Both the position numbers and the translations under genes were made by a program. Below are positions 1-64,000 of a DNA stretch of 64,000 bases, one piece after another. This DNA comes from Bacillus sp. FJAT-29790. Lineage in GTDB: Bacteria; Bacillota; Bacilli; Bacillales; Cytobacillaceae. Each line of letters starts with the position of its first letter. The first letter of the stretch is position 1. Where the stretch lies: positions 2,645,598 through 2,709,597 of the forward strand of contig NZ_JAHNZZ010000001.1 of assembly GCF_019039215.1 (NCBI RefSeq), read 5' to 3'. The notes beneath the pieces were generated by a model. It was given only the letters and a program-made list of their open reading frames with translations. It did no database searches and was not told the origin of the DNA.

Positions 1-20
1 TCAACAGTCCCAATCTGCTT

Positions 21-1640
21 TTAGGAAAATGATCGCAGCCTTAATTTTTTCATTACACGGTCGACTTTCTCCCCAAATAAGAAGTAAACGAGCCTCGTTT
101 TAAAGCTTAAATAGAAATAAATGCCTGCACCGACGACTGCACAAATAATCACAATGATTAAGGCTTGGAAGCTTGATGCCGGTGATAAGAAAAGAGTGAG
201 AATTTTGTACATCGTTCCAGTTCCAATAAACATAACGAACGTGAACAATACGATAAGTAAACCCCTTCTAACCACAAATCTGAACGGATATTCGGCAAAT
301 TTTTTGATTACAAATAAATTAATGAATATAGCAGCCATATAACCAATAGCTGTCGCCAAAACAGCACCCTGTGTCTCCATTAGTTTGATGAGCGGGATAT
401 TTAAGCTTAATTTCAGTAATAATCCGACAAGCAAGCTTAGGACCGTGAAGCGCTGTTCGTTAATCCCTTGTAATATTGCAGCAGTTACTAAGAAATAGGC
501 AAATAATATCGCCACTGGGGCATACGTTCTTAATACCTCTGTACCGAGCTCCTTGTGCTCATAAAACAATGTAAATATGGGCTCTGCCAATAAAGATAGC
601 CCGACTACAGCTGGAAGAGTTAAAAATAATAACACTTGAAAAGCCTGATTCAATTGCTTGTTTAAACTTGAATGGTCATTCTCGACAAAGGCTTTTGTAA
701 TGCTGGGAACCAATGTAAGAGAAAATGCAGTCGCCAAGGATACCGGAATAATGACAAGCTTATGCGTTTGCATATTTAATACTGCAAAAGCTGAAACGGC
801 TTCTTTGGCCAGCCCAATCGATTTCATCGTCCTGAGAAAGGTTAATTGATCAATAAATTGGAATAGCGGGTTAGCGATCCCTACAAATACAAAGGGAGCT
901 GCGTAAACGATAATTTCTTTGTACATGTCCTTTAAAGAAATATCCATTGTCCCTTTATCATTGATGAGCAATTCGTCCAAGTAAGGCTTTCGTTTATACC
1001 AATACCATAATAAAATGGCTAAACCGCCGATAGCACCTATAAAAGCCGCAAAAGTTGCTACACTTACAGCTTGAACAAGGCTGCCTTTCATAATATTTAA
1101 AACGACATATGCACCAGCAAGTACGAAAACAATACGAACAATCTGTTCAATGACCTGTGATACTGCCGAGGGACCCATTGACTGATATCCCTGGAAAAAG
1201 CCTCTAATCAGACTCATAAAAGGAACAACGATTAGAGCAAAGCTGACGGCCCGGATAACGGTAGTTACATCCTTAACATTCGTATCGACATTGTCAGGAA
1301 TTATGAATTCCGCTAAGATCGGAGCTAAGAAATATAGTGCAAGGAACGATAGGATTCCGGTAGACAACATAATAATTAGTCCAGATTTAAAAAGCTTTCT
1401 CCCTACCGCGTACTCTTCCAAGGCGTTATATTTTGAAATGTATTTTGATACCGCTAATGGTACACCTGCTGTTGCGATACTAATAAATATGGTATATGGA
1501 ATATAGGAAAAAGCATAAAGAGCATTCCCCTCATCTCCTACAATATGATAAAAAGGAATCACATAAAATAACCCGAGAGCTTTCGAAATAATCGTCCCTA
1601 GGGTTAGTATAAAGGTACCCCTTAAAAGCTTAGATGACAT
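21..1640 (-). CDS. murJ: Lipid II flippase MurJ (YtgP), MVF/MATE-like
   Basis: A 539-residue, very hydrophobic protein with about 14 predicted membrane segments, no signal peptide and short charged loops, as in the polysaccharide-exporter/MurJ (MVF) family. The start MSSKLLRGTFILTLGTIISK is typical of Bacillus YtgP, which functions as a lipid II flippase alongside Amj. It would move undecaprenyl-linked peptidoglycan precursor across the membrane. The ATG is preceded by an AAGGCGGG ribosome site. The gene stands alone, facing away from a small intergenic region. Spore-cortex relatives such as SpoVB are the main alternative; ytfP and leuS nearby favour YtgP. Confidence 0.88.
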   Translation of the reverse strand: MSSKLLRGTFILTLGTIISKALGLFYVIPFYHIVGDEGNALYAFSYIPYTIFISIATAGVPLAVSKYISKYNALEEYAVGRKLFKSGLIIMLSTGILSFLALYFLAPILAEFIIPDNVDTNVKDVTTVIRAVSFALIVVPFMSLIRGFFQGYQSMGPSAVSQVIEQIVRIVFVLAGAYVVLNIMKGSLVQAVSVATFAAFIGAIGGLAILLWYWYKRKPYLDELLINDKGTMDISLKDMYKEIIVYAAPFVFVGIANPLFQFIDQLTFLRTMKSIGLAKEAVSAFAVLNMQTHKLVIIPVSLATAFSLTLVPSITKAFVENDHSSLNKQLNQAFQVLLFLTLPAVVGLSLLAEPIFTLFYEHKELGTEVLRTYAPVAILFAYFLVTAAILQGINEQRFTVLSLLVGLLLKLSLNIPLIKLMETQGAVLATAIGYMAAIFINLFVIKKFAEYPFRFVVRRGLLIVLFTFVMFIGTGTMYKILTLFLSPASSFQALIIVIICAVVGAGIYFYLSFKTRLVYFLFGEKVDRVMKKLRLRSFS

Positions 1641-1811
1641 ATAATCCCGCCTTGTTAATCATAGATAAAAAAGAAAAAATATAATTGCAAAATACAATTT
1701 TACCACATGCTATGTAGAATCAGATGATTTTTTTATACACATTAGTAGTTTACTCTTCTTCTTTCAGGATTGCTACCTAGAGTGGAGCTACTCCGTATCA
1801 ATATCGTTAAA

Positions 1812-1845
1812 TGCGAAAAAGCCAGTGATGATTACTGGCTTCTTT
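1812..1845 (-). terminator. Rho-independent terminator after the MetE-like operon
   Basis: Stem AAGCCAGT/ACTGGCTT (1819-1841) followed on the minus strand by a T-rich run. It lies just downstream of the MetE-like gene. The rest of the 1641-1896 gap shows nothing else. Confidence 0.7.
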
Positions 1846-1896
1846 TTCCTGTACATTAACTTGCAAAACTAGACCCGGTTGTTTCTGAATTCAACA

Positions 1897-3060
1897 CTAA
1901 ACTCTGTCTCTTAGCAGGCTCGCTGCCGTACTCATTACTTTCAATTTTTGAAAAGCAAGTTCTCCACTGTTCATCGGTCTTTGGGCAAAGGTTCCAAATC
2001 CGCAATCCGGATTTAAGTAAATTTTTTCTGGCGGTAATATTTTCAACAATTGACTAATCTTGTCCACAATCTCTTCAGCGTTCTCGATTTCATCTGTTCT
2101 TGGATTTACGACTCCAAACCCAATCTCTACATGAGAAAACTCTTTAATCGCCTCGATTTCACCTGCTCTTGGGGTCGCATACTCAAGAACAAGCTGATCG
2201 ATATCAACCCTTGAGAGATAAGGGATCAGCGGAAAATAAGGGCCTTTCAGAAGAACATGTTCTTGCGTACTCCAGTTCCCCCGGCAAATATGAACCCCAA
2301 ATTTCGTTCCTCTGCCCCTCATTCCTTTCATGACACTATTTATTAACCCAAGTGCAAATTCGATTTCTTCCTCCGCATCTGCTTTGGCCGTCAATGCACC
2401 GCACATAAATGTGCGATTAGCATTCTTTTGAGTGAATACAAGCTCTGTTAAAACTGGTTCGTCGAATTGAACAAAATGAACACCTTCAGCAATTAGGTCC
2501 TCCATTTCCTCCCTTAATACATGAACGATATCTAGTGCCAAATCTTCTTTCGTCGGATAGGCATCTTTTGATAATCCTTCGACCCACATGGATCTTGTTA
2601 AAAGGTATGGCCCAGGAAGCGTAACCTTGATTTTTTTATCCGTATGCCTCTTCAGAAAGCGAAAATCATCTAATGCCAGCGGTTTCTTGCGGCTGATTTT
2701 CCCTACTGCAGCTGGGTTTGAAAGTGAAAAGGCTGGAACATCAAGCGTACCAAGTATTTCTTCAAAGCTTGCTTTATCTTCTACGTATTCCAGCAGTTCT
2801 GAAACCGTCAGCATTTTTACATTATGCAAATGTTCAGCTACGAAGGAAATGAAATTATCCCTTCTTTGCTCCCCGTCTGAAACGATATCTACGCCAGCCT
2901 CTTCTTGCAAACGAAGACATTTGATGATCGCCTCATCAGCAACGGATTGGAACTCTTCTTCTGTCATTCTGCCAGCTCGTTTTTCTCTCATTGCCTTCTG
3001 CACCTCAACTGGTCTTGGCCAGCTGCCAATGACAGTTGTAGGAAAGAGTTTATGTCCCAT
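1897..3060 (-). CDS. Core-MetE type cobalamin-independent methyltransferase
   Basis: 387 residues matching the C-terminal catalytic barrel of cobalamin-independent methionine synthase without the N-terminal folate-binding half. All expected zinc ligands are visible: His257 and Cys259 in GVHICRGNW, Glu293 in LVLEYATPRAG, and Cys353 in LNPDCGFGTF. The DEP motif at about 200-202 is also present. Such short MetE proteins transfer a methyl group to a thiol such as homocysteine, but the methyl donor of this one is not known. The start follows a GGAGGA site. It is the last gene of a four-gene operon with TusA-, DsrE- and OsmC-type proteins, so a role in handling a sulfur-containing substrate is likely (inference). 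Confidence 0.82.
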   Translation of the reverse strand: MGHKLFPTTVIGSWPRPVEVQKAMREKRAGRMTEEEFQSVADEAIIKCLRLQEEAGVDIVSDGEQRRDNFISFVAEHLHNVKMLTVSELLEYVEDKASFEEILGTLDVPAFSLSNPAAVGKISRKKPLALDDFRFLKRHTDKKIKVTLPGPYLLTRSMWVEGLSKDAYPTKEDLALDIVHVLREEMEDLIAEGVHFVQFDEPVLTELVFTQKNANRTFMCGALTAKADAEEEIEFALGLINSVMKGMRGRGTKFGVHICRGNWSTQEHVLLKGPYFPLIPYLSRVDIDQLVLEYATPRAGEIEAIKEFSHVEIGFGVVNPRTDEIENAEEIVDKISQLLKILPPEKIYLNPDCGFGTFAQRPMNSGELAFQKLKVMSTAASLLRDRV

Positions 3061-3072
3061 GCTTAAATCCTC

Positions 3073-3786
3073 CTAATAAACAATGGAAAAAGTCAGCTTG
3101 ATTTCAACTGCTTTCTTTAAAGTTTGATAGATAGGTGATCTGTTCAACGTGTTTCCCCAGATCTCTTCCAATAACCTTTCATCCGCAGAAGAAGAAACAT
3201 AACACGTACCGGAAATCTGTTTTATGCTTGGACTTCCCGTTTCTTCTATTTCCATATGATATAAAATATTATCGATGGAGCCTTTTAGTGATATTTCGAT
3301 TTGGTCAACAATAACGTTTCTTCTTGAAGTGTGGGCTTTATAACCAACTGTTAAACACGTTGCAAGGGATGCTATTAAATAATCAATCGAACTTGGCGCA
3401 TCCACATGAGAGCTAAATTCCGCAGGCTGTCCCGAATAAAAACGATGATTACGCGCATATACCCTCGCCTTTAAATCCTTCTCCCCCTGCACTCGAACAT
3501 TCCAGTTGTATCCCTTAGCCGCATCAAGATCCTTTTCTAATTCGGATGGCTTCTGACCTTTACGAACAAAATATCTGACCGTGTTATCACCACGTTCTGA
3601 TCCTAGAAATTCATGCTTAACCATTCGGCACCACGCTGGCAAATCATCGGCAACTGTTCTTTCTCTGCTTCTAATTTCCAAAACTTGTCCCGATTTAAGA
3701 GGATTCATATTTTTATTGATGATTAATAAAAGACCTGATCCGCAATCCAGGTCTCCACCATCACAAACAGCTTCAGGAATGATCAA
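3073..3786 (-). CDS. TusA-OsmC fusion protein
   Basis: 237 residues. Residues 1-75 resemble a TusA/SirA sulfur-carrier domain, with Cys8 and Cys15 near the N-terminus and a DDLPAWCRMVKHEF segment shared with the neighbouring TusA-like protein. Residues 95-237 form an OsmC/Ohr-type domain with the conserved helix cysteine Cys144 (SLATCLTVGY). At the usual position of the second OsmC cysteine the sequence reads NRSPIYQTL (205-213), so Ser207 probably replaces it. The classical two-cysteine peroxidase mechanism is therefore doubtful. The start is TTG, 7 bases after GGAGGAA. The fusion suggests sulfur or persulfide transfer rather than peroxide detoxification (inference). Confidence 0.75.
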   Translation of the reverse strand: MIIPEAVCDGGDLDCGSGLLLIINKNMNPLKSGQVLEIRSRERTVADDLPAWCRMVKHEFLGSERGDNTVRYFVRKGQKPSELEKDLDAAKGYNWNVRVQGEKDLKARVYARNHRFYSGQPAEFSSHVDAPSSIDYLIASLATCLTVGYKAHTSRRNVIVDQIEISLKGSIDNILYHMEIEETGSPSIKQISGTCYVSSSADERLLEEIWGNTLNRSPIYQTLKKAVEIKLTFSIVY

Positions 3787-3810
3787 GACGACTTCCTCCT
3801 TTTGGAAAAA

Positions 3811-4173
3811 TTAATAAGTGATGGAAGCCGCTCCTTGTGTAAGGAATTCTACTAATCTTGCTCCACCTACGATTGTTGCACCTTCAATTAAATTGTCTTC
3901 AGATAGCCCTCTTTTTTTATAACAAGGACTGCAAACCCAAATGATCCCGCCTGCTTCCACAAATTGATCCATTAATTGCTGTAATGGCGCGAATCCTTCT
4001 TCATGAATATCTTCTGCATAGCCTTTTTCGGCTAAATAAGCACCCTCAACGTTTAAAAATACGACTGTTTCCTGCCCTGAAGCAACTGCTGCATTCGCAA
4101 CTACAAATCCTACTGTTGCTTTATCTGTATCGTTTTTACCACTAGTAATACTTACTGCGAATTTTCCTGACAT
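3811..4173 (-). CDS. DsrE/DsrF-like sulfur relay protein
   Basis: About 120 residues with a Rossmann-like DsrE fold: a short first strand (KFAVSITSG), AAVASGQETVVFLNVEG, and the conserved cysteine segment VCSPCYKKRGL. Members carry persulfide sulfur between TusA and other acceptors. The ATG at 4173 is chosen because GGAGGA lies 8 bases upstream; an in-frame TTG at 4188 overlaps that ribosome site and is unlikely. It sits between the stand-alone TusA-like gene and the TusA-OsmC fusion, all on one strand with short gaps. Confidence 0.75.
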   Translation of the reverse strand: MSGKFAVSITSGKNDTDKATVGFVVANAAVASGQETVVFLNVEGAYLAEKGYAEDIHEEGFAPLQQLMDQFVEAGGIIWVCSPCYKKRGLSEDNLIEGATIVGGARLVEFLTQGAASITY

Positions 4174-4197
4174 ATTCAATTCCTCCAATGTTTGTTT

Positions 4198-4440
4198 TTA
4201 GATTCCCTTTTTTATAAAATAATGACTGATTTTTCCTTCATCTAAACGGTTTAATAAGGTATGATGCTGCATTCGGCACCATGCGGGTAAATCTTCACGT
4301 GCACCAGGATCATATGAAATTACTTCAATGATCTCGCCATCGTGCATTTTTTTCATCGTTAAAAATAAATTCATGATAAGCTCTCCACATCCGGTTGGCC
4401 CAGCATTATATGTAATATCAACGGACATGTAATTATTCAT
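4198..4440 (-). CDS. TusA-like sulfur carrier protein
   Basis: 80 residues resembling TusA/SirA: an early strand, a cysteine at residue 18 (GPTGCGELIMNLFLTMKK) preceding a helix, then a strand, PAWCRMQ and a final strand. The canonical CPxP is replaced by CGEL, so the first Cys is kept but not the prolines, as in the fusion protein downstream. It starts at ATG after AAGGAGG and is the first gene of the sulfur operon. Expected role: cytoplasmic carrier of persulfide sulfur. Substrate unknown. Confidence 0.7.
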   Translation of the reverse strand: MNNYMSVDITYNAGPTGCGELIMNLFLTMKKMHDGEIIEVISYDPGAREDLPAWCRMQHHTLLNRLDEGKISHYFIKKGI

Positions 4441-4601
4441 TGGTTACCTCCTTGCTAACAGTGTTAAAGGTAATCTTCTATTAGACGCGAGGAATTTCCT
4501 GCCCGCTCATGAAATAAGAGTTAGTGACATTTCCACTATAAAAGACTGAAATATAAAAACGTATGATATTCCTCACACCAAACAATAGGATTGAACGATG
4601 T

Positions 4602-4617
4602 TATGAATATATTCACA
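4602..4617. promoter_or_regulatory. Possible FNR/CRP-type box
   Basis: TATGAATATATTCACA differs at one position from the TGTGA-N6-TCACA palindrome seen twice before the ccm/nrf operon. It lies between the divergent tusA-like operon and ytfP, just upstream of a TATAAT (4625-4630) facing ytfP. It could serve either direction. Weak evidence. Confidence 0.3.
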
Positions 4618-4663
4618 AATCGTTTATAATTATTTTTAAAGAATTGATTAAGTTGGTGAACGA

Positions 4664-5932
4664 ATGAAATATGATGTAATTGTGATTGGCGGGGGACCAT
4701 CTGGCTTAATGGCCGCGATTGGAGCAGCCGAACAGAAAGCTAAGGTTCTGCTTATTGATAAAGGGGACAAGTTGGGCAGAAAGCTTGCGATTTCGGGCGG
4801 TGGCAGATGCAATGTTACAAATAGGCTTCCAGTTGACGAGATCATCAAGCATATACCAGGGAACGGCCGCTTTTTATACAGTGCCATTTCCCTTTTCAGC
4901 AATGAAGATATTATTAAATTTTTCGAGGATTTAGGCATTCAGCTAAAGGAGGAAGACCATGGAAGAATGTTTCCGGTGACAGATAAAGCACAATCTGTTG
5001 TTGATGCATTGCTTTCAAGGCTTAAACAATTAAAGGTTGATATTAAAACGAATTGTCCGATTCATGATGTTCATTATGAGGATGGTAAGGTTAAATCTGT
5101 TGCGTTCAAAAATGGGGATTGGTATGAAGCCGATTCGATCGTCATCGCCGTTGGCGGAAAGTCCGTTCCTCATACAGGATCAACCGGTGATGGATACGCT
5201 TGGGCTGAGAAAGCAGGCCACACGATAACGGAATTATTCCCAACAGAAGTCCCGGTCACTTCGGCCGAGCCTTTTATTAAAGAAAAAACATTGCAGGGAT
5301 TATCCCTAAGAAGCGTTGCCCTTAGCGTATTGAATCCGAAAGGGAAAGCATTAATTACACATCAAATGGATATGATCTTCACACATTTTGGCATCAGCGG
5401 GCCAGCAGTCTTAAGGTGCAGCCAATTTGTGGTGAAAGCGTTGAAGAAATCGGGTTCGCGGGAAGTAACAATGAGTATTGATGCTATTCCTGATAGAAAA
5501 GAAGAGCCATTGTTTCAGGAACTAGCAAAAATGATAAAAGATGATCCTAAGAAGAGCATTAAAAACATCTTAAAAGGCTTTCTTCCCGAAAGATATTTGT
5601 TATTCCTGCTCGAACAAAACCAAATCGATCCATCGACCCAAGGTGCAAATATCTCGAATGAAAAAATAAGAAACTTTGTGAAAAGCTGCAAGGCGTTTCA
5701 CATTAAAGTCAATGGAACACTCCCGCTTGATAAAGCGTTCGTTACCGGCGGCGGGGTTTCCGTAAAAGAGATCGAGCCCCAGACGATGGCATCAAAATGT
5801 ATGGCAGGTTTGTTTTTTTGCGGAGAAATCCTTGATATTCACGGCTATACAGGAGGGTATAATATTACCTCCGCACTTGTAACTGGAAGGCTTGCCGGGA
5901 TAAATGCTGCCCGATCTGCAAATTCTCTGTAA
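4664..5932 (+). CDS. ytfP: HI0933/YtfP-family FAD-dependent oxidoreductase
   Basis: 422 residues. The N-terminus holds the dinucleotide-binding [10 protein letters not shown] motif. There is a second conserved block, [16 protein letters not shown] (about 38-53), and a C-terminal flavin-contact block [14 protein letters not shown], all hallmarks of the HI0933 (BaiN-like) flavoprotein family. Substrate unknown; the enzyme is cytosolic. It follows a TATAAT promoter and stands alone, divergent from the sulfur operon. Its presence near murJ, cse60 and leuS matches Bacillus order. Confidence 0.9.
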
Positions 5933-5980
5933 GCGGGACCTTTTAACTTCAAAACAAATCATTCGAGCTTGATGGAGGCA

Positions 5981-6169
5981 TCAGGCTCGATAAATAATCA
6001 TCGCCGAAAAGCAGTAAACCTGTTCCTCCTCATCCTCTTGATCTTGAACAGCGGCAACATTATATTTAATATCCAGTAGCTCCTTCTCCTCCATCCTTTC
6101 TAAAAACCGATTCATCTCCAACTCCAAATCTTTTTCATGCTCATGATCAAATAATTTGACCTTAATCAA
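5981..6169 (-). CDS. cse60: Cse60-like sporulation protein (YteV)
   Basis: A small acidic protein of about 62 residues beginning (M)IKVKLFDHEHEKDLELEMNR, matching Cse60/YteV of Bacillus, a sigma-E-dependent protein of unknown function. The TTG at 6169 is preferred because GAGAGG lies 9 bases upstream; an ATG at 6178 abuts that site and would give 65 residues. No membrane segment. The long glutamate run (DQEDEEEQ) near the C-terminus is notable. Confidence 0.75.
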   Translation of the reverse strand: MIKVKLFDHEHEKDLELEMNRFLERMEEKELLDIKYNVAAVQDQEDEEEQVYCFSAMIIYRA

Positions 6170-6339
6170 CGAACTCATCCTCTCTAAGACTTTTTATTCA
6201 TTATTGACAGAATAATCAATTTTTATAATCATCTAGTGAATCTAATGAGTAAGTTAAGTATTGTCTTTTTAAAAAAGTCTACTTGACGTGTAAAACCACC
6301 CTAATTTATCCACGAGTGGTGCAAGTAACGTTCTTTCTT

Positions 6340-6535
6340 TTACCTTATGTGGGCATTTTCCCCTTTCGCGGTCAATGTAACACCCTTTCTTTTACCTTAT
6401 GTGGGCATTTTCCCTTTCTCAGTCAATGTAACACCCTTTCTTTTACCTTATGTGGGCATTTTCCCTTTCGCAGTCAATGTAACACCCTTTCATTTACCTT
6501 ATACGGTGATTATTCTTTTTCGTGGTCAATGACAC
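6340..6535. repeat. Tandem array, 51-52 bp period, about 4 units
   Basis: The block TTACCTTATGTGGGCATTTT recurs with its TACCTTAT at about 6341, 6393, 6444 and 6495, that is at steps of 52, 51 and 51 bp. The units are joined by CAGTCAATGTAACACCC. The last unit is degenerate (ATACGGTGAT). Open frames read through it because the period is near a multiple of three, but they look like repeat artefacts. The array fills most of the gap between cse60 and the rhodanese gene. Confidence 0.85.
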
Positions 6536-6549
6536 TTGATAAATAAAGT

Positions 6550-6582
6550 AAAAAGAAGCCTTCCAAAGGAATGGCTTCATCA
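6550..6582 (-). terminator. Terminator of the rhodanese gene
   Basis: Stem GAAGCC...GGCTTC followed on the minus strand by TTTTT, immediately after the rhodanese stop codon. Confidence 0.75.
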
Positions 6583-6588
6583 TATTAA

Positions 6589-6894
6589 TTATTCTGTTGT
6601 CCCTCTCCACTCGAGCATCCCGCCAACCATATTTCGGACCTTATAGCCTTGATCCTGAAGGTAGTAGCACACATTTGAACTGCGATTTCCTGAACGGCAA
6701 ATAAAAATGTATTCTTTATCTTTATCAAAGTATTCGAGATTTTCGGGGATTGTCATCATCCGGATATGCTTTGCACCGGGAATCATTCCATGTTCAACCT
6801 CTTCATCTTCTCTCACATCGACAAGCTCTAACTTTTCCCCTGCCGCTAGCTTTTTCTCTAATACGTCCGTTGTAATTGTTTCAATAGGATCCAT
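6589..6894 (-). CDS. Single-domain rhodanese-like sulfurtransferase
   Basis: 101 residues forming one rhodanese domain: LVDVREDEEVEHGMIPGAKH (about 24-43) and the active loop CRSGNRSS with catalytic cysteine at about residue 65, ending in GGMLEWRG. It would accept or donate persulfide sulfur in the cytosol. It resembles YtwF, a rhodanese near leuS in B. subtilis. GAGAGGAAGT precedes the ATG. The leuS terminator lies upstream, so it is probably its own transcription unit. Confidence 0.88.
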   Translation of the reverse strand: MDPIETITTDVLEKKLAAGEKLELVDVREDEEVEHGMIPGAKHIRMMTIPENLEYFDKDKEYIFICRSGNRSSNVCYYLQDQGYKVRNMVGGMLEWRGTTE

Positions 6895-6963
6895 TTAATA
6901 CTTCCTCTCATTTCCATTTTCACGGTTCTATCGTTAGTTTTAGATATCCCTATGCTTATATTA

Positions 6964-7000
6964 AAAAACATCCTCCGAAAACGCAATCGGAGGATGTTTT
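6964..7000 (-). terminator. leuS terminator
   Basis: Strong stem AAACATCCTCCG/CGGAGGATGTTT followed on the minus strand by a T-run, directly after the leuS stop. Confidence 0.85.
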
Positions 7001-7003
7001 AAA

Positions 7004-9421
7004 TTAATTTGCGACGATATTAACAAGCTTTCCTGGAACAGCAATCACTTTCCGGACCGTTTTCCCGTCAATTTGCTCTTTCACTTTATCGTCGTCCATA
7101 ACCATTTGTTCAAGGGCATCCTTTTTGGCATCTGAAGCAACAAACATCTTCGCTTTTACCTTACCATTAATTTGAATGACAATTTCCACCTCATCATCGA
7201 CAAGTTTTGCCTCATCGAATGCCGGCCATGTTTCATAGGCGATCGTGCCAGTAGAACCAAGCTTCTCCCAAAGCTCCTCAGCAATATGAGGAGTGATTGG
7301 TGATAATAGTTTTACAAAGCCTTCCATAAAGTGTTTTGGAAGAACAGTCGATTTATATGCCTCATTGATAAATACCATCATTTGCGAAATAGCAGTATTG
7401 AAGCGTAATCCTTCGTAATCCTCTGTTACTTTTTTCACCGTTTGATGATATACCTTCTCCAGTTTACTTGCTTCTTCATTATCCTGGATTTTCGGATTCA
7501 ATTCCCCGTTCTCTTCGATGAACAGGCGCCAAACTCGATCCAAGAACCTTCTTGAACCGTCTAAGCCATTTGTAGACCATGCAATTGACGCATCAAGTGG
7601 ACCCATGAACATTTCGTATAGACGAAGAGTATCTGCACCATGGCTCTCAATAATATCATCAGGATTAACAACATTTCCTTTTGATTTACTCATTTTTTCA
7701 TTGCCTTCTCCAAGAATCATTCCTTGGTTAAATAGCTTTTGGAATGGCTCCTTCGTATGAACAACACCTAGATCATAAAGAACCTTGTGCCAGAAGCGGG
7801 CATATAGAAGATGCAGAACCGCATGCTCTGCTCCGCCAATATAAATATCGACCGGAAGCCATTCTTTAAGTTTTTCCGCATCTGCTAATGCCTGATCATT
7901 TTTTGGATCAATATAGCGCAGATAATACCAGCAGCTTCCTGCCCATTGCGGCATTGTATTCGTTTCACGGCGTCCTTTTTTCCCTGTTGCAGGGTCAACT
8001 ACATTCACCCAGTCTTCAATATTGGCAAGTGGGGACTCCCCTGTTCCAGAAGGCTTAATTTCCGTTGTTTTTGGCAGAAGCAGCGGCAACTGATCTTCAG
8101 GAACAGCTGACATTGTGCCATCCTCCCAATGAATTATTGGAATCGGCTCGCCCCAGTAACGCTGGCGGCTGAACAGCCAGTCGCGAAGACGATAAGTGAC
8201 TTTCTTCGTTCCAACTTCTTTTTCTTCAAGCCAAGCAAGGATTTTCTCAATCGCGTCTTCCTTGTTCAAACCATTCAAGAAATCGGAATTCACGTGTTCC
8301 CCGTCACCTGTGTATGGTTCTTTTTCAATATCTCCACCAGCGACTACTTCAATAATTGGCAGTTCAAATTGCTTTGCAAACTCATAATCACGCTCGTCAT
8401 GAGCTGGAACTGCCATGATCGCACCTGTTCCATAGCTCGCCAATACATAATCGGCAATCCAGATCGGCATCTTTTCGCCATTTACCGGGTTAACTGCATA
8501 AGCACCTGTGAAAACGCCCGTCTTTTCTTTCGCTAAATCTGTTCTTTCAAGATCACTTTTGCTTTTTACTTTATCAATGTACGCATTTACTGCTGCTTTC
8601 TGCGCCGCTGTCGTAATTTTGTCGACTAAAGCATGCTCTGGAGCAAGAACAGCATAAGTCGCACCAAAAAGTGTATCTGGACGAGTGGTAAATACTTTAA
8701 ATGTCCCTTCATGACCTTCAATTTGGAAAGTTACTTCTGCTCCTTCAGAACGGCCAATCCAGTTGCGCTGCATATCTTTCAGGCTTTCAGGCCAATCTAA
8801 TAAATCAAGATCTTCAAGAAGACGATCCGCATAAGCTGTAATCTTTAAGATCCACTGCCTCATCGGTCTACGTTCGACAGGGTGACCGCCACGCTCACTT
8901 TTTCCATCGATGACTTCTTCATTAGCAAGAACTGTTCCTAAAGCTGGACACCAGTTAACTGCTACTTCATCAATATAGGCAAGCCCTTTTTCATACAGCT
9001 TTAAGAAAATCCATTGTGTCCATTTATAGTATTCAGGATCCGTCGTATTAACTTCACGATCCCAGTCATATGAGAAGCCTAATGCTTTTATTTGGCGGCG
9101 GAACGTATTAATATTTTTTTCTGTAAATTCAGCTGGGTCGTTACCTGTATCTAATGCATATTGCTCCGCAGGCAAACCGAAAGCATCCCACCCCATCGGA
9201 TGTAGGACATTATATCCTTGCATGCGCTTCATGCGAGAAAGAATATCAGTTGCCGTATATCCTTCCGGGTGACCAACATGAAGACCGGCACCAGATGGAT
9301 ATGGGAACATATCTAACGCGTAAAATTTACGCTTTCCTTTCTCTTCACTTGTCTTAAAGGTTTTATTTTCCTCCCAGACGTTTTGCCATCTTTTTTCAAT
9401 CTCTTGGTGATTGAAGCTCAT
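7004..9421 (-). CDS. leuS: Leucyl-tRNA synthetase
   Basis: 805 residues, the normal length for bacterial LeuRS. The class I HIGH signature appears as HVGH in [16 protein letters not shown] (about 40-55) and the KMSKS loop as [10 protein letters not shown] at about 575-585. The editing CP1 insertion holds [12 protein letters not shown] (about 247-258). The C-terminus contains the anticodon-binding region and the small final domain (VVIQINGK-like segment). It charges tRNA-Leu. The ATG follows AGGAGG, and transcription is controlled by the T-box leader immediately upstream. Confidence 0.98.
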
Positions 9422-9452
9422 TGTCTTTTCCTCCTAATAAAAAATACTAAAA

Positions 9453-9715
9453 AAACCCCTCATCCCAAAATAGGGACGAGAGGATTATGTATGAATCTCC
9501 CGCGGTACCACCCACATTAGTGACATTGTCACTCGCTCATTGATCCTTAACGCGGAATACGGCAAGTATTACTGTTCTTTCACACTTGCAACTCAAAGGC
9601 GAGTTCATGATGTGCCCGGCTGACTTCCACCATCCGTCAACTCTCTACAATCGGGCTAAAACATCACTACTGCTCCTTTTCTAAGCAGATAGCTATCATA
9701 TTATAATATTATTGT
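9453..9715 (-). promoter_or_regulatory. T-box leader (leucine) of leuS
   Basis: Read on the minus strand, the leader contains the T-box core GGGTGGTACCGCG (near 9500-9515), followed by a terminator stem (CCTCTCGTCCC ... GGGATGAGGGG) and TTTTTTT. Stem I contains GAACTC, giving the likely specifier codon CUC (leucine). A TATAAT-like -10 (near 9700-9708) lies at the upstream end. Uncharged tRNA-Leu should stabilise the antiterminator and let transcription reach leuS. Confidence 0.93.
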
Positions 9716-9721
9716 AATAAA

Positions 9722-9759
9722 TTTCCCGACAGGATGCAAGTGGGCTCATCCTGACGGGA
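9722..9759. other. Long imperfect hairpin without T-run
   Basis: TTCCCGACAGGATG (9722-9735) and CATCCTGACGGGAA (9746-9759) pair at 13 of 14 positions around a 10-base loop. No run of T follows on either strand, so it does not look like an intrinsic terminator. It lies between the leuS promoter and the gene at 9876. Confidence 0.6.
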
Positions 9760-9875
9760 ATGTAATAGTTAGTATATTCAGATGAGAAAGATACTGTGCA
9801 ACGATATAACCAATAGTATTTTTCAAAACTTTCTTGCCGATAATGATTATAAAAATCCGGCAGGCGGTGTGTTAA

Positions 9876-10244
9876 ATGAATGGAATAATCTTAATTAATG
9901 AAAGCAGGAGTCTGAGGAATTTTACGAAAAAGGAAAGTTTAGAATACCAAAGTAAGGCAATAAGGTCGTTTTTAAAAGAAAAATGTATCCAGAATGTTCT
10001 TCTTAATCCGCATCAAATAAATGACTATTATTCGAATCCCCATGCCCTTCTTTATGATCTAAAGCAGAAGTGTCCTCATCTCGATTGCCTTATCATGTAT
10101 TCGGAGGATGCTATAGGGGATTTTATTAATTCGTATCCGGCAAGATGGCTATTATTAAAGAGCTACTTTGATAAAGTATTATTTATAGACCAACATATTC
10201 AGGCTCCTTATGAAGATGTTGGCAGAAGAATTAAGAGAGCGTAA
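9876..10244 (+). CDS. Hypothetical protein, 122 residues
   Basis: A soluble, mixed alpha/beta protein without signal peptide or membrane segment. The order of segments (a strand-forming start GIILINESRS, a helix SLEYQSKAIRSFLKE, then LDCLIMYSEDAIGDF) loosely recalls the N-terminal fold of serine recombinases. However, the usual catalytic pattern is not convincing and there is no DNA-binding tail. I do not assign a function. The ATG follows a weak GGCGGTG site. Confidence 0.55.
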   Translation: MNGIILINESRSLRNFTKKESLEYQSKAIRSFLKEKCIQNVLLNPHQINDYYSNPHALLYDLKQKCPHLDCLIMYSEDAIGDFINSYPARWLLLKSYFDKVLFIDQHIQAPYEDVGRRIKRA

Positions 10245-10427
10245 CTAACATATTAAAGTTTCGTTAATATATTTATGCCCCAACGATGCAAATGAGCTAG
10301 CTGCATTGTTTCACACAATTTTCACGATATTAGGTCATGAGTGCTTTTATTTCCAATATTTTGGTGTTATAGTACGCTGGATTACTTTATTTAGAAGGAA
10401 ACATCATATTATTGGGAGGGAACTTAT

Positions 10428-10586
10428 GTGTTTAGGAAATTTGTAAATATTGTTTCTACTATTTTAGTATTATCATTACTAATATTTTCTTCATTTAGTA
10501 ATGAGACTAGTGCGAATTTTCATATTGGCGTGAGTGGAAAAATCATGAATGTTTTTATGGAGAATATAATTCGTTTTCAAGATTAA
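10428..10586 (+). CDS. Small exported peptide, 52 residues (candidate)
   Basis: A GTG start 7 bases after a strong GGGAGGG site opens a 52-codon frame. The N-terminus MFRKFVNIVSTILVLSLLIF is basic then hydrophobic, like a signal peptide, with possible cleavage after SNETSA. The remaining about 23 residues have no recognised motif. It may be a genuine secreted peptide or the truncated 5' end of a longer secreted protein. The rest of the 10245-10922 gap shows only the terminator at 10809. Confidence 0.4.
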   Translation: MFRKFVNIVSTILVLSLLIFSSFSNETSANFHIGVSGKIMNVFMENIIRFQD

Positions 10587-10808
10587 ACAGTCGCTACCCC
10601 TACATTATTAGAAGCATAAACTTATCGATAATTATAATATCAACATCCTTGACCGTCCTAAGCAAATTTTCAGATGAATCCAGGTTTAAAAAGGGAGGTT
10701 TCAGCAATTCAAAAACTTTGCCCTGTTTCCTTCTGCTCTTTAAACAACTTTCCTCTATTTACATTTTTCATCCGGAAACCACCATGGATTGCTTTTGGCT
10801 TATTAATA

Positions 10809-10850
10809 AAAGCAAAAATGCCGAACACTTTATCGGCATTTTTGCTTTAT
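10809..10850. terminator. Bidirectional terminator
   Basis: Stem AAAGCAAAAATGCCGA/TCGGCATTTTTGCTTT is flanked by A/T runs on both sides. It separates the plus-strand genes from the minus-strand MFS gene. Confidence 0.75.
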
Positions 10851-10922
10851 ACAGTTCAAACTAAGAATATTTAATACTGCATATAGTTTTTATTAAATTG
10901 TTTGGCTCCATTAACTTGCTGA

Positions 10923-12284
10923 CTATACTCGTATCTCCTTCGTAGAAGCAATTTTTGTTGAGCTATCCTGATCATCAGTAGAACTTGCCTCGTTAAGCGT
11001 AAGTGATTTAGTTTCAGGAGCCCAAGCTAATGAGACAATTGTACCGAAGACAAGAACCCCAGTAAGCGCAAGCATTGAAGATTGAATTCCGAAATTAGAA
11101 ACACTAATAGGTAGAAGAAATGTTCCTATTGCTGACCCCAGCCTACTAACAGCTGTGGCAAAACCCACTCCTGAAGAACGAACGGATGTCGGAAAACTCT
11201 CTGGAGGGATTGCAGCAGTAAGATTGCTGACTGCAGACAATATTAAGGTGAAGGCAGTAAATGTAATAATCATAAGGATGGAATATCCGCTTGGAAGAAC
11301 GCTTAATAACAGTAAGGAAACACTTAGAAAGATAAAAGATCCGTTTAAGAATCCCCTGCGAGAAAACTTTATTGTAAAAAGAATCCCAAGTAAAGCACCT
11401 ATAATAAGCATTGAATTTAATAATAAATCAGTTCCAAATCCCTCACTCAGCCCCATTGTGTCTAATATTGATGGGAGAAAAGTATAGATCGCAAAATATG
11501 GAAGGACTAGACAGACATAAAAAATGCTGTTAAAGGCTGTGCGTTTTCTCATCTTTTTACTAAATAATTCAGCAAAATTGCCTTTTGTTTCAGCAGGCTT
11601 TTCATCATCAAGAGCGATGTTTTGTCCAATATATTTTTTTACTATTTTTTTTGCTTCATCAACTCGACCATTGTTAATTAACCACCTTGGGGATTCGGGT
11701 GTTCCGATTCGCATAATTAAAATGAGTGAAGCCGGCAATACCGAAGACACAAGCATCCAGCGCCACGCATCGGGGCCGAGAGTGAGTAAAGTGAAGCCAA
11801 CCACATTTGACAGTACAAAACCAAATGTCCATACAACACTAAAGGATCCGAGTATGGCTCCTCGATTTTTTCTTGGCAAAATTTCCGCAAGCATTGTATG
11901 TCCTACGCTATAATCCCCTCCAAGGCCAAAGCCAATCAGGACTCTTAAAATAAACAATTCAACTGCACTATCTGCAAAATATTGCAAAATAGAAGCAAGG
12001 ACAATAATAACAAAGTTTAAGGCAAATATTTTTTGTCTGCCCACGATGTCTGCTATCCTGCCAAGAATTAAACTTCCTAAAAAGACCCCTATTAACGCTG
12101 AACTTCCAATAAGACCAATCCAAAGCGGATTTAGGTCCATTTGAGGTGTAAGTAAAGTGAGAGCAATGCCAATCATCCCTAAGACATATCCATCGGTAAA
12201 GTGTCCGCCAAATGTAAGGGCTGTCATTTTAAAGTGAAATTTATTTAGCGGAGCATCATCGAGCGTTATCATTGATTTTGCCAT
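10923..12284 (-). CDS. MFS transporter (sugar-porter / aromatic-acid type)
   Basis: 453 residues with 12 predicted membrane segments. The loop 2-3 motif reads GRIADIVGRQK (about 75-85) and loop 4-5 has LPRKNRGAILG. The central loop contains PRWLINNGR, typical of the sugar-porter and aromatic-acid families. It is divergent from the amidohydrolase-Rieske pair, and a palindrome matching one before that pair lies close to its own start. It therefore probably imports the substrate of that pathway (inference). AAGGGGG precedes the ATG. Confidence 0.78.
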   Translation of the reverse strand: MAKSMITLDDAPLNKFHFKMTALTFGGHFTDGYVLGMIGIALTLLTPQMDLNPLWIGLIGSSALIGVFLGSLILGRIADIVGRQKIFALNFVIIVLASILQYFADSAVELFILRVLIGFGLGGDYSVGHTMLAEILPRKNRGAILGSFSVVWTFGFVLSNVVGFTLLTLGPDAWRWMLVSSVLPASLILIMRIGTPESPRWLINNGRVDEAKKIVKKYIGQNIALDDEKPAETKGNFAELFSKKMRKRTAFNSIFYVCLVLPYFAIYTFLPSILDTMGLSEGFGTDLLLNSMLIIGALLGILFTIKFSRRGFLNGSFIFLSVSLLLLSVLPSGYSILMIITFTAFTLILSAVSNLTAAIPPESFPTSVRSSGVGFATAVSRLGSAIGTFLLPISVSNFGIQSSMLALTGVLVFGTIVSLAWAPETKSLTLNEASSTDDQDSSTKIASTKEIRV

Positions 12285-12460
12285 AAATTTGTGCCCCCTT
12301 CTTTAAATTCATTTTTTGTAATATATAAAAAACAAAATCGTATCAAGATCTGAATTAATGCGAAAGTTCAGCCATTTTTTCTTTTCATTCCTCCCTTTAA
12401 ATATCGTTTATCCTATTAACACTATGGCTACCTCCTTTTTAGTCATGAATATGTTTCTTT

Positions 12461-12476
12461 TATGAACAGATTCATT
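12461..12476. promoter_or_regulatory. Candidate TetR operator 1
   Basis: TATGAACAGATTCATT is an inverted repeat (ATGAAC/GATTCAT) lying upstream of the MFS gene. It matches the second site at 12590 at 13 of 16 positions. Assignment to the TetR regulator at 14423 is inference. Confidence 0.5.
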
Positions 12477-12589
12477 TGATTTTAAATATATATCACGCAA
12501 AAGGATTTGTAAATAATGAATTCGAAATTTACTAAATCTTCTAATAACCCATTGCACTCCTTTTGATCGTGTGGTAACATCCTTTTATA

Positions 12590-12605
12590 AATGAACATGT
12601 TCATT
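12590..12605. promoter_or_regulatory. Candidate TetR operator 2
   Basis: AATGAACATGTTCATT is a perfect 16-bp palindrome upstream of the amidohydrolase gene. With the site at 12461 it gives one copy for each divergent transcript. The rest of the 12285-12770 gap shows no other clear element. Confidence 0.55.
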
Positions 12606-12778
12606 AAAAGAATGTAGTCAAGAATACTCAAAACTATGGAAATGGGTAATTTTTTGAAAGATGTCGAAACCGCTTAGTCTTTCGGGGGCGATATTAATCA
12701 GAATGAGAGTTGACATGATTATAAGTCTTCAAAATAACTGAGCGGATAACCAATAACAATAAAAAAGAGGTGTTGAAT

Positions 12779-13906
12779 TTGTTAACGTCTGTTGAAGAAA
12801 TACAACCTAAAACGAAAAAGACTGTGAATTTAATCGATTGTGATGTACACTGTTTCCTTCCTTCGCTAGATGAATTAATTCCCTATTCAGATGAATGGTT
12901 ACACAAGATGATGAGTTTTGGAAAGTTTAATAACGACTTTTTAAAAAACCAAACAGCAGGAGCTTTTGATTTTCCTAAAGCTAGATATCACAATCCTAAT
13001 CATGTTTTACGAATGGATGCGATGACGCCTTCCGGTGGAGTACCAGGATCTGATCCATATTTTGTCGGAACCGATTTGTTTGACCGCTTTAATACTACCT
13101 ATGGAATTTTAAATGCAGGCCATGGAACCATGAGTTCTTATCATAATGTAGACGTTACTATTGCTTACAGTTCAGCATTTAATGACTACTTGTACGACAA
13201 ATGGGTATCAGTGGACGATCGATTCAAAATGGATATGGTCGTCCCTACCGTTGATGCAACCGCAACCGTAAAAGAAATTGAGCGTATTGGGAAGAAGCCA
13301 GGGATTGTTGGGATTAATTTACAAAACATCAATATCCCGCTAGGAAAACGCCATTTTTGGCCAATTTACGCAATAGCGGAGCAATATGGTCTTCCAATTG
13401 TTCTTCATCCAGATTCCGAGGCTTCAGGAGAATATGCACCTGCGCAATTTATTGGACCAGCCTCAACTTATATGGAATGGCATACTTCGTTATCTCTTGT
13501 TGCGATTAGACAGATTAATAGTTTAATATGTGAAGGCGTTTTTGAGAGATTCCCTAAACTAAAGGTGGTTTTTGTGGAGTACGGTTTTTCCTGGATGCCT
13601 CATTTAATGTGGCGGCTTGATAAAGATTGGAAATCACTCCGTGACGAGATTCCTTGGGTAAAAATGCTACCGAGTGAATATATCAGAAGAAATATTCGCT
13701 TGGCCACACAACCATTTGAAGAAGCATTCCATCCAAAAGATATCCTGACTTTAATAGAAATGATTCGTGCAGAGGATATGCTTATGTTCTCGAGTGATTA
13801 TCCTCATTGGGATGGAGAGTATGATACAAGAATCTTCGCCCATTTTCCTGATGATCTTAAAAAGAAAATCTTTTATGAGAATGCTTTGAAAACATACAGG
13901 TTTTAG
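12779..13906 (+). CDS. Amidohydrolase-2 family enzyme (ACMSD-like)
   Basis: About 375 residues of the amidohydrolase-2 family, which includes metal-dependent decarboxylases and hydrolases. Metal-site motifs are visible: DCDVH near residues 20-24, a mid-barrel His in IVLHPDSEASG, and a late SSDYPHWDGEYD block. The TTG at 12779 is preferred because AAAGAGG lies 8 bases upstream; GTG at 12770 overlaps that site. The downstream partner is a Rieske protein only 20 bases away. A decarboxylase or hydrolase acting on an aromatic-derived acid is plausible; the substrate is unknown. Confidence 0.8.
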   Translation: MLTSVEEIQPKTKKTVNLIDCDVHCFLPSLDELIPYSDEWLHKMMSFGKFNNDFLKNQTAGAFDFPKARYHNPNHVLRMDAMTPSGGVPGSDPYFVGTDLFDRFNTTYGILNAGHGTMSSYHNVDVTIAYSSAFNDYLYDKWVSVDDRFKMDMVVPTVDATATVKEIERIGKKPGIVGINLQNINIPLGKRHFWPIYAIAEQYGLPIVLHPDSEASGEYAPAQFIGPASTYMEWHTSLSLVAIRQINSLICEGVFERFPKLKVVFVEYGFSWMPHLMWRLDKDWKSLRDEIPWVKMLPSEYIRRNIRLATQPFEEAFHPKDILTLIEMIRAEDMLMFSSDYPHWDGEYDTRIFAHFPDDLKKKIFYENALKTYRF

Positions 13907-13926
13907 GATTAAAGGAGGAAAAGACA

Positions 13927-14346
13927 GTGGAGGATAAAACGTTAAACGAAATTACAGTTTGTAGTGCGGATGAGTTAACGAATGGAAAGCGTAAAGTAAT
14001 ACAATTTAATAATACATCTGTTGTTGTTGTTAATTCAGATAATAACTTATATGCTTTTAGAAATTATTGTCCACATCAAGGGGCACCGTTAGAATTTGGA
14101 AGTATATCCGGAGCCATGGAATCTTCTGAACCACATAAATATAAATACGGATGCCATAACCAAGTAGTTAGATGTCCTTTACACGGCTGGGCTTTTGATA
14201 TGAAGGATGGCCATTCTCTATTCAATTCAAAAGTAAAAATTAAAACGTTTGAGGTGAAAGAAAGAGAGGGCATTATTATTTTATTAGTAAAGGGGAAGCC
14301 CGAGAAAATCACCGTATCGGACGTATTAACTACAACCTGTGGTTAA
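13927..14346 (+). CDS. Rieske [2Fe-2S] ferredoxin-like protein
   Basis: 139 residues with both Rieske cluster motifs: CPHQGAP (Cys48, His50) and CPLHGWAFD (Cys83, His86). There is no catalytic non-haem iron domain, so it is an electron carrier or a small subunit rather than a full oxygenase. About 20 extra residues between the motifs (GAMESSEPHKYKYGCHNQ) are longer than in simple ferredoxins, a feature also of some oxygenase-associated Rieske proteins. GTG start after AAAGGAGG. No oxygenase alpha subunit is encoded nearby. Confidence 0.85.
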   Translation: MEDKTLNEITVCSADELTNGKRKVIQFNNTSVVVVNSDNNLYAFRNYCPHQGAPLEFGSISGAMESSEPHKYKYGCHNQVVRCPLHGWAFDMKDGHSLFNSKVKIKTFEVKEREGIIILLVKGKPEKITVSDVLTTTCG

Positions 14347-14377
14347 TGCATTTAAAACTAAATAAATGAATTTATAA

Positions 14378-14425
14378 AAAATCATCACATCAGTATCAAC
14401 GTATACTAATGTGATGATTTTTTTA
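14378..14425. terminator. Bidirectional terminator between Rieske and TetR genes
   Basis: Stem AAATCATCACAT...ATGTGATGATTT with T-runs on both sides lies between the convergent Rieske and TetR genes. Confidence 0.8.
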
Positions 14426-15094
14426 CTTTTTATTACTTGTATAGTTTTGAATAAGCTCCCGTATATATCCCATTGTTACTTCTGTCGCCTTTTCGGGTGA
14501 ATAGCTTAGCCGATTATTCAAAATAGTTGTCAGCATTCCTTTCCACAACAGAATCGTCATTTCCGAAATCATTTCTATATTTCTACTTGTCAATTCCCCA
14601 CTATCTATGGCTTTTTGAATCATCGCCTTGCTTCTTTTCGATAAATCATTTTCTAAAACAAGCATCTTAATTTCCGCAGGAAGTTGAATTAGATCACTCT
14701 TATATACTGTATAGTATCTCTTCAACAGATCATTTGGCTCCGTACCCAAGTTCGAAATAAAAATCGTATAAAAAATTTGAGGGTTGTTGAAAGAATGCTT
14801 GCAAAAACATTCCCAAGTTGATAAATATTTATCAATGGGTCCATTAGCATTATCAATATAAACGGATAATTCCTTTATATAATCTTTTAAAAATCTCAAT
14901 GAGGCAAAAAACACCAAATGAGATAACTCATCAAAATAATTATAAATCGTCGAACTAGTATACCCAGCCAGGTCAGCTACTTTCCGAGCAGTTACACTTT
15001 CAATTCCTTCTTCTTTGATAATTTGTGCAGTAGCATCTATAAAAAACTCTAGCATACGTGTAACCTGTATTTCTTTTCTACTCAACCAAAACAC
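14423..15094 (-). CDS. TetR-family transcriptional regulator
   Basis: 223 residues with an N-terminal helix-turn-helix (IESVTARKVADLAGYTSS, about 30-47, then TIYNYF) and a helical ligand-binding C-terminal domain. The start is uncertain: a GTG at 15094 sits very close to AGGGG, while an in-frame TTG three codons on has better spacing. It probably represses the adjacent MFS and amidohydrolase-Rieske genes through the palindromes at 12461 and 12590 (inference). Confidence 0.82.
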   Translation of the reverse strand: MFWLSRKEIQVTRMLEFFIDATAQIIKEEGIESVTARKVADLAGYTSSTIYNYFDELSHLVFFASLRFLKDYIKELSVYIDNANGPIDKYLSTWECFCKHSFNNPQIFYTIFISNLGTEPNDLLKRYYTVYKSDLIQLPAEIKMLVLENDLSKRSKAMIQKAIDSGELTSRNIEMISEMTILLWKGMLTTILNNRLSYSPEKATEVTMGYIRELIQNYTSNKK

Positions 15095-15423
15095 GCCCCT
15101 AGGATTAAATTACGTTTCTATAAAACCCTCTTATTGAAAAATTCACCTTATTCCGTAAATTATACCCTATTATTAAAGTTATCTAAACACTTTATCACGA
15201 TGTTATTCTAATTTTATTGTTCTAATCCCAGAATATATGAAGAATTAGTTTTTCTTCTGTAAGCTATAGCCTTATTAGTGTCTGTTTACATTAAAGCTCC
15301 TCCAAATGCAAAAATATTGGTTGGCGAACCAAATATTTTTTAGCACCTCGGAAGAGTTTTTTTAATACCACGCTGAAAGCTCTTTAGAACCCTAGACCTA
15401 GCCAAGGGTTTTCTTTCACAATA

Positions 15424-15463
15424 AAAAAGAGCCTGTTTAAAAAAAAGATTAAACAGACTCTTT
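15424..15463 (-). terminator. ribD terminator
   Basis: Stem AAAGAGCCTGTTTAA/TTAAACAGACTCTTTT next to the ribD stop. The rest of the 15095-15465 gap is AT-rich and shows nothing else clear. Confidence 0.75.
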
Positions 15464-15465
15464 TA

Positions 15466-16563
15466 TTATTGCCCTTTGTATATCGGATACCCCGTGAACT
15501 TAAAATCTTTGCCTATTTGAGTAAGTGATATATTTGATAGCTCTACAGCATCTGTCATCTTCTCAATACCAGTACCCTCAAGGAAGGTTGGAGCATTTTT
15601 TCCGCCTACTAATTTTGGAGCGATATATAGAATGACTTTATCAATTAATTTATTTTCTAAAAAAGATGCGTTAATCGTTCCGCCACCTTCAATAATTAAG
15701 GAAGAGACAAGCTTATCACCTAAAATTTTAACGACTTCTTTTGGATTGACGTTCTTAGAACCATTCGTTTGAAAAACGAGAATCCCAGAATCTTTTAGTA
15801 TTTTTCTTTTTTCTTTGTCATAGTTTTCGCTAGTAAAGATCCATGTTTCTGCCTTCTTATCTGTGATGACCTTAGATTCTAAAGGAATTCTTAAATTGGA
15901 ATCCAAAATGACACGAATTGGGTTTCGGCCATTCGGAATTCTAGAAGTCAGCTCAGGATCGTCTTCAATAACTGTATTAACCCCAACTAGTATCGCCATA
16001 TTTTCATTTCTAAGCTGATGGACATCGTGCCTTGCATCTTCAGACGTAATCCACTTGCTGCTGGAAGCATATGTTGCAATTTTTCCATCTAAAGTGATTC
16101 CCGATTTCAATGTGACAAAAGGCCTTTTCTGAACTATGAATTTATTAAATACTTCATTCATCTTTTGAGATTGTTCCTCACAAATTCCCGTGATCACCTC
16201 AATGCCGGCGTCTTGAAGTATTTTCACACCATTTCCTGACACAACCGGATTCGGATCCAAAGTTGCAATTACAACTTTTTTAATACCAGCCTCTACGATA
16301 GCCAATGCACAAGGACCTGTTCTGCCATGATGGGAGCAAGGCTCAAGTGTCACATAAATGGTTCCGCCTCTCGCCTTATCCCCCGCCATTTGAATCGCAT
16401 GAATTTCGGCATGCGGTTCACCAGCCTTTAAATGCGCACCAATCCCTACTACACGGTTATCATTGAGAATAACTGCACCAACCAATGGATTCGGTTCTGT
16501 CTGACCCTTCATTGCTTGTGCATTTTTCAAAGCTAATTCCATATAAAATTCATGATTAGTCAT
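15466..16563 (-). CDS. ribD: Riboflavin biosynthesis deaminase/reductase RibD
   Basis: 365 residues. The N-terminal cytidine-deaminase-like domain has the zinc site HAE (51-53) and EPCSHHGRTGPC (Cys76, Cys85). The C-terminal reductase domain begins near residue 145 (RPFVTLKSGITLDGKIAT). It converts the RibA product by deamination and reduction. The ATG at 16563 is chosen because GAAGGGA lies upstream; its first bases overlap the last codons of ribA, so translation is probably coupled. It lies outside a normal rib operon, with no ribE or ribH nearby. Confidence 0.92.
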   Translation of the reverse strand: MTNHEFYMELALKNAQAMKGQTEPNPLVGAVILNDNRVVGIGAHLKAGEPHAEIHAIQMAGDKARGGTIYVTLEPCSHHGRTGPCALAIVEAGIKKVVIATLDPNPVVSGNGVKILQDAGIEVITGICEEQSQKMNEVFNKFIVQKRPFVTLKSGITLDGKIATYASSSKWITSEDARHDVHQLRNENMAILVGVNTVIEDDPELTSRIPNGRNPIRVILDSNLRIPLESKVITDKKAETWIFTSENYDKEKRKILKDSGILVFQTNGSKNVNPKEVVKILGDKLVSSLIIEGGGTINASFLENKLIDKVILYIAPKLVGGKNAPTFLEGTGIEKMTDAVELSNISLTQIGKDFKFTGYPIYKGQ

Positions 16564-17311
16564 TTGGACAAGTCCCTTCATCTTCTAAATGTCCAGATTT
16601 CTTTATTTTTGTCTCCAAATATTTTTCATTAAATTTAGAGATATCTCCCCACAAAGGTGTTCTTCCAGAAACATGCAATCCTGATCCTTTTAATGCTTCG
16701 AGCTTCTTAGGATTATTTGTGATAAGGGTTACAGGCTTTGAACGCAGAGCTTTCAGCACTTGAATCGCATCCCCATAGTTTCTGGAGTCATCCACAAAGC
16801 CAAGACCTTCATTGGCTTCTACCGTATCATATCCATTTTCTTGAAGAATATAGGCCATTGCCTTACTAAATAAACCAATTCCTCTTCCTTCATGGTTAGC
16901 TAAATAAAATAGCGCCCCTGTCCCATGCTCGACAATCATTTTCATAGACTGCTTTAGCTGGTAACCGCAATCACATCGTTTACTTCCAAAAATATCACCA
17001 GTATGGCAAATAGAATGCATTCTCATTATTGCATTGTCAGCATAAGCAAAGTCACCATATACCAATACACTTGATTGTTGTAACTCCGCCAAATTCGCAG
17101 ATGATAATTTATCAATAATACGCTGAAAATCTTCCGTTACTTCCTTGCAATTCAGCCAGCAATACCAGTTGAATTCGACTGTTTCCCCATACAAATTCAC
17201 AGGCAGCCGGATGGGCCCCACTAAGTAAATCGCCCCTTCATTTGTTTTAATTAATTGAATTTTATCCTCTAAAACAGAAAGAACCTTAGATTCCAACTGA
17301 ACCTCTTTCAT
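16556..17311 (-). CDS. ribA: Monofunctional GTP cyclohydrolase II (RibA)
   Basis: 251 residues. The GTP cyclohydrolase II domain occupies the C-terminal two-thirds, with zinc ligands Cys102, Cys113 and Cys115 (ICHTGDIFGSKRCDCGYQLK) and NHEGRGIGL near 140. Unlike the RibBA fusion of B. subtilis there is no dihydroxybutanone-phosphate synthase domain; the N-terminal 85 residues are a short unrelated-looking segment. It starts the ribA-ribD pair. No FMN riboswitch was found upstream, so it is probably not under normal flavin feedback. Confidence 0.9.
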   Translation of the reverse strand: MKEVQLESKVLSVLEDKIQLIKTNEGAIYLVGPIRLPVNLYGETVEFNWYCWLNCKEVTEDFQRIIDKLSSANLAELQQSSVLVYGDFAYADNAIMRMHSICHTGDIFGSKRCDCGYQLKQSMKMIVEHGTGALFYLANHEGRGIGLFSKAMAYILQENGYDTVEANEGLGFVDDSRNYGDAIQVLKALRSKPVTLITNNPKKLEALKGSGLHVSGRTPLWGDISKFNEKYLETKIKKSGHLEDEGTCPND

Positions 17312-17384
17312 AGCGACATCCCCTTTTGATTATTGTGTGGTAAATAATCTTTTACATGTACAGCTCAACACAGTATTATTCTTT

Positions 17385-17508
17385 AGGAAAGACTGTTTTC
17401 GTAAACTTTTTTGCTATTGAACCAAAAAGTGGTGTAGTTGATTTCCGCTCCAATCAACTTCATAAAAAATTACCTATTTAAAAACAACAACCATTTAGAA
17501 AAGAGCCT
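17385..17508. repeat. MITE-like element, family 1 (short copy)
   Basis: Starts GACTGTTTTCGTAAAC, carries GTTGATTTCCGCTCCAATCAACT in the middle, and ends TAGAAAAGAGCCTT. The ends are imperfect inverted repeats matching the other family-1 copies; the long central hairpin is missing. It separates ribA from the FAD monooxygenase gene. Confidence 0.7.
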
Positions 17509-18599
17509 TAAGAAACAGCAAAATTACTTTTATAAGATGCTTCTTGTATCATCTGATGCGTTTGCAGTTTTTCAATTTCGTCACGCCGGCCATTTTCGAA
17601 TTTAATTAATTGGTGCACGCTTGTATCTTTTTGATCAAGTGCTTCTTTAATGACCTCACATAAAATGCTCGCATCCTTCAGTGCACAGTTAATACCAAGG
17701 GCACCTGTAGGACTCATTGTATGGGCGGCATCTCCCATAATGACTAATCCATCTTTTACCCAAGTTTCACAATAACAACTTTGAACTTGAAGTAATATAA
17801 AATTATTCCACGAAATAATATGTTTTCGGATAGTAGTTGATAATTCGGGAAAAGCAGCTGTCACTCGCTTGATAAACGGTTCAAATGATTGCTTTCTTAA
17901 TTGAGGATAAGAGCCCTCTTTAATATTCCAGCCTATTTGAATGAACCCGCCTGCCTGGGTAAATAATGCAAGCTGCTTATTATCAATCAAAGTCTGTTTT
18001 ATTGTCGGTTCCCATCCAGTTGGGCTTGGTATTTTCGCCCATAGCAGATCATATCCATGCTTTATTATATTAAAAGGCATATTAGCCAACTTTCGAATCG
18101 TAGAGTATCGACCATCAGCACCGATGACAATAGAACTCGTAATGGTCAATTCTTTATCGTCTTTTTTCGCTTTGATGCCTGTAACTGCGCCCTTTTCATC
18201 TGTGATTAACTCTGTAACTTTTGTACCCAACATCAGTCGGTAATTGTGATACTTTTCGGACTCTCGAATCAACACGCTTAACAAATTCCTTTGCGGAACA
18301 TGAATCCCTACGTGCTTGTTTCCATGGGCAGGAGTAACAGTCTTAATCACTTTACCATGATCCCAATATTCAATTCGTTCCATCAAGAGAAGTCCTTGTC
18401 TTTCTACCTTCTCAAAAAGATTAAATTCTTTTAGCACTTCTTCTCCAACATTATTTAGATGTTCACCGCGGAATTCTTTATCAATTCCTTCATGACGTTC
18501 TACAACAATCGTTGAGATGTTATTCTTCGCCAATAAATAACCCAGTAATGCCCCACCAGGTCCAGCTCCAACTATACAAACATCATATTTTAGAGTCAT
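17508..18599 (-). CDS. FAD-dependent aromatic-type monooxygenase
   Basis: 363 residues of the PHBH/UbiH flavin monooxygenase group. It has the N-terminal GAGPGGALLG dinucleotide fold, a mid DG motif (VIGADGRYS, about 157-165) and the C-terminal GD motif (IMGDAAHTMSPTGALG, about 285-300). These enzymes hydroxylate aromatic or related substrates with NAD(P)H and oxygen. The length is somewhat short at the C-terminus. It is on the same strand as ribAD and the ring-cleavage dioxygenase, separated by repeat elements, so it may supply a catechol-like substrate (inference). Confidence 0.8.
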   Translation of the reverse strand: MTLKYDVCIVGAGPGGALLGYLLAKNNISTIVVERHEGIDKEFRGEHLNNVGEEVLKEFNLFEKVERQGLLLMERIEYWDHGKVIKTVTPAHGNKHVGIHVPQRNLLSVLIRESEKYHNYRLMLGTKVTELITDEKGAVTGIKAKKDDKELTITSSIVIGADGRYSTIRKLANMPFNIIKHGYDLLWAKIPSPTGWEPTIKQTLIDNKQLALFTQAGGFIQIGWNIKEGSYPQLRKQSFEPFIKRVTAAFPELSTTIRKHIISWNNFILLQVQSCYCETWVKDGLVIMGDAAHTMSPTGALGINCALKDASILCEVIKEALDQKDTSVHQLIKFENGRRDEIEKLQTHQMIQEASYKSNFAVS

Positions 18600-18621
18600 G
18601 AATAAACCACCTTATATTCAA

Positions 18622-18915
18622 AAAAATAGGCTGTTTTCGCATATATTGTTGTTTTAGCCTTCAAAGTTTGCCCGTTGATTTCCGCTGTGGGCACTTGCTT
18701 TCCGCGGGGAGTGACGGGAGCCTCCTCGGCGTTATCGCCTGTGGGGTCTCCCGTTCCCTCTATTCCCGCAGGATACTGATTTTACATCCATGAATCTGCC
18801 CACGCACGAAGGAAATGCGATAGCATTTTCGAAGAGTCAAGTGCCCTCCGCTTCAATCAACTCAGATTATTAAATAAAAATCACATTATAAAGCAACAAA
18901 CTTTACTAAAATAGC
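18622..18915. repeat. MITE-like element, family 1 (long copy)
   Basis: About 290 bp starting GGCTGTTTTCGCATATATTG and ending TTTACTAAAATAGCC, with inverted ends. The core GTTGATTTCCGCTGTGGGC and CCGCTTCAATCAACT form outer arms. The inner GGGAGCCTCCTCGGCG...GCCTGTGGGGTCTCCC forms a strong hairpin. Confidence 0.85.
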
Positions 18916-18952
18916 CAAAAAATATTAGCGGTACCCTTCAATTGGGTACCGC
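18916..18952 (-). terminator. Terminator of the ring-cleavage dioxygenase gene
   Basis: Perfect stem GCGGTACCC/GGGTACCGC followed on the minus strand by a T-rich tract. Confidence 0.75.
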
Positions 18953-18971
18953 AAAACTTATACAACGTTTC

Positions 18972-19823
18972 TCAAACCCTTAATTGAATCCGATTTCCTG
19001 AAGGGTCTTGTGTGACAAAATAACCATTCTCTTCTTTTACTGAAACTCCAATGGTATTTAATTGTTCTACAGCATATTTTCTAGCTTCTTTATCTGGAAA
19101 AACAAGTGTAAATGAATTCAACCCGACACTGTTCTCGGCTGGCGCAGGGGCACCAACTCCATTCCAAGTATTCAATCCAATATGATGGTGATATCCGCCA
19201 GTAGAGATGAAGAGTGCCTGACCGCCATATCGGCAAACAATATCAAACCCAAGACCTTTACAATAAAACTCTTCTGTTTCTTGAAATTCAGAAACATGTA
19301 AATGGATATGCCCCATCAGTGTCCCAGCAGGAAGCCCATTCCATGGTTCTCCGTTTCCTTCAGCCAGAATACTTTCAACATCTAACGGGTTCGTCGCCAT
19401 TACTACTTCATTCTTTACCCAATCCCATGTTGAAGATGGGCGATCTGAATAAATTTCTATTCCATTGCCATCGGGGTCTGCTAAGTAAAGTGCCTCACTT
19501 ACAAGATGATCAGATGCCCCCTGTAATGGATAGCGTGTTTCTATAAAATGCCGTATTACTTTCGCTAAATCAGCTCGGCTAGGCAGCAGCAATGCAAAGT
19601 GATATAAGCCAGTTGTACGCGGCTGTTTCGGTATCACATTTTCGGGCTGTTCAATCGATAAAAGCGGGGTTTTGCCATCCGCCGTTAGAATCGCTTTTTT
19701 CTCTGTCTGTTCCAATATTTGAAATCCAATTATTTTTTGATAAAAAGCCAAAGACCGCTGTAAATCTATTACTTTTAAATCAACTTGCCCAACAAATGTA
19801 TGAGGCTTGCTATGAAATGTCAT
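18972..19823 (-). CDS. CatE-like extradiol ring-cleavage dioxygenase
   Basis: 283 residues with two vicinal-oxygen-chelate (glyoxalase-like) modules. Likely iron ligands are a His in GLYHFALLLP (about 70-80) or in GHIHLHVSEF (about 170), a His in HHIGLNTW (about 210-220), and Glu near the C-terminus. The length and start (FVGQVDLKVIDLQRSLAFYQ) resemble B. subtilis CatE, a catechol-2,3-dioxygenase. It is divergent from a YodB/CatR-like regulator, the same arrangement used to sense quinones and catechols. TAGGAGGAG precedes the ATG. Confidence 0.82.
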   Translation of the reverse strand: MTFHSKPHTFVGQVDLKVIDLQRSLAFYQKIIGFQILEQTEKKAILTADGKTPLLSIEQPENVIPKQPRTTGLYHFALLLPSRADLAKVIRHFIETRYPLQGASDHLVSEALYLADPDGNGIEIYSDRPSSTWDWVKNEVVMATNPLDVESILAEGNGEPWNGLPAGTLMGHIHLHVSEFQETEEFYCKGLGFDIVCRYGGQALFISTGGYHHHIGLNTWNGVGAPAPAENSVGLNSFTLVFPDKEARKYAVEQLNTIGVSVKEENGYFVTQDPSGNRIQLRV

Positions 19824-19883
19824 CTTATAACTCCTCCTAATTTGAACAGCACATATTTTTATTTCGTGTTTATTATTAGTTAG

Positions 19884-19900
19884 TTACTTTATGTAAGTAA
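19884..19900. promoter_or_regulatory. Candidate DUF24-regulator site 1
   Basis: TTACTTTATGTAAGTAA is an inverted repeat between the divergent dioxygenase and HxlR-type regulator genes. Assignment to that regulator is inference. Confidence 0.4.
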
Positions 19901-19935
19901 TTATAAATTTACAATTAACTAATGTCAAGTTAACA

Positions 19936-19952
19936 TATTACAAGTAGTAATA
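19936..19952. promoter_or_regulatory. Candidate DUF24-regulator site 2
   Basis: TATTACAAGTAGTAATA is a second inverted repeat with similar half-sites, 52 bp from the first. Confidence 0.45.
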
Positions 19953-20001
19953 GAATTATTTATTGTAATATGGTATTGTATTAATACAGAGGTGATTGAA
20001 T

Positions 20002-20334
20002 ATGAATAAGTCTTTAATTTGTCCTCGATTTGAAAAGGCAATGAATATTTTAAGCCAGCGGTGGACTGGGCTTGTTATTTACCAGCTGCTATCAGGACCT
20101 CAACGATTTTGTGCCATTGAGTCTGCTATTGGAATAAGTGGAAGAGTTCTTTCAGAGAGGCTAAAAGATTTAGAAAGTCAAGGTTTCATAAAACGTGAAG
20201 TTTTTCCGGAAACTCCAGTTCGAATTGAATATTCCTTGACTGATAAGGGTTTATCATTAGAACCTTTAATGAGAGATATAGAAAAATGGTCTCAAACATG
20301 GTTAGATATAGAAACATCAGAATTAGATGAATAA
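20002..20334 (+). CDS. HxlR/DUF24 regulator, YodB/CatR-like
   Basis: 110 residues forming a winged helix. The conserved N-terminal cysteine is Cys7 (LICPRFEKAMNILSQRWTGL), the residue that senses quinones and diamide in B. subtilis YodB and CatR. The middle GRVLSERLKDLESQGFI and wing VRIEYSLTDKG are typical. The ATG at 20002 lies 7 bases after GAGGTG; an earlier TTG is inside the spacer. It probably represses the divergent dioxygenase until oxidised or alkylated (inference from family). Confidence 0.85.
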   Translation: MNKSLICPRFEKAMNILSQRWTGLVIYQLLSGPQRFCAIESAIGISGRVLSERLKDLESQGFIKREVFPETPVRIEYSLTDKGLSLEPLMRDIEKWSQTWLDIETSELDE

Positions 20335-20335
20335 A

Positions 20336-20395
20336 AGAAGCTGACTCGCAGGTCATTGTAAAATGCCTTTTCGGAGTCAGCTTCTTTATTTTTTT
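20336..20395 (+). terminator. Terminator of the HxlR-type gene
   Basis: Stem AAGAAGCTGACTC/GAGTCAGCTTCTT followed by TTTTTTT on the plus strand. Confidence 0.85.
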
Positions 20396-20522
20396 GAAAT
20401 TTTATCTTTTAAGTAGGCCCTTTTCTTAAACTTTAAGAAAAAGGGAGCTTTTCCATGTGGAAACAACTCCGTTTTTTACATATACAATTTTTAGAGGATT
20501 GACCAGCATTCTACAGGTTTTT

Positions 20523-21704
20523 TCATGAGGCAGAGACCAAGCTTTTCGTTTCTTTAATTTTTCTATCATAAACAATCGTCGTAAAGATCGAGATGACAAA
20601 CAGGACGATTAATACCGTATAAAGCATCGAGATTCCGTGTAAATCTACAAGGATTCCCCCAAGCAGAGGGCCGATCATCCTTCCGCCGGTTGCCGTGCTA
20701 TTAACGATCCCCTGGTAAAACCCTTCTCTTCCTTTAGGTGCGAGGTCGTTTGCGATGGTTGGAACTGCAGGCCAAACGAGCATTTCTCCAATTGTAAGAA
20801 TAAACATTGCAGCAAGAAAAGCAGAAAACTGCTGAGCGTAGGCCACAACTACGAAGGAGACAATAAAAGTAATCATCCCAATAATCATTTGTGTTTTAAG
20901 TGATTTAAAACGCTTCACGACGCCATTCAGTAATGGCTGGCCAATCACAATGACTGCCCCATTGATCGTCCATAGCATGCTGTACTGCTTTAAAGAAATA
21001 TTAAGCTCTTGTGTGTGAGACGCAATCGTGGTCATCCACTGAGAATAGCCTACCCAGCATAGTAAATAGCCAATACATAAAATTAATAAGGCATAGAGCT
21101 TCGTGTGATTTTTATTACCCATTTTTTTCTGAGGAGTAGATGATTGCTTTCTATCAACTGTATTGATTCCCTTGTATCCAAAAACGGCAATAAACAGAAA
21201 AATAATATACATCAAGGTATTCGCTACAAAGATCAGCTGGAATGAGTAAGATGCGACAAGCCCTGCAAGAGAGGCGCCCACTGCCACACCAAGATTTGCC
21301 GCAACATAGATCGCATTAAAAGCTTTTCTGCCGCCTTCCTTCCAGACCGAACCGGCCATTGCATACATGGAAGGAAAGACAATGCCTGAGCCGAAACCAA
21401 CAAGAGTTAATAATACAACATAAGCTGGCCATCCATGCCAGAAAGTTAAACCAATTAATGATATTAATGTAAATCCAATTCCGATGAGGATCGATTTATA
21501 GCCTCCGATTTTATCGAATAGGAATCCTCCATATAAATTTCCGATCACGCTCGCCGCTGAGTTTAGCATTAGAACAATCCCCGCGACTGACAATGATTTA
21601 CCTAAATGATCGTGAATATAAATTGTGTTTAAAGGCCATAAAAAAGAAGAGCCCGTTACATTCACCGCCATCCCAATAATCAGTAGCCATAAGGCTCGTG
21701 GCAT
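20523..21704 (-). CDS. MFS efflux-type transporter
   Basis: About 393 residues with 12 predicted membrane segments. It begins MPRALWLLIIGMAVNVTGSS; loop 2-3 reads GGFLFDKIGGYKS and segment 5 region has GFGSGIVFPS, as in multidrug-type MFS carriers (YttB-like). The ATG at 21704 follows AAGGAG. A 57-residue upstream extension reads through a repeat element and is not believed. Substrate unknown. Confidence 0.8.
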   Translation of the reverse strand: MPRALWLLIIGMAVNVTGSSFLWPLNTIYIHDHLGKSLSVAGIVLMLNSAASVIGNLYGGFLFDKIGGYKSILIGIGFTLISLIGLTFWHGWPAYVVLLTLVGFGSGIVFPSMYAMAGSVWKEGGRKAFNAIYVAANLGVAVGASLAGLVASYSFQLIFVANTLMYIIFLFIAVFGYKGINTVDRKQSSTPQKKMGNKNHTKLYALLILCIGYLLCWVGYSQWMTTIASHTQELNISLKQYSMLWTINGAVIVIGQPLLNGVVKRFKSLKTQMIIGMITFIVSFVVVAYAQQFSAFLAAMFILTIGEMLVWPAVPTIANDLAPKGREGFYQGIVNSTATGGRMIGPLLGGILVDLHGISMLYTVLIVLFVISIFTTIVYDRKIKETKSLVSAS

Positions 21705-21754
21705 GTAAACCGCTCCTTTACTTAAAATACATTTTATTGATAAGACTTTGTTAA

Positions 21755-21875
21755 TGCACAATGTTGATAGAATGCATACTAGCGGGGTGGTTTTGCCTGA
21801 AGAGAGCTTTTTTGCGGAGCAAAACCCGCCTCTCGGAAGGTAAATCGATCCCGCGAGTATAACAACAATATCCAT
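21755..21875. repeat. Palindromic repeat, family 2 (copy 1)
   Basis: AATGTTG..., then CTAGCGGGGTGGTTTTGCC, a central GAGAG...CTCTCGG arm, GGTAAATCGATCCCGCG and a closing AACAACAAT. It shares its arms with copies near 53005 and 58795. It lies upstream of the MFS gene; the remainder of the 21705-22147 gap shows only the nrfA terminator. Confidence 0.75.
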
Positions 21876-22094
21876 TTACAGCGCCAATGTTAAAAGAACC
21901 ATAATTCTTCTGTGTATTTCGGTTTTCAAAATAATTTTATTCTCTTTTCTGTGCCCTTGCAACCTATTTTAATCGTAGCGTTCGAATCCAGAAAATGCAA
22001 AATATTCTCATGTACGGAAAATATGATTTCCATAAAAAATAGCTAGTAATTATGTCACTCATATTGACACCCGTTCATTCATTTGTCACAATAA

Positions 22095-22137
22095 AGAAAA
22101 CACCATACAAACCGCATTTGTACAGTGTTTTCATAGT
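22095..22137 (-). terminator. nrfA terminator
   Basis: Stem AAAACAC...GTGTTTT with TGTACA/TACAA inner pairing, directly downstream of nrfA. Confidence 0.7.
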
Positions 22138-22147
22138 TAATATTTTT

Positions 22148-23578
22148 TTATTTTGAAGGAGGCTGAATCGCAGGGAAATAGCTGTTGATCGCATGCTCTT
22201 TCTTTTTGAAGTTATCCTTTTCTTCAAATACAGCCTTCTTCGCTTTTTCGATCTCTTTATTTAACTCTTCAAGATTGACACCTTTTTTAACAAGTTCCTC
22301 AATTCCAATTTGAATTGCTTTATTTGATTCTTCAATCGACGTTCTTAAAGAATCCATCGCACCTTGCGGATTATGGAAACCAGCTCCATTTTCGGCTGCT
22401 ATGATATCCCAATGCCATTGTCCTTTACGAACATGTTCCTGTGCCTTCTTAATTTTATCCTCACTAACCCCGGAACTAATCATCTTATTTACATAGTAGT
22501 GGGAAGTGATTGAAATGTCCTCTGCCTTGTGTAAAGCGGCGATATGAGTATCTTGAATTTGCATGACACGCTCTTTTAACGCATCAAGATCACGATTGCT
22601 GTGGCATGTTGCACATGATTGCTCCATAGACTTCAGCGGTGACTTAATCCAGTGAGAAGTGATTTTCTTCTTCCCATCCGCTCGTTCATATGGCATATGG
22701 CAATCAGCACAGCTCACATCTGCCTTGCCATGAGGGCCTTCTATATGTGTTTCAAATTCTGGATGCTGCACTTTTAACATCGGTGTACCTGAAACATTAT
22801 GAATCCAGTCTTTTTCAAAGCCTCTTTCTTTCGCTGTTGTTTCGTAGTATTCGTACATATCTTCAGGCTTAAATCCGTTTGCCCATGGAAACGTTACTTC
22901 TCCATTTTCTGGTGCAAAGTAATATTCAACATGGCATTGGCCGCAAACATAGCTGCGCATATCGTTTTTAGTCGGATTTGACAAATCAATTCCTTGCGAT
23001 TCCATCGCTTTTATAAAGCTTGGACGAGTAATGCGAAGGTCCATTGTTTCCGGGTCATGACAATCTGAACAGCCAATTGGCGAATGTCCCATTGCCTCTG
23101 CCTTTGGCCAGATGACATCATTAAAGCTTCCACTCCAATACTCATCACCCATCTCTTCGATCATTTGTGGAACAGCAGTCGATTTACATGTTAAGCAGGA
23201 GCCGATTGATTTATCAGTAATACGTGCAGTTTCGCGGATATCTTCGTTTGCATACATATGCCCGCGGTCTTCCGTATACTGAGTTGCAAACCCATATCCG
23301 TTAAAAAGAATCGGTAAATATGGTTCTTTATCGGCATCATATTTACTCCGGTTGATTGATCCGCCATATTTTGTATCTTCTTCTTCCATCGTTTTCTGAT
23401 AGCTGTCATATTGAAGCGGGAATAAATCTTTAAATGCTTCACTTCTGATTTCATCTTTTGACAAGCCTGTCGACGCTACACTTGCTGCATTTTTAGTTAT
23501 GTCTGCACCCGAACAGCCTGAAAGAATCAGAATGACCGCTACTAGGAAGAAAAATGACCATTGATAAGTCCTAACCAT
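22148..23578 (-). CDS. nrfA: Ammonia-forming cytochrome c nitrite reductase NrfA
   Basis: 476 residues. A lipoprotein signal ends at Cys22 (LSGC), so the enzyme is anchored outside the membrane. Five haem sites are visible: the special lysine-ligated CLTCK at 128-132, then CSDCH (170), CGQCH (212), CADCH (290) and CATCH (322). The segment between haems 3 and 4 carries conserved catalytic-region residues (ECH-VEYYFAP, THIEGPHGK). It reduces nitrite to ammonium with six electrons from NrfH. The start overlaps the nrfH stop by 8 bases. Confidence 0.96.
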   Translation of the reverse strand: MVRTYQWSFFFLVAVILILSGCSGADITKNAASVASTGLSKDEIRSEAFKDLFPLQYDSYQKTMEEEDTKYGGSINRSKYDADKEPYLPILFNGYGFATQYTEDRGHMYANEDIRETARITDKSIGSCLTCKSTAVPQMIEEMGDEYWSGSFNDVIWPKAEAMGHSPIGCSDCHDPETMDLRITRPSFIKAMESQGIDLSNPTKNDMRSYVCGQCHVEYYFAPENGEVTFPWANGFKPEDMYEYYETTAKERGFEKDWIHNVSGTPMLKVQHPEFETHIEGPHGKADVSCADCHMPYERADGKKKITSHWIKSPLKSMEQSCATCHSNRDLDALKERVMQIQDTHIAALHKAEDISITSHYYVNKMISSGVSEDKIKKAQEHVRKGQWHWDIIAAENGAGFHNPQGAMDSLRTSIEESNKAIQIGIEELVKKGVNLEELNKEIEKAKKAVFEEKDNFKKKEHAINSYFPAIQPPSK

Positions 23579-24104
23579 TGTTCAACGTACCTCCTTTGTT
23601 TTCTAAAAGCTCCCCAGATTTAGGCGGTTTATAGAAATTCTCTGTTTTAAAGCCTTTGCCATGTGGGATTTCTTGATGGCAGCTTGTGCAGCTGTCTTTT
23701 GCATCATGCGAAACATTATCCACAGTGCTCTCATGGCAATCAACACAGTTTTGATTGATTACCTTGGCTGATCTTTCGGTCGCCAGCAGAACATCCGGTA
23801 TTTTCTCTGACCCTAGTGTGTTGTAATACATATGGTTTAGGCCTGCTTTTGCTTTAAATGTCAGCTTTCCTGTTTGCGTTTCATGAGGCAAGTGACAATC
23901 ATTACAAGCAAGCTTAGCATGGGTCGAATCAGTAAAGGATTCATGCACACTCGTCATGATGTGGCAGCTTTGACAGAAATCGGCTGAGTCCGTGTAGGCG
24001 AAAGTTTTAGCCGTCACGGCTGAAATAATGATTCCCGCAAATACTCCGATAAAAATTAAGATTTTTTTATCAATAGCGAATAGCTTTTTTAGCATTTTTT
24101 TCAC
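23571..24104 (-). CDS. nrfH: Cytochrome c nitrite reductase small subunit NrfH
   Basis: 177 residues of the NapC/NirT family. One N-terminal membrane anchor (about 12-33) is followed by four haem motifs: CQSCH, CNDCH, CVDCH and CTSCH. It takes electrons from menaquinol and passes them to NrfA on the outer face of the membrane. It is transcribed with nrfA, and it lies downstream of the ccm genes that probably mature both proteins. Confidence 0.95.
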   Translation of the reverse strand: MKKMLKKLFAIDKKILIFIGVFAGIIISAVTAKTFAYTDSADFCQSCHIMTSVHESFTDSTHAKLACNDCHLPHETQTGKLTFKAKAGLNHMYYNTLGSEKIPDVLLATERSAKVINQNCVDCHESTVDNVSHDAKDSCTSCHQEIPHGKGFKTENFYKPPKSGELLENKGGTLNNG

Positions 24105-24109
24105 CTCCC

Positions 24110-24240
24110 TTTAAGAAAAGCGGAAGCGCCTTGCCCAGGAGTGACAAGCATAAAATGTGCTGGCGTGAAGGTTGGTCTTTAAACTTCTCGACGGATTGGC
24201 GAGTCCCTAGGTGCTGGAGCAGACCGCTTTTAAAAATTAG
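24110..24240. repeat. Bacillus-type GCGGAAGCGCC repeat (degenerate)
   Basis: AAAAGCGGAAGCGCCTTGCCC at one end and GTGCTGGAGCAGACCGCTTTT at the other pair as imperfect inverted arms, with GACAAGCATAA inside. I recall similar elements as common between Bacillaceae genes. Confidence 0.5.
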
Positions 24241-24512
24241 GCTCTGTTAAATTTGTCTGTTGATTTCCGCTCCAATTAACAGGGTGCAAAAATCAACATT
24301 GCGCTTTAACACAGCAAAAAATTTAGAAGGCTATTTTCGTAAAAATTACTGCTCTTGTAACTTAGCTAATCGCTACTAAAATCATTTTTGAGGGACTTGA
24401 AGCAATCACTAATTCATAAATTGTCTTTTTTCAAGTCTCTCCCGAAAGCAATATCTTCTACAAAAAAAGCCTGTTAAACATATATTAAAACGCTGATAAC
24501 AGCATTCTAATC
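24235..24512. repeat. Degenerate family-1 repeat and AT-rich spacer
   Basis: AGGCTCTGTTAAATTTG, GTTGATTTCCGCTCCAATTAAC and TTTAACACAGCA form a decayed family-1 copy. Then comes a second fragment beginning AGGCTATTTTCG and ending GCCTGTTAAAC. No promoter or gene could be recognised. It splits ccmG from nrfH. Confidence 0.5.
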
Positions 24513-25019
24513 CTATAGTTTGGAAATATTCTCTATAAGTTCTATCAGTTTTTTCTTTGTCGTTGGACCTACAAATCTCTCAACAATTATCCCGTTTTTA
24601 TCAATTATAAGCGTATCCGGCTGGCCGATTACGCTGTATTCTTTTGATACGTCTTCTTTTGTATCTAGTAAATAAGGCAATTTAGAGTTGGTCTCCTTGA
24701 TATATTTCTCTATTCGCTTCGATGATTCGCCTTTAGCGATCAGCAAAAGTTCCGCATCCTTGTATTCTGCCGCGAATGCTTCTAACTCTGGTGCCTCATC
24801 GATACATGGCTGGCACCAAGTAGCAAAGAAGTTTAAAACAACGACCTTCCCTTTATAGTCAGATAACTGATATTCCATCCCATAAATATCCTTCAGGTTA
24901 AAATCAATTGCCTCATCCCCAGGATTTGCGGACACTTTTCCGCTTAATCCATTCACTAGGATTCCGATAACACCTGTAACAATGACGATCACTATGAGAG
25001 GTATGAGCCTTTTTCTCAT
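24513..25019 (-). CDS. ccmG: ResA/CcmG-like thiol-disulfide oxidoreductase
   Basis: 168 residues. An N-terminal membrane anchor (about 5-24) is followed by an extracellular thioredoxin fold with the active site WCQPC (Trp68-Cys69-Cys72) and the ResA/CcmG-type ending of the fold. It keeps the CXXCH cysteines of apocytochromes reduced. In context it is the CcmG of the adjacent System I set; by sequence alone it could equally be called ResA. Confidence 0.88.
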   Translation of the reverse strand: MRKRLIPLIVIVIVTGVIGILVNGLSGKVSANPGDEAIDFNLKDIYGMEYQLSDYKGKVVVLNFFATWCQPCIDEAPELEAFAAEYKDAELLLIAKGESSKRIEKYIKETNSKLPYLLDTKEDVSKEYSVIGQPDTLIIDKNGIIVERFVGPTTKKKLIELIENISKL

Positions 25020-25031
25020 TTTCTCACCTAC

Positions 25032-25166
25032 TTATTTTGATTCTGACTGCCAATCTTCAATCAACTGAATCTCTTTTTTTAGCTCCTTTTGGCGTTTGCC
25101 GAGAATAAAGATATATCCTGCCAATAAGCCCCATATGACTGAGTAAGCCATAAATAAATATTGCAT
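25032..25166 (-). CDS. ccmD: CcmD-like small membrane protein, 44 residues
   Basis: An ATG after GGAGGCGG opens a 44-codon frame with one membrane segment (MQYLFMAYSVIWGLLAGYIF) and a charged cytoplasmic tail (GKRQKELKKEI). This is the size and topology of CcmD, which helps release holo-CcmE from CcmABC. It sits exactly between ccmC and ccmG, as in many ccm operons. Confidence 0.85.
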   Translation of the reverse strand: MQYLFMAYSVIWGLLAGYIFILGKRQKELKKEIQLIEDWQSESK

Positions 25167-25184
25167 TATTTCCGCCTCCTATTT

Positions 25185-25895
25185 TCAACTTGCTAGTTTT
25201 TCAATCACTTTCATTTTTGCCTTTTTGACAGTTAGCCGCATTTTTTCAATTTCGGTCCCTTTGCGCATCAAGAAAATATAAAGTAAAGTGATCGTACCGA
25301 TGCAGAATAATAGGGTAATCAGCATGTCTGGCTCAATTCCCCCGCCTTTCTGATTCTTCCCATCTCCGAACACAACCGGGTGCAGCTTCGTGTTCCACCA
25401 GCGGATCGCCATGAAAACGATAGGGACATTGATACAGCCAATGATCCCAAAGACGGCGGATAGTTTAGCAATCTTTTCCCATGAGCCTTCCATTTTACGA
25501 ACGAACAAATAAGCGACATAAATAAACCAAAGAATTAAGGTTGTTACTAATCTAGGCTCCCAAGTCCACCACGTGTTCCAAGCGGATTTCCCCCAAATCA
25601 TTCCTGTTACGAGCGCGATTGTTGTAAAAAGCACGCCTATTTCTGCCGAAACACCCGCCTTAATAAAGTGGGATTCAGTCGGTTTTTTTAAAGTTAAAAT
25701 ACTATAAAAGCCGACAACAAAGAATGCTAAGAAGGCTACCCATGCAGAGCCGACATGAAAGTAAAATATTTTCTGGGTTACACCCATTTGTTTTTCAACC
25801 GGTGACCAGATAAAAACTAAATATAAAGCAATGAACACGGCCGGCACGAGAATCATATAAAGAATACGGTCAATCATGGCTGACGGTTGTTTCAT
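25185..25895 (-). CDS. ccmC: Haem handling protein CcmC
   Basis: 236 residues with six predicted membrane segments. The tryptophan-rich haem motif reads WNTWWTWEPRL (about 106-116), and conserved histidines are at about 47 and in the later loops. CcmC passes haem to CcmE with the CcmAB transporter. Its ATG overlaps the ccmB stop (TAATG), so translation is coupled. Confidence 0.93.
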   Translation of the reverse strand: MKQPSAMIDRILYMILVPAVFIALYLVFIWSPVEKQMGVTQKIFYFHVGSAWVAFLAFFVVGFYSILTLKKPTESHFIKAGVSAEIGVLFTTIALVTGMIWGKSAWNTWWTWEPRLVTTLILWFIYVAYLFVRKMEGSWEKIAKLSAVFGIIGCINVPIVFMAIRWWNTKLHPVVFGDGKNQKGGGIEPDMLITLLFCIGTITLLYIFLMRKGTEIEKMRLTVKKAKMKVIEKLAS

Positions 25896-26578
25896 TACGA
25901 TCCCTCCATCAAGTATTCAAATAGAAAAAAGCAGGCTGCAAAAAACAGCAAGTCATACCCAGCCATAAGCTGCAGCCATGAGATGGCATCCTGGATCCCG
26001 TCTTGGCCAAGGACAACCTTGGTCGCCTGGACAGCCGCGATCATCAGAGGGCTAAGCAGCGGAAGCAGCAGAACCGGAAGCAGCATCTCGCTATTTTTCG
26101 CATTGGCAGCTAGTGCTGCTAAGAATGTTCCAACGATGATAAATCCGAATGTAGCTGTAAAAACAATCAAGAGAAACCAGATAAAATAGCCATTAAATCG
26201 ATAATCAAACAAGACGAATAACACCGGAATGCTGACCACCTGTACCGTTATCACAAGTACTAAATTAGCAATTACCTTACCAATGTAGATACTAGCTGGG
26301 TCAATGGGTGCGATCATTAATCCCGTCAGGCTATCATTTTCTTTCTCTGCTAAAAATGACCGGTTCAGCCCAAGAATCCCGGAAAATATCGTAATCACCC
26401 AAATCAAGCCCGGAATAATGGCCTTTATAGTATTATTAGTGGGGTCGAACGCAAAGCTGAAGATAAGAATGACGAGACTTGAAAAGATAATCATCATCCC
26501 GATTGTCTGTTTTGATTTCAGTTCATTTCGTATGTCCTTACTAGCAATGACAATCGCATCTGCGAAAAGCGTGATCAT
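25895..26578 (-). CDS. ccmB: Haem exporter permease CcmB
   Basis: 227 residues with six predicted membrane segments and the CcmB-type start (ADAIVIASKDIRNELKSK) and FSGILGLNRSFLAEKENDSL segment. It forms the ABC permease part of CcmAB. ATGA overlaps with the ccmA stop and TAATG with the ccmC start show a tight ccmABC operon. Confidence 0.92.
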   Translation of the reverse strand: MITLFADAIVIASKDIRNELKSKQTIGMMIIFSSLVILIFSFAFDPTNNTIKAIIPGLIWVITIFSGILGLNRSFLAEKENDSLTGLMIAPIDPASIYIGKVIANLVLVITVQVVSIPVLFVLFDYRFNGYFIWFLLIVFTATFGFIIVGTFLAALAANAKNSEMLLPVLLLPLLSPLMIAAVQATKVVLGQDGIQDAISWLQLMAGYDLLFFAACFFLFEYLMEGS

Positions 26579-27288
26579 GTTCCTCCCACCGCCGCTTCAT
26601 ACCACTCTTTTAACGATTGCAAGCCTGCCTCTTGGTCAATTTGCTGACTTGTGATCACTCTCCCTTTATTTAGGACGGTCACCCGATCACATACTCTCAT
26701 CACCTGTTCAAAATCATGCGAGATTAAAAGAATCGAAATTCCTTTACTTTGCCTTTCCTTAATTAGGCTGTTCAGAAGATTAATTGCTTCCTGATCTAGG
26801 CCTGTATGTGGTTCATCGAGAAGAAGGACGTCCGGCTCTGCAAGCAGGACTCGGGCAATCGCGAGGCGCTGCATCATTCCTCTTGAAAAAGAACGGATTG
26901 GCAAATCTTTAAAATAATGGAGTCCCACTGCCCTTAACAGCTCCATCGCCCTTTTTTCAATATTTTTTACTTTGTAGAGTTTTCCATAAAACAGCAAATT
27001 TTCTAGTGGTGATAATGAAGAATACAAAAAAGATTCATGTCCTAAATAGCCAATCTTCTTTTTCAAAAGAAGTGATTTCTTCCTTGTTTTCTCCCCGTTC
27101 AGGCGTATTTCTCCACTTGTTGGCTGCATAAGGCCGGCAGCAATCTTAAAAAATGTACTCTTCCCGGCTCCATTCGGACCTATAATGGCTACACTCTCGC
27201 CAGCTCCCAAAGCTAATGAGAAGTTCCTCAAGATGATCTTATCGCCAATCATTTTTGTGATATTTTTCATTTCAAGCATATGATCCAA
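26575..27288 (-). CDS. ccmA: Haem exporter ATPase CcmA
   Basis: 237 residues with Walker A GPNGAGKST (37-45), Walker B VLLLDEPHTGLDQ, and the signature region reading SFSRGMMQRLAIAR instead of LSGGQ, common in ABC-2 and CcmA-like ATPases. It drives haem-CcmE release. First gene of the second half of the ccm cluster, after a 250-bp gap. Confidence 0.9.
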   Translation of the reverse strand: MDHMLEMKNITKMIGDKIILRNFSLALGAGESVAIIGPNGAGKSTFFKIAAGLMQPTSGEIRLNGEKTRKKSLLLKKKIGYLGHESFLYSSLSPLENLLFYGKLYKVKNIEKRAMELLRAVGLHYFKDLPIRSFSRGMMQRLAIARVLLAEPDVLLLDEPHTGLDQEAINLLNSLIKERQSKGISILLISHDFEQVMRVCDRVTVLNKGRVITSQQIDQEAGLQSLKEWYEAAVGGT

Positions 27289-27537
27289 CTCTTTCTGTCA
27301 GAGGTTGTTAATATAGTGTTCATGGCTGTATTTTTTGTTTAGGCTCATTTCAAGTAAATTGTTGCTTTATAGCTAAAGTATTTCACTGCATCATGAACCC
27401 CTTATGAGACCCGCTTTTTCCTTTTCGGGGAGTTTTCTGGACTCATGAATTCCTTTAGACTGAAAACTCTTTTTCTAAATGACTAGTACAGTATTAAAAG
27501 CAATAATGTATAAAAAAGGAACAGTATGGTGAAGGTT
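27289..27537. repeat. Repeat-derived spacer inside the ccm cluster
   Basis: Contains ATTGTTGCTTTATAGC and CATGAACCCCTTATGAGACC, similar to the start and unit of the 52-bp array at 44024-44370. No strong promoter or terminator was seen, so transcription may read through. Confidence 0.45.
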
Positions 27538-27882
27538 CTATGTGAATCGAAGCAGATCACTTTTTACATTTTCAAGATGCTTCTTGTATTCCTCAAGGCT
27601 TTTGACATATTGCTCTTCCGCCATTTCACCCTGTTTCTTCTGCATCTCCAGCCGGGTTATTTGCTCTTCAATGACGGCTTTTTTCTTTAGTAACAGCTGA
27701 AACTGCTTTTCATCTGTATCTGGCTCTTGCTTCTGCAAAAGCTTTCGACTTCTAACTATTCCAATGACAACGACCACGAGCAAAAAAATCAGCATAACAT
27801 GAGGATCAAGCTTATTTAGGAATGGCGTCTCAAGCCAAAACGATACAAGCCAATCTGGATGGAGCGGCGGGACATCAATCAT
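27538..27882 (-). CDS. Small membrane protein with coiled coil, ccm-associated
   Basis: 114 residues. One membrane segment (about 28-44, VMLIFLLVVVVIGIV) is followed by a long helical, charged cytoplasmic region (KKKAVIEEQITRLEMQKKQ...) ending in a SHOCT-like pattern. Its start overlaps the end of the preceding gene by 4 bases. It may be part of a split CcmI/NrfG-like function (inference from position only). Confidence 0.65.
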   Translation of the reverse strand: MIDVPPLHPDWLVSFWLETPFLNKLDPHVMLIFLLVVVVIGIVRSRKLLQKQEPDTDEKQFQLLLKKKAVIEEQITRLEMQKKQGEMAEEQYVKSLEEYKKHLENVKSDLLRFT

Positions 27883-28250
27883 TCTTTGATCCTGCCCTTC
27901 TGCTTGCGGAGCTTATTTAACTCGGCTAATATTTCACGCTCGATTTCATCAGCTTCGGCTTTACTTTTTGACTCGTCTGTTATTCCTTTATTCCCCATTT
28001 TCATATAGTCTGCTGCAAGAAGTTGATAACGCTTTTTCAACGTTTGAAAGTCATCCTCGGAAATTTTCTTCATAAGAAAATCCATTTCAAGCTCATTTAC
28101 AGTTGCATAAATCATCTCTAATGGCAGTTCAAGCTCATTTCCATCAACGGCTGCCAGCGTATTTCCCTCACCGCTGAAAAAAGGAGCAACAATAAAATAA
28201 AAACAAGTAATAATAACAATGGAACCTCCGAGTAAAAATAAATAATCCAT
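27879..28250 (-). CDS. Small membrane protein, ccm-associated (possible CcmI-like)
   Basis: About 123 residues. One N-terminal membrane segment (MDYLFLLGGSIVIITCFYFI) is followed by a helical soluble region (ELEMDFLMKKISEDDFQTLKK...). The ATG at 28250 follows AAGGAGCG; an upstream extension is not supported. Tail-anchored helices next to CcmF and CcmH suggest a CcmI-like role, but no TPR repeats are visible. Confidence 0.65.
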   Translation of the reverse strand: MDYLFLLGGSIVIITCFYFIVAPFFSGEGNTLAAVDGNELELPLEMIYATVNELEMDFLMKKISEDDFQTLKKRYQLLAADYMKMGNKGITDESKSKAEADEIEREILAELNKLRKQKGRIKE

Positions 28251-28376
28251 ATTGATCGCTCCTTGGTTTAGAGGTGGGAGGTCAGGGTTGAGATTGGGGG
28301 AAACCAGTGAATACACCGATTTCCTTTTTCCCTTCCTTGCTCTCAACCTTATTTTCCTTTAAACTTTCATACTACG

Positions 28377-28895
28377 TTAAAAATGCTTACGCCTTTCCTC
28401 TTCAAAGGTTATTTCAATTATTTCTCGCTCTGTTTCAGTTATCTCTTTTTCTTCAATAGGTATCGAACACGATTCCGCATTTTTGTTTGTCAGTTTCTTG
28501 ATTCCAAAACCGACAACAAACGCGCCAAATAAAAAGCCAAATGCTGGGGCGACCCAAGCAATCAAATCGCTGCCTTTCGCGGCCGGTGTTCTTAAAGCAG
28601 CTTGGCCGTATTCATCAACATATGACTGCAGAATCTCACTCTCTGATTGGCCATTATTGAGAGCCTCCAAAACTTCTTCATAATAGACTTTTTTTACCGT
28701 ACAAGTTGAGATATCATGATCAGCATGCCCTTGCATATCAAGCTGGTTAATTACAAATTGGAACTCTTTCGAATTGTAATCAAACACTGATTTTGCCCTT
28801 GCTCCCTTATAATCAAAGCCGAGATCAATCACTATCAGGGAAACCGCGAACGTAATGGACCGTTTTAATAACTGCCTTCTAGTTAATGTCTTCAT
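28377..28895 (-). CDS. CcmH/NrfF-like protein with a single cysteine
   Basis: 172 residues. An N-terminal TRRQLLKRS signal-like segment and membrane helix are followed by a CcmH-type helical domain (ALNNGQSESEILQSYVDEYG, about 79-98) and a C-terminal membrane helix (about 110-135). The usual LRCxxC motif is replaced by ISTCTVKKV with only Cys65, so no CxxC dithiol is possible. The ATG overlaps the ccmF stop (ATGA). Likely partner of CcmF in holding the apocytochrome. Confidence 0.78.
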   Translation of the reverse strand: MKTLTRRQLLKRSITFAVSLIVIDLGFDYKGARAKSVFDYNSKEFQFVINQLDMQGHADHDISTCTVKKVYYEEVLEALNNGQSESEILQSYVDEYGQAALRTPAAKGSDLIAWVAPAFGFLFGAFVVGFGIKKLTNKNAESCSIPIEEKEITETEREIIEITFEEERRKHF

Positions 28896-30871
28896 ACCCG
28901 AACACCCGCGTGTTGACCGCGCATTCGGAATGATGCAGTCGTTTTTCCCCCGATCAATGCAACAGCAGTCCCGATCATCATCAGAATACCTCCTGCCCAA
29001 ATCCAGCTAACAAAAGGATTAATTTTGACTACAAAGGTAACCTTCTCTCCGTTTTCCCATGAACTGAGCACAACGTAAAGATCCTCACTCCAATTCGTTT
29101 TTATCGCTACTTCCGTGGATGGCTCCGGCCAGGTTGCATAAAAGATCTTTTCCGGCTTGATCATTCCAGCACTTTTTCCTTTATAGGAGACAGCGATATT
29201 AGCAAACACAATTCCATTGCCATTATTCGTTGTTTCAGACAGTTCTTGAAAGGTCAGCTCATAATGTCCGACTTTCATGCTTTCGCCTTTATTAACCGTC
29301 TTCATAACTTCTTCGGAGTACGCATTAGATGAGATCACACCGACAGCGATAAGCGCCACTCCAATATGAACGATATAGCCTCCATACCTGCGTTGATTTT
29401 TTCTTGTTAATTGGATCGCTGCTTTTATGAAGCCTTCCTTTGTCGCCTTTCGCCGTGCTTCCATTCCCCGCCAAAACTCAAGCACGTGCACAGCGAACAT
29501 AAATGCCGTAACCGTTAATCCGGTGATGGCGTATATGCCCCTCACCCCCGTTACCACAAGGATAATAGTAAATATGATGGCTACCAGCAGAGGGGCAAGG
29601 GTATTTTTTAAGAAGCGTTCAAATACCGCTTTTTGCCATGAAATGAGCGGACAAATGGCCATTAGTAAAAGGAGAGCCAGCATAATCGGCGCCATCACTT
29701 TATTAAAATATGGAGCACCTACGTTTACTTTCGTTCCGGTTACTGTTTCTGAGATCAAGGGATACATTGTTCCCCAAAAGACTGCAAATGCGGCTGCGAC
29801 TAAAATAAAATTATTTAACAGAAAGCTGCTTTCCTTTGAAAAGTAAGATTCAATCGGCTGGCTTTCTTTTTTTATCAGATGATAACGGGTGGATACGACG
29901 TAAATGGCAAAGAGCATCATAAATGCCATAAAGACCAAGAAATAAGTCCCGAGATTGCTGTCACCAAACGCATGAACACTTGTTAAAATTCCACTTCGCA
30001 CAAGAAAGGTGCCAAATAGTGAAAGGATATAAGACAAAATGATCAGACTTAAATTCCAAGTTCTTAGCATGTTTTTCCGTTCTTGAATCATAACCGAATG
30101 CAGGAATGCCGAAACGGTCAGCCACGGTAAAAAGGATGCATTTTCAACCGGGTCCCAAGCCCAGTATCCACCCCAGCCTAGCTCAAGATAAGCCCACCAG
30201 CCGCCAACGATGTTACCGATCGTCAAGAACAGCCATCCCGTCAATGTCCAGCGTCTCGTTAATTTAATCCACTGGGCATCCATCTTTTTCATCAGCAGCG
30301 CAGCAATGGCGTAGGCAAAAGGAACAGCCAAACCGACGTAGCCCATATAGAGAGTGACAGGATGGATGACCATGCCAGGGTTTTGGAGCATCGGATTCAA
30401 TCCTTTTCCATCGACAGGTATTGTCTCCGTCATCTCAAATGGGTTCGCATTTAAGACCATGACAATATAGAAAAATAGCTGATTTACGACTAAAATATTT
30501 GAAACATATGGAATCATAATGTTTTGTTTCTTCTTATTTAGAACAATAATGGCTGCATAAATGCTTAATAAAAACGTCCAAAGTAATAACGATCCTGCGT
30601 TTCCTGCCCAAAAAGCTGCTAACTTATATACGAGTGGAAGCTGCAGATTTGTATAGGCAGCTACATACTTATATTGAAACTGGCTCGTACCGAGTATATA
30701 GAATAAAAGGAATGCGGAGATGCTCGTCACGAATGCAAGGGATAAGACCCCTCCACGTGCACTTTCCAGCCATTTTGGGTTCTTTGTTTTTAAGCCGATG
30801 ATGTTAGCAGCTAATGAGTACAAGGAAATGACGATGCCTAGTATGAGTGAGATATTTCCGATTAAATACAT
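28892..30871 (-). CDS. ccmF: Haem lyase CcmF/NrfE
   Basis: 659 residues with about 15 predicted membrane segments. The WWD haem motif reads GWGGYWAWDPVENASFLPWL (about 230-249), and conserved histidines occur in the membrane parts and large outer loop. It joins haem from CcmE to the CXXCH (and possibly CLTCK) cysteines. The length and order (ccmE upstream, ccmH downstream) match System I. Confidence 0.95.
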   Translation of the reverse strand: MYLIGNISLILGIVISLYSLAANIIGLKTKNPKWLESARGGVLSLAFVTSISAFLLFYILGTSQFQYKYVAAYTNLQLPLVYKLAAFWAGNAGSLLLWTFLLSIYAAIIVLNKKKQNIMIPYVSNILVVNQLFFYIVMVLNANPFEMTETIPVDGKGLNPMLQNPGMVIHPVTLYMGYVGLAVPFAYAIAALLMKKMDAQWIKLTRRWTLTGWLFLTIGNIVGGWWAYLELGWGGYWAWDPVENASFLPWLTVSAFLHSVMIQERKNMLRTWNLSLIILSYILSLFGTFLVRSGILTSVHAFGDSNLGTYFLVFMAFMMLFAIYVVSTRYHLIKKESQPIESYFSKESSFLLNNFILVAAAFAVFWGTMYPLISETVTGTKVNVGAPYFNKVMAPIMLALLLLMAICPLISWQKAVFERFLKNTLAPLLVAIIFTIILVVTGVRGIYAITGLTVTAFMFAVHVLEFWRGMEARRKATKEGFIKAAIQLTRKNQRRYGGYIVHIGVALIAVGVISSNAYSEEVMKTVNKGESMKVGHYELTFQELSETTNNGNGIVFANIAVSYKGKSAGMIKPEKIFYATWPEPSTEVAIKTNWSEDLYVVLSSWENGEKVTFVVKINPFVSWIWAGGILMMIGTAVALIGGKTTASFRMRGQHAGVRV

Positions 30872-30891
30872 GATGTCGCCCGCCTGTCTAA

Positions 30892-31338
30892 TTAGTTCTG
30901 CTTATTTTCATTCATCTCTTTATGCATCTTCGAGTCATAGTTTTCTACGTCTTCTCCTTCATACTTGGAAGGGCATTTTGTTTGAACCTTTTCCGCTTCA
31001 AACACGCCATTTTCCTTTAAAAATCCTTCGACAATCACAATGACATCCTCCGAAAAATTATCTGGCTTCACACCCATATAACGGATGGGAAGAGAAGCCC
31101 CGCTTTCTTCGGAAATTTCAAACTTCAATTCAATTTTGTCTGCATTCCAATCAATTGAGTCCTGCTTTAATAACCCTTGCGTCATTATGTATTCATCCTT
31201 TAAGGAATCCTTCTTATTTAGCAATTCCTCTATCGTAACTTCCTTGCTGCCTGCGCTTGGCATAGTCGAAAAGAACATGATCATGATCGCAGCAGCGAAG
31301 AGAGATAAACCGAACATAATTTTTTTATTTTTAGACAT
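30892..31338 (-). CDS. ccmE: Haem chaperone CcmE of CxxxY type
   Basis: 148 residues. One N-terminal membrane anchor (about 6-24) is followed by a beta-barrel domain. Haem binding uses Cys122 and Tyr126 (KCPSKYEGE) instead of the histidine of Gram-negative HxxxY CcmE. This CxxxY variant is known from Desulfovibrio, archaea and some Gram-positives. The start follows an AGGAGGT site that overlaps the previous gene's end. Confidence 0.9.
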   Translation of the reverse strand: MSKNKKIMFGLSLFAAAIMIMFFSTMPSAGSKEVTIEELLNKKDSLKDEYIMTQGLLKQDSIDWNADKIELKFEISEESGASLPIRYMGVKPDNFSEDVIVIVEGFLKENGVFEAEKVQTKCPSKYEGEDVENYDSKMHKEMNENKQN

Positions 31339-32295
31339 TCATTTACCTCCTAGTTTTTTCAGTAGTTCGCTATATTCTTGTTCAGAGATGCTTCCTTCAA
31401 GGAGCATTGCTCGTAAGCGTGATTTCTTTGCTTTGAATGCTGATGGTTTCTCGGGTTCTGTTCTATGTATCATCATTTTCTTTTTATTCAGGAAGAAAAC
31501 GATCAGCAATGCCGAAATGACACTGAAGCCACCGACGGTTGAGATGATTACCCAGATAGGGATGGTTTCATTTTTCTTCACTGCTCCTTCACCATGGGTC
31601 GGATTGCCAGCCATTTCTTCCATTATTTCCATTGTCGTTTTTGATTCTGCGCGTTGATATTGAAGCTGGAACTCTTTTACCTCATTAGGCTTCATCCCTT
31701 GAATCTGATATAAGAACATATTCATGCCATAAGGATTTTCCTGGTGTGAATCGGCCTGAGGGTTTAATTTAAAGTTTTCAGTTTTTAATGGTTCAAGAAA
31801 AACAACACTTACTAGACGGATATCTGCAAAGCTTTTAAATTGAAAGGAAAGCGTTTTTGTCTCACCGCCCGCTTTTATTTGCCCCGTATAATATTCAATA
31901 ACAAATTTATAAGCTTCTTGTGGCTGAATATCCTCGCTTGTTTCCCATGTAATCATGCTATTTTTTTCATCAATTTTGTATTCGATTTCGTTCATCTGGG
32001 TGAAATCGCGATTGTAGTCAGCAACAAAGCCGATTCGAAACTCGTCATCATTCATTGGAAGGGGAATTTCAATCTGGCCCTTTTTGGGTTTGTCGGTATT
32101 ATTTATTAACGAACCATGATATCCAACTAGCAAGGATGGATGATCTTTCACTTTATCATTCGGGTGATTGGCGTATTCAGGCATGATTTGTATTTTTAAT
32201 TCCTCCATCTTTAAAATAGGTGCAGCAAGAGAAAATCCCGGCATGCTAAGGATAAGGAAGGTAGCCCCTATTAAAGACAGGATTATTTTTTTCAT
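31339..32295 (-). CDS. Membrane-anchored exported protein of unknown function, ccm-associated
   Basis: 318 residues. A signal peptide (about 1-24) leads an outer beta-rich domain (about 30-235) with no cysteines or haem motif. One membrane helix (about 248-268, WVIISTVGGFSVISALLIVF) and a basic cytoplasmic tail with a SHOCT-like ending (LRAMLLEGSISEQEYSELLKKLG) follow. It is the first gene of the ccm/nrf transcription unit, directly below two FNR-type boxes. I do not recognise the family; position suggests a role in cytochrome c maturation or its assembly. Confidence 0.7.
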   Translation of the reverse strand: MKKIILSLIGATFLILSMPGFSLAAPILKMEELKIQIMPEYANHPNDKVKDHPSLLVGYHGSLINNTDKPKKGQIEIPLPMNDDEFRIGFVADYNRDFTQMNEIEYKIDEKNSMITWETSEDIQPQEAYKFVIEYYTGQIKAGGETKTLSFQFKSFADIRLVSVVFLEPLKTENFKLNPQADSHQENPYGMNMFLYQIQGMKPNEVKEFQLQYQRAESKTTMEIMEEMAGNPTHGEGAVKKNETIPIWVIISTVGGFSVISALLIVFFLNKKKMMIHRTEPEKPSAFKAKKSRLRAMLLEGSISEQEYSELLKKLGGK

Positions 32296-32369
32296 TGTTA
32301 GACATCCTTTCTTAGCGAATGCTTTTTTCGTTTTTCTATAGTAAAATCATCCTGAAAATATGGATTTTT

Positions 32370-32385
32370 TGTGAACATATTCACA
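32370..32385. promoter_or_regulatory. FNR/CRP-type box 1
   Basis: TGTGAACATATTCACA, a perfect TGTGA-N6-TCACA palindrome, 75 bases upstream of the first ccm-cluster gene. This is the binding pattern of the Bacillus Fnr regulator, which activates anaerobic respiration genes. Confidence 0.7.
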
Positions 32386-32484
32386 TGTTTTCTTCTGATG
32401 AGGAATACATCACCATTTGGGATGAAGAATGAATTTTTTTAAAACTGCCTACCTTATTTAAACCATTTTAGAAGAGGTTACTTC

Positions 32485-32500
32485 TGTGACCAAATTCACA
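32485..32500. promoter_or_regulatory. FNR/CRP-type box 2
   Basis: TGTGACCAAATTCACA, a second perfect TGTGA-N6-TCACA palindrome, 115 bases from the first (close to 11 helical turns). A half-site TTTGTGAACG follows at about 32526. Confidence 0.65.
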
Positions 32501-32621
32501 GTTCTTCTGTTAGATCTTTACTACTTTGTGAACGTTAGGAAATTGGAGTGTTAACTTTATCAAAGAAGGTAAAAGGATGTTAGATTCCCTATTTACTGAC
32601 TTTCTTTGATAATTCATTTAT

Positions 32622-32662
32622 CCTAAAACAGAAAATCCGCCGCCAATTAATTGGCAGCGGAC
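32622..32662 (-). terminator. Terminator of the cysteine desulfidase gene
   Basis: Stem TCCGCCGCCAATTA/TAATTGGCAGCGGA with a T-rich run on the minus strand. The rest of 32663-32792 shows nothing clear. Confidence 0.6.
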
Positions 32663-32792
32663 AACTTACAACAACAGTTATTAAACTTGTATAGGAGTAT
32701 ATTTACCTTTTAAAAAAGCCGTTTCTCAAAATCTTACCCATATTGGATAAGAGATGCTTCAGTGAATATCTTTAATGAATCAGCTTATCTGG

Positions 32793-34067
32793 TTATTTCT
32801 CAAGCATTAATTTTAAAATCAATTCATCTGTCTGCCGTGTTCCTTCATTCCCTAGCTTACAAAAGCTTTCAATGCTTTTTTCCACGTCATCATGAATAAA
32901 TCCATCAGTGGAGCTGATTTCTTGAGCGTTCAGTGCTAGTAGAGCTGATTGGACAGCGACATTGGAACATGTCGAGACCTTCATGGCACAGCCGGCCTTT
33001 GCGCCGTCGCAGATCATTCCGGATACATTACCTATTGTATTTTGGACGGCCGCTTTAACTTGCTGAAGATTTCCATCAAGCAAATAGACTATTGCTGCAC
33101 TCGATCCCATTCCAGCTGCAGTCACGCCACATAAAGCGGAGAGCCGGCCAAATTTAGATTTGATATGGATTGTAATTAAATGACTTAATGCAACAGCACG
33201 AATCATTGATTCCTCCGGTACTTGCAACTTCTCCGCTACTGCCACTACAGGTAAGGTCACTGCAATTCCTTGATTTCCACTTCCAGTATTGGCTATAACC
33301 GGAAGTGTCGAACCTGCCATCCTTGCATCTGAACCTGCTGCAGCAAGGGACATGGCGGCAGTGGCCAAGTCATCTGATAAAAGACCCTTTTTCACATTTT
33401 CTTGCAGGGTTTTTCCAACATTTAGACCATAGTTTCCAGAAAGCCCTTCTTTCCCAATTACCCGGTTTAATTCAATACTCTTTTTTACGATTGCCAAATC
33501 CTTAAGATCTACCTGTACAACCCACTCGTAAATTTGGTCAATGGATAGATCTTCTATCTCTTCTTCATCTGTTTGAATGCCAATATTCTCGCATCCACCT
33601 CGGAATACAGCTTTGCCATCGACTTCAATTAACGTGATATTACTATGATTATCAGAGATTACTACTCTAGAAATCTGCTGATCTGTTTGAATAATGACTT
33701 CAATATAAAGTCTCTTCGGCGTTTCCGCTTGACTAGCTGTAACCTTCCCATCCTCAATAAGCTCTAAGGCCGACAGCTCGTCTTCCTTTGTAAGCCCATC
33801 TAATACTTCAAGTTTTTTCTCCGGATCCCCAGCAACAGCCCCAAGAGCTGCAGCAAAATCGAGACCTTTGGCTGACATCCCAGGAATACCCACTGACTTT
33901 GCATTTTTGATGATATTCCCGCTTGCTTTTACACTTATCTCTTTTATATTTCCATTCACATGGCTTTTCGCTGTCGCCGCGGCTAAGGCAATCGCTACCG
34001 GTTCAGTGCAACCAAGTGCCACAACCAATTCTCTTTCTAAAATAGTTAAGATCTTTTGACCCTTCAT
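32793..34067 (-). CDS. cyuA: CyuA/YhaM-type L-cysteine desulfidase family protein
   Basis: 424 residues of the UPF0597 family (serine dehydratase-alpha-like). Conserved cysteines lie in ALGCTEPVA (about 19) and in CDGAKAGCAMKVSTC (about 352-367), matching the Fe-S ligands of CdsB/CyuA enzymes. Those convert L-cysteine to pyruvate, ammonia and sulfide. It stands alone. No anaerobic sensor site was seen directly upstream. The exact substrate (cysteine or serine) cannot be settled from sequence. Confidence 0.82.
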   Translation of the reverse strand: MKGQKILTILERELVVALGCTEPVAIALAAATAKSHVNGNIKEISVKASGNIIKNAKSVGIPGMSAKGLDFAAALGAVAGDPEKKLEVLDGLTKEDELSALELIEDGKVTASQAETPKRLYIEVIIQTDQQISRVVISDNHSNITLIEVDGKAVFRGGCENIGIQTDEEEIEDLSIDQIYEWVVQVDLKDLAIVKKSIELNRVIGKEGLSGNYGLNVGKTLQENVKKGLLSDDLATAAMSLAAAGSDARMAGSTLPVIANTGSGNQGIAVTLPVVAVAEKLQVPEESMIRAVALSHLITIHIKSKFGRLSALCGVTAAGMGSSAAIVYLLDGNLQQVKAAVQNTIGNVSGMICDGAKAGCAMKVSTCSNVAVQSALLALNAQEISSTDGFIHDDVEKSIESFCKLGNEGTRQTDELILKLMLEK

Positions 34068-34163
34068 TGTTTCCCACCCACCTTTTGTAACATAAATAAT
34101 AACAGAAAAAATGAAAGATTCTATGGGAAATTTTCCAAAAAGATGAAGAAATTTAAAGAATGA

Positions 34164-34192
34164 AAAAACCCCAATGCTTGTGCATCAGGGCC
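34164..34192 (-). terminator. Terminator after small gene at 34207
   Basis: Imperfect stem GCCCTGATGC/GCATTGGGG followed by TTTTTT on the minus strand. Confidence 0.6.
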
Positions 34193-34206
34193 TTAATTAG
34201 ATTAAC

Positions 34207-34371
34207 TTATTCTGGATGGAATTTCGATTTAACCGGCTGGCCGCCTCGGTTTTCATACTTTTTCTTTGCTTGTTTGACCAAATCAACATCTTGTCCTAGT
34301 TCGATATCGTTACTATTGATGCCATTCCGGGTTTTCTGTTCCGGGTTATTTTGTTTCGAGCGCTTTTTCAA
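34207..34371 (-). CDS. Small basic protein, 54 residues
   Basis: A TTG start 8 bases after AAGGAG opens a 54-codon, hydrophilic, lysine-rich frame (KKRSKQNNPEQKTRN ... AKKKYENRGGQPVKS). A GTG at 34380 abuts the ribosome site and is unlikely. The composition is like small spore-associated proteins, but I do not recognise the family. It follows ytzC on the same strand. Confidence 0.6.
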   Translation of the reverse strand: MKKRSKQNNPEQKTRNGINSNDIELGQDVDLVKQAKKKYENRGGQPVKSKFHPE

Positions 34372-34383
34372 TTCGTTCACTCC

Positions 34384-34650
34384 TTAGTGCGGAAGAGTAA
34401 TCATTTGGTTTTGAAGTTGTTGCAGCTGAAGCCTCATTCGATGGAGCTGCTCCCGCTGTTCTGAATTCGCGCTGTGTGCAAGCTTCGCTAAATCATTATA
34501 AGCATCTTCAAGGGATTGAAGTGCATTTGTATAGCCAATATCATTGTAATGCTCCTGAGTTCTTCCTTCTTCAAGTTGGTCATTTGCAAAGTTTAACGCG
34601 TCCTGACATTGCTGGAGAAGTGCATTAACAGAATCACGGGTTGCCATCAT
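34384..34650 (-). CDS. ytzC: YtzC-like protein (DUF2524)
   Basis: 88 residues, soluble and almost wholly helical (NALLQQCQDALNFANDQLEE; REQLHRMRLQLQQLQNQM). Size, pattern and position beside ytqA match Bacillus YtzC. Function unknown. The ATG pair follows GGAGGGG. Confidence 0.78.
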   Translation of the reverse strand: MMATRDSVNALLQQCQDALNFANDQLEEGRTQEHYNDIGYTNALQSLEDAYNDLAKLAHSANSEQREQLHRMRLQLQQLQNQMITLPH

Positions 34651-34941
34651 ATCCCCTCCTGATCAGAATGGGTAGAAGCATAGTGCTTCATGAATTAGTT
34701 TGTTCATTTTTCTTTTTTCTTATCTAGACAAATTGCTGGCAATTTAAAAAATAAATCGGAAACTCACATTCCAGGCATAGATAAAAATTTCAGCCGATTT
34801 CCCTAATTTATCGGCTAACGCCAATTTTGATCGATAAAACTTGAAACAATTACATTTGGATAACATTCTCACTTCATGTTAAAATTATTTTTTACGGCAT
34901 TTTTTTTGAGATTTACAATGATAATAAAAGGAGATACTGAT

Positions 34942-35907
34942 ATGATTCAGAACAACCCTTTCCCATTTGCATCTGATGATAAACGTTACCATACATGGAA
35001 TTTCCATTTACGAAATGAATTCGGCCATAAAGTTTTTAAAATCGCTCTTGATGGCGGCTTTGATTGCCCAAACCGGGACGGCACGGTTGCCCATGGAGGC
35101 TGTACATTTTGCAGCGCTGCTGGTTCAGGTGATTTCGCCGGAAACCGTGCGGACGATCTGGAAACACAATTTAATGAAATAAAAGAAAAAATGCATCATA
35201 AATGGAAAGACGGCAAATATATGGCGTATTTTCAAGCCTTTACGAATACACATGCCCCTGTCGAAGTACTTAGGGAAATGTACGAAAAAGTCTTGAGCCA
35301 AGAAGGTGTTGTTGGTCTTTCGATTGCAACAAGGCCTGACTGTCTTCCGGATGATGTTGTTGAGTATTTGGCTGAGCTTAATCAGAGAACCTACTTATGG
35401 GTTGAGCTTGGACTACAAACGATTCATGAAAGAACGGCCCTTCTTATTAATCGCGCTCATGATTATGAATGCTATGTCGAAGGGGTAAACAAACTTAGAA
35501 AACACGGAATTCGTGTTTGTTCCCATATTATCAATGGGCTTCCCTTAGAATCACCTGAAATGATGATGGAAACTGCAAGAGAAGTTGCGAAATTAGATGT
35601 TCAGGGAATCAAAATCCATCTCCTTCATCTTTTAAAAGGAACACCGATGGTAAAGCAATATGAAAAAGGAATGCTCGAGTTCTTATCCTTAGAAAACTAT
35701 GTAAGCCTAGTTTGTGACCAATTAGAAATTTTACCCCCGGAAATGATTATTCACCGTATTACTGGCGATGGGCCAATTGAATTGATGGTCGGCCCAATGT
35801 GGAGTGTGAATAAATGGGAAGTTCTTAATGCGATTGATGCAGAACTGAAACGCCGGAACAGCTGGCAAGGGAAATTTTATTCTAGTCAATTGGAGGAAAT
35901 GGCATGA
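34942..35907 (+). CDS. ytqA: Radical SAM protein YtqA (TIGR01212 / YhcC family)
   Basis: 321 residues from ATG at 34942 (AAAGGAG 8 bases upstream); the longer upstream frame has no ribosome site. The radical SAM cluster motif is CPNRDGTVAHGGCTFC (about 35-50), the long-loop type of the Elp3-like YhcC family. The C-terminus contains the barrel and a helical tail. Probable tRNA-related modification, exact reaction unknown. It overlaps ytqB by 4 bases. Confidence 0.88.
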   Translation: MIQNNPFPFASDDKRYHTWNFHLRNEFGHKVFKIALDGGFDCPNRDGTVAHGGCTFCSAAGSGDFAGNRADDLETQFNEIKEKMHHKWKDGKYMAYFQAFTNTHAPVEVLREMYEKVLSQEGVVGLSIATRPDCLPDDVVEYLAELNQRTYLWVELGLQTIHERTALLINRAHDYECYVEGVNKLRKHGIRVCSHIINGLPLESPEMMMETAREVAKLDVQGIKIHLLHLLKGTPMVKQYEKGMLEFLSLENYVSLVCDQLEILPPEMIIHRITGDGPIELMVGPMWSVNKWEVLNAIDAELKRRNSWQGKFYSSQLEEMA

Positions 35908-36476
35908 AGCTCGAAAGAATTCTGCCTTTTGCCCGACAATTACTTGAAAAAGCAGTCTCTCAAGGGGATATCGTAGTCGATGCCACGATGGGAAATGGGC
36001 ATGACACCTTATTTTTTGCTCATTTAACTGGACAGTCTGGCATGGTGTACGGCTTTGATATCCAGGAAGAGGCTGTTCTCAAAACCCAAAAACGCCTTGC
36101 AGAAAATGGCCTTTCCGATCGTGTCACACTATTTCATAAAGGGCATGAGCATATTCTAGCCAGCATCCCACCGATCCACCATGGGAAAATAACAGCGGCG
36201 ATTTTTAATTTAGGCTATTTGCCTGGTAGTGACAAAGCAATCGTGACGATGCCTGCAACAACGATTTCTGCTATTGAGCAGCTGCTAGAAATAATGGCGC
36301 CGGAAGGAATCATTGTGTTAGTTATTTATCATGGACATGAGGAAGGTGCTGTCGAAAGGGATAAACTTCTTCAATATGTAAAACAATTAGACCAAAAAGC
36401 AGTTCATGTTCTTCAATACCAATTTATTAACCAACAAAACAATCCGCCGTTTATTGTCGCGATTGAAAAAAGGTAG
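35904..36476 (+). CDS. ytqB: Class I SAM-dependent methyltransferase YtqB
   Basis: 190 residues. Motif I DATMGNGHDTLFFA (about 27-40) and motif II YGFDIQ (about 52-57) form the SAM site; NLGYLPGSDK (about 107-116) is the catalytic-region block. It begins at an ATGA overlap with ytqA. Known Bacillus YtqB proteins are rRNA/tRNA-type or unassigned methyltransferases. Confidence 0.88.
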   Translation: MKLERILPFARQLLEKAVSQGDIVVDATMGNGHDTLFFAHLTGQSGMVYGFDIQEEAVLKTQKRLAENGLSDRVTLFHKGHEHILASIPPIHHGKITAAIFNLGYLPGSDKAIVTMPATTISAIEQLLEIMAPEGIIVLVIYHGHEEGAVERDKLLQYVKQLDQKAVHVLQYQFINQQNNPPFIVAIEKR

Positions 36477-36494
36477 CATAGTTAGCGAATATTG

Positions 36495-36612
36495 AAAAAG
36501 TGGCCGATATATCCGAATAGTGGCTGATATATTCGAATAGTGGCCGATATATTCGAATAGTGGCCGATATATTCGAATAGTGGCTGATATATTCGAATAG
36601 TGGCCGATAATT
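36495..36612. repeat. TGGCCGATATATTCGAATAG array, 20-bp period
   Basis: Units begin at 36501, 36521, 36541, 36561, 36581 and 36601 (partial), exactly 20 bp apart, with C/T variation at the fourth base pair. Each holds the palindrome TATTCGAATA. It lies at the 3' side of ytqB, just before the shared terminator. Confidence 0.9.
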
Positions 36613-36635
36613 TAATATTACCTGATACTTTACAA

Positions 36636-36670
36636 GCAAAAAGCCTGCGGTTCGCAGGCTTTTTGCTTGT
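36636..36670. terminator. Bidirectional terminator between ytqB and ytpB
   Basis: Strong stem GCAAAAAGCCTGCG/CGCAGGCTTTTTGC with A/T runs on both sides, between convergent genes. Confidence 0.9.
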
Positions 36671-36681
36671 ACATTTCAATC

Positions 36682-37776
36682 CTATCTCACTAATGCTCTA
36701 AAAATACTCGCTGGAATCCACTTTTGCATTGTCCGGTAGGCCCTGCCATTCATATAAAAGAAAAAACTGATCATGCCTCCGGTTTTTATCATACTTTTTG
36801 CTAGCTTCCGTACATTTTTCTGTTTTCTTACTTTTTCATCAGATAAATAAATACCGAGTAGCCCGCGGTTTATCAATTGATGGAACCGTCTATGCGGAAG
36901 TCGCTCCGTATGCTTGTCCGCCTCCGAAACAAAGTGCTTCAGTCGATCAAATAGCTTCTCTTCATTTTCATAATAAAAGCAAAAATTCAAATCGCCGCCA
37001 GCACGATCCTCTTCTTGATCAATCAAATAATCCAATAATATATGCAAGCCCTGTATGTAAGGAAAATAGCCATTGCGAATTTTTTCGGCATAGCCCTTCT
37101 TAAAATCATCCCTCATTGCGTATGATATCAGGCAAAAAATGCCTAAAGTCGAACCGGAACAAGCTGAAAATTCATACCATTCCATTTCCGGGATTTGTTC
37201 CTTATATTCCTGGAACCAATCCTGAAGCCTTGGTACCCGCTCTTCTACCTTCACATGCTTGTGAATTTGCAAATCACAATAGTAGCGGCATAATTCCAAT
37301 AAATAGCCCTTGATTTCCCCGTAATCTCCCATTTCGGACAGAACATTCCTGCAAGTTGCGGCGAGGTCGGTCAAGTAGTTTCCATCATCCTGTTCCATCC
37401 GGAATCGATAATAATTTTTCGGGACTGCATCAATTGTTAATGCATCTGCCATCGACTCATGCAAGGCTGCAAAATCATCAGGATCCAGCGAAGTACTGCG
37501 ATCGCAAAGATTGTCCAGGTAATCACTGATCGTCTGATACGCAACGATGAACTTTATGGCCTCTGAATATTTTTCTTTCGCCATTAACGCCATAATTGCA
37601 CCGCCTTCACAATGAAAGGTCTTATGTTGAATGCTTGCTAGAGCCTGTTTTCTCAGCTCTTGATCTGGAATCGCTTCTGCTCGCATCTTCCAATAAGCTA
37701 ACTCCCGATGAACTGCAGGCAGAATTTTCCGATATACATTGGACATCAAACTGATTGGCATTGAAGGAACACTCAT
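36682..37776 (-). CDS. ytpB: Tetraprenyl-beta-curcumene synthase YtpB
   Basis: 364 residues, mostly helical, with the terpene-type acidic segment DYLDNLCDRSTSLDPDD (about 86-102). Length and neighbours (ytpA, ytqAB) match Bacillus YtpB, which makes sesquarterpene from tetraprenyl diphosphate and may affect membrane composition in spores or under antibiotic stress. AAGGGGGTG precedes the ATG. Confidence 0.85.
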   Translation of the reverse strand: MSVPSMPISLMSNVYRKILPAVHRELAYWKMRAEAIPDQELRKQALASIQHKTFHCEGGAIMALMAKEKYSEAIKFIVAYQTISDYLDNLCDRSTSLDPDDFAALHESMADALTIDAVPKNYYRFRMEQDDGNYLTDLAATCRNVLSEMGDYGEIKGYLLELCRYYCDLQIHKHVKVEERVPRLQDWFQEYKEQIPEMEWYEFSACSGSTLGIFCLISYAMRDDFKKGYAEKIRNGYFPYIQGLHILLDYLIDQEEDRAGGDLNFCFYYENEEKLFDRLKHFVSEADKHTERLPHRRFHQLINRGLLGIYLSDEKVRKQKNVRKLAKSMIKTGGMISFFFYMNGRAYRTMQKWIPASIFRALVR

Positions 37777-37830
37777 ATTCCCACCCCCTTAAGAAAAGCT
37801 TAAGCGCTATTCATAAAAGCTTTTACTTGC

Positions 37831-38637
37831 TTACTTTTCATTATGACCAAGCGCTTTTAATTGGCTATCAACGAAGTCCTTCGCGTACTCAAATACGTCA
37901 TCACGTTCCGGTTCATTAAAGATTTCATGATAGCATTTTGGCCACTCTTTAAAACGTTTTTCAGAAAAAGGCGCCTGGTTAAACCAATCGCTGACTGTTA
38001 TTTTATTAACAATCTTATCATCTCCCCCCTGCATAACGAGCAGCGGGACATCTTGAATTTTATTGAGATTAGCAAATCCAAGCTTAATCGCCTTCACTAT
38101 TTCACGATACCATCTAATAGACACTTTCGTTACATATAAGGTGTCATTTGAGTCAGCATCCCGAACATCTTTATTTCGTGTTGCCATATCTACTGAAATT
38201 CCTGATTTCATTCTTAAACTGGGCATAACAATATTTAACCCGAGTGAAATAATATCCAAAACCTTCGAAGGGGATGCTGCTAATCCTAGACATGGGGATG
38301 AAAGGATGACGCCCTTGAGGTTCAATCTTTCCTCCTGCAGCAAGCGAATGGCGATCAGCCCTCCCATACTATGCCCTAGAAGAAAAACAGGTAAATCAAA
38401 TTGGTAGGCAGCTTGTATCCAATCTTTCACTTCAAAAATATACTCATCAAAAGCATCGATATGGCCCCTTCTCGACCTTGTAGTCATCCCTTGGCCCGGA
38501 AGATCTCCCATAATGACATGAAAGCCTGATAACCGCCACATTTCAATCAGCCAGCCATAGCGGCGATGATGCTCCATCGCACCATGTATTATCACAATGA
38601 CTGCTTTAGCTTCTCCTTCAGCTTCCCATTTCCACAT
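37831..38637 (-). CDS. ytpA: YtpA-like lysophospholipase, alpha/beta hydrolase
   Basis: About 268 residues from ATG at 38637. The nucleophile elbow is GHSMGGL (Ser about 89); the oxyanion HGAMEHHRRYGW motif lies near 20-31; the C-terminal catalytic His is in KCYHEIFNEPERD. It resembles Bacillus YtpA, which has lysophospholipase activity and can yield bacilysocin. An upstream hydrophobic extension to 38757 is unsupported. It precedes ytpB on the same strand. Confidence 0.83.
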   Translation of the reverse strand: MWKWEAEGEAKAVIVIIHGAMEHHRRYGWLIEMWRLSGFHVIMGDLPGQGMTTRSRRGHIDAFDEYIFEVKDWIQAAYQFDLPVFLLGHSMGGLIAIRLLQEERLNLKGVILSSPCLGLAASPSKVLDIISLGLNIVMPSLRMKSGISVDMATRNKDVRDADSNDTLYVTKVSIRWYREIVKAIKLGFANLNKIQDVPLLVMQGGDDKIVNKITVSDWFNQAPFSEKRFKEWPKCYHEIFNEPERDDVFEYAKDFVDSQLKALGHNEK

Positions 38638-39083
38638 AGTCCTTCCCCCAAACCTTTGAATTGACACAAACAATATGCCTACTATACCAAAATTTAATAT
38701 GAATATTAATTTAATTTCAACAAAACCACACAATAAAGCGAATGTGAGCGTAGCCAAGAGATATAAAATTTTTAAATCATTATCATTTATTTGCCAATGT
38801 AATTAGCTAGACTCTCTAATTTAAACGCAGCTCTGCCCTTTTTCTTTGTATTTAAATTATAGCTTAGAAGCTGCATTTAATCACATTAAAGTATTAACAA
38901 CAATAGAGGTTTTTACCTCATACTCATTTTTAATGAAAAGCCTTATCCATGCATATTCCGGGTGCATCCCTCCTTATTCCTAAAAGAATCGGTGCCAGTT
39001 AGCCTTTGATCATTGTCTATACCCCTGATTTCTGGCTTCTATGGTAAACTATTTAGGATACTTTTTTTAAAGGAGAGTGTAAA

Positions 39084-39593
39084 ATGATCTACCCATATAA
39101 AGGAAAAACGCCTAAAATAGCTGAATCGGCATTTATTGCAGATTACGTAACGATTTCAGGGGATGTCGAAATCGGAGATGAATCAAGTGTGTGGTTCAAC
39201 ACGGTCATAAGAGGAGATATCGCCCCTACGATTATCGGAAAAAGAGTAAATATTCAAGATAATTCGGTCCTTCACCAAAGCCCGAATAATCCTCTCATTC
39301 TTGAAGATGAGGTCTCAGTGGGCCATCAAGTCATTCTACATAGCTGCATCATCCGCCGTAAGGCTCTTATTGGCATGGGCACGATCATCCTAGATCAAGC
39401 AGAAATAGGTGAGGGAGCATTCATCGGTGCTGGCAGCCTTGTTCCTCAAGGTAAAAAAATACCGCCGAATACGCTCGCTTTTGGTAGACCCGCAAAGGTT
39501 ATCCGAAAATTAACTCCTGAAGATATTCAAGAGAGGGAACGGATAAGCAAGGAATATACGGAAAGAGGCCAGTATTATAAGTCATTAAAATAA
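39084..39593 (+). CDS. ytoA: Gamma-carbonic-anhydrase-like protein YtoA
   Basis: 169 residues of the hexapeptide-repeat, left-handed beta-helix type (EIGDESSVWFNTVIRGD, VGHQVILHSC). Likely metal His residues are in LHQSP (about 75) and GHQVILH (about 92-98). The gamma-CA class members bind metal, though Bacillus YtoA activity is unclear. The start follows AAAGGAGAG. Gap 38638-39083 shows only promoter-like AT-rich DNA. Confidence 0.86.
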   Translation: MIYPYKGKTPKIAESAFIADYVTISGDVEIGDESSVWFNTVIRGDIAPTIIGKRVNIQDNSVLHQSPNNPLILEDEVSVGHQVILHSCIIRRKALIGMGTIILDQAEIGEGAFIGAGSLVPQGKKIPPNTLAFGRPAKVIRKLTPEDIQERERISKEYTERGQYYKSLK

Positions 39594-39727
39594 GGAAAGC
39601 ATTTTTGTGCTTAATCAGATCGTTACCTTACTTTTCCCAAGGAATGACAATTCTAATCCCTTTCCAATTTTGCTAACGCTATTTGCGATATAATTGATAA
39701 AAATAGGGTATCAACGAAATTAGCAAA

Positions 39728-39768
39728 ATAAAAACAGGAGCTGCACATAAATAGCAGCTCCCGTTTTC
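39728..39768 (-). terminator. metK terminator
   Basis: Stem ACAGGAGCTGC/GCAGCTCCCGT followed by a T-rich run on the minus strand, next to the metK stop. Confidence 0.82.
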
Positions 39769-39777
39769 GTTATTGAA

Positions 39778-40980
39778 TTATTTTTGTAATGCTTCAGTGC
39801 GTAAAGTATCTGCTTTATCCGTACGCTCCCAAGGAAGATCAATATCCGTACGGCCAAAGTGTCCATAAGCAGCCGTTTGTTTGTAGATCGGACGACGTAG
39901 GTTAAGCATATTGATGATCCCAGCTGGACGAAGATCAAAGTTGTTACGAACAACGTTAACTAAAATATCTTCGTCTACCTTTCCTGTACCGAAAGTCTCG
40001 ATTGCGATCGAAACAGGTTGTGCCACACCAATAGCATAAGCAAGCTGAACTTCTACTTTGTCAGCTAAACCAGCAGCCACGATGTTTTTCGCAACATAAC
40101 GGGCTGCATAGGCAGCAGAACGGTCAACCTTTGTAGGATCCTTACCAGAGAAAGCACCACCGCCATGACGGGCGTAACCGCCGTAAGTATCAACGATGAT
40201 TTTGCGCCCTGTTAGACCAGCATCACCTTGAGGCCCACCGATAACAAAACGACCTGTTGGGTTAATAAAATACTTTGTATTTTCATCGATTAGTTCACTT
40301 GGAACAACCGGGTTAATGACATATTCTTTTAGATTGCGCTGAATTTGCTCCAGGCTGATTTCCGGATGATGCTGAGTGGAAATAACAATCGTATCAATTC
40401 GAACCGGCTTGTTATTTTCATCATATTCAACCGTTACCTGTGTTTTTCCATCTGGGCGAAGGTAAGGAAGAATTTCTTCTTTACGGACTTCTGTTAATCG
40501 ACGAGCTAATTTATGGGCTAATGAAATTGGAAGTGGCATTAGTTCTTTTGTTTCATTGCAGGCAAACCCGAACATTAACCCTTGGTCTCCGGCACCGATT
40601 GCCTCGATTTCTTCTTCTGTCATTTGACCTTCTCGTGCTTCTAAAGCTTGGTCAACTCCCATCGCGATATCAGCAGACTGCTCATCAATCGAAGTTAAAA
40701 CCGAGCAAGTTTCAGAATCGAAACCATATTTCGCACGCGTGTAACCAATTTCTTTCACCGTCTCACGAACGATCTTTGGAATATCTACATATGTAGATGT
40801 AGTAATTTCTCCTGCAACTAAAACAAGCCCAGTCGTTACAGAAGTTTCAGCAGCAACGCGGGCATTCGCATCTTTCGCTAAAATTGCATCTAAAATAGCA
40901 TCAGAAATTTGGTCACAAATTTTATCCGGATGACCTTCAGTAACTGATTCAGAAGTAAACAAACGACGTTTTGTTGACAT
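39778..40980 (-). CDS. metK: S-adenosylmethionine synthetase
   Basis: 400 residues, standard length. Signatures are [13 protein letters not shown] (about 16-28), the ATP/methionine-binding GAGDQG (about 119-124) and [16 protein letters not shown] (about 270-285). It makes SAM from methionine and ATP. It is controlled by the S-box leader 240 bases upstream. The start follows AGGAGG. Confidence 0.98.
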
Positions 40981-41154
40981 CTGACTTCCTCCTTATTTAT
41001 AAGATTACTTTTCCCAAAGGTAATCTTTATTGATACGGTACTCATTCCCTAAGTAGTATGAAATAAACATGATGTTTTTAGTCACCAGACCCATTTGATC
41101 TGCTGGAGATTAAAACTCTCATAGATAGTACATTCCAAAAGCCGTCCATCAAAA

Positions 41155-41340
41155 TGCACAAACAAAAAACCTTTCCTAATGTGAAAAGGTTGAAAGCAAA
41201 TCGATTCGCGCCTTTCACTCTTATCGTTCAAGGAATTAAATCCTTGCGTCAGGTTAGCACCTTTGCTCCCAAAAAAGCAGTAGCAGGTTGCTGGGTTTCA
41301 TAGGGCCTGTCCCTCCACCAGCTCGGGATAAGAGAGTATC
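41155..41340 (-). promoter_or_regulatory. SAM-I riboswitch (S-box) of metK
   Basis: Minus strand shows the S-box core CTCTTATCC, GGTGGAGGGAC, GGCCCTATGAAACCC, GCAACC, then GGTGCTAACCTGACGCAAGG and the closing GATAAGAG (aptamer about 41221-41335). A terminator AACCTTTTCACATTAGGAAAGG plus TTTTTT follows at 41161-41192 (read in two pieces). SAM binding would stop transcription before metK. Confidence 0.95.
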
Positions 41341-41429
41341 CGTTCAAGGGTAAATGATAACTTATTTCAGCAAATGATGTCAATAAATATTTCATGACTC
41401 GTGCAGTTTTTTATAAAGAAAAAATTAGA

Positions 41430-41650
41430 CTGTGATTGTAAACTTTGTTGCTATCTAAGTAAAAGGTGGTCTAGTTGAATTCCGCTCCAGGAGCTCGCTT
41501 TCCGCGGGGCGGGTGGTGAGCCCCCTCGGCGCCTTACGCCTGTGGGGGCTCACCTGTCCCGCTGCTCCCGCTGGAGTCTCGCACCTTCCGCTCCAATCAA
41601 CTACATACATACTTAATTAAAAACAACAATCATTTAGAATACAGCCTAAA
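41430..41650. repeat. MITE-like element, family 1 (long copy)
   Basis: Begins AGACTGTGATTGTAAAC and ends TAGAATACAGCCTAAA. Outer arms AGTTGAATTCCGCTCC...CCGCTCCAATCAACT enclose the strong hairpin GGTGAGCCCCCTCGGCGC / GCCTGTGGGGGCTCACC. A near-identical copy lies at 60000-60220. Confidence 0.9.
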
Positions 41651-41651
41651 A

Positions 41652-42032
41652 TTATAAAGAGCAGCTCCCATCTTCACATTTTCTTTTTAGAAATTTATGT
41701 CTGTTTTTTGCTATCCATTTATAAATAGGATTTCCGATCAAAGGAGAGAAGGGGATGAACAAAATAACGCCCATTAATATAGTAGAAGGAAAAAGCACAA
41801 GGATGTGTCTGATTGCATAATAACCTTTCAGTACTTTTCCGCTAGAGGTAATAATATGGAGCTCTTTTCTTAATTCCATTTGATCAAATAATACCACTTG
41901 TGACTGTGCTGTCTTTTCATATTCCTGCAAGGAAACCCAATAAACCTTACCGAGCCAGTCAAGTTTTTCAAAAATTCGTTTCGACTTTCTGCATAATGAA
42001 CATGTTCCGTCGTATAACGCGATCGTTTTCAT
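41652..42032 (-). CDS. DCC-type thiol-disulfide oxidoreductase (DUF393)
   Basis: 126 residues from ATG at 42032. The DxxCxxC motif is DGTCSLC (Cys11, Cys14) at the front of a thioredoxin-like fold, and a hydrophobic stretch lies at about 85-105. Family members are unassigned redox proteins, some membrane-linked. A TTG at 42050 is not preferred because the ribosome site AGGA lies after it. Confidence 0.78.
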   Translation of the reverse strand: MKTIALYDGTCSLCRKSKRIFEKLDWLGKVYWVSLQEYEKTAQSQVVLFDQMELRKELHIITSSGKVLKGYYAIRHILVLFPSTILMGVILFIPFSPLIGNPIYKWIAKNRHKFLKRKCEDGSCSL

Positions 42033-42151
42033 ATGATCAATCCTATCCAATGTTTTTACAGATACTAATTGTAATTAGTACGAAACCCAATTGTGACAAA
42101 TTCATTATTTTAAGGAAAACTTTATCCATTAGTATAGACTAATTCGTTTAA

Positions 42152-42162
42152 TGTGTTATACT
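42152..42162 (+). promoter_or_regulatory. Possible CcpN box overlapping pckA -10
   Basis: TGTGTTATACT fits the TRTGHYATAYW pattern I recall for the gluconeogenesis repressor CcpN, and overlaps TATACT as a possible -10. pckA is a known CcpN target in B. subtilis. Confidence 0.45.
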
Positions 42163-42221
42163 AATTAAAAAGATGTAATCACTTTCAAAAACAAAAACGG
42201 ATAAAGGAAGGTATTCATCAG

Positions 42222-43808
42222 ATGAATTCTGTAAGCACACCTAATAAATTAAGCGAATTATTAAAAGGTAATAATATTCACGTTCAGTTGTCTGTTCCTC
42301 AGCTTGTGGAAAAGGTTTTAAATCGTAATGAGGGATCACTTACTTCAACCGGAGCAGTTCGTGCGACTACCGGAAAGTATACTGGCCGTTCTCCTAAAGA
42401 TAAATACATTGTCGAAGAAGCCATCTCTAAAGATAAAGTTGACTGGGGCAGCGTAAACCAGCCTATCTCGGAAGACGTTTTCTCTAACCTATATAATAAA
42501 GTATTAAGCTACTTAAAAGATAGAGATGAAGTTTTTGTTTTTAAAGGTTTTGCTGGCGCAGATAAAAAACATCGGATGCCGATTCAAGTCATTAATGAGT
42601 ATGCATGGCATAATCTTTTTGCGCATCAATTATTTATTCGCCCTGTAGAAGAAGAATTATTAGATCATAAACCTGAATTTACAGTCATTTCGGCACCAAA
42701 TTTTAAAGCTGACCCAGCAGTGGACGGAACAGCATCAGAAACATTTATTATCGTATCCTTCGAACATCGTACAGTATTAATTGGCGGTACTGAATATGCA
42801 GGAGAAATGAAGAAATCGATCTTCTCCATTATGAACTACCTGCTTCCTGAAAACGGCATTTTACCGATGCATTGTTCTGCAAACGTTGGCCTCGAAGGGG
42901 ATGTCGCTTTATTCTTCGGTCTATCTGGAACGGGTAAAACGACTTTATCAGCAGATCCGAATCGCCGTTTGATCGGTGATGATGAGCACGGCTGGTCTCC
43001 AAACGGCGTATTCAACATCGAAGGCGGCTGCTATGCAAAATGCATTAACTTATCTCGTGAAAAGGAACCGCAAATTTTCGATGCTATTCGCTTTGGCGCT
43101 GTGTTAGAAAACGTTGTGATCAATAGCGAGACGCGTGTAGCTGATTATGATGACAACACACTTACTGAAAACACGCGGGCAGCTTACCCACTGCAAGCGA
43201 TCGATAATATCGTTGATCCAAGCATTGCAGGTCATCCAAATACGATTGTGTTTTTAACAGCTGACGCTTTCGGCGTATTGCCTCCAATCGCAAAATTAAC
43301 GAAAGAACAAGCAATGTACCATTTCTTAAGTGGATACACTTCGAAGCTTGCTGGTACAGAGCGCGGTATTACCTCACCGCAAGCAACATTCTCAACTTGC
43401 TTTGGCTCTCCATTCCTGCCGCTTCCTGCAACGGAGTATGCAGAAATGCTTGGCAAGAAAATTGATGAGCATAATGCGAAAGTATTCCTTGTGAACACTG
43501 GCTGGACTGGCGGAGAATACGGTGTCGGTAACCGCATGAAGCTACCTTACACTCGTGCAATGGTTCAATCTGCATTAGAAGGCGAATTAAACAATGTAGA
43601 AACAATTAAAGACGAAATTTTCGGCCTTGAAATTCCTCTTCATGTACCGGGCGTGCCTGATGAAGTTCTTCAGCCTAATAGAACTTGGAATGATCAAGAA
43701 GCCTATGTAGCGAAAGCGAAGGAATTAGCTGCTAAATTCCGCGAAAACTTCAAGAAATTTGCTAACGTTTCTTCTGAAATAGTGGAAAAAGGCGGTCCTA
43801 CTGCTTAA
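42222..43808 (+). CDS. pckA: ATP-dependent phosphoenolpyruvate carboxykinase
   Basis: 528 residues. The kinase P-loop is [11 protein letters not shown] (about 234-244), preceded by the metal/oxaloacetate region [14 protein letters not shown] and followed by DDEHGW. It converts oxaloacetate to PEP for gluconeogenesis. The start follows AAGGAAGG. Confidence 0.97.
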
Positions 43809-43811
43809 TAT

Positions 43812-43853
43812 CGAAACCGGAATTACCCATTAAAAGGCAATTCCGGTTTTTAT
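43812..43853 (+). terminator. pckA terminator
   Basis: Stem AAACCGGAATT/AATTCCGGTTT followed by TTATTTT on the plus strand. Confidence 0.88.
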
Positions 43854-43868
43854 TTTGGCTCAATTCTA

Positions 43869-44016
43869 AAGGCTATTTTCGCATATATTGTTGTTTTTAG
43901 CCTAAAAAGTTTGCCCGTTGATTTCCGCTGCGGGCACTTGCTTTCCGCTCCAATCAACTCAGATTATTAAATAAAAATCACTTATAAAAGCAACAAACTT
44001 TACGAACACAGCCTTA
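43869..44016. repeat. MITE-like element, family 1 (short copy)
   Basis: Starts AAGGCTATTTTCGCATATAT and ends TTTACGAACACAGCCTT, a clear terminal inverted repeat. The middle has GTTGATTTCCGCTGCGGGC and CCGCTCCAATCAACT; the large central hairpin is absent. Confidence 0.88.
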
Positions 44017-44023
44017 CTAAAAG

Positions 44024-44390
44024 ATTGTTGCTTTATAGCACCAAACGAGTTTTAGATCCTCATCCCCCCTTCATGAGGATCGCTTTTCTCTTTTTGAGTA
44101 GATTTTGGTCCTCATAACGCCTTCATGAGAACCATTTTTCTATTTTTGAGTGGATTTCGGTCCTCATAACGCCTTCATGAGAACCGTTTTTACATTTTTG
44201 AGTAGATTTTGGCCCTCATAACGCCTTCATGAGAACCGTTTTTACATTTTCGAGTAAATTTTGGCCCTCATAACGCCTTCATGAGAACCGTTTTTCCATT
44301 TTCGAGTAAATTTTGGCCCTCATAACGCCTTCATGAGAACCGTTTTTACATTTTTGAGTGGATTTCGGTCCCCTTGAAACTCTATTGGTG
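44024..44390. repeat. Tandem array, exact 52-bp period, 6 units
   Basis: CTCAT starts recur at 44059, 44111, 44163, 44215, 44267 and 44319, exactly 52 bp apart. Each unit holds CTCATAACGCCTTCATGAG, a small inverted repeat, followed by AACCGTTTTTACATTTTTGAG. A final degraded unit ends near 44390. The leading ATTGTTGCTTTATAGC is shared with 27359. Confidence 0.93.
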
Positions 44391-44455
44391 ACCTTTTTCA
44401 CCTTTTTAAAATAATTGATAGTACTTAAAAGCAACAAAGTATTTGAAAAGAGCCT

Positions 44456-45418
44456 TTATTTTTTATCGTCCTTCCGCACCTCAATTGAAGAAGATTGATT
44501 CAATATCGTCATTCTGTACTTTCCGCTTTTCTTAAGTGTTAGGTCACCTGAATACATAGAAATATTCTGGCCATTATCAGCTTTTATATAATCTGTCTTA
44601 TCCTTGAAAATAAAGGTTGCCTTCGTACCATCTTCTAATCTAAATAACTCCAACTTAAGCTTTTCAGGTAAATCGGCGCCCTCAACTTCGAGAGATACAT
44701 CCTCATAAACACCTGCTAGCAGGTCCTCCTGAGAAATCAATATGGTGGAGTTGCCTACTTTTACATATGGTTCTTTTACACCGATTGAAAACTCTGCATA
44801 GGGTTCATCTTCAAGGAAGAATTGTAATTTCCAAATGCCTGGTTTCGAAAAAACTGGAAAGCTTGTAACGGCATGAGCATCGGAGCCGTATATTCCCCCG
44901 CTTAATTTAAGAAATGCCAATTCCTGGGTAAGACCTGAATCAATATGGACAGCTTCAATTTTCATATCTTTATATAATAATTTTTCCTCATCTCCCCATA
45001 TATAAACCATTATTTTACTAACGCTGCGATAGTCATCTGCAATCCATTCAGGGGGACTAAGCAGACTGACTTTATTAGGAATTCCAAAGTTAGAATCAGC
45101 ATGATGGGGATTGCCTTTTTCATCTATAAGAGCAAAATAAACGCCGCTTTCCCCTATCTCAACATTTGTTCCGAAACGTAAATCCTTATCGCTCCCTATA
45201 CTGTCAATTAACAAAACAGGCACAAGGATAAAAATAGCCAAAAGCGCTCCTAATATACCTATTTTTTGCCAATTAAAGCTAAACTTTCTCTCCTTGACTT
45301 TATGGTTCCTAATATTAAGGATGATTTTATTTCGTTGCTCACTAGTTAATTCATGGTCCGGGAACTCTTTCATTTTCTCCAACAATTTTTTATCTGAAAG
45401 ATGCGGCATCCTGCTCAT
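44456..45418 (-). CDS. Membrane protein downstream of ECF sigma, anti-sigma-like
   Basis: 320 residues. A cytoplasmic N-terminal part (about 1-52) is followed by one membrane helix (about 53-70) and a large outer domain with beta-rich character. It overlaps the ECF sigma gene by 29 bases, the usual arrangement for an anti-sigma factor. No ZAS (HxxxCxxC) motif is visible in the N-terminus, so the binding mode would differ from zinc anti-sigmas. Similar to DUF4871-type proteins. Confidence 0.65.
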   Translation of the reverse strand: MSRMPHLSDKKLLEKMKEFPDHELTSEQRNKIILNIRNHKVKERKFSFNWQKIGILGALLAIFILVPVLLIDSIGSDKDLRFGTNVEIGESGVYFALIDEKGNPHHADSNFGIPNKVSLLSPPEWIADDYRSVSKIMVYIWGDEEKLLYKDMKIEAVHIDSGLTQELAFLKLSGGIYGSDAHAVTSFPVFSKPGIWKLQFFLEDEPYAEFSIGVKEPYVKVGNSTILISQEDLLAGVYEDVSLEVEGADLPEKLKLELFRLEDGTKATFIFKDKTDYIKADNGQNISMYSGDLTLKKSGKYRMTILNQSSSIEVRKDDKK

Positions 45419-45917
45419 CCTCCTTTAAAAGCAAATTTAGTTTTTTTACTGCGCGAAAATAAGTGACGTTCACTTTGTTAGCAGTCCAGCCCAAAACCTG
45501 CCCCGCTTCTTCTGACGATAGCTCGGCGATTCCTCGAAGAAGGACAACATCGCGATAGCTTGTTTTTAATTGATTAATGGCCTCGTATAATTGGGCAAAT
45601 TCTGCTTTCTTTATCAATGAATCTTCCGTTAAGACAGAATCCTTTTCATGTGTATGTCTCGATAATTTGTCTTTCAGGCTTTGCCATACATTTCTTTTTC
45701 TATAGGAATCAATAGCTGAATTGCGCGCAATCGAAATAAGCCATGTTTTCGGGTTCGAATCGTGCCTAAAGCTTCGAAATGACTGCAAGGCTCTTAAAAA
45801 CGTATCTTGCACAAGGTCTTCAACATCCCTGGTACCTGTAAAATAAACAAGATAATTAGTAATATCTCTTTCATATTCATAAAACCATTTTTCCACTTGC
45901 CGGCCGGCATCAATCAA
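45390..45917 (-). CDS. ECF-type RNA polymerase sigma factor
   Basis: 175 residues with sigma-2 (DVEDLVQDTFLRALQSF, about 31-47) and sigma-4 (about 110-165, with LSSEEAGQVLGWTANKVNVT). Probable TTG start after AAGGGA. It forms a pair with the overlapping membrane protein. The regulon cannot be inferred. Confidence 0.85.
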   Translation of the reverse strand: MIDAGRQVEKWFYEYERDITNYLVYFTGTRDVEDLVQDTFLRALQSFRSFRHDSNPKTWLISIARNSAIDSYRKRNVWQSLKDKLSRHTHEKDSVLTEDSLIKKAEFAQLYEAINQLKTSYRDVVLLRGIAELSSEEAGQVLGWTANKVNVTYFRAVKKLNLLLKEDEQDAASFR

Positions 45918-46059
45918 GTCCCTTCCCCCCTTTGTAAATAAGACGGAGCTTATGAATTTATATTACAGTTATTAAGAGTCATATAGTATGAATACTTTTT
46001 CGTTAGAGGAAATAGTTTTGTTTCTGGGGATATTTTCGGGAATATCAGCTTTTAAGCAT

Positions 46060-46096
46060 AAAAATGCGCCTAGAACAAGTCTAGGCGCCGAAATAT
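46060..46096 (-). terminator. Terminator of the acetyltransferase gene
   Basis: Stem GCGCCTAGA/TCTAGGCGC with a T-rich run on the minus strand, downstream of the maa-like gene. Confidence 0.8.
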
Positions 46097-46150
46097 TAAT
46101 CGATTTCAATTTTCAACAAATTGATGCTTTATCTTTCTAACCTCAAGATA

Positions 46151-46717
46151 TTATATGGAAATATTTTTAATAACTTTTGCTGGGTTTCCTCCAACCATCA
46201 CATTGCTTGGAACATCTTTCGTCACGATTGCTCCTGAGGCGATTACTGCATTGTCCCCGATTGTGACACCTGGATTTATTACCGCTTTACCTCCAATCCA
46301 AACATTATTTCCAATTACGATAGACTTCCCAAATTCTTTTCCGGAATTCCGTTCTAATGGATTTATCGGATGGGTAGCTGTATAAATATGAACACTAGGC
46401 GCTAGTAAACAATTGTCTCCTATACGTACTTCACATACATCTAGAATGATACAATCAAAATTCGCATAAAAGTTTTCACCAACGTGAATATTATACCCGT
46501 AATCACATCGAAAAGTAGGTTCAATATATAGATTCTCACCAGTCGATCCAAAAAGCTCTTTTAGAATTTTTTTCCGTTGTTCATGTTCTGTCTCGATCGT
46601 TTGGTTAAATAATCGGGTTAATCTCCGAGCACTTTCTCGTTCTTTAAGCAATTCCGGATCAGTAGCAAGGTAATCCTCACCGTTTAACATTTTTTCTTTT
46701 TCCGTTTTAGTATTCAT
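46151..46717 (-). CDS. maa: Maltose O-acetyltransferase-like enzyme
   Basis: 188 residues of the hexapeptide acetyltransferase fold. A helical N-terminal Mac domain ([20 protein letters not shown]) leads the beta-helix ([37 protein letters not shown]), with catalytic His in [11 protein letters not shown] (about 115). It acetylates sugars such as maltose or glucose using acetyl-CoA. Closest by name to maa/lacA types; the precise acceptor is not certain. Confidence 0.82.
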
Positions 46718-47028
46718 AACCTTTCCCTTTCATATTGAATTTCAATCTGTTGGTCCGTTTGGCAATCTCACTGCATTAACTAAAAATGTAATAAGTATTA
46801 AGTAGACAGCAAAATAAGCAAATTTATTATCGAAAGAAATGATAATAGGCTTTTTGGCCGCAGAACTTGCAGTACATATTTTCTAAGTATATTTTTTTGA
46901 TATGGGGAAGATAGATCTTCCTTAACGCTTGGGTAACATGTTTTTGACAGGAAACATCCGTTTCGCCCCCTAAATTAATCTCTTAAAACTACGGCCACCC
47001 CTCTGTTTAATCATTAGGGATAGATAAG

Positions 47029-47070
47029 GAAAGCCACTTGAATGAATCATTCAGGTGGCTTTATTTTTTC
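47029..47070. terminator. Terminator at end of PhyH operon
   Basis: Near-perfect stem AAAGCCACTTGAATGA/TCATTCAGGTGGCTTT beside the PhyH stop. The T-run is stronger on the plus strand. The remaining 46718-47083 gap shows nothing else. Confidence 0.7.
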
Positions 47071-47083
47071 TTTCAATACATTT

Positions 47084-48001
47084 CTACCATTTTTTCATGC
47101 CTAATAATTTTTCACCTAGTTCTGTAAGATTAGCTCTATTATATCTTTCTTGTTCCCAATTACGAGGATCTCCAGGGAAAGCGGCGCCTTCAGGTTTAAC
47201 TCTTTCACTCCAAGAACCGATTCTCGATTCTCTTAATTGTTCGTTCTCTTCTTGCGCAGGGAACATAGAGATATATTGTGCCAACCGAGGCTTATCAGAA
47301 TAATTTGGCCGGATGCCATGGGGTTGCATGCTATTGAATATCATTAGATCGCCGGCCTTTGTAACCACTTTAGTAGGGGTAAATCCTGTTGTATCAGGTT
47401 TGTATGGATCCCTGTCAGCAGGCTGTGTTTTTACCCATTCATCAAAACTCCTGTAAAGTTCAGGAATACATTGGAATCCGCCCATATCTACATCCGTATC
47501 GACTAAAGATAAAACTCCCTGCACGTTCACAGGAATCGGATCTAAGGATGTATCTATATCCCAGTGAATGAATCCTTTATATTCATGGCCAGGCTTGATA
47601 GGTAGATTTAAATTGCATCGATCAATACTCGCCCATAATTTTTCTGTTCCCCAAATATCAACAAAAGCATTGTAAACTTTCTCGTGCATGCGATTGTCCC
47701 ACAAGTACTGATGGTTATATAACTCAACCATTCCGGTATTCATAAGCTCTTTCATTTGCATTTCTCGGCGTGGAGTGGTGTACCAAGTGGAAGGATCTTT
47801 AGGGTCCTTTTCTTCAAACTCCCAGATCAAATTCACCAATCGATCGATATGATCTTTTGGAATAGCCTCACGAATGATAACATATCCGTTCTCCTTCCAA
47901 AATTTCCAATCTTCTTCACTCAGCACCCTTAACGGTTCATTATTTGCACGTTCATTTAATGATGTGTTAATTTCGAGTATATTATTTAGTTGTTTTTTCA
48001 T
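47084..48001 (-). CDS. PhyH-type Fe(II)/2-oxoglutarate dioxygenase
   Basis: 305 residues of the phytanoyl-CoA dioxygenase family. The iron ligands are His146 and Asp148 (HWDID) and His228 (MQPHGIRPN), with Arg239 as likely 2-oxoglutarate contact. Family members hydroxylate small molecules such as acids, amino-acid derivatives or natural products. It is the last gene of an operon with an RbsABC-type importer, 45 bases after the binding protein. It probably acts on the imported compound (inference). GGGGAGG precedes the ATG. Confidence 0.83.
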   Translation of the reverse strand: MKKQLNNILEINTSLNERANNEPLRVLSEEDWKFWKENGYVIIREAIPKDHIDRLVNLIWEFEEKDPKDPSTWYTTPRREMQMKELMNTGMVELYNHQYLWDNRMHEKVYNAFVDIWGTEKLWASIDRCNLNLPIKPGHEYKGFIHWDIDTSLDPIPVNVQGVLSLVDTDVDMGGFQCIPELYRSFDEWVKTQPADRDPYKPDTTGFTPTKVVTKAGDLMIFNSMQPHGIRPNYSDKPRLAQYISMFPAQEENEQLRESRIGSWSERVKPEGAAFPGDPRNWEQERYNRANLTELGEKLLGMKKW

Positions 48002-48046
48002 ATTAAAATCCTCCCCACTATAATTAACATATTCTCCGATAACCTT

Positions 48047-48994
48047 TTAATTGAAATCTGATAAATTTTCCTTAGTAATCAATTGGAATGGAATCATGTT
48101 ATCTTTCTTCACTTCTTCTCCTTTTCCGGCTTTAAATGCAATATCAACTGCTATTTCCCCTTGTGTTTCTACATCTTGAAATACCGTTCCCGAAAGATCT
48201 CCTGCTTCGATTGACTTCAGTGCGTCGGGAATCGCATCGATTCCAATAACCTTTGTATCTTTTAATTTACCTGCTGCGCTTAATGCCTTTACTGCCCCTA
48301 ATGCCATTTCATCGTTTTGAGCTGCGATTGCATCAAGTTTATGTGTTTGTAACCAGTTCTCTGTTAGTGCGAGCGCTTCCTCTCGAGACCAGTTCGCGGT
48401 TTGCTCAGCAGCAACTTTAATGTCAGGGTAATTTTCTAAAATTTGATAGTTCCCCTCAGTTCTGTTGATTTCAGCTGAATTTCCATTGGGCCCATGGATA
48501 ATGGCAATGGTTCCTTTTCCACCTAACACCCCTGCGATATACTCCATCTCTATTTTTCCTGCTTCCACATCGTCGGATCCAACATGTGCTGTCACTTTAT
48601 CTTGATTGGAAACGACTGCTAGGACGGTAATAAGTGGAATCCCAGCGTTTGCTGCTAGATCAACAACTGGAGCACTGCCATTCCTATCGGCAGGATTTAA
48701 GATAATGGCATCGACTTTTTGATTGATTAGATTCTCTACTTGGCTAATTTGATTTTCAGCCTTTCCTTGGCCATCTGATTCTATTAACTTAATCCCTGCT
48801 TGTTCAGCATGTTTTCTAATTGAATCCTGCAATGCTACAATATATTCATTTTGTAAATTTTGGTATAAAACCCCGATTTTTATAGTCTTTTCCTTCGAAT
48901 CCCCCCCTACCTGATCTGTTACTTTACCTGAACATCCGCTTAAGATGGTGGTAACTGATAATAGAATTAAAAATAATACCTTCACACTTTTCAT
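48047..48994 (-). CDS. RbsB-type substrate-binding lipoprotein
   Basis: About 315 residues from ATG at 48994 after GGAGGAAG. The lipobox is ILSGC (about residue 19). The two-domain periplasmic-binding-protein fold begins IKIGVLYQNLQNEYIVALQD. It captures a sugar-like or related small molecule for the importer. The ligand is unknown. Confidence 0.86.
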   Translation of the reverse strand: MKSVKVLFLILLSVTTILSGCSGKVTDQVGGDSKEKTIKIGVLYQNLQNEYIVALQDSIRKHAEQAGIKLIESDGQGKAENQISQVENLINQKVDAIILNPADRNGSAPVVDLAANAGIPLITVLAVVSNQDKVTAHVGSDDVEAGKIEMEYIAGVLGGKGTIAIIHGPNGNSAEINRTEGNYQILENYPDIKVAAEQTANWSREEALALTENWLQTHKLDAIAAQNDEMALGAVKALSAAGKLKDTKVIGIDAIPDALKSIEAGDLSGTVFQDVETQGEIAVDIAFKAGKGEEVKKDNMIPFQLITKENLSDFN

Positions 48995-49016
48995 ACATTC
49001 ACTTCCTCCATTTTTA

Positions 49017-50027
49017 TTATTGCTGATTCTTTTTATCAAGTAGAACGGCAATGACAATGATGGCTCCTTTTAAAATTTGCTGATAATAAGAGGAGACATT
49101 CAGTAAGTCTAAGCCATTATTCATCACACCTATTATCAAAACACCAATAAGTGTACCGAAGATGCTTCCCACCCCGCCAAACAGACTTGTTCCTCCAATA
49201 ACTACAGCGGCAATGGCATCCAATTCATACCCCTGGCCCAAAACCGGTGAACCTGACATGATCCGAGACGAGAGAATCATACCGGCGATTCCAGCTAACA
49301 ATCCTGCAATGGAATACACACTAATTTTGATAAAGGTAACATTTATGCCTGATAGCTTAGCAGATTGCTCATTTCCCCCTGTTGCAAATACATATCGGCC
49401 GAATACAGTGAATTTGAGAAGAAAAATGCCGATCAATACGACAACAATAAAGGTTATGACCGGAATTGGCAGATTCAAAAAGGACCCGCTTCCTATATGG
49501 TTATAAGCATCACTAAGCCCAATCACAGGTCGGCCATCTGTATAAACCATCGCAAAGCCTCTAGCTGCCGTCATCATTCCTAAGGTTGCAATAAAGGGTG
49601 CCACTTTCCATTTAGCAATTAGAACACCATTGATCATTCCGCACGCTAACCCGACAAACATCCCGATCAGAATAGGTATTAAAAGTGAATGACCGCTGTC
49701 CACTTGGGCAAAACTTGCAGCAACAACGGCCGACAACGCCATAATCGATCCTACAGAAAGGTCAATCCCTCCAGTTATAATGACGAAGGACATTCCGATC
49801 GCAACAATTCCAATAATAGATACTTGCCGTAAAATGTTAATAATATTGGAGGTTGTTAAAAACGATTCCGAGGAAATCGATAGGATAATAAACAAGATGG
49901 CAAAAGCAATATAAATCCCGTATTTAGCAAAAAGCTTTCCCACGCTGTCTCTATTCATCTCTGACTTCGAATTTACTAAAGTGCCTATTAGACTATATTT
50001 TGCTACTTCTTCTTTTTGAGGATTCAT
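49017..50027 (-). CDS. RbsC-type ABC permease
   Basis: 336 residues from ATG at 50027, overlapping the ATPase stop (ATGA). About 8-10 membrane segments; the RbsC-type GGIDLSVGSIMAL and GGNEQSAKLSGI segments are present. Forms the membrane channel of the importer. Confidence 0.88.
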   Translation of the reverse strand: MNPQKEEVAKYSLIGTLVNSKSEMNRDSVGKLFAKYGIYIAFAILFIILSISSESFLTTSNIINILRQVSIIGIVAIGMSFVIITGGIDLSVGSIMALSAVVAASFAQVDSGHSLLIPILIGMFVGLACGMINGVLIAKWKVAPFIATLGMMTAARGFAMVYTDGRPVIGLSDAYNHIGSGSFLNLPIPVITFIVVVLIGIFLLKFTVFGRYVFATGGNEQSAKLSGINVTFIKISVYSIAGLLAGIAGMILSSRIMSGSPVLGQGYELDAIAAVVIGGTSLFGGVGSIFGTLIGVLIIGVMNNGLDLLNVSSYYQQILKGAIIVIAVLLDKKNQQ

Positions 50028-51559
50028 CCGATTTTTTCTCCTTTCTGAGCACCCGCACAGCATGCCATAATTTTCTCTTGATCAAACTCCTCTCTAGTAA
50101 ACTCCCCGGTCAACCTTCCATTACTTATGACAATGATACGATCACAAATTCCAAACAACTCAGGCATCTCAGAGGAAATGACAATTGTTGATTTCCCTTT
50201 ATTTGCGTATTCGCTAATGATTTTATATATTTCTGCCTTTGCTCCAATATCTATTCCTCTAGTAGGTTCATCCAATACAAGTATCTCTGGATTATTTAAT
50301 AGCCATTTGGCAATGACAATCTTTTGCTGATTACCTCCACTTAGATTTTTTACGAGCATATTCCTATTAGGAGTTTTGATCTTTAATGTTTTTATCTGTT
50401 CATCTACCTCATGGCATTCCTTTTTTCTTGAAATAATTTTTTTAAAATAAGTGTATTTCGGTAAATTTACTAGACTAATATTATTTTTTACGGATCCTGA
50501 TAAATTTAAGCCCGTTTGTTTTCTATCTTCAGTTATTAAAGCCATTCCATTATTAATCGCATGTTTTGGATGCTTATGGATTACCCTTTTTTGATTAATA
50601 TAAATTTCTCCACTATTTGGAGGATGTACACCAAAAATACTCTCTACTATCTCTGTCCTTCCTGCTCCAACAAGTCCGGCAATACCAACAATTTCTCCAC
50701 GATGAACTCGAAAGGAAATGTTTTCAAAACTTCCCCTTCTAGTAAGATTTTTAACTTCCAAACAAACTTCTTGAGTTTTTGATGATTTCGTTTGATAGAC
50801 ATCCTTTAATTCTCTTCCAACCATTAAGGAAATAAGCAAGTCATTATTTAACTCCGACGCTCTCTTACTATCGATAAAACACCCGTCTCTTAAGATCGTT
50901 ATTTTATCTGCGATTTTAAAAATCTCGTCCATTTTATGAGAAATATAGATAATTGACTTCCCTTGAGATTTCAGCGCTTTAATGATGTCAAACAACTTTC
51001 CAACTTCTCTTTCAGTGATTGCTGAAGTTGGTTCATCCATCACGATGATATCCGAATGATTCGAAACCGCTTTAAGTATTTCTACCATTTGCCTATCTGA
51101 TACAGAAAGTGAGGACATTTTCTTATCTGGGTCCAAGTGAATATTTAGACGTTGAAATAATTTATAGGCTTTTTCTTTTTGGCTTTTTTTATTAATTACC
51201 TTTGTCCATCTATAACAAGGCTCTCTCCCAAGAAAGATATTTTCCGCAATTGTCATTTCGGAAATAAAACTCAGCTCTTGATGAATCATACTAACTCCAT
51301 AAAGTAACGAATCGCTAGGATTATTGAACTCGACTTTTTTCCCTTTTATAAATATTTCCCCCTCATCCGGCTTATGAATACCTGCAAGGATTTTCATTAG
51401 AGTAGATTTTCCAGCTCCATTTTCACCCATGAGTGCATGTACTTCCCCTTTTTTTACGCTAAGGGATATACAATCTAGTGCTTTAACACCAGGGAATGAT
51501 TTATAAATATTTCTCATTTCAAGGGCATATTCATTCTCCGGTTTGATCAAATTAATCAT
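50024..51559 (-). CDS. RbsA-type double ATPase of sugar importer
   Basis: 511 residues with two ABC cassettes. The first has Walker A GENGAGKST (about 44-52) and DEPTSAITERE; the second has degenerate GLVGAGRTE (about 292-300) and a good signature LSGGNQQKI, then DEPTRGIDIGAK. This is the RbsA/MglA architecture. First gene of a four-gene operon with AraC control likely. Confidence 0.9.
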   Translation of the reverse strand: MINLIKPENEYALEMRNIYKSFPGVKALDCISLSVKKGEVHALMGENGAGKSTLMKILAGIHKPDEGEIFIKGKKVEFNNPSDSLLYGVSMIHQELSFISEMTIAENIFLGREPCYRWTKVINKKSQKEKAYKLFQRLNIHLDPDKKMSSLSVSDRQMVEILKAVSNHSDIIVMDEPTSAITEREVGKLFDIIKALKSQGKSIIYISHKMDEIFKIADKITILRDGCFIDSKRASELNNDLLISLMVGRELKDVYQTKSSKTQEVCLEVKNLTRRGSFENISFRVHRGEIVGIAGLVGAGRTEIVESIFGVHPPNSGEIYINQKRVIHKHPKHAINNGMALITEDRKQTGLNLSGSVKNNISLVNLPKYTYFKKIISRKKECHEVDEQIKTLKIKTPNRNMLVKNLSGGNQQKIVIAKWLLNNPEILVLDEPTRGIDIGAKAEIYKIISEYANKGKSTIVISSEMPELFGICDRIIVISNGRLTGEFTREEFDQEKIMACCAGAQKGEKIG

Positions 51560-51671
51560 CCCCCTTATTGTGTTATTAAACTTCCAACTTTATTTAAAAT
51601 ATGAGTCTTCAGAATGAATTTTTAATAATATGATTATTTTGAATATTACTATTCCGGTAGTGTCTATACAA

Positions 51672-51717
51672 TTAACTATCTTGTTTTACTGACCAAAAAA
51701 CTTAACTATCTTGTTTT
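51672..51717. promoter_or_regulatory. Direct-repeat operator, candidate AraC site
   Basis: TTAACTATCTTGTTTT occurs exactly twice, at 51672-51687 and 51702-51717, 30 bp apart (close to three helical turns). It lies between the importer operon and the divergent AraC gene, the arrangement typical for an AraC-family operator. The rest of the 51560-52081 gap is AT-rich. Confidence 0.6.
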
Positions 51718-52081
51718 TCATAAATTGTATTTAGGAATTAAAAATGTAAATAAAGGGGGTTCATACTGAGAAATGCGAAATTATAGTCCTGAATAATTCA
51801 AAAAAAGCGATTAAACTAACCTTTTGTACATAATTTTTAATTTTAACATTAACATATAGACAATTATTTTGATTTACTTAATAATTTGAAATAGTTAAAT
51901 ATATTGTTATAATAAAAATAAATATATACAATCTTGCTATTTGCAAACAATACATTCATGAGTGTCTGCTCTCAACCAAGAATGTAAATGTCGGTCGATT
52001 TACTTTCACTGCGCTAGTTTTTTATATCCGTTAACAGCAAAAAACATTAATTAGTTAGAGAAAATATTAATGGAGGGCATG

Positions 52082-52978
52082 ATGAATAACACAATTGATG
52101 AAGAGCCTATGAATCTATCCTTAGAGCAGGAATATTTAAACAAACCATTAAAATTCCAGAAACCTCCTGTACTCGTTTATGCCGGACAAGTTGGTGGAAA
52201 TCCGGATTGGAATTTTCCAAGCCACAAGCATGACGATGTAAGTGAGATCGTCTATATAAGTAAAGGTGAAGGGACTTTTATCATAAATAACGTAACCTAC
52301 ACTGCGAAGGAAGGGGATATTCTTATCTATAATTCGGGGGTTATTCATGAAGAGTATTCGAATCCTAAAAATCCGCTCAATACGTATTTTTGTGGTGTTT
52401 CCAATTTATTGATTGATGGTATGAAAGAACTTTGGATTGTTCCTTCAAATATTGAACCAATTATTCGAAAAAATAAATATTCAAATCGAATTGAATCCTA
52501 TCTTGCGGATATTTTTGAAGAGTCGTCTCTTCAAGCCGCAGAATTCGATATCATTTGTCAAGGGTTAATTTCATCATTAATCGCGTTAATTCATAGAATA
52601 CTGAAGTTCCAAAGGATTAGGAGTAATTTAGGAGAACCACGAACTCTGGCTTCTCGGATTAAAGAATATATAGATAAAAACTATAAAAAAAACATCACAC
52701 TAAATGACATTGCTGATGACCTCTACATTAACAAGTATTACCTCTCTCATATTTTTAAAGAAGAAATGAAAAATTCACCTATCAATTACCTAATTAATCG
52801 ACGAATTGGAGAGGCAAAGAGTTTACTTGTAGCTACGGATTTAAAAGTGTGGGAAATAGCAAGAATTGTCGGTTACGAAAACTCGAACTATTTTACTTTG
52901 CTATTCAAAAAAATGACTGGGGAATCACCAAGACAGTTTAAATTAAATCATAAAAAGAAACTGTTTTATCATAAATAA
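52082..52978 (+). CDS. AraC-family transcriptional regulator
   Basis: About 298 residues. The N-terminus is a cupin sensor (SHKHDDVSEIVYISKGEGTF, about 45-64). The C-terminus (about 195-290) has two helix-turn-helix units (ITLNDIADDLYINKYYLSHI; VWEIARIVGYENSNYF). An RBS GGAGGG precedes the ATG at 52082; an earlier in-frame ATG at 52070 is unlikely. Probable activator of the divergent transporter-PhyH operon. Confidence 0.85.
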   Translation: MNNTIDEEPMNLSLEQEYLNKPLKFQKPPVLVYAGQVGGNPDWNFPSHKHDDVSEIVYISKGEGTFIINNVTYTAKEGDILIYNSGVIHEEYSNPKNPLNTYFCGVSNLLIDGMKELWIVPSNIEPIIRKNKYSNRIESYLADIFEESSLQAAEFDIICQGLISSLIALIHRILKFQRIRSNLGEPRTLASRIKEYIDKNYKKNITLNDIADDLYINKYYLSHIFKEEMKNSPINYLINRRIGEAKSLLVATDLKVWEIARIVGYENSNYFTLLFKKMTGESPRQFKLNHKKKLFYHK

Positions 52979-52984
52979 AGGCTG

Positions 52985-53115
52985 TGTTAGAGAATAATGT
53001 TGTAAATGGAGACTAGCGGGTGATTTTGCCGGAGAGAGCCTTTTGAACAAAAACGAGAACCATCTCTCGGAAGGTAAAGCGACCCGCGTGTCTATTAGTA
53101 ACATTTTTTAAAAAA
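52985..53115. repeat. Palindromic repeat, family 2 (copy 2)
   Basis: AATGTTGTAAATGGAGACTAGCGGGTG through CTCTCGGAAGGTAAAGCGACCCGCGTG and closing AGTAACATT (read as several short pieces). GAGAGAG and CTCTCGG arms form a hairpin. The rest of 53116-53355 shows no gene. Confidence 0.8.
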
Positions 53116-53355
53116 TCGCACATAAATCCCTATTATCGACGCATTACTTTACTTAAACAGATATTATTGGATAATGTTCCAAACTAGACAGGGATTTTAT
53201 GTCCAATAAAAGGCTCCTTTAATAAATCACATAACCGGTTTGGCTTCATTATAGTGTTGGTTTTGGAGTCTAAGTATTTTCTTATAAACTCAAATGTAAC
53301 TTTAAACTTTGCGCCTCACTTACCTCTTTTTTTACCATTACATCCTGGTATTTTC

Positions 53356-54147
53356 CTAATCATTCAGTCTTTTTTTCATCCAGGCTGTTAAGTCACTAAC
53401 GACTTTCCGGTTGACATCCGGTGGGAAATAGTGGGTAAACGCTTGAAAATACCAGCTTTCCACTTCTTTATTAAGTTCTTTCAATCTTTTCTCAAGACGG
53501 TAGGCGTGTTCAACCGAAACATTATCGTCCTTTTCTCCATGGATGATCAAAACAGGCGCATGAAGCTTTTCCAATTGAAAAAGAGGGGTCCGGTACTTAT
53601 ATTGTTCTGGGAACTTAGTCGGTGTCCCGCCAATTACCCTCTTCATCATCCTCCGTAAATCCTTTCGCTCAACATACGTGAGAAACATATCACTGACCCC
53701 GCCCCACGAAACAACTGATTTAGCTTCCGGAAACTCGATTGCGGTTAATAAGGCCATCACCCCACCTCTAGAAAATCCGAATATATGGATCCCTTTTACC
53801 CGTGGATGTGATTGGAGAATAGTAAAGGCGGAGAAGGCGTCATGCCGATCCTCTCCGGCAAAGTCCTCATTTCCTTCCCCTCCCTGATTTCCTCTATAAA
53901 AAGGAGCAAAAACAATAAATCCCTCTGAAGCGAATTGAACGATTCTCGCTGCTCTCACTTTGCCTACATTTTTAATTCCTCCGCGCAGATAAAGAAACCC
54001 ATCATATATTTCGTCATTCTTTGGCTCAGCCAGCAATCCCTTTACTTTTAAACCGTCCGAGTAATAGGTAACAACTGATAATTCGATATTCGGATTGGGG
54101 GAAGGGTATTTCTGCTTGCTGATGATTTCTCCATTCAATCTTTTCAT
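53356..54147 (-). CDS. ytmA: YtmA-like alpha/beta hydrolase (S9-type)
   Basis: 263 residues of the prolyl-oligopeptidase-like hydrolase fold. The nucleophile elbow is GFSRGGVMAL (Ser about 123); an Asp lies in GEKDDNVS (about 205), and a His in THYFPPD (about 242). Position before ytlA matches Bacillus YtmA, of unknown substrate. The start is ATG. Confidence 0.8.
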   Translation of the reverse strand: MKRLNGEIISKQKYPSPNPNIELSVVTYYSDGLKVKGLLAEPKNDEIYDGFLYLRGGIKNVGKVRAARIVQFASEGFIVFAPFYRGNQGGEGNEDFAGEDRHDAFSAFTILQSHPRVKGIHIFGFSRGGVMALLTAIEFPEAKSVVSWGGVSDMFLTYVERKDLRRMMKRVIGGTPTKFPEQYKYRTPLFQLEKLHAPVLIIHGEKDDNVSVEHAYRLEKRLKELNKEVESWYFQAFTHYFPPDVNRKVVSDLTAWMKKRLND

Positions 54148-54169
54148 CTCCTTACAAATAAGTTCAATT

Positions 54170-54280
54170 TAAATTGGCTTTGTCCGATAAACTAATGAAT
54201 TTGGCCGATAAAAGGTTTCAACTGGCCGATATAATTGCAAAAGTGGCCGATAAATGAGAAAAATTGGCCGATATTATTTT
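54170..54280. repeat. TGGCCGATA array, 21-bp period
   Basis: TGTCCGATAA at 54181, then TGGCCGATA at 54202, 54223, 54244 and 54265, exactly 21 bp apart, with varied A/T-rich spacers. It uses the same core as the 20-bp array at 36501. It lies between ytmA and ytlA, which point away from each other. Confidence 0.88.
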
Positions 54281-54414
54281 TATCCATGCTAGAACTCGAG
54301 TCTTTATTATATATAAATAAGTTTTTCATATAGGCATTCACACATTTTTTGCACATTCATACGATATTCTAGGCTCAAAAAACTGATATATTTTTAAACC
54401 AGGAGGTCTTGCTT

Positions 54415-55410
54415 ATGAAAAAATACCTAAGATTTAGCTTTTCCCTATTGTTGATTGCCATTCTTATTATCCCCATTGCTGCATGCAGTAAGGATAAAGT
54501 TCAAAATGTCCGAATTGGTGAAGTAACTCGCTCAATCTTCTATGCCCCTCAATATGTTGCGCTTGAGAAAGGTTTTTTTAAAGAGGAAGGGCTTAATGTC
54601 GAGCTTACTACAACCGCCGGCGGAGATAAAACAATGACAGCTTTGTTGTCAAATAGTATCGATGTTGCCCTTGTCGGCTCTGAAACATCGATTTATGTTT
54701 CTGCACAAGGCTCGAATGATCCGGTAATAAACTTTGCGCAACTTACCCAAACAGACGGCACATTCCTTGTCTCACGTCATAAAATTGAGAACTTCACATG
54801 GGATCAGCTAAAAGGCACAACCTTCCTCGGTCAGCGCAAAGGCGGAATGCCACAAATGGCCGGTGAATTCGTATTGAAAAAGCACGGAATTGATCCACAT
54901 AAAGACTTAAATTTAATCCAGAACATAGATTTTGCTAATATTGCACCTGCCTTCGCATCCGGAACAGGAGAATTTGTCCAACTTTTCGAACCAACTGCAA
55001 GTGTTTTTGAAAAGGAAGGAAAAGGATATATCGTTGCCTCTTTTGGAACGGAATCCGGGCACATCCCATATACCTCGTTCATGACAAAACAAAGCTATAT
55101 TAACAACAATAAAGACACAGTTGAAAAATTTACTCGGGCCATTTATAAAGCCCAGCAATGGGTTGAGACGCACAGTTCAAAAGAAACAGCTGAAGCCATT
55201 AAAGGCTATTTCGATAACACGGAAATGGATATTATCGAAATGGTCGTTGGTCGTTACAAAAGCCAAGGCTCATACGCAACCGATCCTATTTTAGATACAG
55301 AGGAATGGGATAATCTTCAAAATATCATGAATGAAGCTGGTGAACTTCCTAAGCGAGTAGAATATAGCACGCTCGTGAATACAGAAATCGCCAAAGGGAT
55401 AATGAAGTAA
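54415..55410 (+). CDS. ytlA: YtlA: NMT1/THI5-like ABC binding lipoprotein
   Basis: 331 residues from ATG at 54415 after AGGAGGT. The lipobox is AAC (IPIAACSKD, about residue 24). The mature protein has the NMT1/THI5-like binding fold (FYAPQYVALEKGFFKEEGL). It belongs to an importer with ytlC and ytlD. Members bind pyrimidine or sulfonate-type ligands; the true ligand is unknown. Confidence 0.85.
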   Translation: MKKYLRFSFSLLLIAILIIPIAACSKDKVQNVRIGEVTRSIFYAPQYVALEKGFFKEEGLNVELTTTAGGDKTMTALLSNSIDVALVGSETSIYVSAQGSNDPVINFAQLTQTDGTFLVSRHKIENFTWDQLKGTTFLGQRKGGMPQMAGEFVLKKHGIDPHKDLNLIQNIDFANIAPAFASGTGEFVQLFEPTASVFEKEGKGYIVASFGTESGHIPYTSFMTKQSYINNNKDTVEKFTRAIYKAQQWVETHSSKETAEAIKGYFDNTEMDIIEMVVGRYKSQGSYATDPILDTEEWDNLQNIMNEAGELPKRVEYSTLVNTEIAKGIMK

Positions 55411-55645
55411 AAGGTGTCTGTCAAAAAGGTGCCAGGCACCATCCGTGGACACTTCTCATTTATTTACCGTATGGAATGGACAAATAAATAGATTCAACGT
55501 GCCATTCGGGCATATGTCGGTAATGCATTATACAAAGATGTTAGGCATTACGCTTATTTGTCCACCTTGCACACACTAATTCACCAATTTGTCCACGAGC
55601 GGTGTCAGGCACCTTAAAAAGACACTCCAAAAAAGGCACCCACCA
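55411..55645. repeat. GGTGCCAGGCACC-type element
   Basis: Outer arms GTGTCTGTCAAAAAGGTGCC and GGTGTCAGGCACC...AAAGACAC, with inner pairs CCGTGGACA and TGTCCACGAGCGG. The element (about 220 bp) separates ytlA from ytlC. Similar GGTGCCTGGCACC repeats are common in Bacillaceae. Confidence 0.7.
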
Positions 55646-55661
55646 TAAAGGAGGGCGAATT

Positions 55662-56441
55662 ATGGATTTCTTAAATGTTGAAGAAATTCACCACACTTAT
55701 TTCACGAAAGCCTCTGCTGCAACAGCCCTCTCCGATGTTTCGCTTGCGGTCGGGGAAGGGGAGTTTGTTTCCTTCCTCGGACCAAGCGGATGCGGGAAAA
55801 CTACTTTGCTTACTATAATTGCTGGCTTAATCAAACCGACAGATGGACATATTTCCTTAGAGGGTAAGCCCGTATCAACAGCTGGAAATCGAATGGGATA
55901 TATGCTTCAGCAGGATTATCTTTTTCCATGGAAAACTATTGAAGAAAATATTCTTCTAGGACTCAAAATAAGCAATCGCCTTGATGATTCAAAAAAAGAG
56001 TACACCCTCGATTTGCTAGAAAAAATGGGGCTTAAAGGTGTAGAGAACCAATATCCGAAACAATTGTCTGGCGGAATGCGACAACGAGTAGCCCTTGTAA
56101 GGACACTTGCAACCGAGCCGAAGCTACTCATGCTTGACGAGCCTTTTTCCGCTTTAGATTACCAAACAAAATTAAAGCTCGAAGACCTTGTTTCTAATAC
56201 ATTGAAATCGTTTGGGAAGACCGCAATACTCGTAACCCATGATATCGGTGAAGCAATTGCGATGAGTGACCGAATTTTCCTCTTTTCATCAAGTCCTGGT
56301 AGGCTTCATAAAACCTTTATCGTGCCAAAGGAATTGCGGAAAGAAACGCCATTTAATGCCCGCAATCACGAAGCATATTCGAGCATTTTTCAAACTGTCT
56401 GGAAGGAGTTGGAGTCACTTGAATCTGAAAACAAACATTGA
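55662..56441 (+). CDS. ytlC: YtlC: ABC ATPase
   Basis: 259 residues from ATG at 55662 after AAAGGAGG. Walker [10 protein letters not shown] (about 44-52), signature [11 protein letters not shown] and Walker [13 protein letters not shown] are complete, as in TauB/SsuB/ThiZ-type ATPases. An upstream extension into the repeat is not used. Confidence 0.88.
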
Positions 56442-57228
56442 ACTCCTTCACCAAAGATATCTTTACTCATTAAATCGCGAGAAAAAATGGGTGCGGTTTT
56501 ATCAGCTGATTATCTTTCTTGTCTTTTTCTCAGGCTGGGAGCTTGCTAGTCAAAAACAATGGGTTGATCCACTAATTTTCAGTGCGCCATCAAAAGTATG
56601 GGAATTATTTTTGAAAAAAATCCAAGATGGAACATTGTTTGTAGACTTAAGCTTCACGTTGTCAGAAACTGTCCTTGGATTTATTTTAGGGACGATATTA
56701 GGAACGTTGCTTGCTGCCATTCTATGGTGGTCACCAATGCTCTCAAAAATTTTCGATCCATACTTAGTCATCCTGAACTCCATGCCAAAAGTAGCTCTCG
56801 GTCCTATTTTAATCGTAGCTTTAGGTCCAAGTTTTACATCCATCGTTGCCATGGGAGCAATTATTTCGATCATCATCACAACAATTGTTGTATATACATC
56901 ATTCAAAGAAGTCGATCCAAACTATATAAAGGTTCTCCAAACTTTCAGCGCTAACCGATTTCAAATTTTTAAAGAAGCTGTGTTGCCTGCATCCTTCCCC
57001 GTCATCATCTCAACATTAAAAGTAAATGTCGGCTTATCATGGGTTGGAGTGATCGTTGGCGAATTTCTCGTCTCATCAAAAGGCCTCGGGTATATGATCA
57101 TTTACGGTTTCCAAGTATTTAATTTCACGCTTGTTATGCTATCCCTTATCGTGATTGCCGTGTTTGCCACGGTTATGTACCAGCTTGTGGCGCTTTTAGA
57201 AAGAAAACTAATTAAAAACGGTTCATAA
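56419..57228 (+). CDS. ytlD: YtlD: ABC permease
   Basis: About 269 residues from TTG at 56419, 10 bases after AAGGAG and overlapping the ytlC end by 23 bases. Six membrane segments are predicted, and the permease signature lies in ILKV-type segment [17 protein letters not shown] (about 205-221). It completes the YtlACD importer. Confidence 0.84.
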
Positions 57229-57231
57229 GAA

Positions 57232-57260
57232 AACGGCTGATAAGAATGCCGTTTTTTCTT
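57232..57260. terminator. Terminator between ytlD and ytkD
   Basis: Stem AAAACGGC/GCCGTTTT with T-run on the plus strand, shared by convergent genes. Confidence 0.78.
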
Positions 57261-57735
57261 ATTCTAATTCCAGTATTCTATTCATACTTTTTTCGACGAC
57301 TTGATCTTTCATGATAAAACTATAGTCCTTACCCCATCTTAATTCTAATAAGTTCCCATCAATAAGTACCGGCCCAGCTGTCTCCAAATAATGTTCTTTA
57401 TCTTCTATTTTATCAACTTGACCAAAGAAAATGGCCTTAACAAAAGTGACGCCATTATTACTCACTTGATATTCGCCAATGAATTGGAGCCTACTGATCG
57501 AAGCACCTGTTTCCTCAAACACCTCACGATAGGCTGCATCTTTCAATGTTTCACCACGTTCAACCTTTCCCCCTGGAAATTCCAACCCTCTTTTTTTATG
57601 ATTTGTCAGTAGCCAATTCTTTCCCATTTTGCAAATGACAAGAACATGCTCAGGCTGTTTGTCAAACGAATTTTTCGCAAAAGACAGGCTGACTATTCCC
57701 CCATTTTCATCGAAAAACGTCTCCATACGATCCAT
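57259..57735 (-). CDS. ytkD: YtkD-like Nudix hydrolase (8-oxo-dGTPase type)
   Basis: 158 residues. The Nudix box is GGKVERGETLKDAAYREVFE plus ETGA (about 56-79), fully conserved at the metal-binding residues. Bacillus YtkD removes oxidised and other purine nucleoside triphosphates. Start is ATG. It faces away from the lipoprotein gene. Confidence 0.9.
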   Translation of the reverse strand: MDRMETFFDENGGIVSLSFAKNSFDKQPEHVLVICKMGKNWLLTNHKKRGLEFPGGKVERGETLKDAAYREVFEETGASISRLQFIGEYQVSNNGVTFVKAIFFGQVDKIEDKEHYLETAGPVLIDGNLLELRWGKDYSFIMKDQVVEKSMNRILELE

Positions 57736-57875
57736 CGCTCCTATTTTTGATTCTGTTGTTTATTATACACAAAAGTTTTGCACGTTTAGGGAAAAGTATG
57801 AAATTGTGGAAAAATGAAACTTCCATTTGAATATTTCGTATAATTAATTGAATACGACAAAAGGGAGTGTACGTC

Positions 57876-58727
57876 TTGAAAAAAACGCTATCCGTCCTAA
57901 CAGGCTTTCTCATGATTTTCATGTTAGCTGCATGTAATCAAACGGCCAAGCCTGTTAATCAATCTGATAAGGAAACCACGGCAGAAAAACCATCTGATTT
58001 AACTCTAGAGGAAGTATTAGACAAGTCCACTAAAGCATCCGAAAGCTTGAAGGGTTTTTCTATAAAATTGGATATGACTCAAAATATGAGCTCTGACCAA
58101 GAAGAGCAAGATTTGAATACCAAGTCTGTAATTGATATGAACATCGTAACTGAACCGATGGCATTCTATCAAAAAATGACGATGTCAGTGGAAGGTTCGG
58201 AAGAAAAGTTTGAAACTGAAAGCTATTTTACAGAAGAGGGAATGTTCTTTTTCGACGCTGCCGGAGCGCAATGGATGAAGTTTCCGAAAGAAATGTCCGA
58301 CTCCTTGCTGCAGATGTCCGCACAGCAAACGAATCCAGGGGAAGAGTTGAAAAAACTGCAGAAATTCGTGGATGACTTTACTTTTAAGCAAGATCAAAAA
58401 AATTATATCCTTAAATTAGAAGCTTCTGGTGAGAAGTTCAACGATTTTATTAAAGAAACTGCTGTTGGAGCCATGCCGCCAGAAATGGCTCAAGACGAAC
58501 TGTTAAACAATATGAAAATTAATAGTATGGAATACGAAATTCTCGTGGACAAAGAAACATTCTATCCCGTTTCCTTAAATATGGTTATCGATATGGAAAT
58601 TACTGTCGAAAACCAAACCATTGTCATGAAACAAAAAATGCACGGCCAATACTCCAACCATAACAAGGTTGAAATTATTTCCGTTCCAAAAGAAGTGATT
58701 GATACAGCAGTAGAGATGAATATTTAA
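57876..58727 (+). CDS. Lipoprotein, DUF6612-like
   Basis: 283 residues from TTG at 57876, 8 bases after AAGGGAG. The lipobox is LAAC (about 18-21). The outer part is a mostly beta LolA/LppX-like fold (SIKLDMTQNM, MAFYQKMTMS, YEILVDKETFYPVSL). Function unknown; such proteins may bind lipids or sense envelope stress. Confidence 0.75.
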   Translation: MKKTLSVLTGFLMIFMLAACNQTAKPVNQSDKETTAEKPSDLTLEEVLDKSTKASESLKGFSIKLDMTQNMSSDQEEQDLNTKSVIDMNIVTEPMAFYQKMTMSVEGSEEKFETESYFTEEGMFFFDAAGAQWMKFPKEMSDSLLQMSAQQTNPGEELKKLQKFVDDFTFKQDQKNYILKLEASGEKFNDFIKETAVGAMPPEMAQDELLNNMKINSMEYEILVDKETFYPVSLNMVIDMEITVENQTIVMKQKMHGQYSNHNKVEIISVPKEVIDTAVEMNI

Positions 58728-58729
58728 TG

Positions 58730-58760
58730 AAAACTGCGGAGGACCTCCGCGGTTTTTGTC
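58730..58760 (+). terminator. Terminator of lipoprotein gene
   Basis: Stem AACTGCGGAGG/CCTCCGCGGTT followed by TTTT. Confidence 0.82.
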
Positions 58761-58774
58761 TTTTGGCTCTTTTG

Positions 58775-59012
58775 CAATTAAAAATGATAAATAAAGACTA
58801 GCGGGGCGATTTTACCTGTAGGGAACCTTTTTTGCGGAGCAAGGCAACTGACTTCAATCACATCATGGCTTAACTTCGATGAGCAACTACGTGTTGCCTT
58901 GCGACGAGCTGAACAAAGCTACTTGAATATGCTTTGGCACAGGAGCATTGTTTTTAACCGCTTCTCGGAAGGTAAATCGAACCCGCGTGTATTTCAACAA
59001 CATTGTGTAACA
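58775..59012. repeat. Palindromic repeat, family 2 (copy 3, expanded centre)
   Basis: Shares the outer arms AGACTAGCGGGGCGATTTTACC and TCTCGGAAGGTAAATCGAACC (read in parts) with the other two copies. Its centre is replaced by about 130 bp with its own inverted repeat GCAAGGCAAC...GTTGCCTTGC. Confidence 0.72.
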
Positions 59013-59057
59013 AAGTCTATCTATTTGAGCAAGTGGCTATTTCATCTTTTAGCCGTC

Positions 59058-59378
59058 TTATTCATTTTCGAGGATCCCCATACTTTCAATATGGCTTTTT
59101 GCCTCGGCATCCCCAAGCTGATAAATCATTCCATACACTTTTTTTAATGTGTTATCATATACATCATTTGATTTGTCATTGTGATATTCTATAAATGGGA
59201 TATGCGCTCGAACGAAGTTTTGCCAACCTGTTGAATAATTCTGATTGAAATACTCACGCAAAGCAGAGATCTCCTCATTTGTCGCTTTTATTCTAAATTC
59301 CCACGGGGAATCTGTGGAACTTTGTGAAATTTCGCCGTTTGCAATCCCAATATAATACGTTTGTTTGTTTCCCGTCAT
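59058..59378 (-). CDS. Hypothetical protein, 106 residues
   Basis: A soluble, mixed alpha/beta protein with no signal or membrane segment (QTYYIGIANGEISQSS ... YDNTLKKVYGMIYQLGD). I recognise no motif with confidence. Its place between the lipoprotein gene and the DUF6154-like gene is similar to small conserved Bacillus genes of the ytk region. GGGGC-type spacing upstream is weak. Confidence 0.6.
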   Translation of the reverse strand: MTGNKQTYYIGIANGEISQSSTDSPWEFRIKATNEEISALREYFNQNYSTGWQNFVRAHIPFIEYHNDKSNDVYDNTLKKVYGMIYQLGDAEAKSHIESMGILENE

Positions 59379-59650
59379 CCTGTCAGCCCCTTTTTTGCCT
59401 TGCTTTAGGTTTCATCAACCTTGGGATCATTAACTAATCCCGCAAGAATAATAAAGATCAAACATATCGTCGCCGAAAGCTAAGCGCTTTTCTTTAATAC
59501 TTATCGTTTCCCATATTTACAATAAAATTATGCGAAATTGCAATCAATATTAGGAAAGATACATATAATATCTTTAATTAGAAGGAATCAACAAGCATCA
59601 TATAGAAAAAATATTGTAAGCGGATTCAATTACATTTTGGAGGTGATAAG

Positions 59651-59908
59651 ATGAAGATCATTGATGAGCTATACGAACTATATCGAAATAAGCTTACCGG
59701 GGATGAAGAAGATATTGATATGCTGGCATTTGCCTTTTTAGAGGAAATGGGCCGGGAGGATTTATTAAGCATCATCCAAGATTTAGATAACCAAGAACTT
59801 TATGATTTAATGGGGCTTTATTTAATCGAGAGCTTAAAAGGAAAATTTGCTAATGAAGACTTCAGGCAGCAGCGTAACTCCATTATTCATCAGCGAAATA
59901 TTCATTAA
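59651..59908 (+). CDS. DUF6154-like small acidic protein, 85 residues
   Basis: Soluble, helical, acidic (DELYELYRNKLTGDEEDIDM, then LLSIIQDLDNQELYDL). ATG after GGAGGTG. Similar to DUF6154 proteins of Bacillus; function unknown. Confidence 0.7.
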   Translation: MKIIDELYELYRNKLTGDEEDIDMLAFAFLEEMGREDLLSIIQDLDNQELYDLMGLYLIESLKGKFANEDFRQQRNSIIHQRNIH

Positions 59909-59940
59909 AATACATATCGACGGGCAAATCAACCCTTTTA

Positions 59941-59992
59941 AAAAAGATGGCTCATAGCAGGTAAATCTGCGGTGTGTTGAGCCATCTTTTTT
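59941..59992 (+). terminator. Terminator of DUF6154-like gene
   Basis: Stem AAAGATGGCTCA/TGAGCCATCTTT followed by TTTG. Confidence 0.8.
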
Positions 59993-59996
59993 GTTA

Positions 59997-60222
59997 AGGC
60001 TGTTTTCGTATACTTTGTTGCTATTTAACCAAGATGTGGTCTAGTTGATTTCCGCTCCAGGAGCTCGCTTTCCGCGGGGCGGGCGGTGAGCCTCCTCGGC
60101 GCTCTGCGCCTGTGGGGTCTCACCTGTCCCGCTTCTCCCGCAGGAGTCTCGCACCTTCCGCTTCAATCAACTATATACAAAACCTATTAAAAACAACAAT
60201 CATTTAGAAAACAGCATTTGTT
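59997..60222. repeat. MITE-like element, family 1 (long copy)
   Basis: Starts AGGCTGTTTTCGTATAC and ends TAGAAAACAGCAT, inverted repeats. Arms GTTGATTTCCGCTCC and CCGCTTCAATCAACT enclose GGTGAGCCTCCTCGGCGC/GCCTGTGGGGTCTCACC. Very close to the copy at 41430. Confidence 0.92.
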
Positions 60223-60332
60223 AATTATTCTTTTTTACTTAGTTATTCAATCTCAAGATTGTGAGAAATTAGAAAACCCCTCATTCCGAGCCATTTTCAT
60301 GGTAAACTAAGATAGAAAAAGGAGGATTATGC

Positions 60333-60500
60333 ATGTTTGCCATTTTAGTATCGTTCATCATTATTACTATTGTTATCATTTTGTTTGTACTATCAACTTC
60401 TAAAGGTTATTCATACAAACATACGGTTGATCCTATAGATGAAAACCTTCATACGAATCACAACCAAAACGAACCGGAAAAAGATGCTGTGGAAAAATAG
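60333..60500 (+). CDS. ytzI: YtzI-like small membrane protein, 55 residues
   Basis: An ATG 8 bases after GGAGGA opens a 55-codon frame with one membrane segment (about 2-20) and the tail STSKGYSYKHTVDPIDENLH. The SKGYxYKHTVDPI block matches what I recall of Bacillus YtzI next to luxS. Function unknown. Confidence 0.8.
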   Translation: MFAILVSFIIITIVIILFVLSTSKGYSYKHTVDPIDENLHTNHNQNEPEKDAVEK

Positions 60501-60536
60501 TAAAGAATTTAGCCCAGATTTTATAAGAAGGATAAA

Positions 60537-60580
60537 AAAAAGCCATCCAATCGTATTAAAATGGATGGCTTTTTTCGTTT
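60537..60580. terminator. Terminator between ytzI and luxS
   Basis: Stem AAAGCCATCCA/TGGATGGCTTT with A/T runs on both sides. Confidence 0.85.
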
Positions 60581-60585
60581 AGTCT

Positions 60586-61059
60586 TTATGCAAATACTTG
60601 CTTTAACTCTTCCTTTGTTTGTTCGAGCCAAAAACGCATTAAACGTTTAGCGCCTTCAAGATCATGGAGCTTTGCCTGGCCACATTGCTTTTCATTGGCG
60701 GCAGGAATTTCGGTAATTTCAACTGCAGCCTTCATCGTATCTTCAAGCAAATCAATGATTTCTTCTACCGTTGGCTCACCGCTTACAACTAAATAATAGC
60801 CGGTCTGGCAGCCCATTGGCGAAATATCAATTATATCAAAGTGATCAAATTTTTCCGAATGAGCACGAATATTAAAAGCGAGGAGATGTTCTAACGTATG
60901 AATGGCATCCGGCTTCATGGCCTGTTTATTGGGCTGACAAAAACGAATGTCGAATTTATTTACAACACCATCTGTACCCACATTATGAACTCCACAGTGT
61001 CTTACATATGGCGCTTTTACCGCGTTATGATCTAATTCAAAGCTTTCTACTGAAGGCAT
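60586..61059 (-). CDS. luxS: S-ribosylhomocysteine lyase LuxS
   Basis: 157 residues. Metal ligands are His54 and His58 (HTLEHLL) and Cys126 (KQCGQ), with catalytic Cys84 ([10 protein letters not shown]). It cleaves S-ribosylhomocysteine to homocysteine and the AI-2 precursor, recycling the by-product of SAM use. Start ATG after AAGGAGTG. Confidence 0.97.
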
Positions 61060-61223
61060 ATTCTATCACTCCTTTAATCATCTTCTTCTATTGTAACTTA
61101 AATTCCGAGTAATTTCATCAACTTTATTAGAAAAACATAATTAACGAATGTTCTTTTTCGACTAATAAAAGATTATATGCTATCTTTTTAGAATAGAGCG
61201 CTTCAGAAGAAAGGATTGAAATA

Positions 61224-61487
61224 ATGAACATACTGAAAAAAATTATGATTGGGTTCATTCGCTTTTATCAAATTGTTATTTCGCCTCTTAAACCGCCAAC
61301 ATGCCGATTTTATCCAACATGTTCTCATTATGGGCTGGAATCCGTCAAACGGTTCGGACCATTAAAAGGAGGATGGCTTGCTTTAAGGCGCATTATGAAA
61401 TGCCACCCCTTTCATCCAGGAGGTTTGGATCCTGTGCCCGAGAATTGGCCTAAAAGAAAAATAGTTAAGCCTGATAACCATCTATAA
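61224..61487 (+). CDS. yidD: YidD-family membrane insertion factor
   Basis: 87 residues with the YidD signature ([20 protein letters not shown], about 14-33) and [18 protein letters not shown] (about 54-71). It aids membrane protein insertion. Its end overlaps the convergent ytiB end by 23 bases. Confidence 0.93.
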
Positions 61488-62028
61488 CTAAATCTAATTT
61501 TCCGGTACTTGGGTGAATGACTAATCCATGCACAGGAACATCCTTAGGCATTAATGGATGCTTTCTTACCATATGGACACTGTGTTCAACGCTTTCCTTC
61601 ACATTTTCAAATCCTTTTAGCCAATCATTAAGCTCAATTCCAGAGTAGGTTACTGTATCAAGAGCTTCATCTGATATTCCCCGCTGTCTCATTTTTTCCA
61701 AAATGCCATCCGGCTTCATCCCGCTCATCCCGCAATCATGGTGGCCGATGATTAAGACTTCTTCAGCTTGAAGTTGGTAAACAGCAACAAGCAAACTTCT
61801 CATGATACTTCCAAATGGATGTGTCACTAATGCTCCTGCATTTTTGACAATCTTTACGTCCCCATTTCTCACATTTAATGCTCTTGGTAGCAGTTCAACC
61901 AAACGGGTATCCATGCATGTAAGCAAGACCATGCGTTTATTAGGAAATTTTGTTGTCGCATATTTCTCATATTTTTTTTCAGAAACGAATTCGTGATTGT
62001 AATCTAATATTTCCTCTAACAATTTCAT
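61465..62028 (-). CDS. ytiB: Beta-type carbonic anhydrase YtiB
   Basis: 187 residues. Zinc ligands are Cys38 and Asp40 (CMDTR, also Arg42) and His96 and Cys99 (GHHDCG). It converts carbon dioxide and bicarbonate. ATG at 62028 after GGAG; TTG at 62031 is not preferred. Confidence 0.9.
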
Positions 62029-62234
62029 CAAATCTACTCCTTTTCCTTTTTATAAAATTAATATAAGAATACATAACTTTAGGAAAACAGACAAATTTAA
62101 ACCTTTTTCATTAACCTAAAGAGTTCCATCCCTCCCTTCAAATGGAACGAATCATCTAGAACGATATTTCATAACCTAAAAAGGGTGAAAACACCCTGAA
62201 TTTTATCGAATTACACGAAGGAGTGAAGCCAAAA

Positions 62235-62387
62235 ATGGCAAAGGACGTTTTATGTGAAGTTAATAACTGTACTTTTTGGAAAAATGGAAATAAGTGTTCA
62301 GCTGACCAAATTTATGTCGTTAGCCACAAAGGAAACACTGCTGAAAATAGCAAGGAAACCGATTGTCAAACGTTTGAAGCTCACTAA
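62235..62387 (+). CDS. DUF1540 small cysteine-rich protein, 50 residues
   Basis: The ATG follows GAAGGAGTG. Four cysteines (7, 12, 21 and 44) have the spacing of DUF1540, a short metal-binding-like domain common in sporulating Firmicutes. Function unknown. Confidence 0.8.
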   Translation: MAKDVLCEVNNCTFWKNGNKCSADQIYVVSHKGNTAENSKETDCQTFEAH

Positions 62388-62402
62388 TTTTGAGTGACAA
62401 AA

Positions 62403-62442
62403 TAAGGGCTCTGTCATAATATTGACAGGGCACCCTTTTATA
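62403..62442 (+). terminator. Terminator of DUF1540 gene
   Basis: Stem GGGCTCTGTCA/TGACAGGGCACCC followed by TTTT. Confidence 0.75.
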
Positions 62443-62535
62443 AGTACTTAATATTACTACTTTCTCTCTCCCACTACGATTTCGGGGACGTATGTACTTA
62501 GTTCATAAACGATATTTCAAAAATCTAACTTAGCG

Positions 62536-64000
62536 TTAACTCTTACCATTTTCAATATATTGTCGAAGTTTTCTCCTTAATATCTTTTTTGATGCATTTC
62601 TCGGAATCTCGTCGATCAACATGATTTTCCTAGGCACCTTATACTTCGCCAGTTTTTGCTGACAATATTGAATAATATTATCCTCATTTACTCCATTTTC
62701 AGTATGAGCAACAACGAAAGCAACTGGAACTTCTCCCCATTTTTCATCCTTGATACCTATAACACCGGCATCCGCAATGTCTTGATGAGCGACAAGCACC
62801 CCCTCAATTTCAGCAGGATATACATTTTCTCCTCCTGAAATGATCAAGTCCGAACGACGGTCTAGTACATATAAAAAGCCATCTTCATCAATAAATCCGA
62901 TATCTCCTGTTGAAAGCCAACCATTGATTAGTTTTTCGGACGTCTCTTTTTCACGGTTTAGGTAACCGATTGTGACATTCGGGCCTTTAACAACGATTTC
63001 CCCCTCCTCTTTTGCCTTTACTTCCACACCGTTTTGGCCAACAATTTTTAGTTGTGAGGGAAATAGAGCCTTTCCAGCAGAACCTAGTTTACTAAAGCTA
63101 TACTCGGGTGAGAGGGTTACAATTTGAGATGAGGTTTCGGTCATTCCATATGTTTGATAGATCGGAATTTGTTTCGACTTGCATTTTTCAAGCAAAGTTT
63201 TCGATGCAGGGCCACCCCCTAAAAGCATACAGCGAAATTCGCTTGGAAGCCCGCTATCATCTAAAGTCTCTTCTATTCGCGTTAGCATTGTACTGACAAC
63301 AGACATAATTGTCACTTTTTCATTACGAATGGTTTCAACCGCCTTCATTTCATTAAAGGAATCTAGTATCACCATCTTCATTCCGTAAATGACACTACGC
63401 ATCAGAATCGAATAGCCGCTAATATGAAATAATGGCACCGCGCACAGCCAGCAATCTCTCTCAGTCAGCCCTAGATTAAGGGCGGAACCAATCGCACTCC
63501 ACCAATGATTGCCGTATGTTTGGAGAACCCCTTTTGGATGGCCCGTTGTCCCCGATGTATACATGACTGTACACACCTCATCAAGGCTTATTTCATCAAC
63601 GATTGGTAGTTCAAAAAAGGGAGAATCAAATAAAGCTTCTTTTTCTACGGCAACAAGATCAGGGATGGCATCTTTTAACTCCACACTGATTAATGAAAAA
63701 TCATTCTCTGTTATTAAAAATTTCGCTTTCGAATCATTCATTTGCCAGATCAGCTCTTCGGCCGTTAAACGATTATTTAAAATGACAGCTCTGACACCCA
63801 GCAGTTGCAAGGCAAGAAAAATAAACGCCGAATCCGCATGATTCTTAAGCAATACCCCTGTGTACTGTCCCTTTGCCAAACCGTAGCCCGATAATTGCCC
63901 GGCAATCCGGAAGGCCCTTTCATTAACTTCAGAAAAAGTATAGGTAGTCTCCTCAAAATGGATCGCAGGTCTGTCTGGAGTCAAAAATGCTCTCTTTTTG
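62536..64000 (-). CDS. menE: 2-succinylbenzoate-CoA ligase MenE (partial, 5' end off window)
   Basis: At least 487 codons visible. The AMP-binding motif YTSGTTGHPKGV (about 150-160) and hinge block DRRSDLIISGGENVYPAEIE are present, with the catalytic Lys in NASKKILRRK near the end. It activates succinylbenzoate in menaquinone biosynthesis, the quinone pool that would feed NrfH. The frame continues without a stop to the last base (reading KKRAFLTPDRPA), so the true start lies beyond the window. Confidence 0.93.
   Translation of the reverse strand, partial: KKRAFLTPDRPAIHFEETTYTFSEVNERAFRIAGQLSGYGLAKGQYTGVLLKNHADSAFIFLALQLLGVRAVILNNRLTAEELIWQMNDSKAKFLITENDFSLISVELKDAIPDLVAVEKEALFDSPFFELPIVDEISLDEVCTVMYTSGTTGHPKGVLQTYGNHWWSAIGSALNLGLTERDCWLCAVPLFHISGYSILMRSVIYGMKMVILDSFNEMKAVETIRNEKVTIMSVVSTMLTRIEETLDDSGLPSEFRCMLLGGGPASKTLLEKCKSKQIPIYQTYGMTETSSQIVTLSPEYSFSKLGSAGKALFPSQLKIVGQNGVEVKAKEEGEIVVKGPNVTIGYLNREKETSEKLINGWLSTGDIGFIDEDGFLYVLDRRSDLIISGGENVYPAEIEGVLVAHQDIADAGVIGIKDEKWGEVPVAFVVAHTENGVNEDNIIQYCQQKLAKYKVPRKIMLIDEIPRNASKKILRRKLRQYIENGKS

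Follow-up and report, generated by a model that had tools for sequence, protein, structure and literature searches.

Genes for System I cytochrome c maturation (Ccm) have been noted beside nrfHA in a Bacillus before. Bacillus azotoformans carries a nrfAH-ccmEFHABC cluster whose linkage is mentioned in the available part of Heylen and Keltjens (2012; PMC3475470). Likewise, the excerpts at hand place CcmF/CcmH/CcmI-type paralogs, NrfEFG, beside nrfA in E. coli (PMC3601427; PMC12285233). Wolinella attaches heme to the CXXCK motif of an NrfHA-type enzyme with NrfI, a System II fusion protein (PMC12285233, in part). The accessible sections of that 2025 review treat System II as the general route by which NrfHA is matured and name NrfI as the only confirmed case of CXXCK recognition among System II organisms. 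A System I variant, System I*, is characterized by a CPSKY CcmE and a dispensable CcmH, and Firmicutes are named as carriers in the available accounts (Allen, 2006; Goddard, 2010; via PMC3601427 and PMC9084895).

Gene content of the nrf-linked Ccm operon

The window, the whole 64-kb stretch of DNA analysed here, comes from a soil relative of Bacillus and contains a locus (Table 1), apparently regulated by oxygen, that brings together a nitrite-to-ammonium enzyme and a complete heme-attachment machine. As the sequence-only reading had it, the named ccm genes, nrfH and nrfA follow one another in a single direction, supported by profile matches or motifs, and the lysine-ligated CLTCK heme of NrfA is confirmed in the sequence. 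That reading had missed three operon genes (P0, I1, and I2), the CPSKY type of CcmE and the lack of a cysteine pair in CcmH.

Table 1. Features of the nrf-linked Ccm locus, with positions in the window.
Feature	Position	Strand	Description
FNR/CRP-type palindrome TGTGACCAAATTCACA	32485..32500		Upstream of operon; perfect TGTGAN6TCACA match
FNR/CRP-type palindrome TGTGAACATATTCACA	32370..32385		Upstream of P0; perfect TGTGAN6TCACA match
Whole locus	22148-32295	-	Complete System I (Ccm) operon, then nrfH and nrfA
P0	31339..32295	-	First operon gene; exported, one C-terminal TM, CcmI/SHOCT-like C-terminal tail
ccmE	30892..31338	-	Heme chaperone, CPSKY (cysteine) type; PF03100, 84.5 bits
ccmF	28892..30871	-	Heme lyase; PF16327, 225 bits; PF01578, 135 bits
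ccmH-like	28377..28895	-	PF03918, 42.5 bits; GHADHDISTC; no cysteine pair in exported part
I1	about 27879-28250	-	Small membrane protein; start set by comparison with relatives, ORF reaching 28346
I2	27538..27882	-	Corresponds to C-terminal third of the unlinked operon's 330-aa I2
ccmA	26575..27288	-	ABC ATPase, 117 bits
ccmB	25895..26578	-	Membrane subunit; PF03379, 116 bits
ccmC	25185..25895	-	Heme handling; PF01578, 97 bits
ccmD	25032..25166	-	44 aa; TIGR04391, 46.0 bits (cut-off 24)
ccmG/ResA-like	24513..25019	-	Thioredoxin-fold protein, WCQPC
ccmG-nrfH gap	24105..24512		Unusually long; repeat-like sequence; terminator-like hairpin 24511-24484
nrfH	23571..24104	-	Tetraheme quinol dehydrogenase, four CXXCH; best match TIGR03153
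nrfA	22148..23578	-	Pentaheme nitrite reductase; PF02335, 432 bits; CLTCK active-site heme and four CXXCH

With CcmABC, CcmD, CcmE, and CcmF all present, the window holds the gene set of System I. Many relatives share the gene order, which is therefore not due to chance. NrfA has a lipobox-like LSGC and the combination of one CXXCK and four CXXCH found in all 101 NrfA rows, and is accompanied by a NapC/NrfH-type partner; the match of NrfH to TIGR03153 in the profile search (117.8 bits) falls under that model's cut-off of 134.2. The locus shares with B. azotoformans the linkage of nrfHA to System I genes, but the available portion of that account is one sentence on one strain, which mentions neither P0 nor FNR sites and gives no counts of co-occurrence and no motifs for CcmE or CcmH (Heylen and Keltjens, 2012).

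System I* traits

The replacement of HXXXY by CXXXY in CcmE, seen in the window as CPSKY, is the mark of System I*. Of the 41 rows closest to the linked references, 38 had a C-type motif (the pattern did not match the other three), as did all 55 rows closest to the unlinked ones. The WxWD motif and the four conserved histidines of CcmF were kept in every aligned row (40/40 linked in the host family, the window included; 14/14 linked in the order; 46/46 unlinked). Unlike the System I* described so far, CcmH is kept here but without its cysteine pair. None of the 47 linked CcmH rows had the redox pair C-x-CGC, compared to 42 of the 43 unlinked rows of the host family; a few CXXC matches in linked CcmH came from over-long N-terminal ORF extensions and were discounted. 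P0, I1, and I2 stand in place of the expected TPR-type CcmI. Profile searches of the window for the latter returned no TPR match and, in I2 only, a weak match to CcmI (TIGR03142, 18.3 bits; cut-off 29.3).

NrfA co-occurs with CcmF

We sampled 193 genomes of the host family and 397 of the order. NrfA scored over the cut-off in 94 of the family genomes, of which 93 also had CcmF, as did 19 of the 99 others (Fisher, 2e-34, uncorrected for kinship, of which the counts are not independent). The one exception, G078, is 66% complete. In the order sample, CcmF passed the cut-off in all 30 NrfA genomes and in 3 of the remaining 367; this sample has 19 NrfA genomes that do not belong to the family, and both genes lie within 10 kb on the same contig in 18 of them, the other one (G459) being split over contigs.

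The sequence-only reading had proposed a search for resB elsewhere in the genome, and a ResB of System II does lie about 0.73 Mb from nrfA, whereas no ResB/CcsAB-type gene adjoins nrfA in the window. ResB is also present in 37 of 38 NrfA genomes tested (40/41 over all genomes tested; the miss, G371, is 90% complete). Because NrfA tracks CcmF almost without exception in this order even though ResB is present, these distributions indicate that System I, rather than ResBC, most likely matures NrfHA here. The suggestion of a self-contained System I beside nrfHA thus holds in one part, as this machine is very probably the maturase of NrfHA, and lacks support in the other, movement as a unit (see below).

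Linkage to nrfHA is not universal. The sole CcmF lies elsewhere in 43 of the 94 family NrfA genomes, although contig breaks may account for some. Absence of linkage in relatives, named at the outset as evidence against the module, is therefore half borne out: linkage is missing in these genomes, but System I is still there. Of these 43 genomes, the NrfA locus was read in 32 and the unlinked ccm operon in eight.

FNR-like sites and the ccmG-nrfH gap

The two palindromes of Table 1 are the sole perfect matches in the window to TGTGAN6TCACA, which we take to be the FNR/CRP-type consensus, and two perfect copies arose in none of 5000 dinucleotide shuffles of that intergenic stretch. Sites with at most one mismatch occur upstream of P0' in 40 of 41 loci with nrf and ccm and in all 25 with nrfHA and P0'. 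Such a site precedes nrfH in only one of 67 loci with a leading P0' (L177, whose P0' is merely a 46-aa remnant) and in five of seven loci without P0'. The unlinked Ccm operon of the host family mostly lacks these palindromes. The candidate sites are consistent with FNR-type control of P0-ccm-nrfHA under low oxygen, a coupling that we did not find in print. The gap between ccmG and nrfH measures 408 bp (411 by script, with the stop codon left out) compared to 28–244 bp in 36 other loci, a set that includes five pairs of one genome fetched twice. With its terminator-like hairpin, the gap in the window may leave nrfHA outside the control of the FNR promoter.

Step-wise loss in genomes with a second Ccm operon

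The host genome has one NrfA and one CcmF, hence no paralog beyond the general CcmF, but 20 other family genomes have two. Among these 20, a single CcmB passed the cut-off in 18, while CcmF, I1, and P0 were doubled in all and CcmH in 18. Hence, where a second Ccm is present, heme-delivery genes are mostly single-copy, whereas two copies of the lyase genes persist unless the linked lyase has gone too. In groups g7 and g8 (13 genomes), the linked set is cut to P0-F-H-I1 (plus I2 and G in g7, with no I2 called in G013), and a full Ccm operon lies elsewhere. Linked CcmF is under purifying selection in both (omega 0.046 in g7, one pair; 0.067 in g8, eight pairs). The linked CcmH and I1 of g8 evolve faster than their unlinked counterparts (0.27 versus 0.085 and 0.24 versus 0.098, respectively). 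Groups g18, g21, and g11 have no linked lyase, and NrfA carries CXXCK in all 32 loci read. We found no published description of such a graded series.

The arrangement in g7 and g8 resembles that of E. coli NrfEFG in that a general Ccm is also present, but differs in having no detected TPR subunit and no CcmH cysteine pair. Orthology with NrfE was rejected: in a quick tree, E. coli NrfE grouped with E. coli CcmF, both on long branches, far from the Bacillota rows.

P0, a candidate System I component

P0 had no Pfam or NCBIfam match above cut-off and no useful match among PDB sequences. The P0 proteins of linked and unlinked ccm operons form one family, for which we found no published description as a System I component. 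P0' persists in most of the nrfHA-only loci read (absent in five of 32, with one further locus retaining a 46-aa remnant). In g18 it is shorter (264–294 aa versus 316–345 aa in most full loci) and has lost the C-terminal tail, which g21 retains. A median omega of 0.162 (41 pairs, 26 sequences) speaks against neutral decay of the g18 P0', and we rejected the idea of a relic. Tentatively, P0 could be a new Gram-positive System I subunit that replaces CcmI, an exported, membrane-anchored adaptor bringing apocytochrome to CcmF, with the nrf-specific version selecting NrfA.

Alternative explanations for the linkage

The Ccm genes could serve anaerobic cytochromes at large and have nrfHA as no more than a neighbor, with ResBC handling the special NrfA heme. 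ResB is available in the host and its relatives and often adjoins nrfA in other Bacillota; outside the Bacillales it lies within 10 kb of NrfA in 18 of 63 cases (CcmF in 7 of 63), so System II evidently can build NrfHA elsewhere. Yet ResB occurs in nearly all genomes tested while NrfA is found almost only alongside CcmF, and both the nrf-ccm linkage and the FNR-like sites recur in other families, making this explanation improbable. Slightly less probable still is a mobile, self-contained respiration module spread by horizontal transfer, in line with the unit able to move of the sequence-only reading. The patchy distribution of NrfA, the five loci with enough flank that sit at different sites (L081, L083, L084, L095, and L117) and the Ccm genes of another clade on two Bacillaceae plasmids are in its favor. 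However, a single chromosomal site, the ytqA/DUF2524 region, accounts for 69 of the 77 NrfA-bearing locus rows of the family (of the remaining eight, three are too short to tell), and megablast against 72,556 plasmid records gave no match to the locus. The NrfA and CcmF trees largely agree, each parting families f1 (the host family) and f18 from f17, f25, f26, and f29; only f13 is discordant, grouping with f1 and f18 in the CcmF tree but with neither set of families in the NrfA tree. Taken together, the shared site, the trees and the plasmid search suggest vertical inheritance of the locus.

It is conceivable, though doubtful, that the linked lyase set is a strict, dedicated CXXCK lyase like E. 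coli NrfEFG and the only one to attach the lysine-ligated heme. The reduced sets of g7 and g8 beside a full Ccm give a parts list resembling NrfEFG, their linked CcmF is constrained with motifs intact, linked CcmH is different in kind from unlinked CcmH, and no linked-clade CcmF was seen in an NrfA-less genome among the loci read. Against this stand the lyase-less loci with CXXCK NrfA and the faster-evolving linked CcmH and I1 of g8. Furthermore, the unlinked CcmF clade is sister to the nrf-linked CcmF of other families and thus may itself be NrfA-competent. The general CcmF of Shewanella is also thought to serve CXXCK, according to the available part of PMC6976685. The need for a dedicated lyase, assumed in the sequence-only reading, is thus not borne out, and such an enzyme is not strictly required.

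Proposed model and implications

We consider it likely that the locus is an anaerobically induced operon coupling NrfHA, for dissimilatory reduction of nitrite to ammonium, to the System I* machinery for its assembly. The genes present and their conserved order, the co-occurrence, the broad agreement of the trees and the FNR-like sites are observed directly, and the rest of the model is inferred from them. At low oxygen, an FNR-type regulator would switch on P0-ccm-nrfHA. CcmABCD would place heme on the CcmE cysteine while CcmG holds the apocytochrome cysteines reduced, and CcmF, aided by CcmH, I1, I2, and P0, would attach heme to the four CXXCH of NrfH and the four CXXCH and one CXXCK of NrfA. 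The resident ResBC would serve aerobic cytochromes. In relatives that have a second Ccm operon, delivery parts would be redundant and one set mostly lost; the nrf-linked lyase set would then be kept, working in an NrfEFG-like manner, or lost, with the other Ccm lyase taking over. In g18, where P0' is mostly kept in the nrf operon, it might pass apo-NrfA to that other lyase.

The genomic evidence from the Bacillales points to System I, contrary to the System II assignment in the available text of the 2025 review (PMC12285233). P0, if its proposed role is true, would add an undescribed part to a textbook pathway. The graded loss of ccm genes provides a natural experiment that separates delivery parts, which are shared, from lyase parts, which face the substrate; the orderly keeping and dropping of parts in relatives makes an open question on NrfA assembly testable. 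Nitrite-to-ammonium activity has been measured in Bacillus sp. DNRA2 (PMC10653820, in part), whose genome carries a partial linked ccm set. Such organisms keep soil nitrogen as ammonium.

Operon content and earlier reports

The operon that joins nrfHA to a System I* (CcmE with a cysteine CXXXY motif) and carries FNR-like sites is real and conserved. Linkage of nrfHA to Ccm (System I) genes as such is already known: earlier papers report a link between nrfAH and ccmEFHABC in B. azotoformans (PMC3475470), System I* with CPSKY in organisms that include firmicutes, about a third of holders having CcmH (PMC3601427), and a requirement for CXXXY in an archaeal CcmE (PMC9084895). System II is credited with NrfHA, and among organisms with System II NrfI alone is confirmed as a CXXCK protein (PMC12285233); a dedicated lyase for NrfA is absent in Shewanella (PMC6976685), and Bacillus sp. 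DNRA2 forms ammonium from nitrite (PMC10653820). Searching by title and abstract start, with subscription journals mostly outside the search, returned nothing further on an nrfHA-Ccm operon; in the literature searched, the operon's extent, apparent control, erosion series and first gene, P0, were not found in print.

All the genes named in the sequence-only reading are present, together with P0, I1 and I2.

Coordinates of the operon, neighboring features and a related locus
Feature	Coordinates	Strand	Remarks
nrfHA-Ccm operon	32295 to 22148	minus	P0, ccmE, ccmF, ccmH-like, I1, I2, ccmA, ccmB, ccmC, ccmD, ccmG, nrfH, nrfA
P0	31339-32295	minus	First gene
ccmG-nrfH gap	24105-24512		408 bp, longest among linked loci compared; repeat-like DNA matching stretches in many related loci; terminator-like hairpin
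Gene cluster	12770-19823		Amidohydrolase-, Rieske-, RibA-, RibD-, FAD monooxygenase- and glyoxalase-like, read from translations alone
Pentaheme cytochrome (locus L235, genome G208)	6317-7768 of L235		Before Ccm operon; no match to NrfA profile

P0 has an N-terminus of signal type, a single transmembrane segment at about residues 245-269 and no cysteines. It had no match above cut-off in Pfam or NCBIfam and no useful match among PDB sequences; its C-terminal tail presumably resembles the CcmI/SHOCT motif. CcmE has the CPSKY motif of System I*. The exported part of CcmH lacks the cysteine pair, and across the family the motif C-x-CGC was found in 0/47 linked rows (Ccm genes beside nrfHA) versus 42/43 unlinked rows (the separate Ccm operon of a second lineage). 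NrfA has CLTCK plus four CXXCH motifs; across the fetched loci, every one of the 101 annotated NrfA rows has one CXXCK and four CXXCH. The genome encodes a single NrfA, a single CcmF and, about 0.73 Mb from the operon, the System II protein ResB. The closest named CcmF genes are from Cytobacillus (87%), which makes the window Cytobacillus-like. In this strain the ccmG-nrfH gap may weaken read-through into nrfHA.

FNR-like sites upstream of P0

The window contains two perfect matches to TGTGAN6TCACA, both upstream of P0; 5000 dinucleotide shuffles of the intergenic stretch before this gene never yielded two perfect palindromes. Relatives were surveyed over 500 bp with at most one mismatch against mononucleotide shuffles, counting identical upstream DNA once, although groups contain close relatives. 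A site preceded P0' (the nrf-linked P0) in 40/41 linked loci (mean 0.40 in shuffles) and 25/25 nrfHA-only loci (0.55). Where P0' leads, a site preceded nrfH in 1/67 loci, and that one (L177) has only a P0' remnant; without P0' the count was 5/7, with no site in L095 or in a short copy of the nrfA stretch of the window. Order-level loci had sites before P0 in 13/15 (shuffles 0.20) and before nrfH in 11/20 (0.25). In unlinked operons, sites preceded only 1/43 diheme genes (0.5) and 8/48 P0 genes (0.7; L080, discussed below, is among the 48). The latter count exceeds chance and suggests that some unlinked operons may also be under FNR control.

Distribution, chromosomal site and two Ccm lineages

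Among 193 family genomes, NrfA was above cut-off in 94, CcmF in 112 and both in 93, excluding weak profile matches to NrfA in G067 and CcmF in G124. By coordinates, the two genes lie within 10 kb in 49/94 NrfA genomes; CcmF is on another contig or distant in 43, of which the unlinked operon was read in 8. G179 has NrfA and a linked-type CcmF on different contigs, and G078 is the only NrfA genome (1/94) without CcmF. In a sample of 397 genomes of the order, all 30 with NrfA had CcmF; NrfA-less genomes had CcmF above cut-off in three cases and below it in one (G350). The pair is present in seven families. ResB was found in 37/38 NrfA genomes tested (sole miss, G371) and 3/3 others.

NrfA adjoins ytqA, ytqB, DUF2524 or ytpB in 69/77 family locus rows, which include the same genome fetched twice. 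Three of the other eight are short stretches (L129, L166, L180), and L081, L083, L084, L117 (G065) and L095 lie at other sites. L095 (G014:C30, the DNRA2 genome) is a second nrfHA without P0, ccm genes or FNR-like site; it adjoins a moeA-like gene, and its NrfA groups with that of the window. Megablast of plasmid records gave no match, and tblastn found a Ccm of another kind (47% CcmF) on two plasmids, p1 of Cytobacillus firmus and one from Metabacillus. In the p1 locus (L282, NZ_CP107028.1) a quinol oxidase lies near this third Ccm type, and the position expected for P0 is taken by a 51-aa protein with a SHOCT domain.

A quick-method CcmF tree (81 rows) grouped linked CcmF of the window's family, f1, with f18 and f13 (98). 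Unlinked f1 CcmF (99) formed a larger group (99 overall) with linked CcmF of f17, f25, f26 and f29, and E. coli NrfE and CcmF fell outside the Bacillota groups on long branches. In the NrfA tree (74 rows), f1 with f18 (98) was likewise separate from f17, f25, f26 and f29 (99), but f13, unlike in the CcmF tree, lay outside both. Gene order is nrfHA-P0-ccmE-F-H-I1-I2-A-B-C-D-G in f17, f25, f26 and f29 (split over two contigs in G459), and nrfHA comes last in f1, f18 and f13; neither I1 nor I2 was called in the annotated f13 loci. Tandem nrfHA pairs occur in f29 (L220, L223, L224, L226), the first NrfA being a CMSCK plus CSTCH variant. Two ccmH genes share an operon in L224, L230 and L234; by identity, one is closer to the unlinked type and the other to the linked type.

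The unlinked operon reads P0-E-F-H-I1-I2(~330 aa)-A-B-C-D-G, and 43/48 loci also have a diheme CXXCH cytochrome in this stretch; L080, counted among the 48, is in fact a linked-type operon whose contig ends before nrfHA. Linked and unlinked P0 are one family (hhalign E 1e-57), linked I2 corresponds to the C-terminal third of unlinked I2, and P0 shows weak likeness to the long I2.

Erosion of the linked ccm genes

Both lineages occur in 20 family genomes. The linked set is reduced to P0-F-H-I1-I2-G in group g7 (5 genomes; the DNRA2 contig, L079, has this arrangement; no I2 called in G013) and to P0-F-H-I1 in g8 (8 genomes). The other seven keep the full linked set, and in five of these the unlinked set lacks A-D. 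Genome-wide, CcmB above cut-off was single in 18/20 and double in G080 and G099, with an additional match below cut-off in G018 and G023. CcmF, I1 and P0 were double in 20/20 and CcmH in 18/20. The unlinked operons of G080 and G088, like the sole Ccm operon of G155 and of G132, showed no ccmH downstream of ccmF.

Groups g18 (probably Neobacillus, an inferred name), g21 and g11 have lost the linked lyase as well. Loci were read for 32 of the 43 genomes in this state: nrfH is preceded by P0' in 26 loci, by a 46-aa remnant in one and by neither in five. Median omega for these P0' was 0.162 (26 sequences, 41 pairs), compared with 0.053 for NrfA and 0.058 for NrfH. The NrfA tree places g8 as sister to g18 with g11, and g21 basal to those; linked F-H-I1 were therefore lost at least twice, if never regained.

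P0 beyond the order

Outside the class, 63 genomes with an NrfA match at E < 1e-70 were taken from 348 phylum genomes. CcmF was above cut-off in 29 and ResB in 40; within 10 kb of nrfA, the counts were 7 and 18, and never both. Six genomes of f79, outside Bacillales (G716, G770, G795, G842, G887, G908), encode CcmF-like proteins (~700 aa) that are very divergent and lie within 10 kb of nrfA. L235 belongs to a Bacillales genome without NrfA or P0.

We searched 49 of the 63 genomes and 31 others with a P0 profile. P0 was present in 13/49, within 3 kb of CcmF in 12 of the 13. It accompanied full-length CcmF in 12/17 genomes (absent in G606, G659, G767, G869 and G911), a CcmF fragment in 1/1, very divergent CcmF in 0/6 and no CcmF above cut-off in 0/25. 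P0 was also found in 0/20 CcmF-less genomes of the window's genus, 6/6 NrfA-less genomes with the unlinked operon, 2/2 nrf-linked order genomes and 0/3 order genomes with CcmF but without NrfA. Some lineages excepted, this distribution indicates that P0 tracks System I and not NrfA as such.
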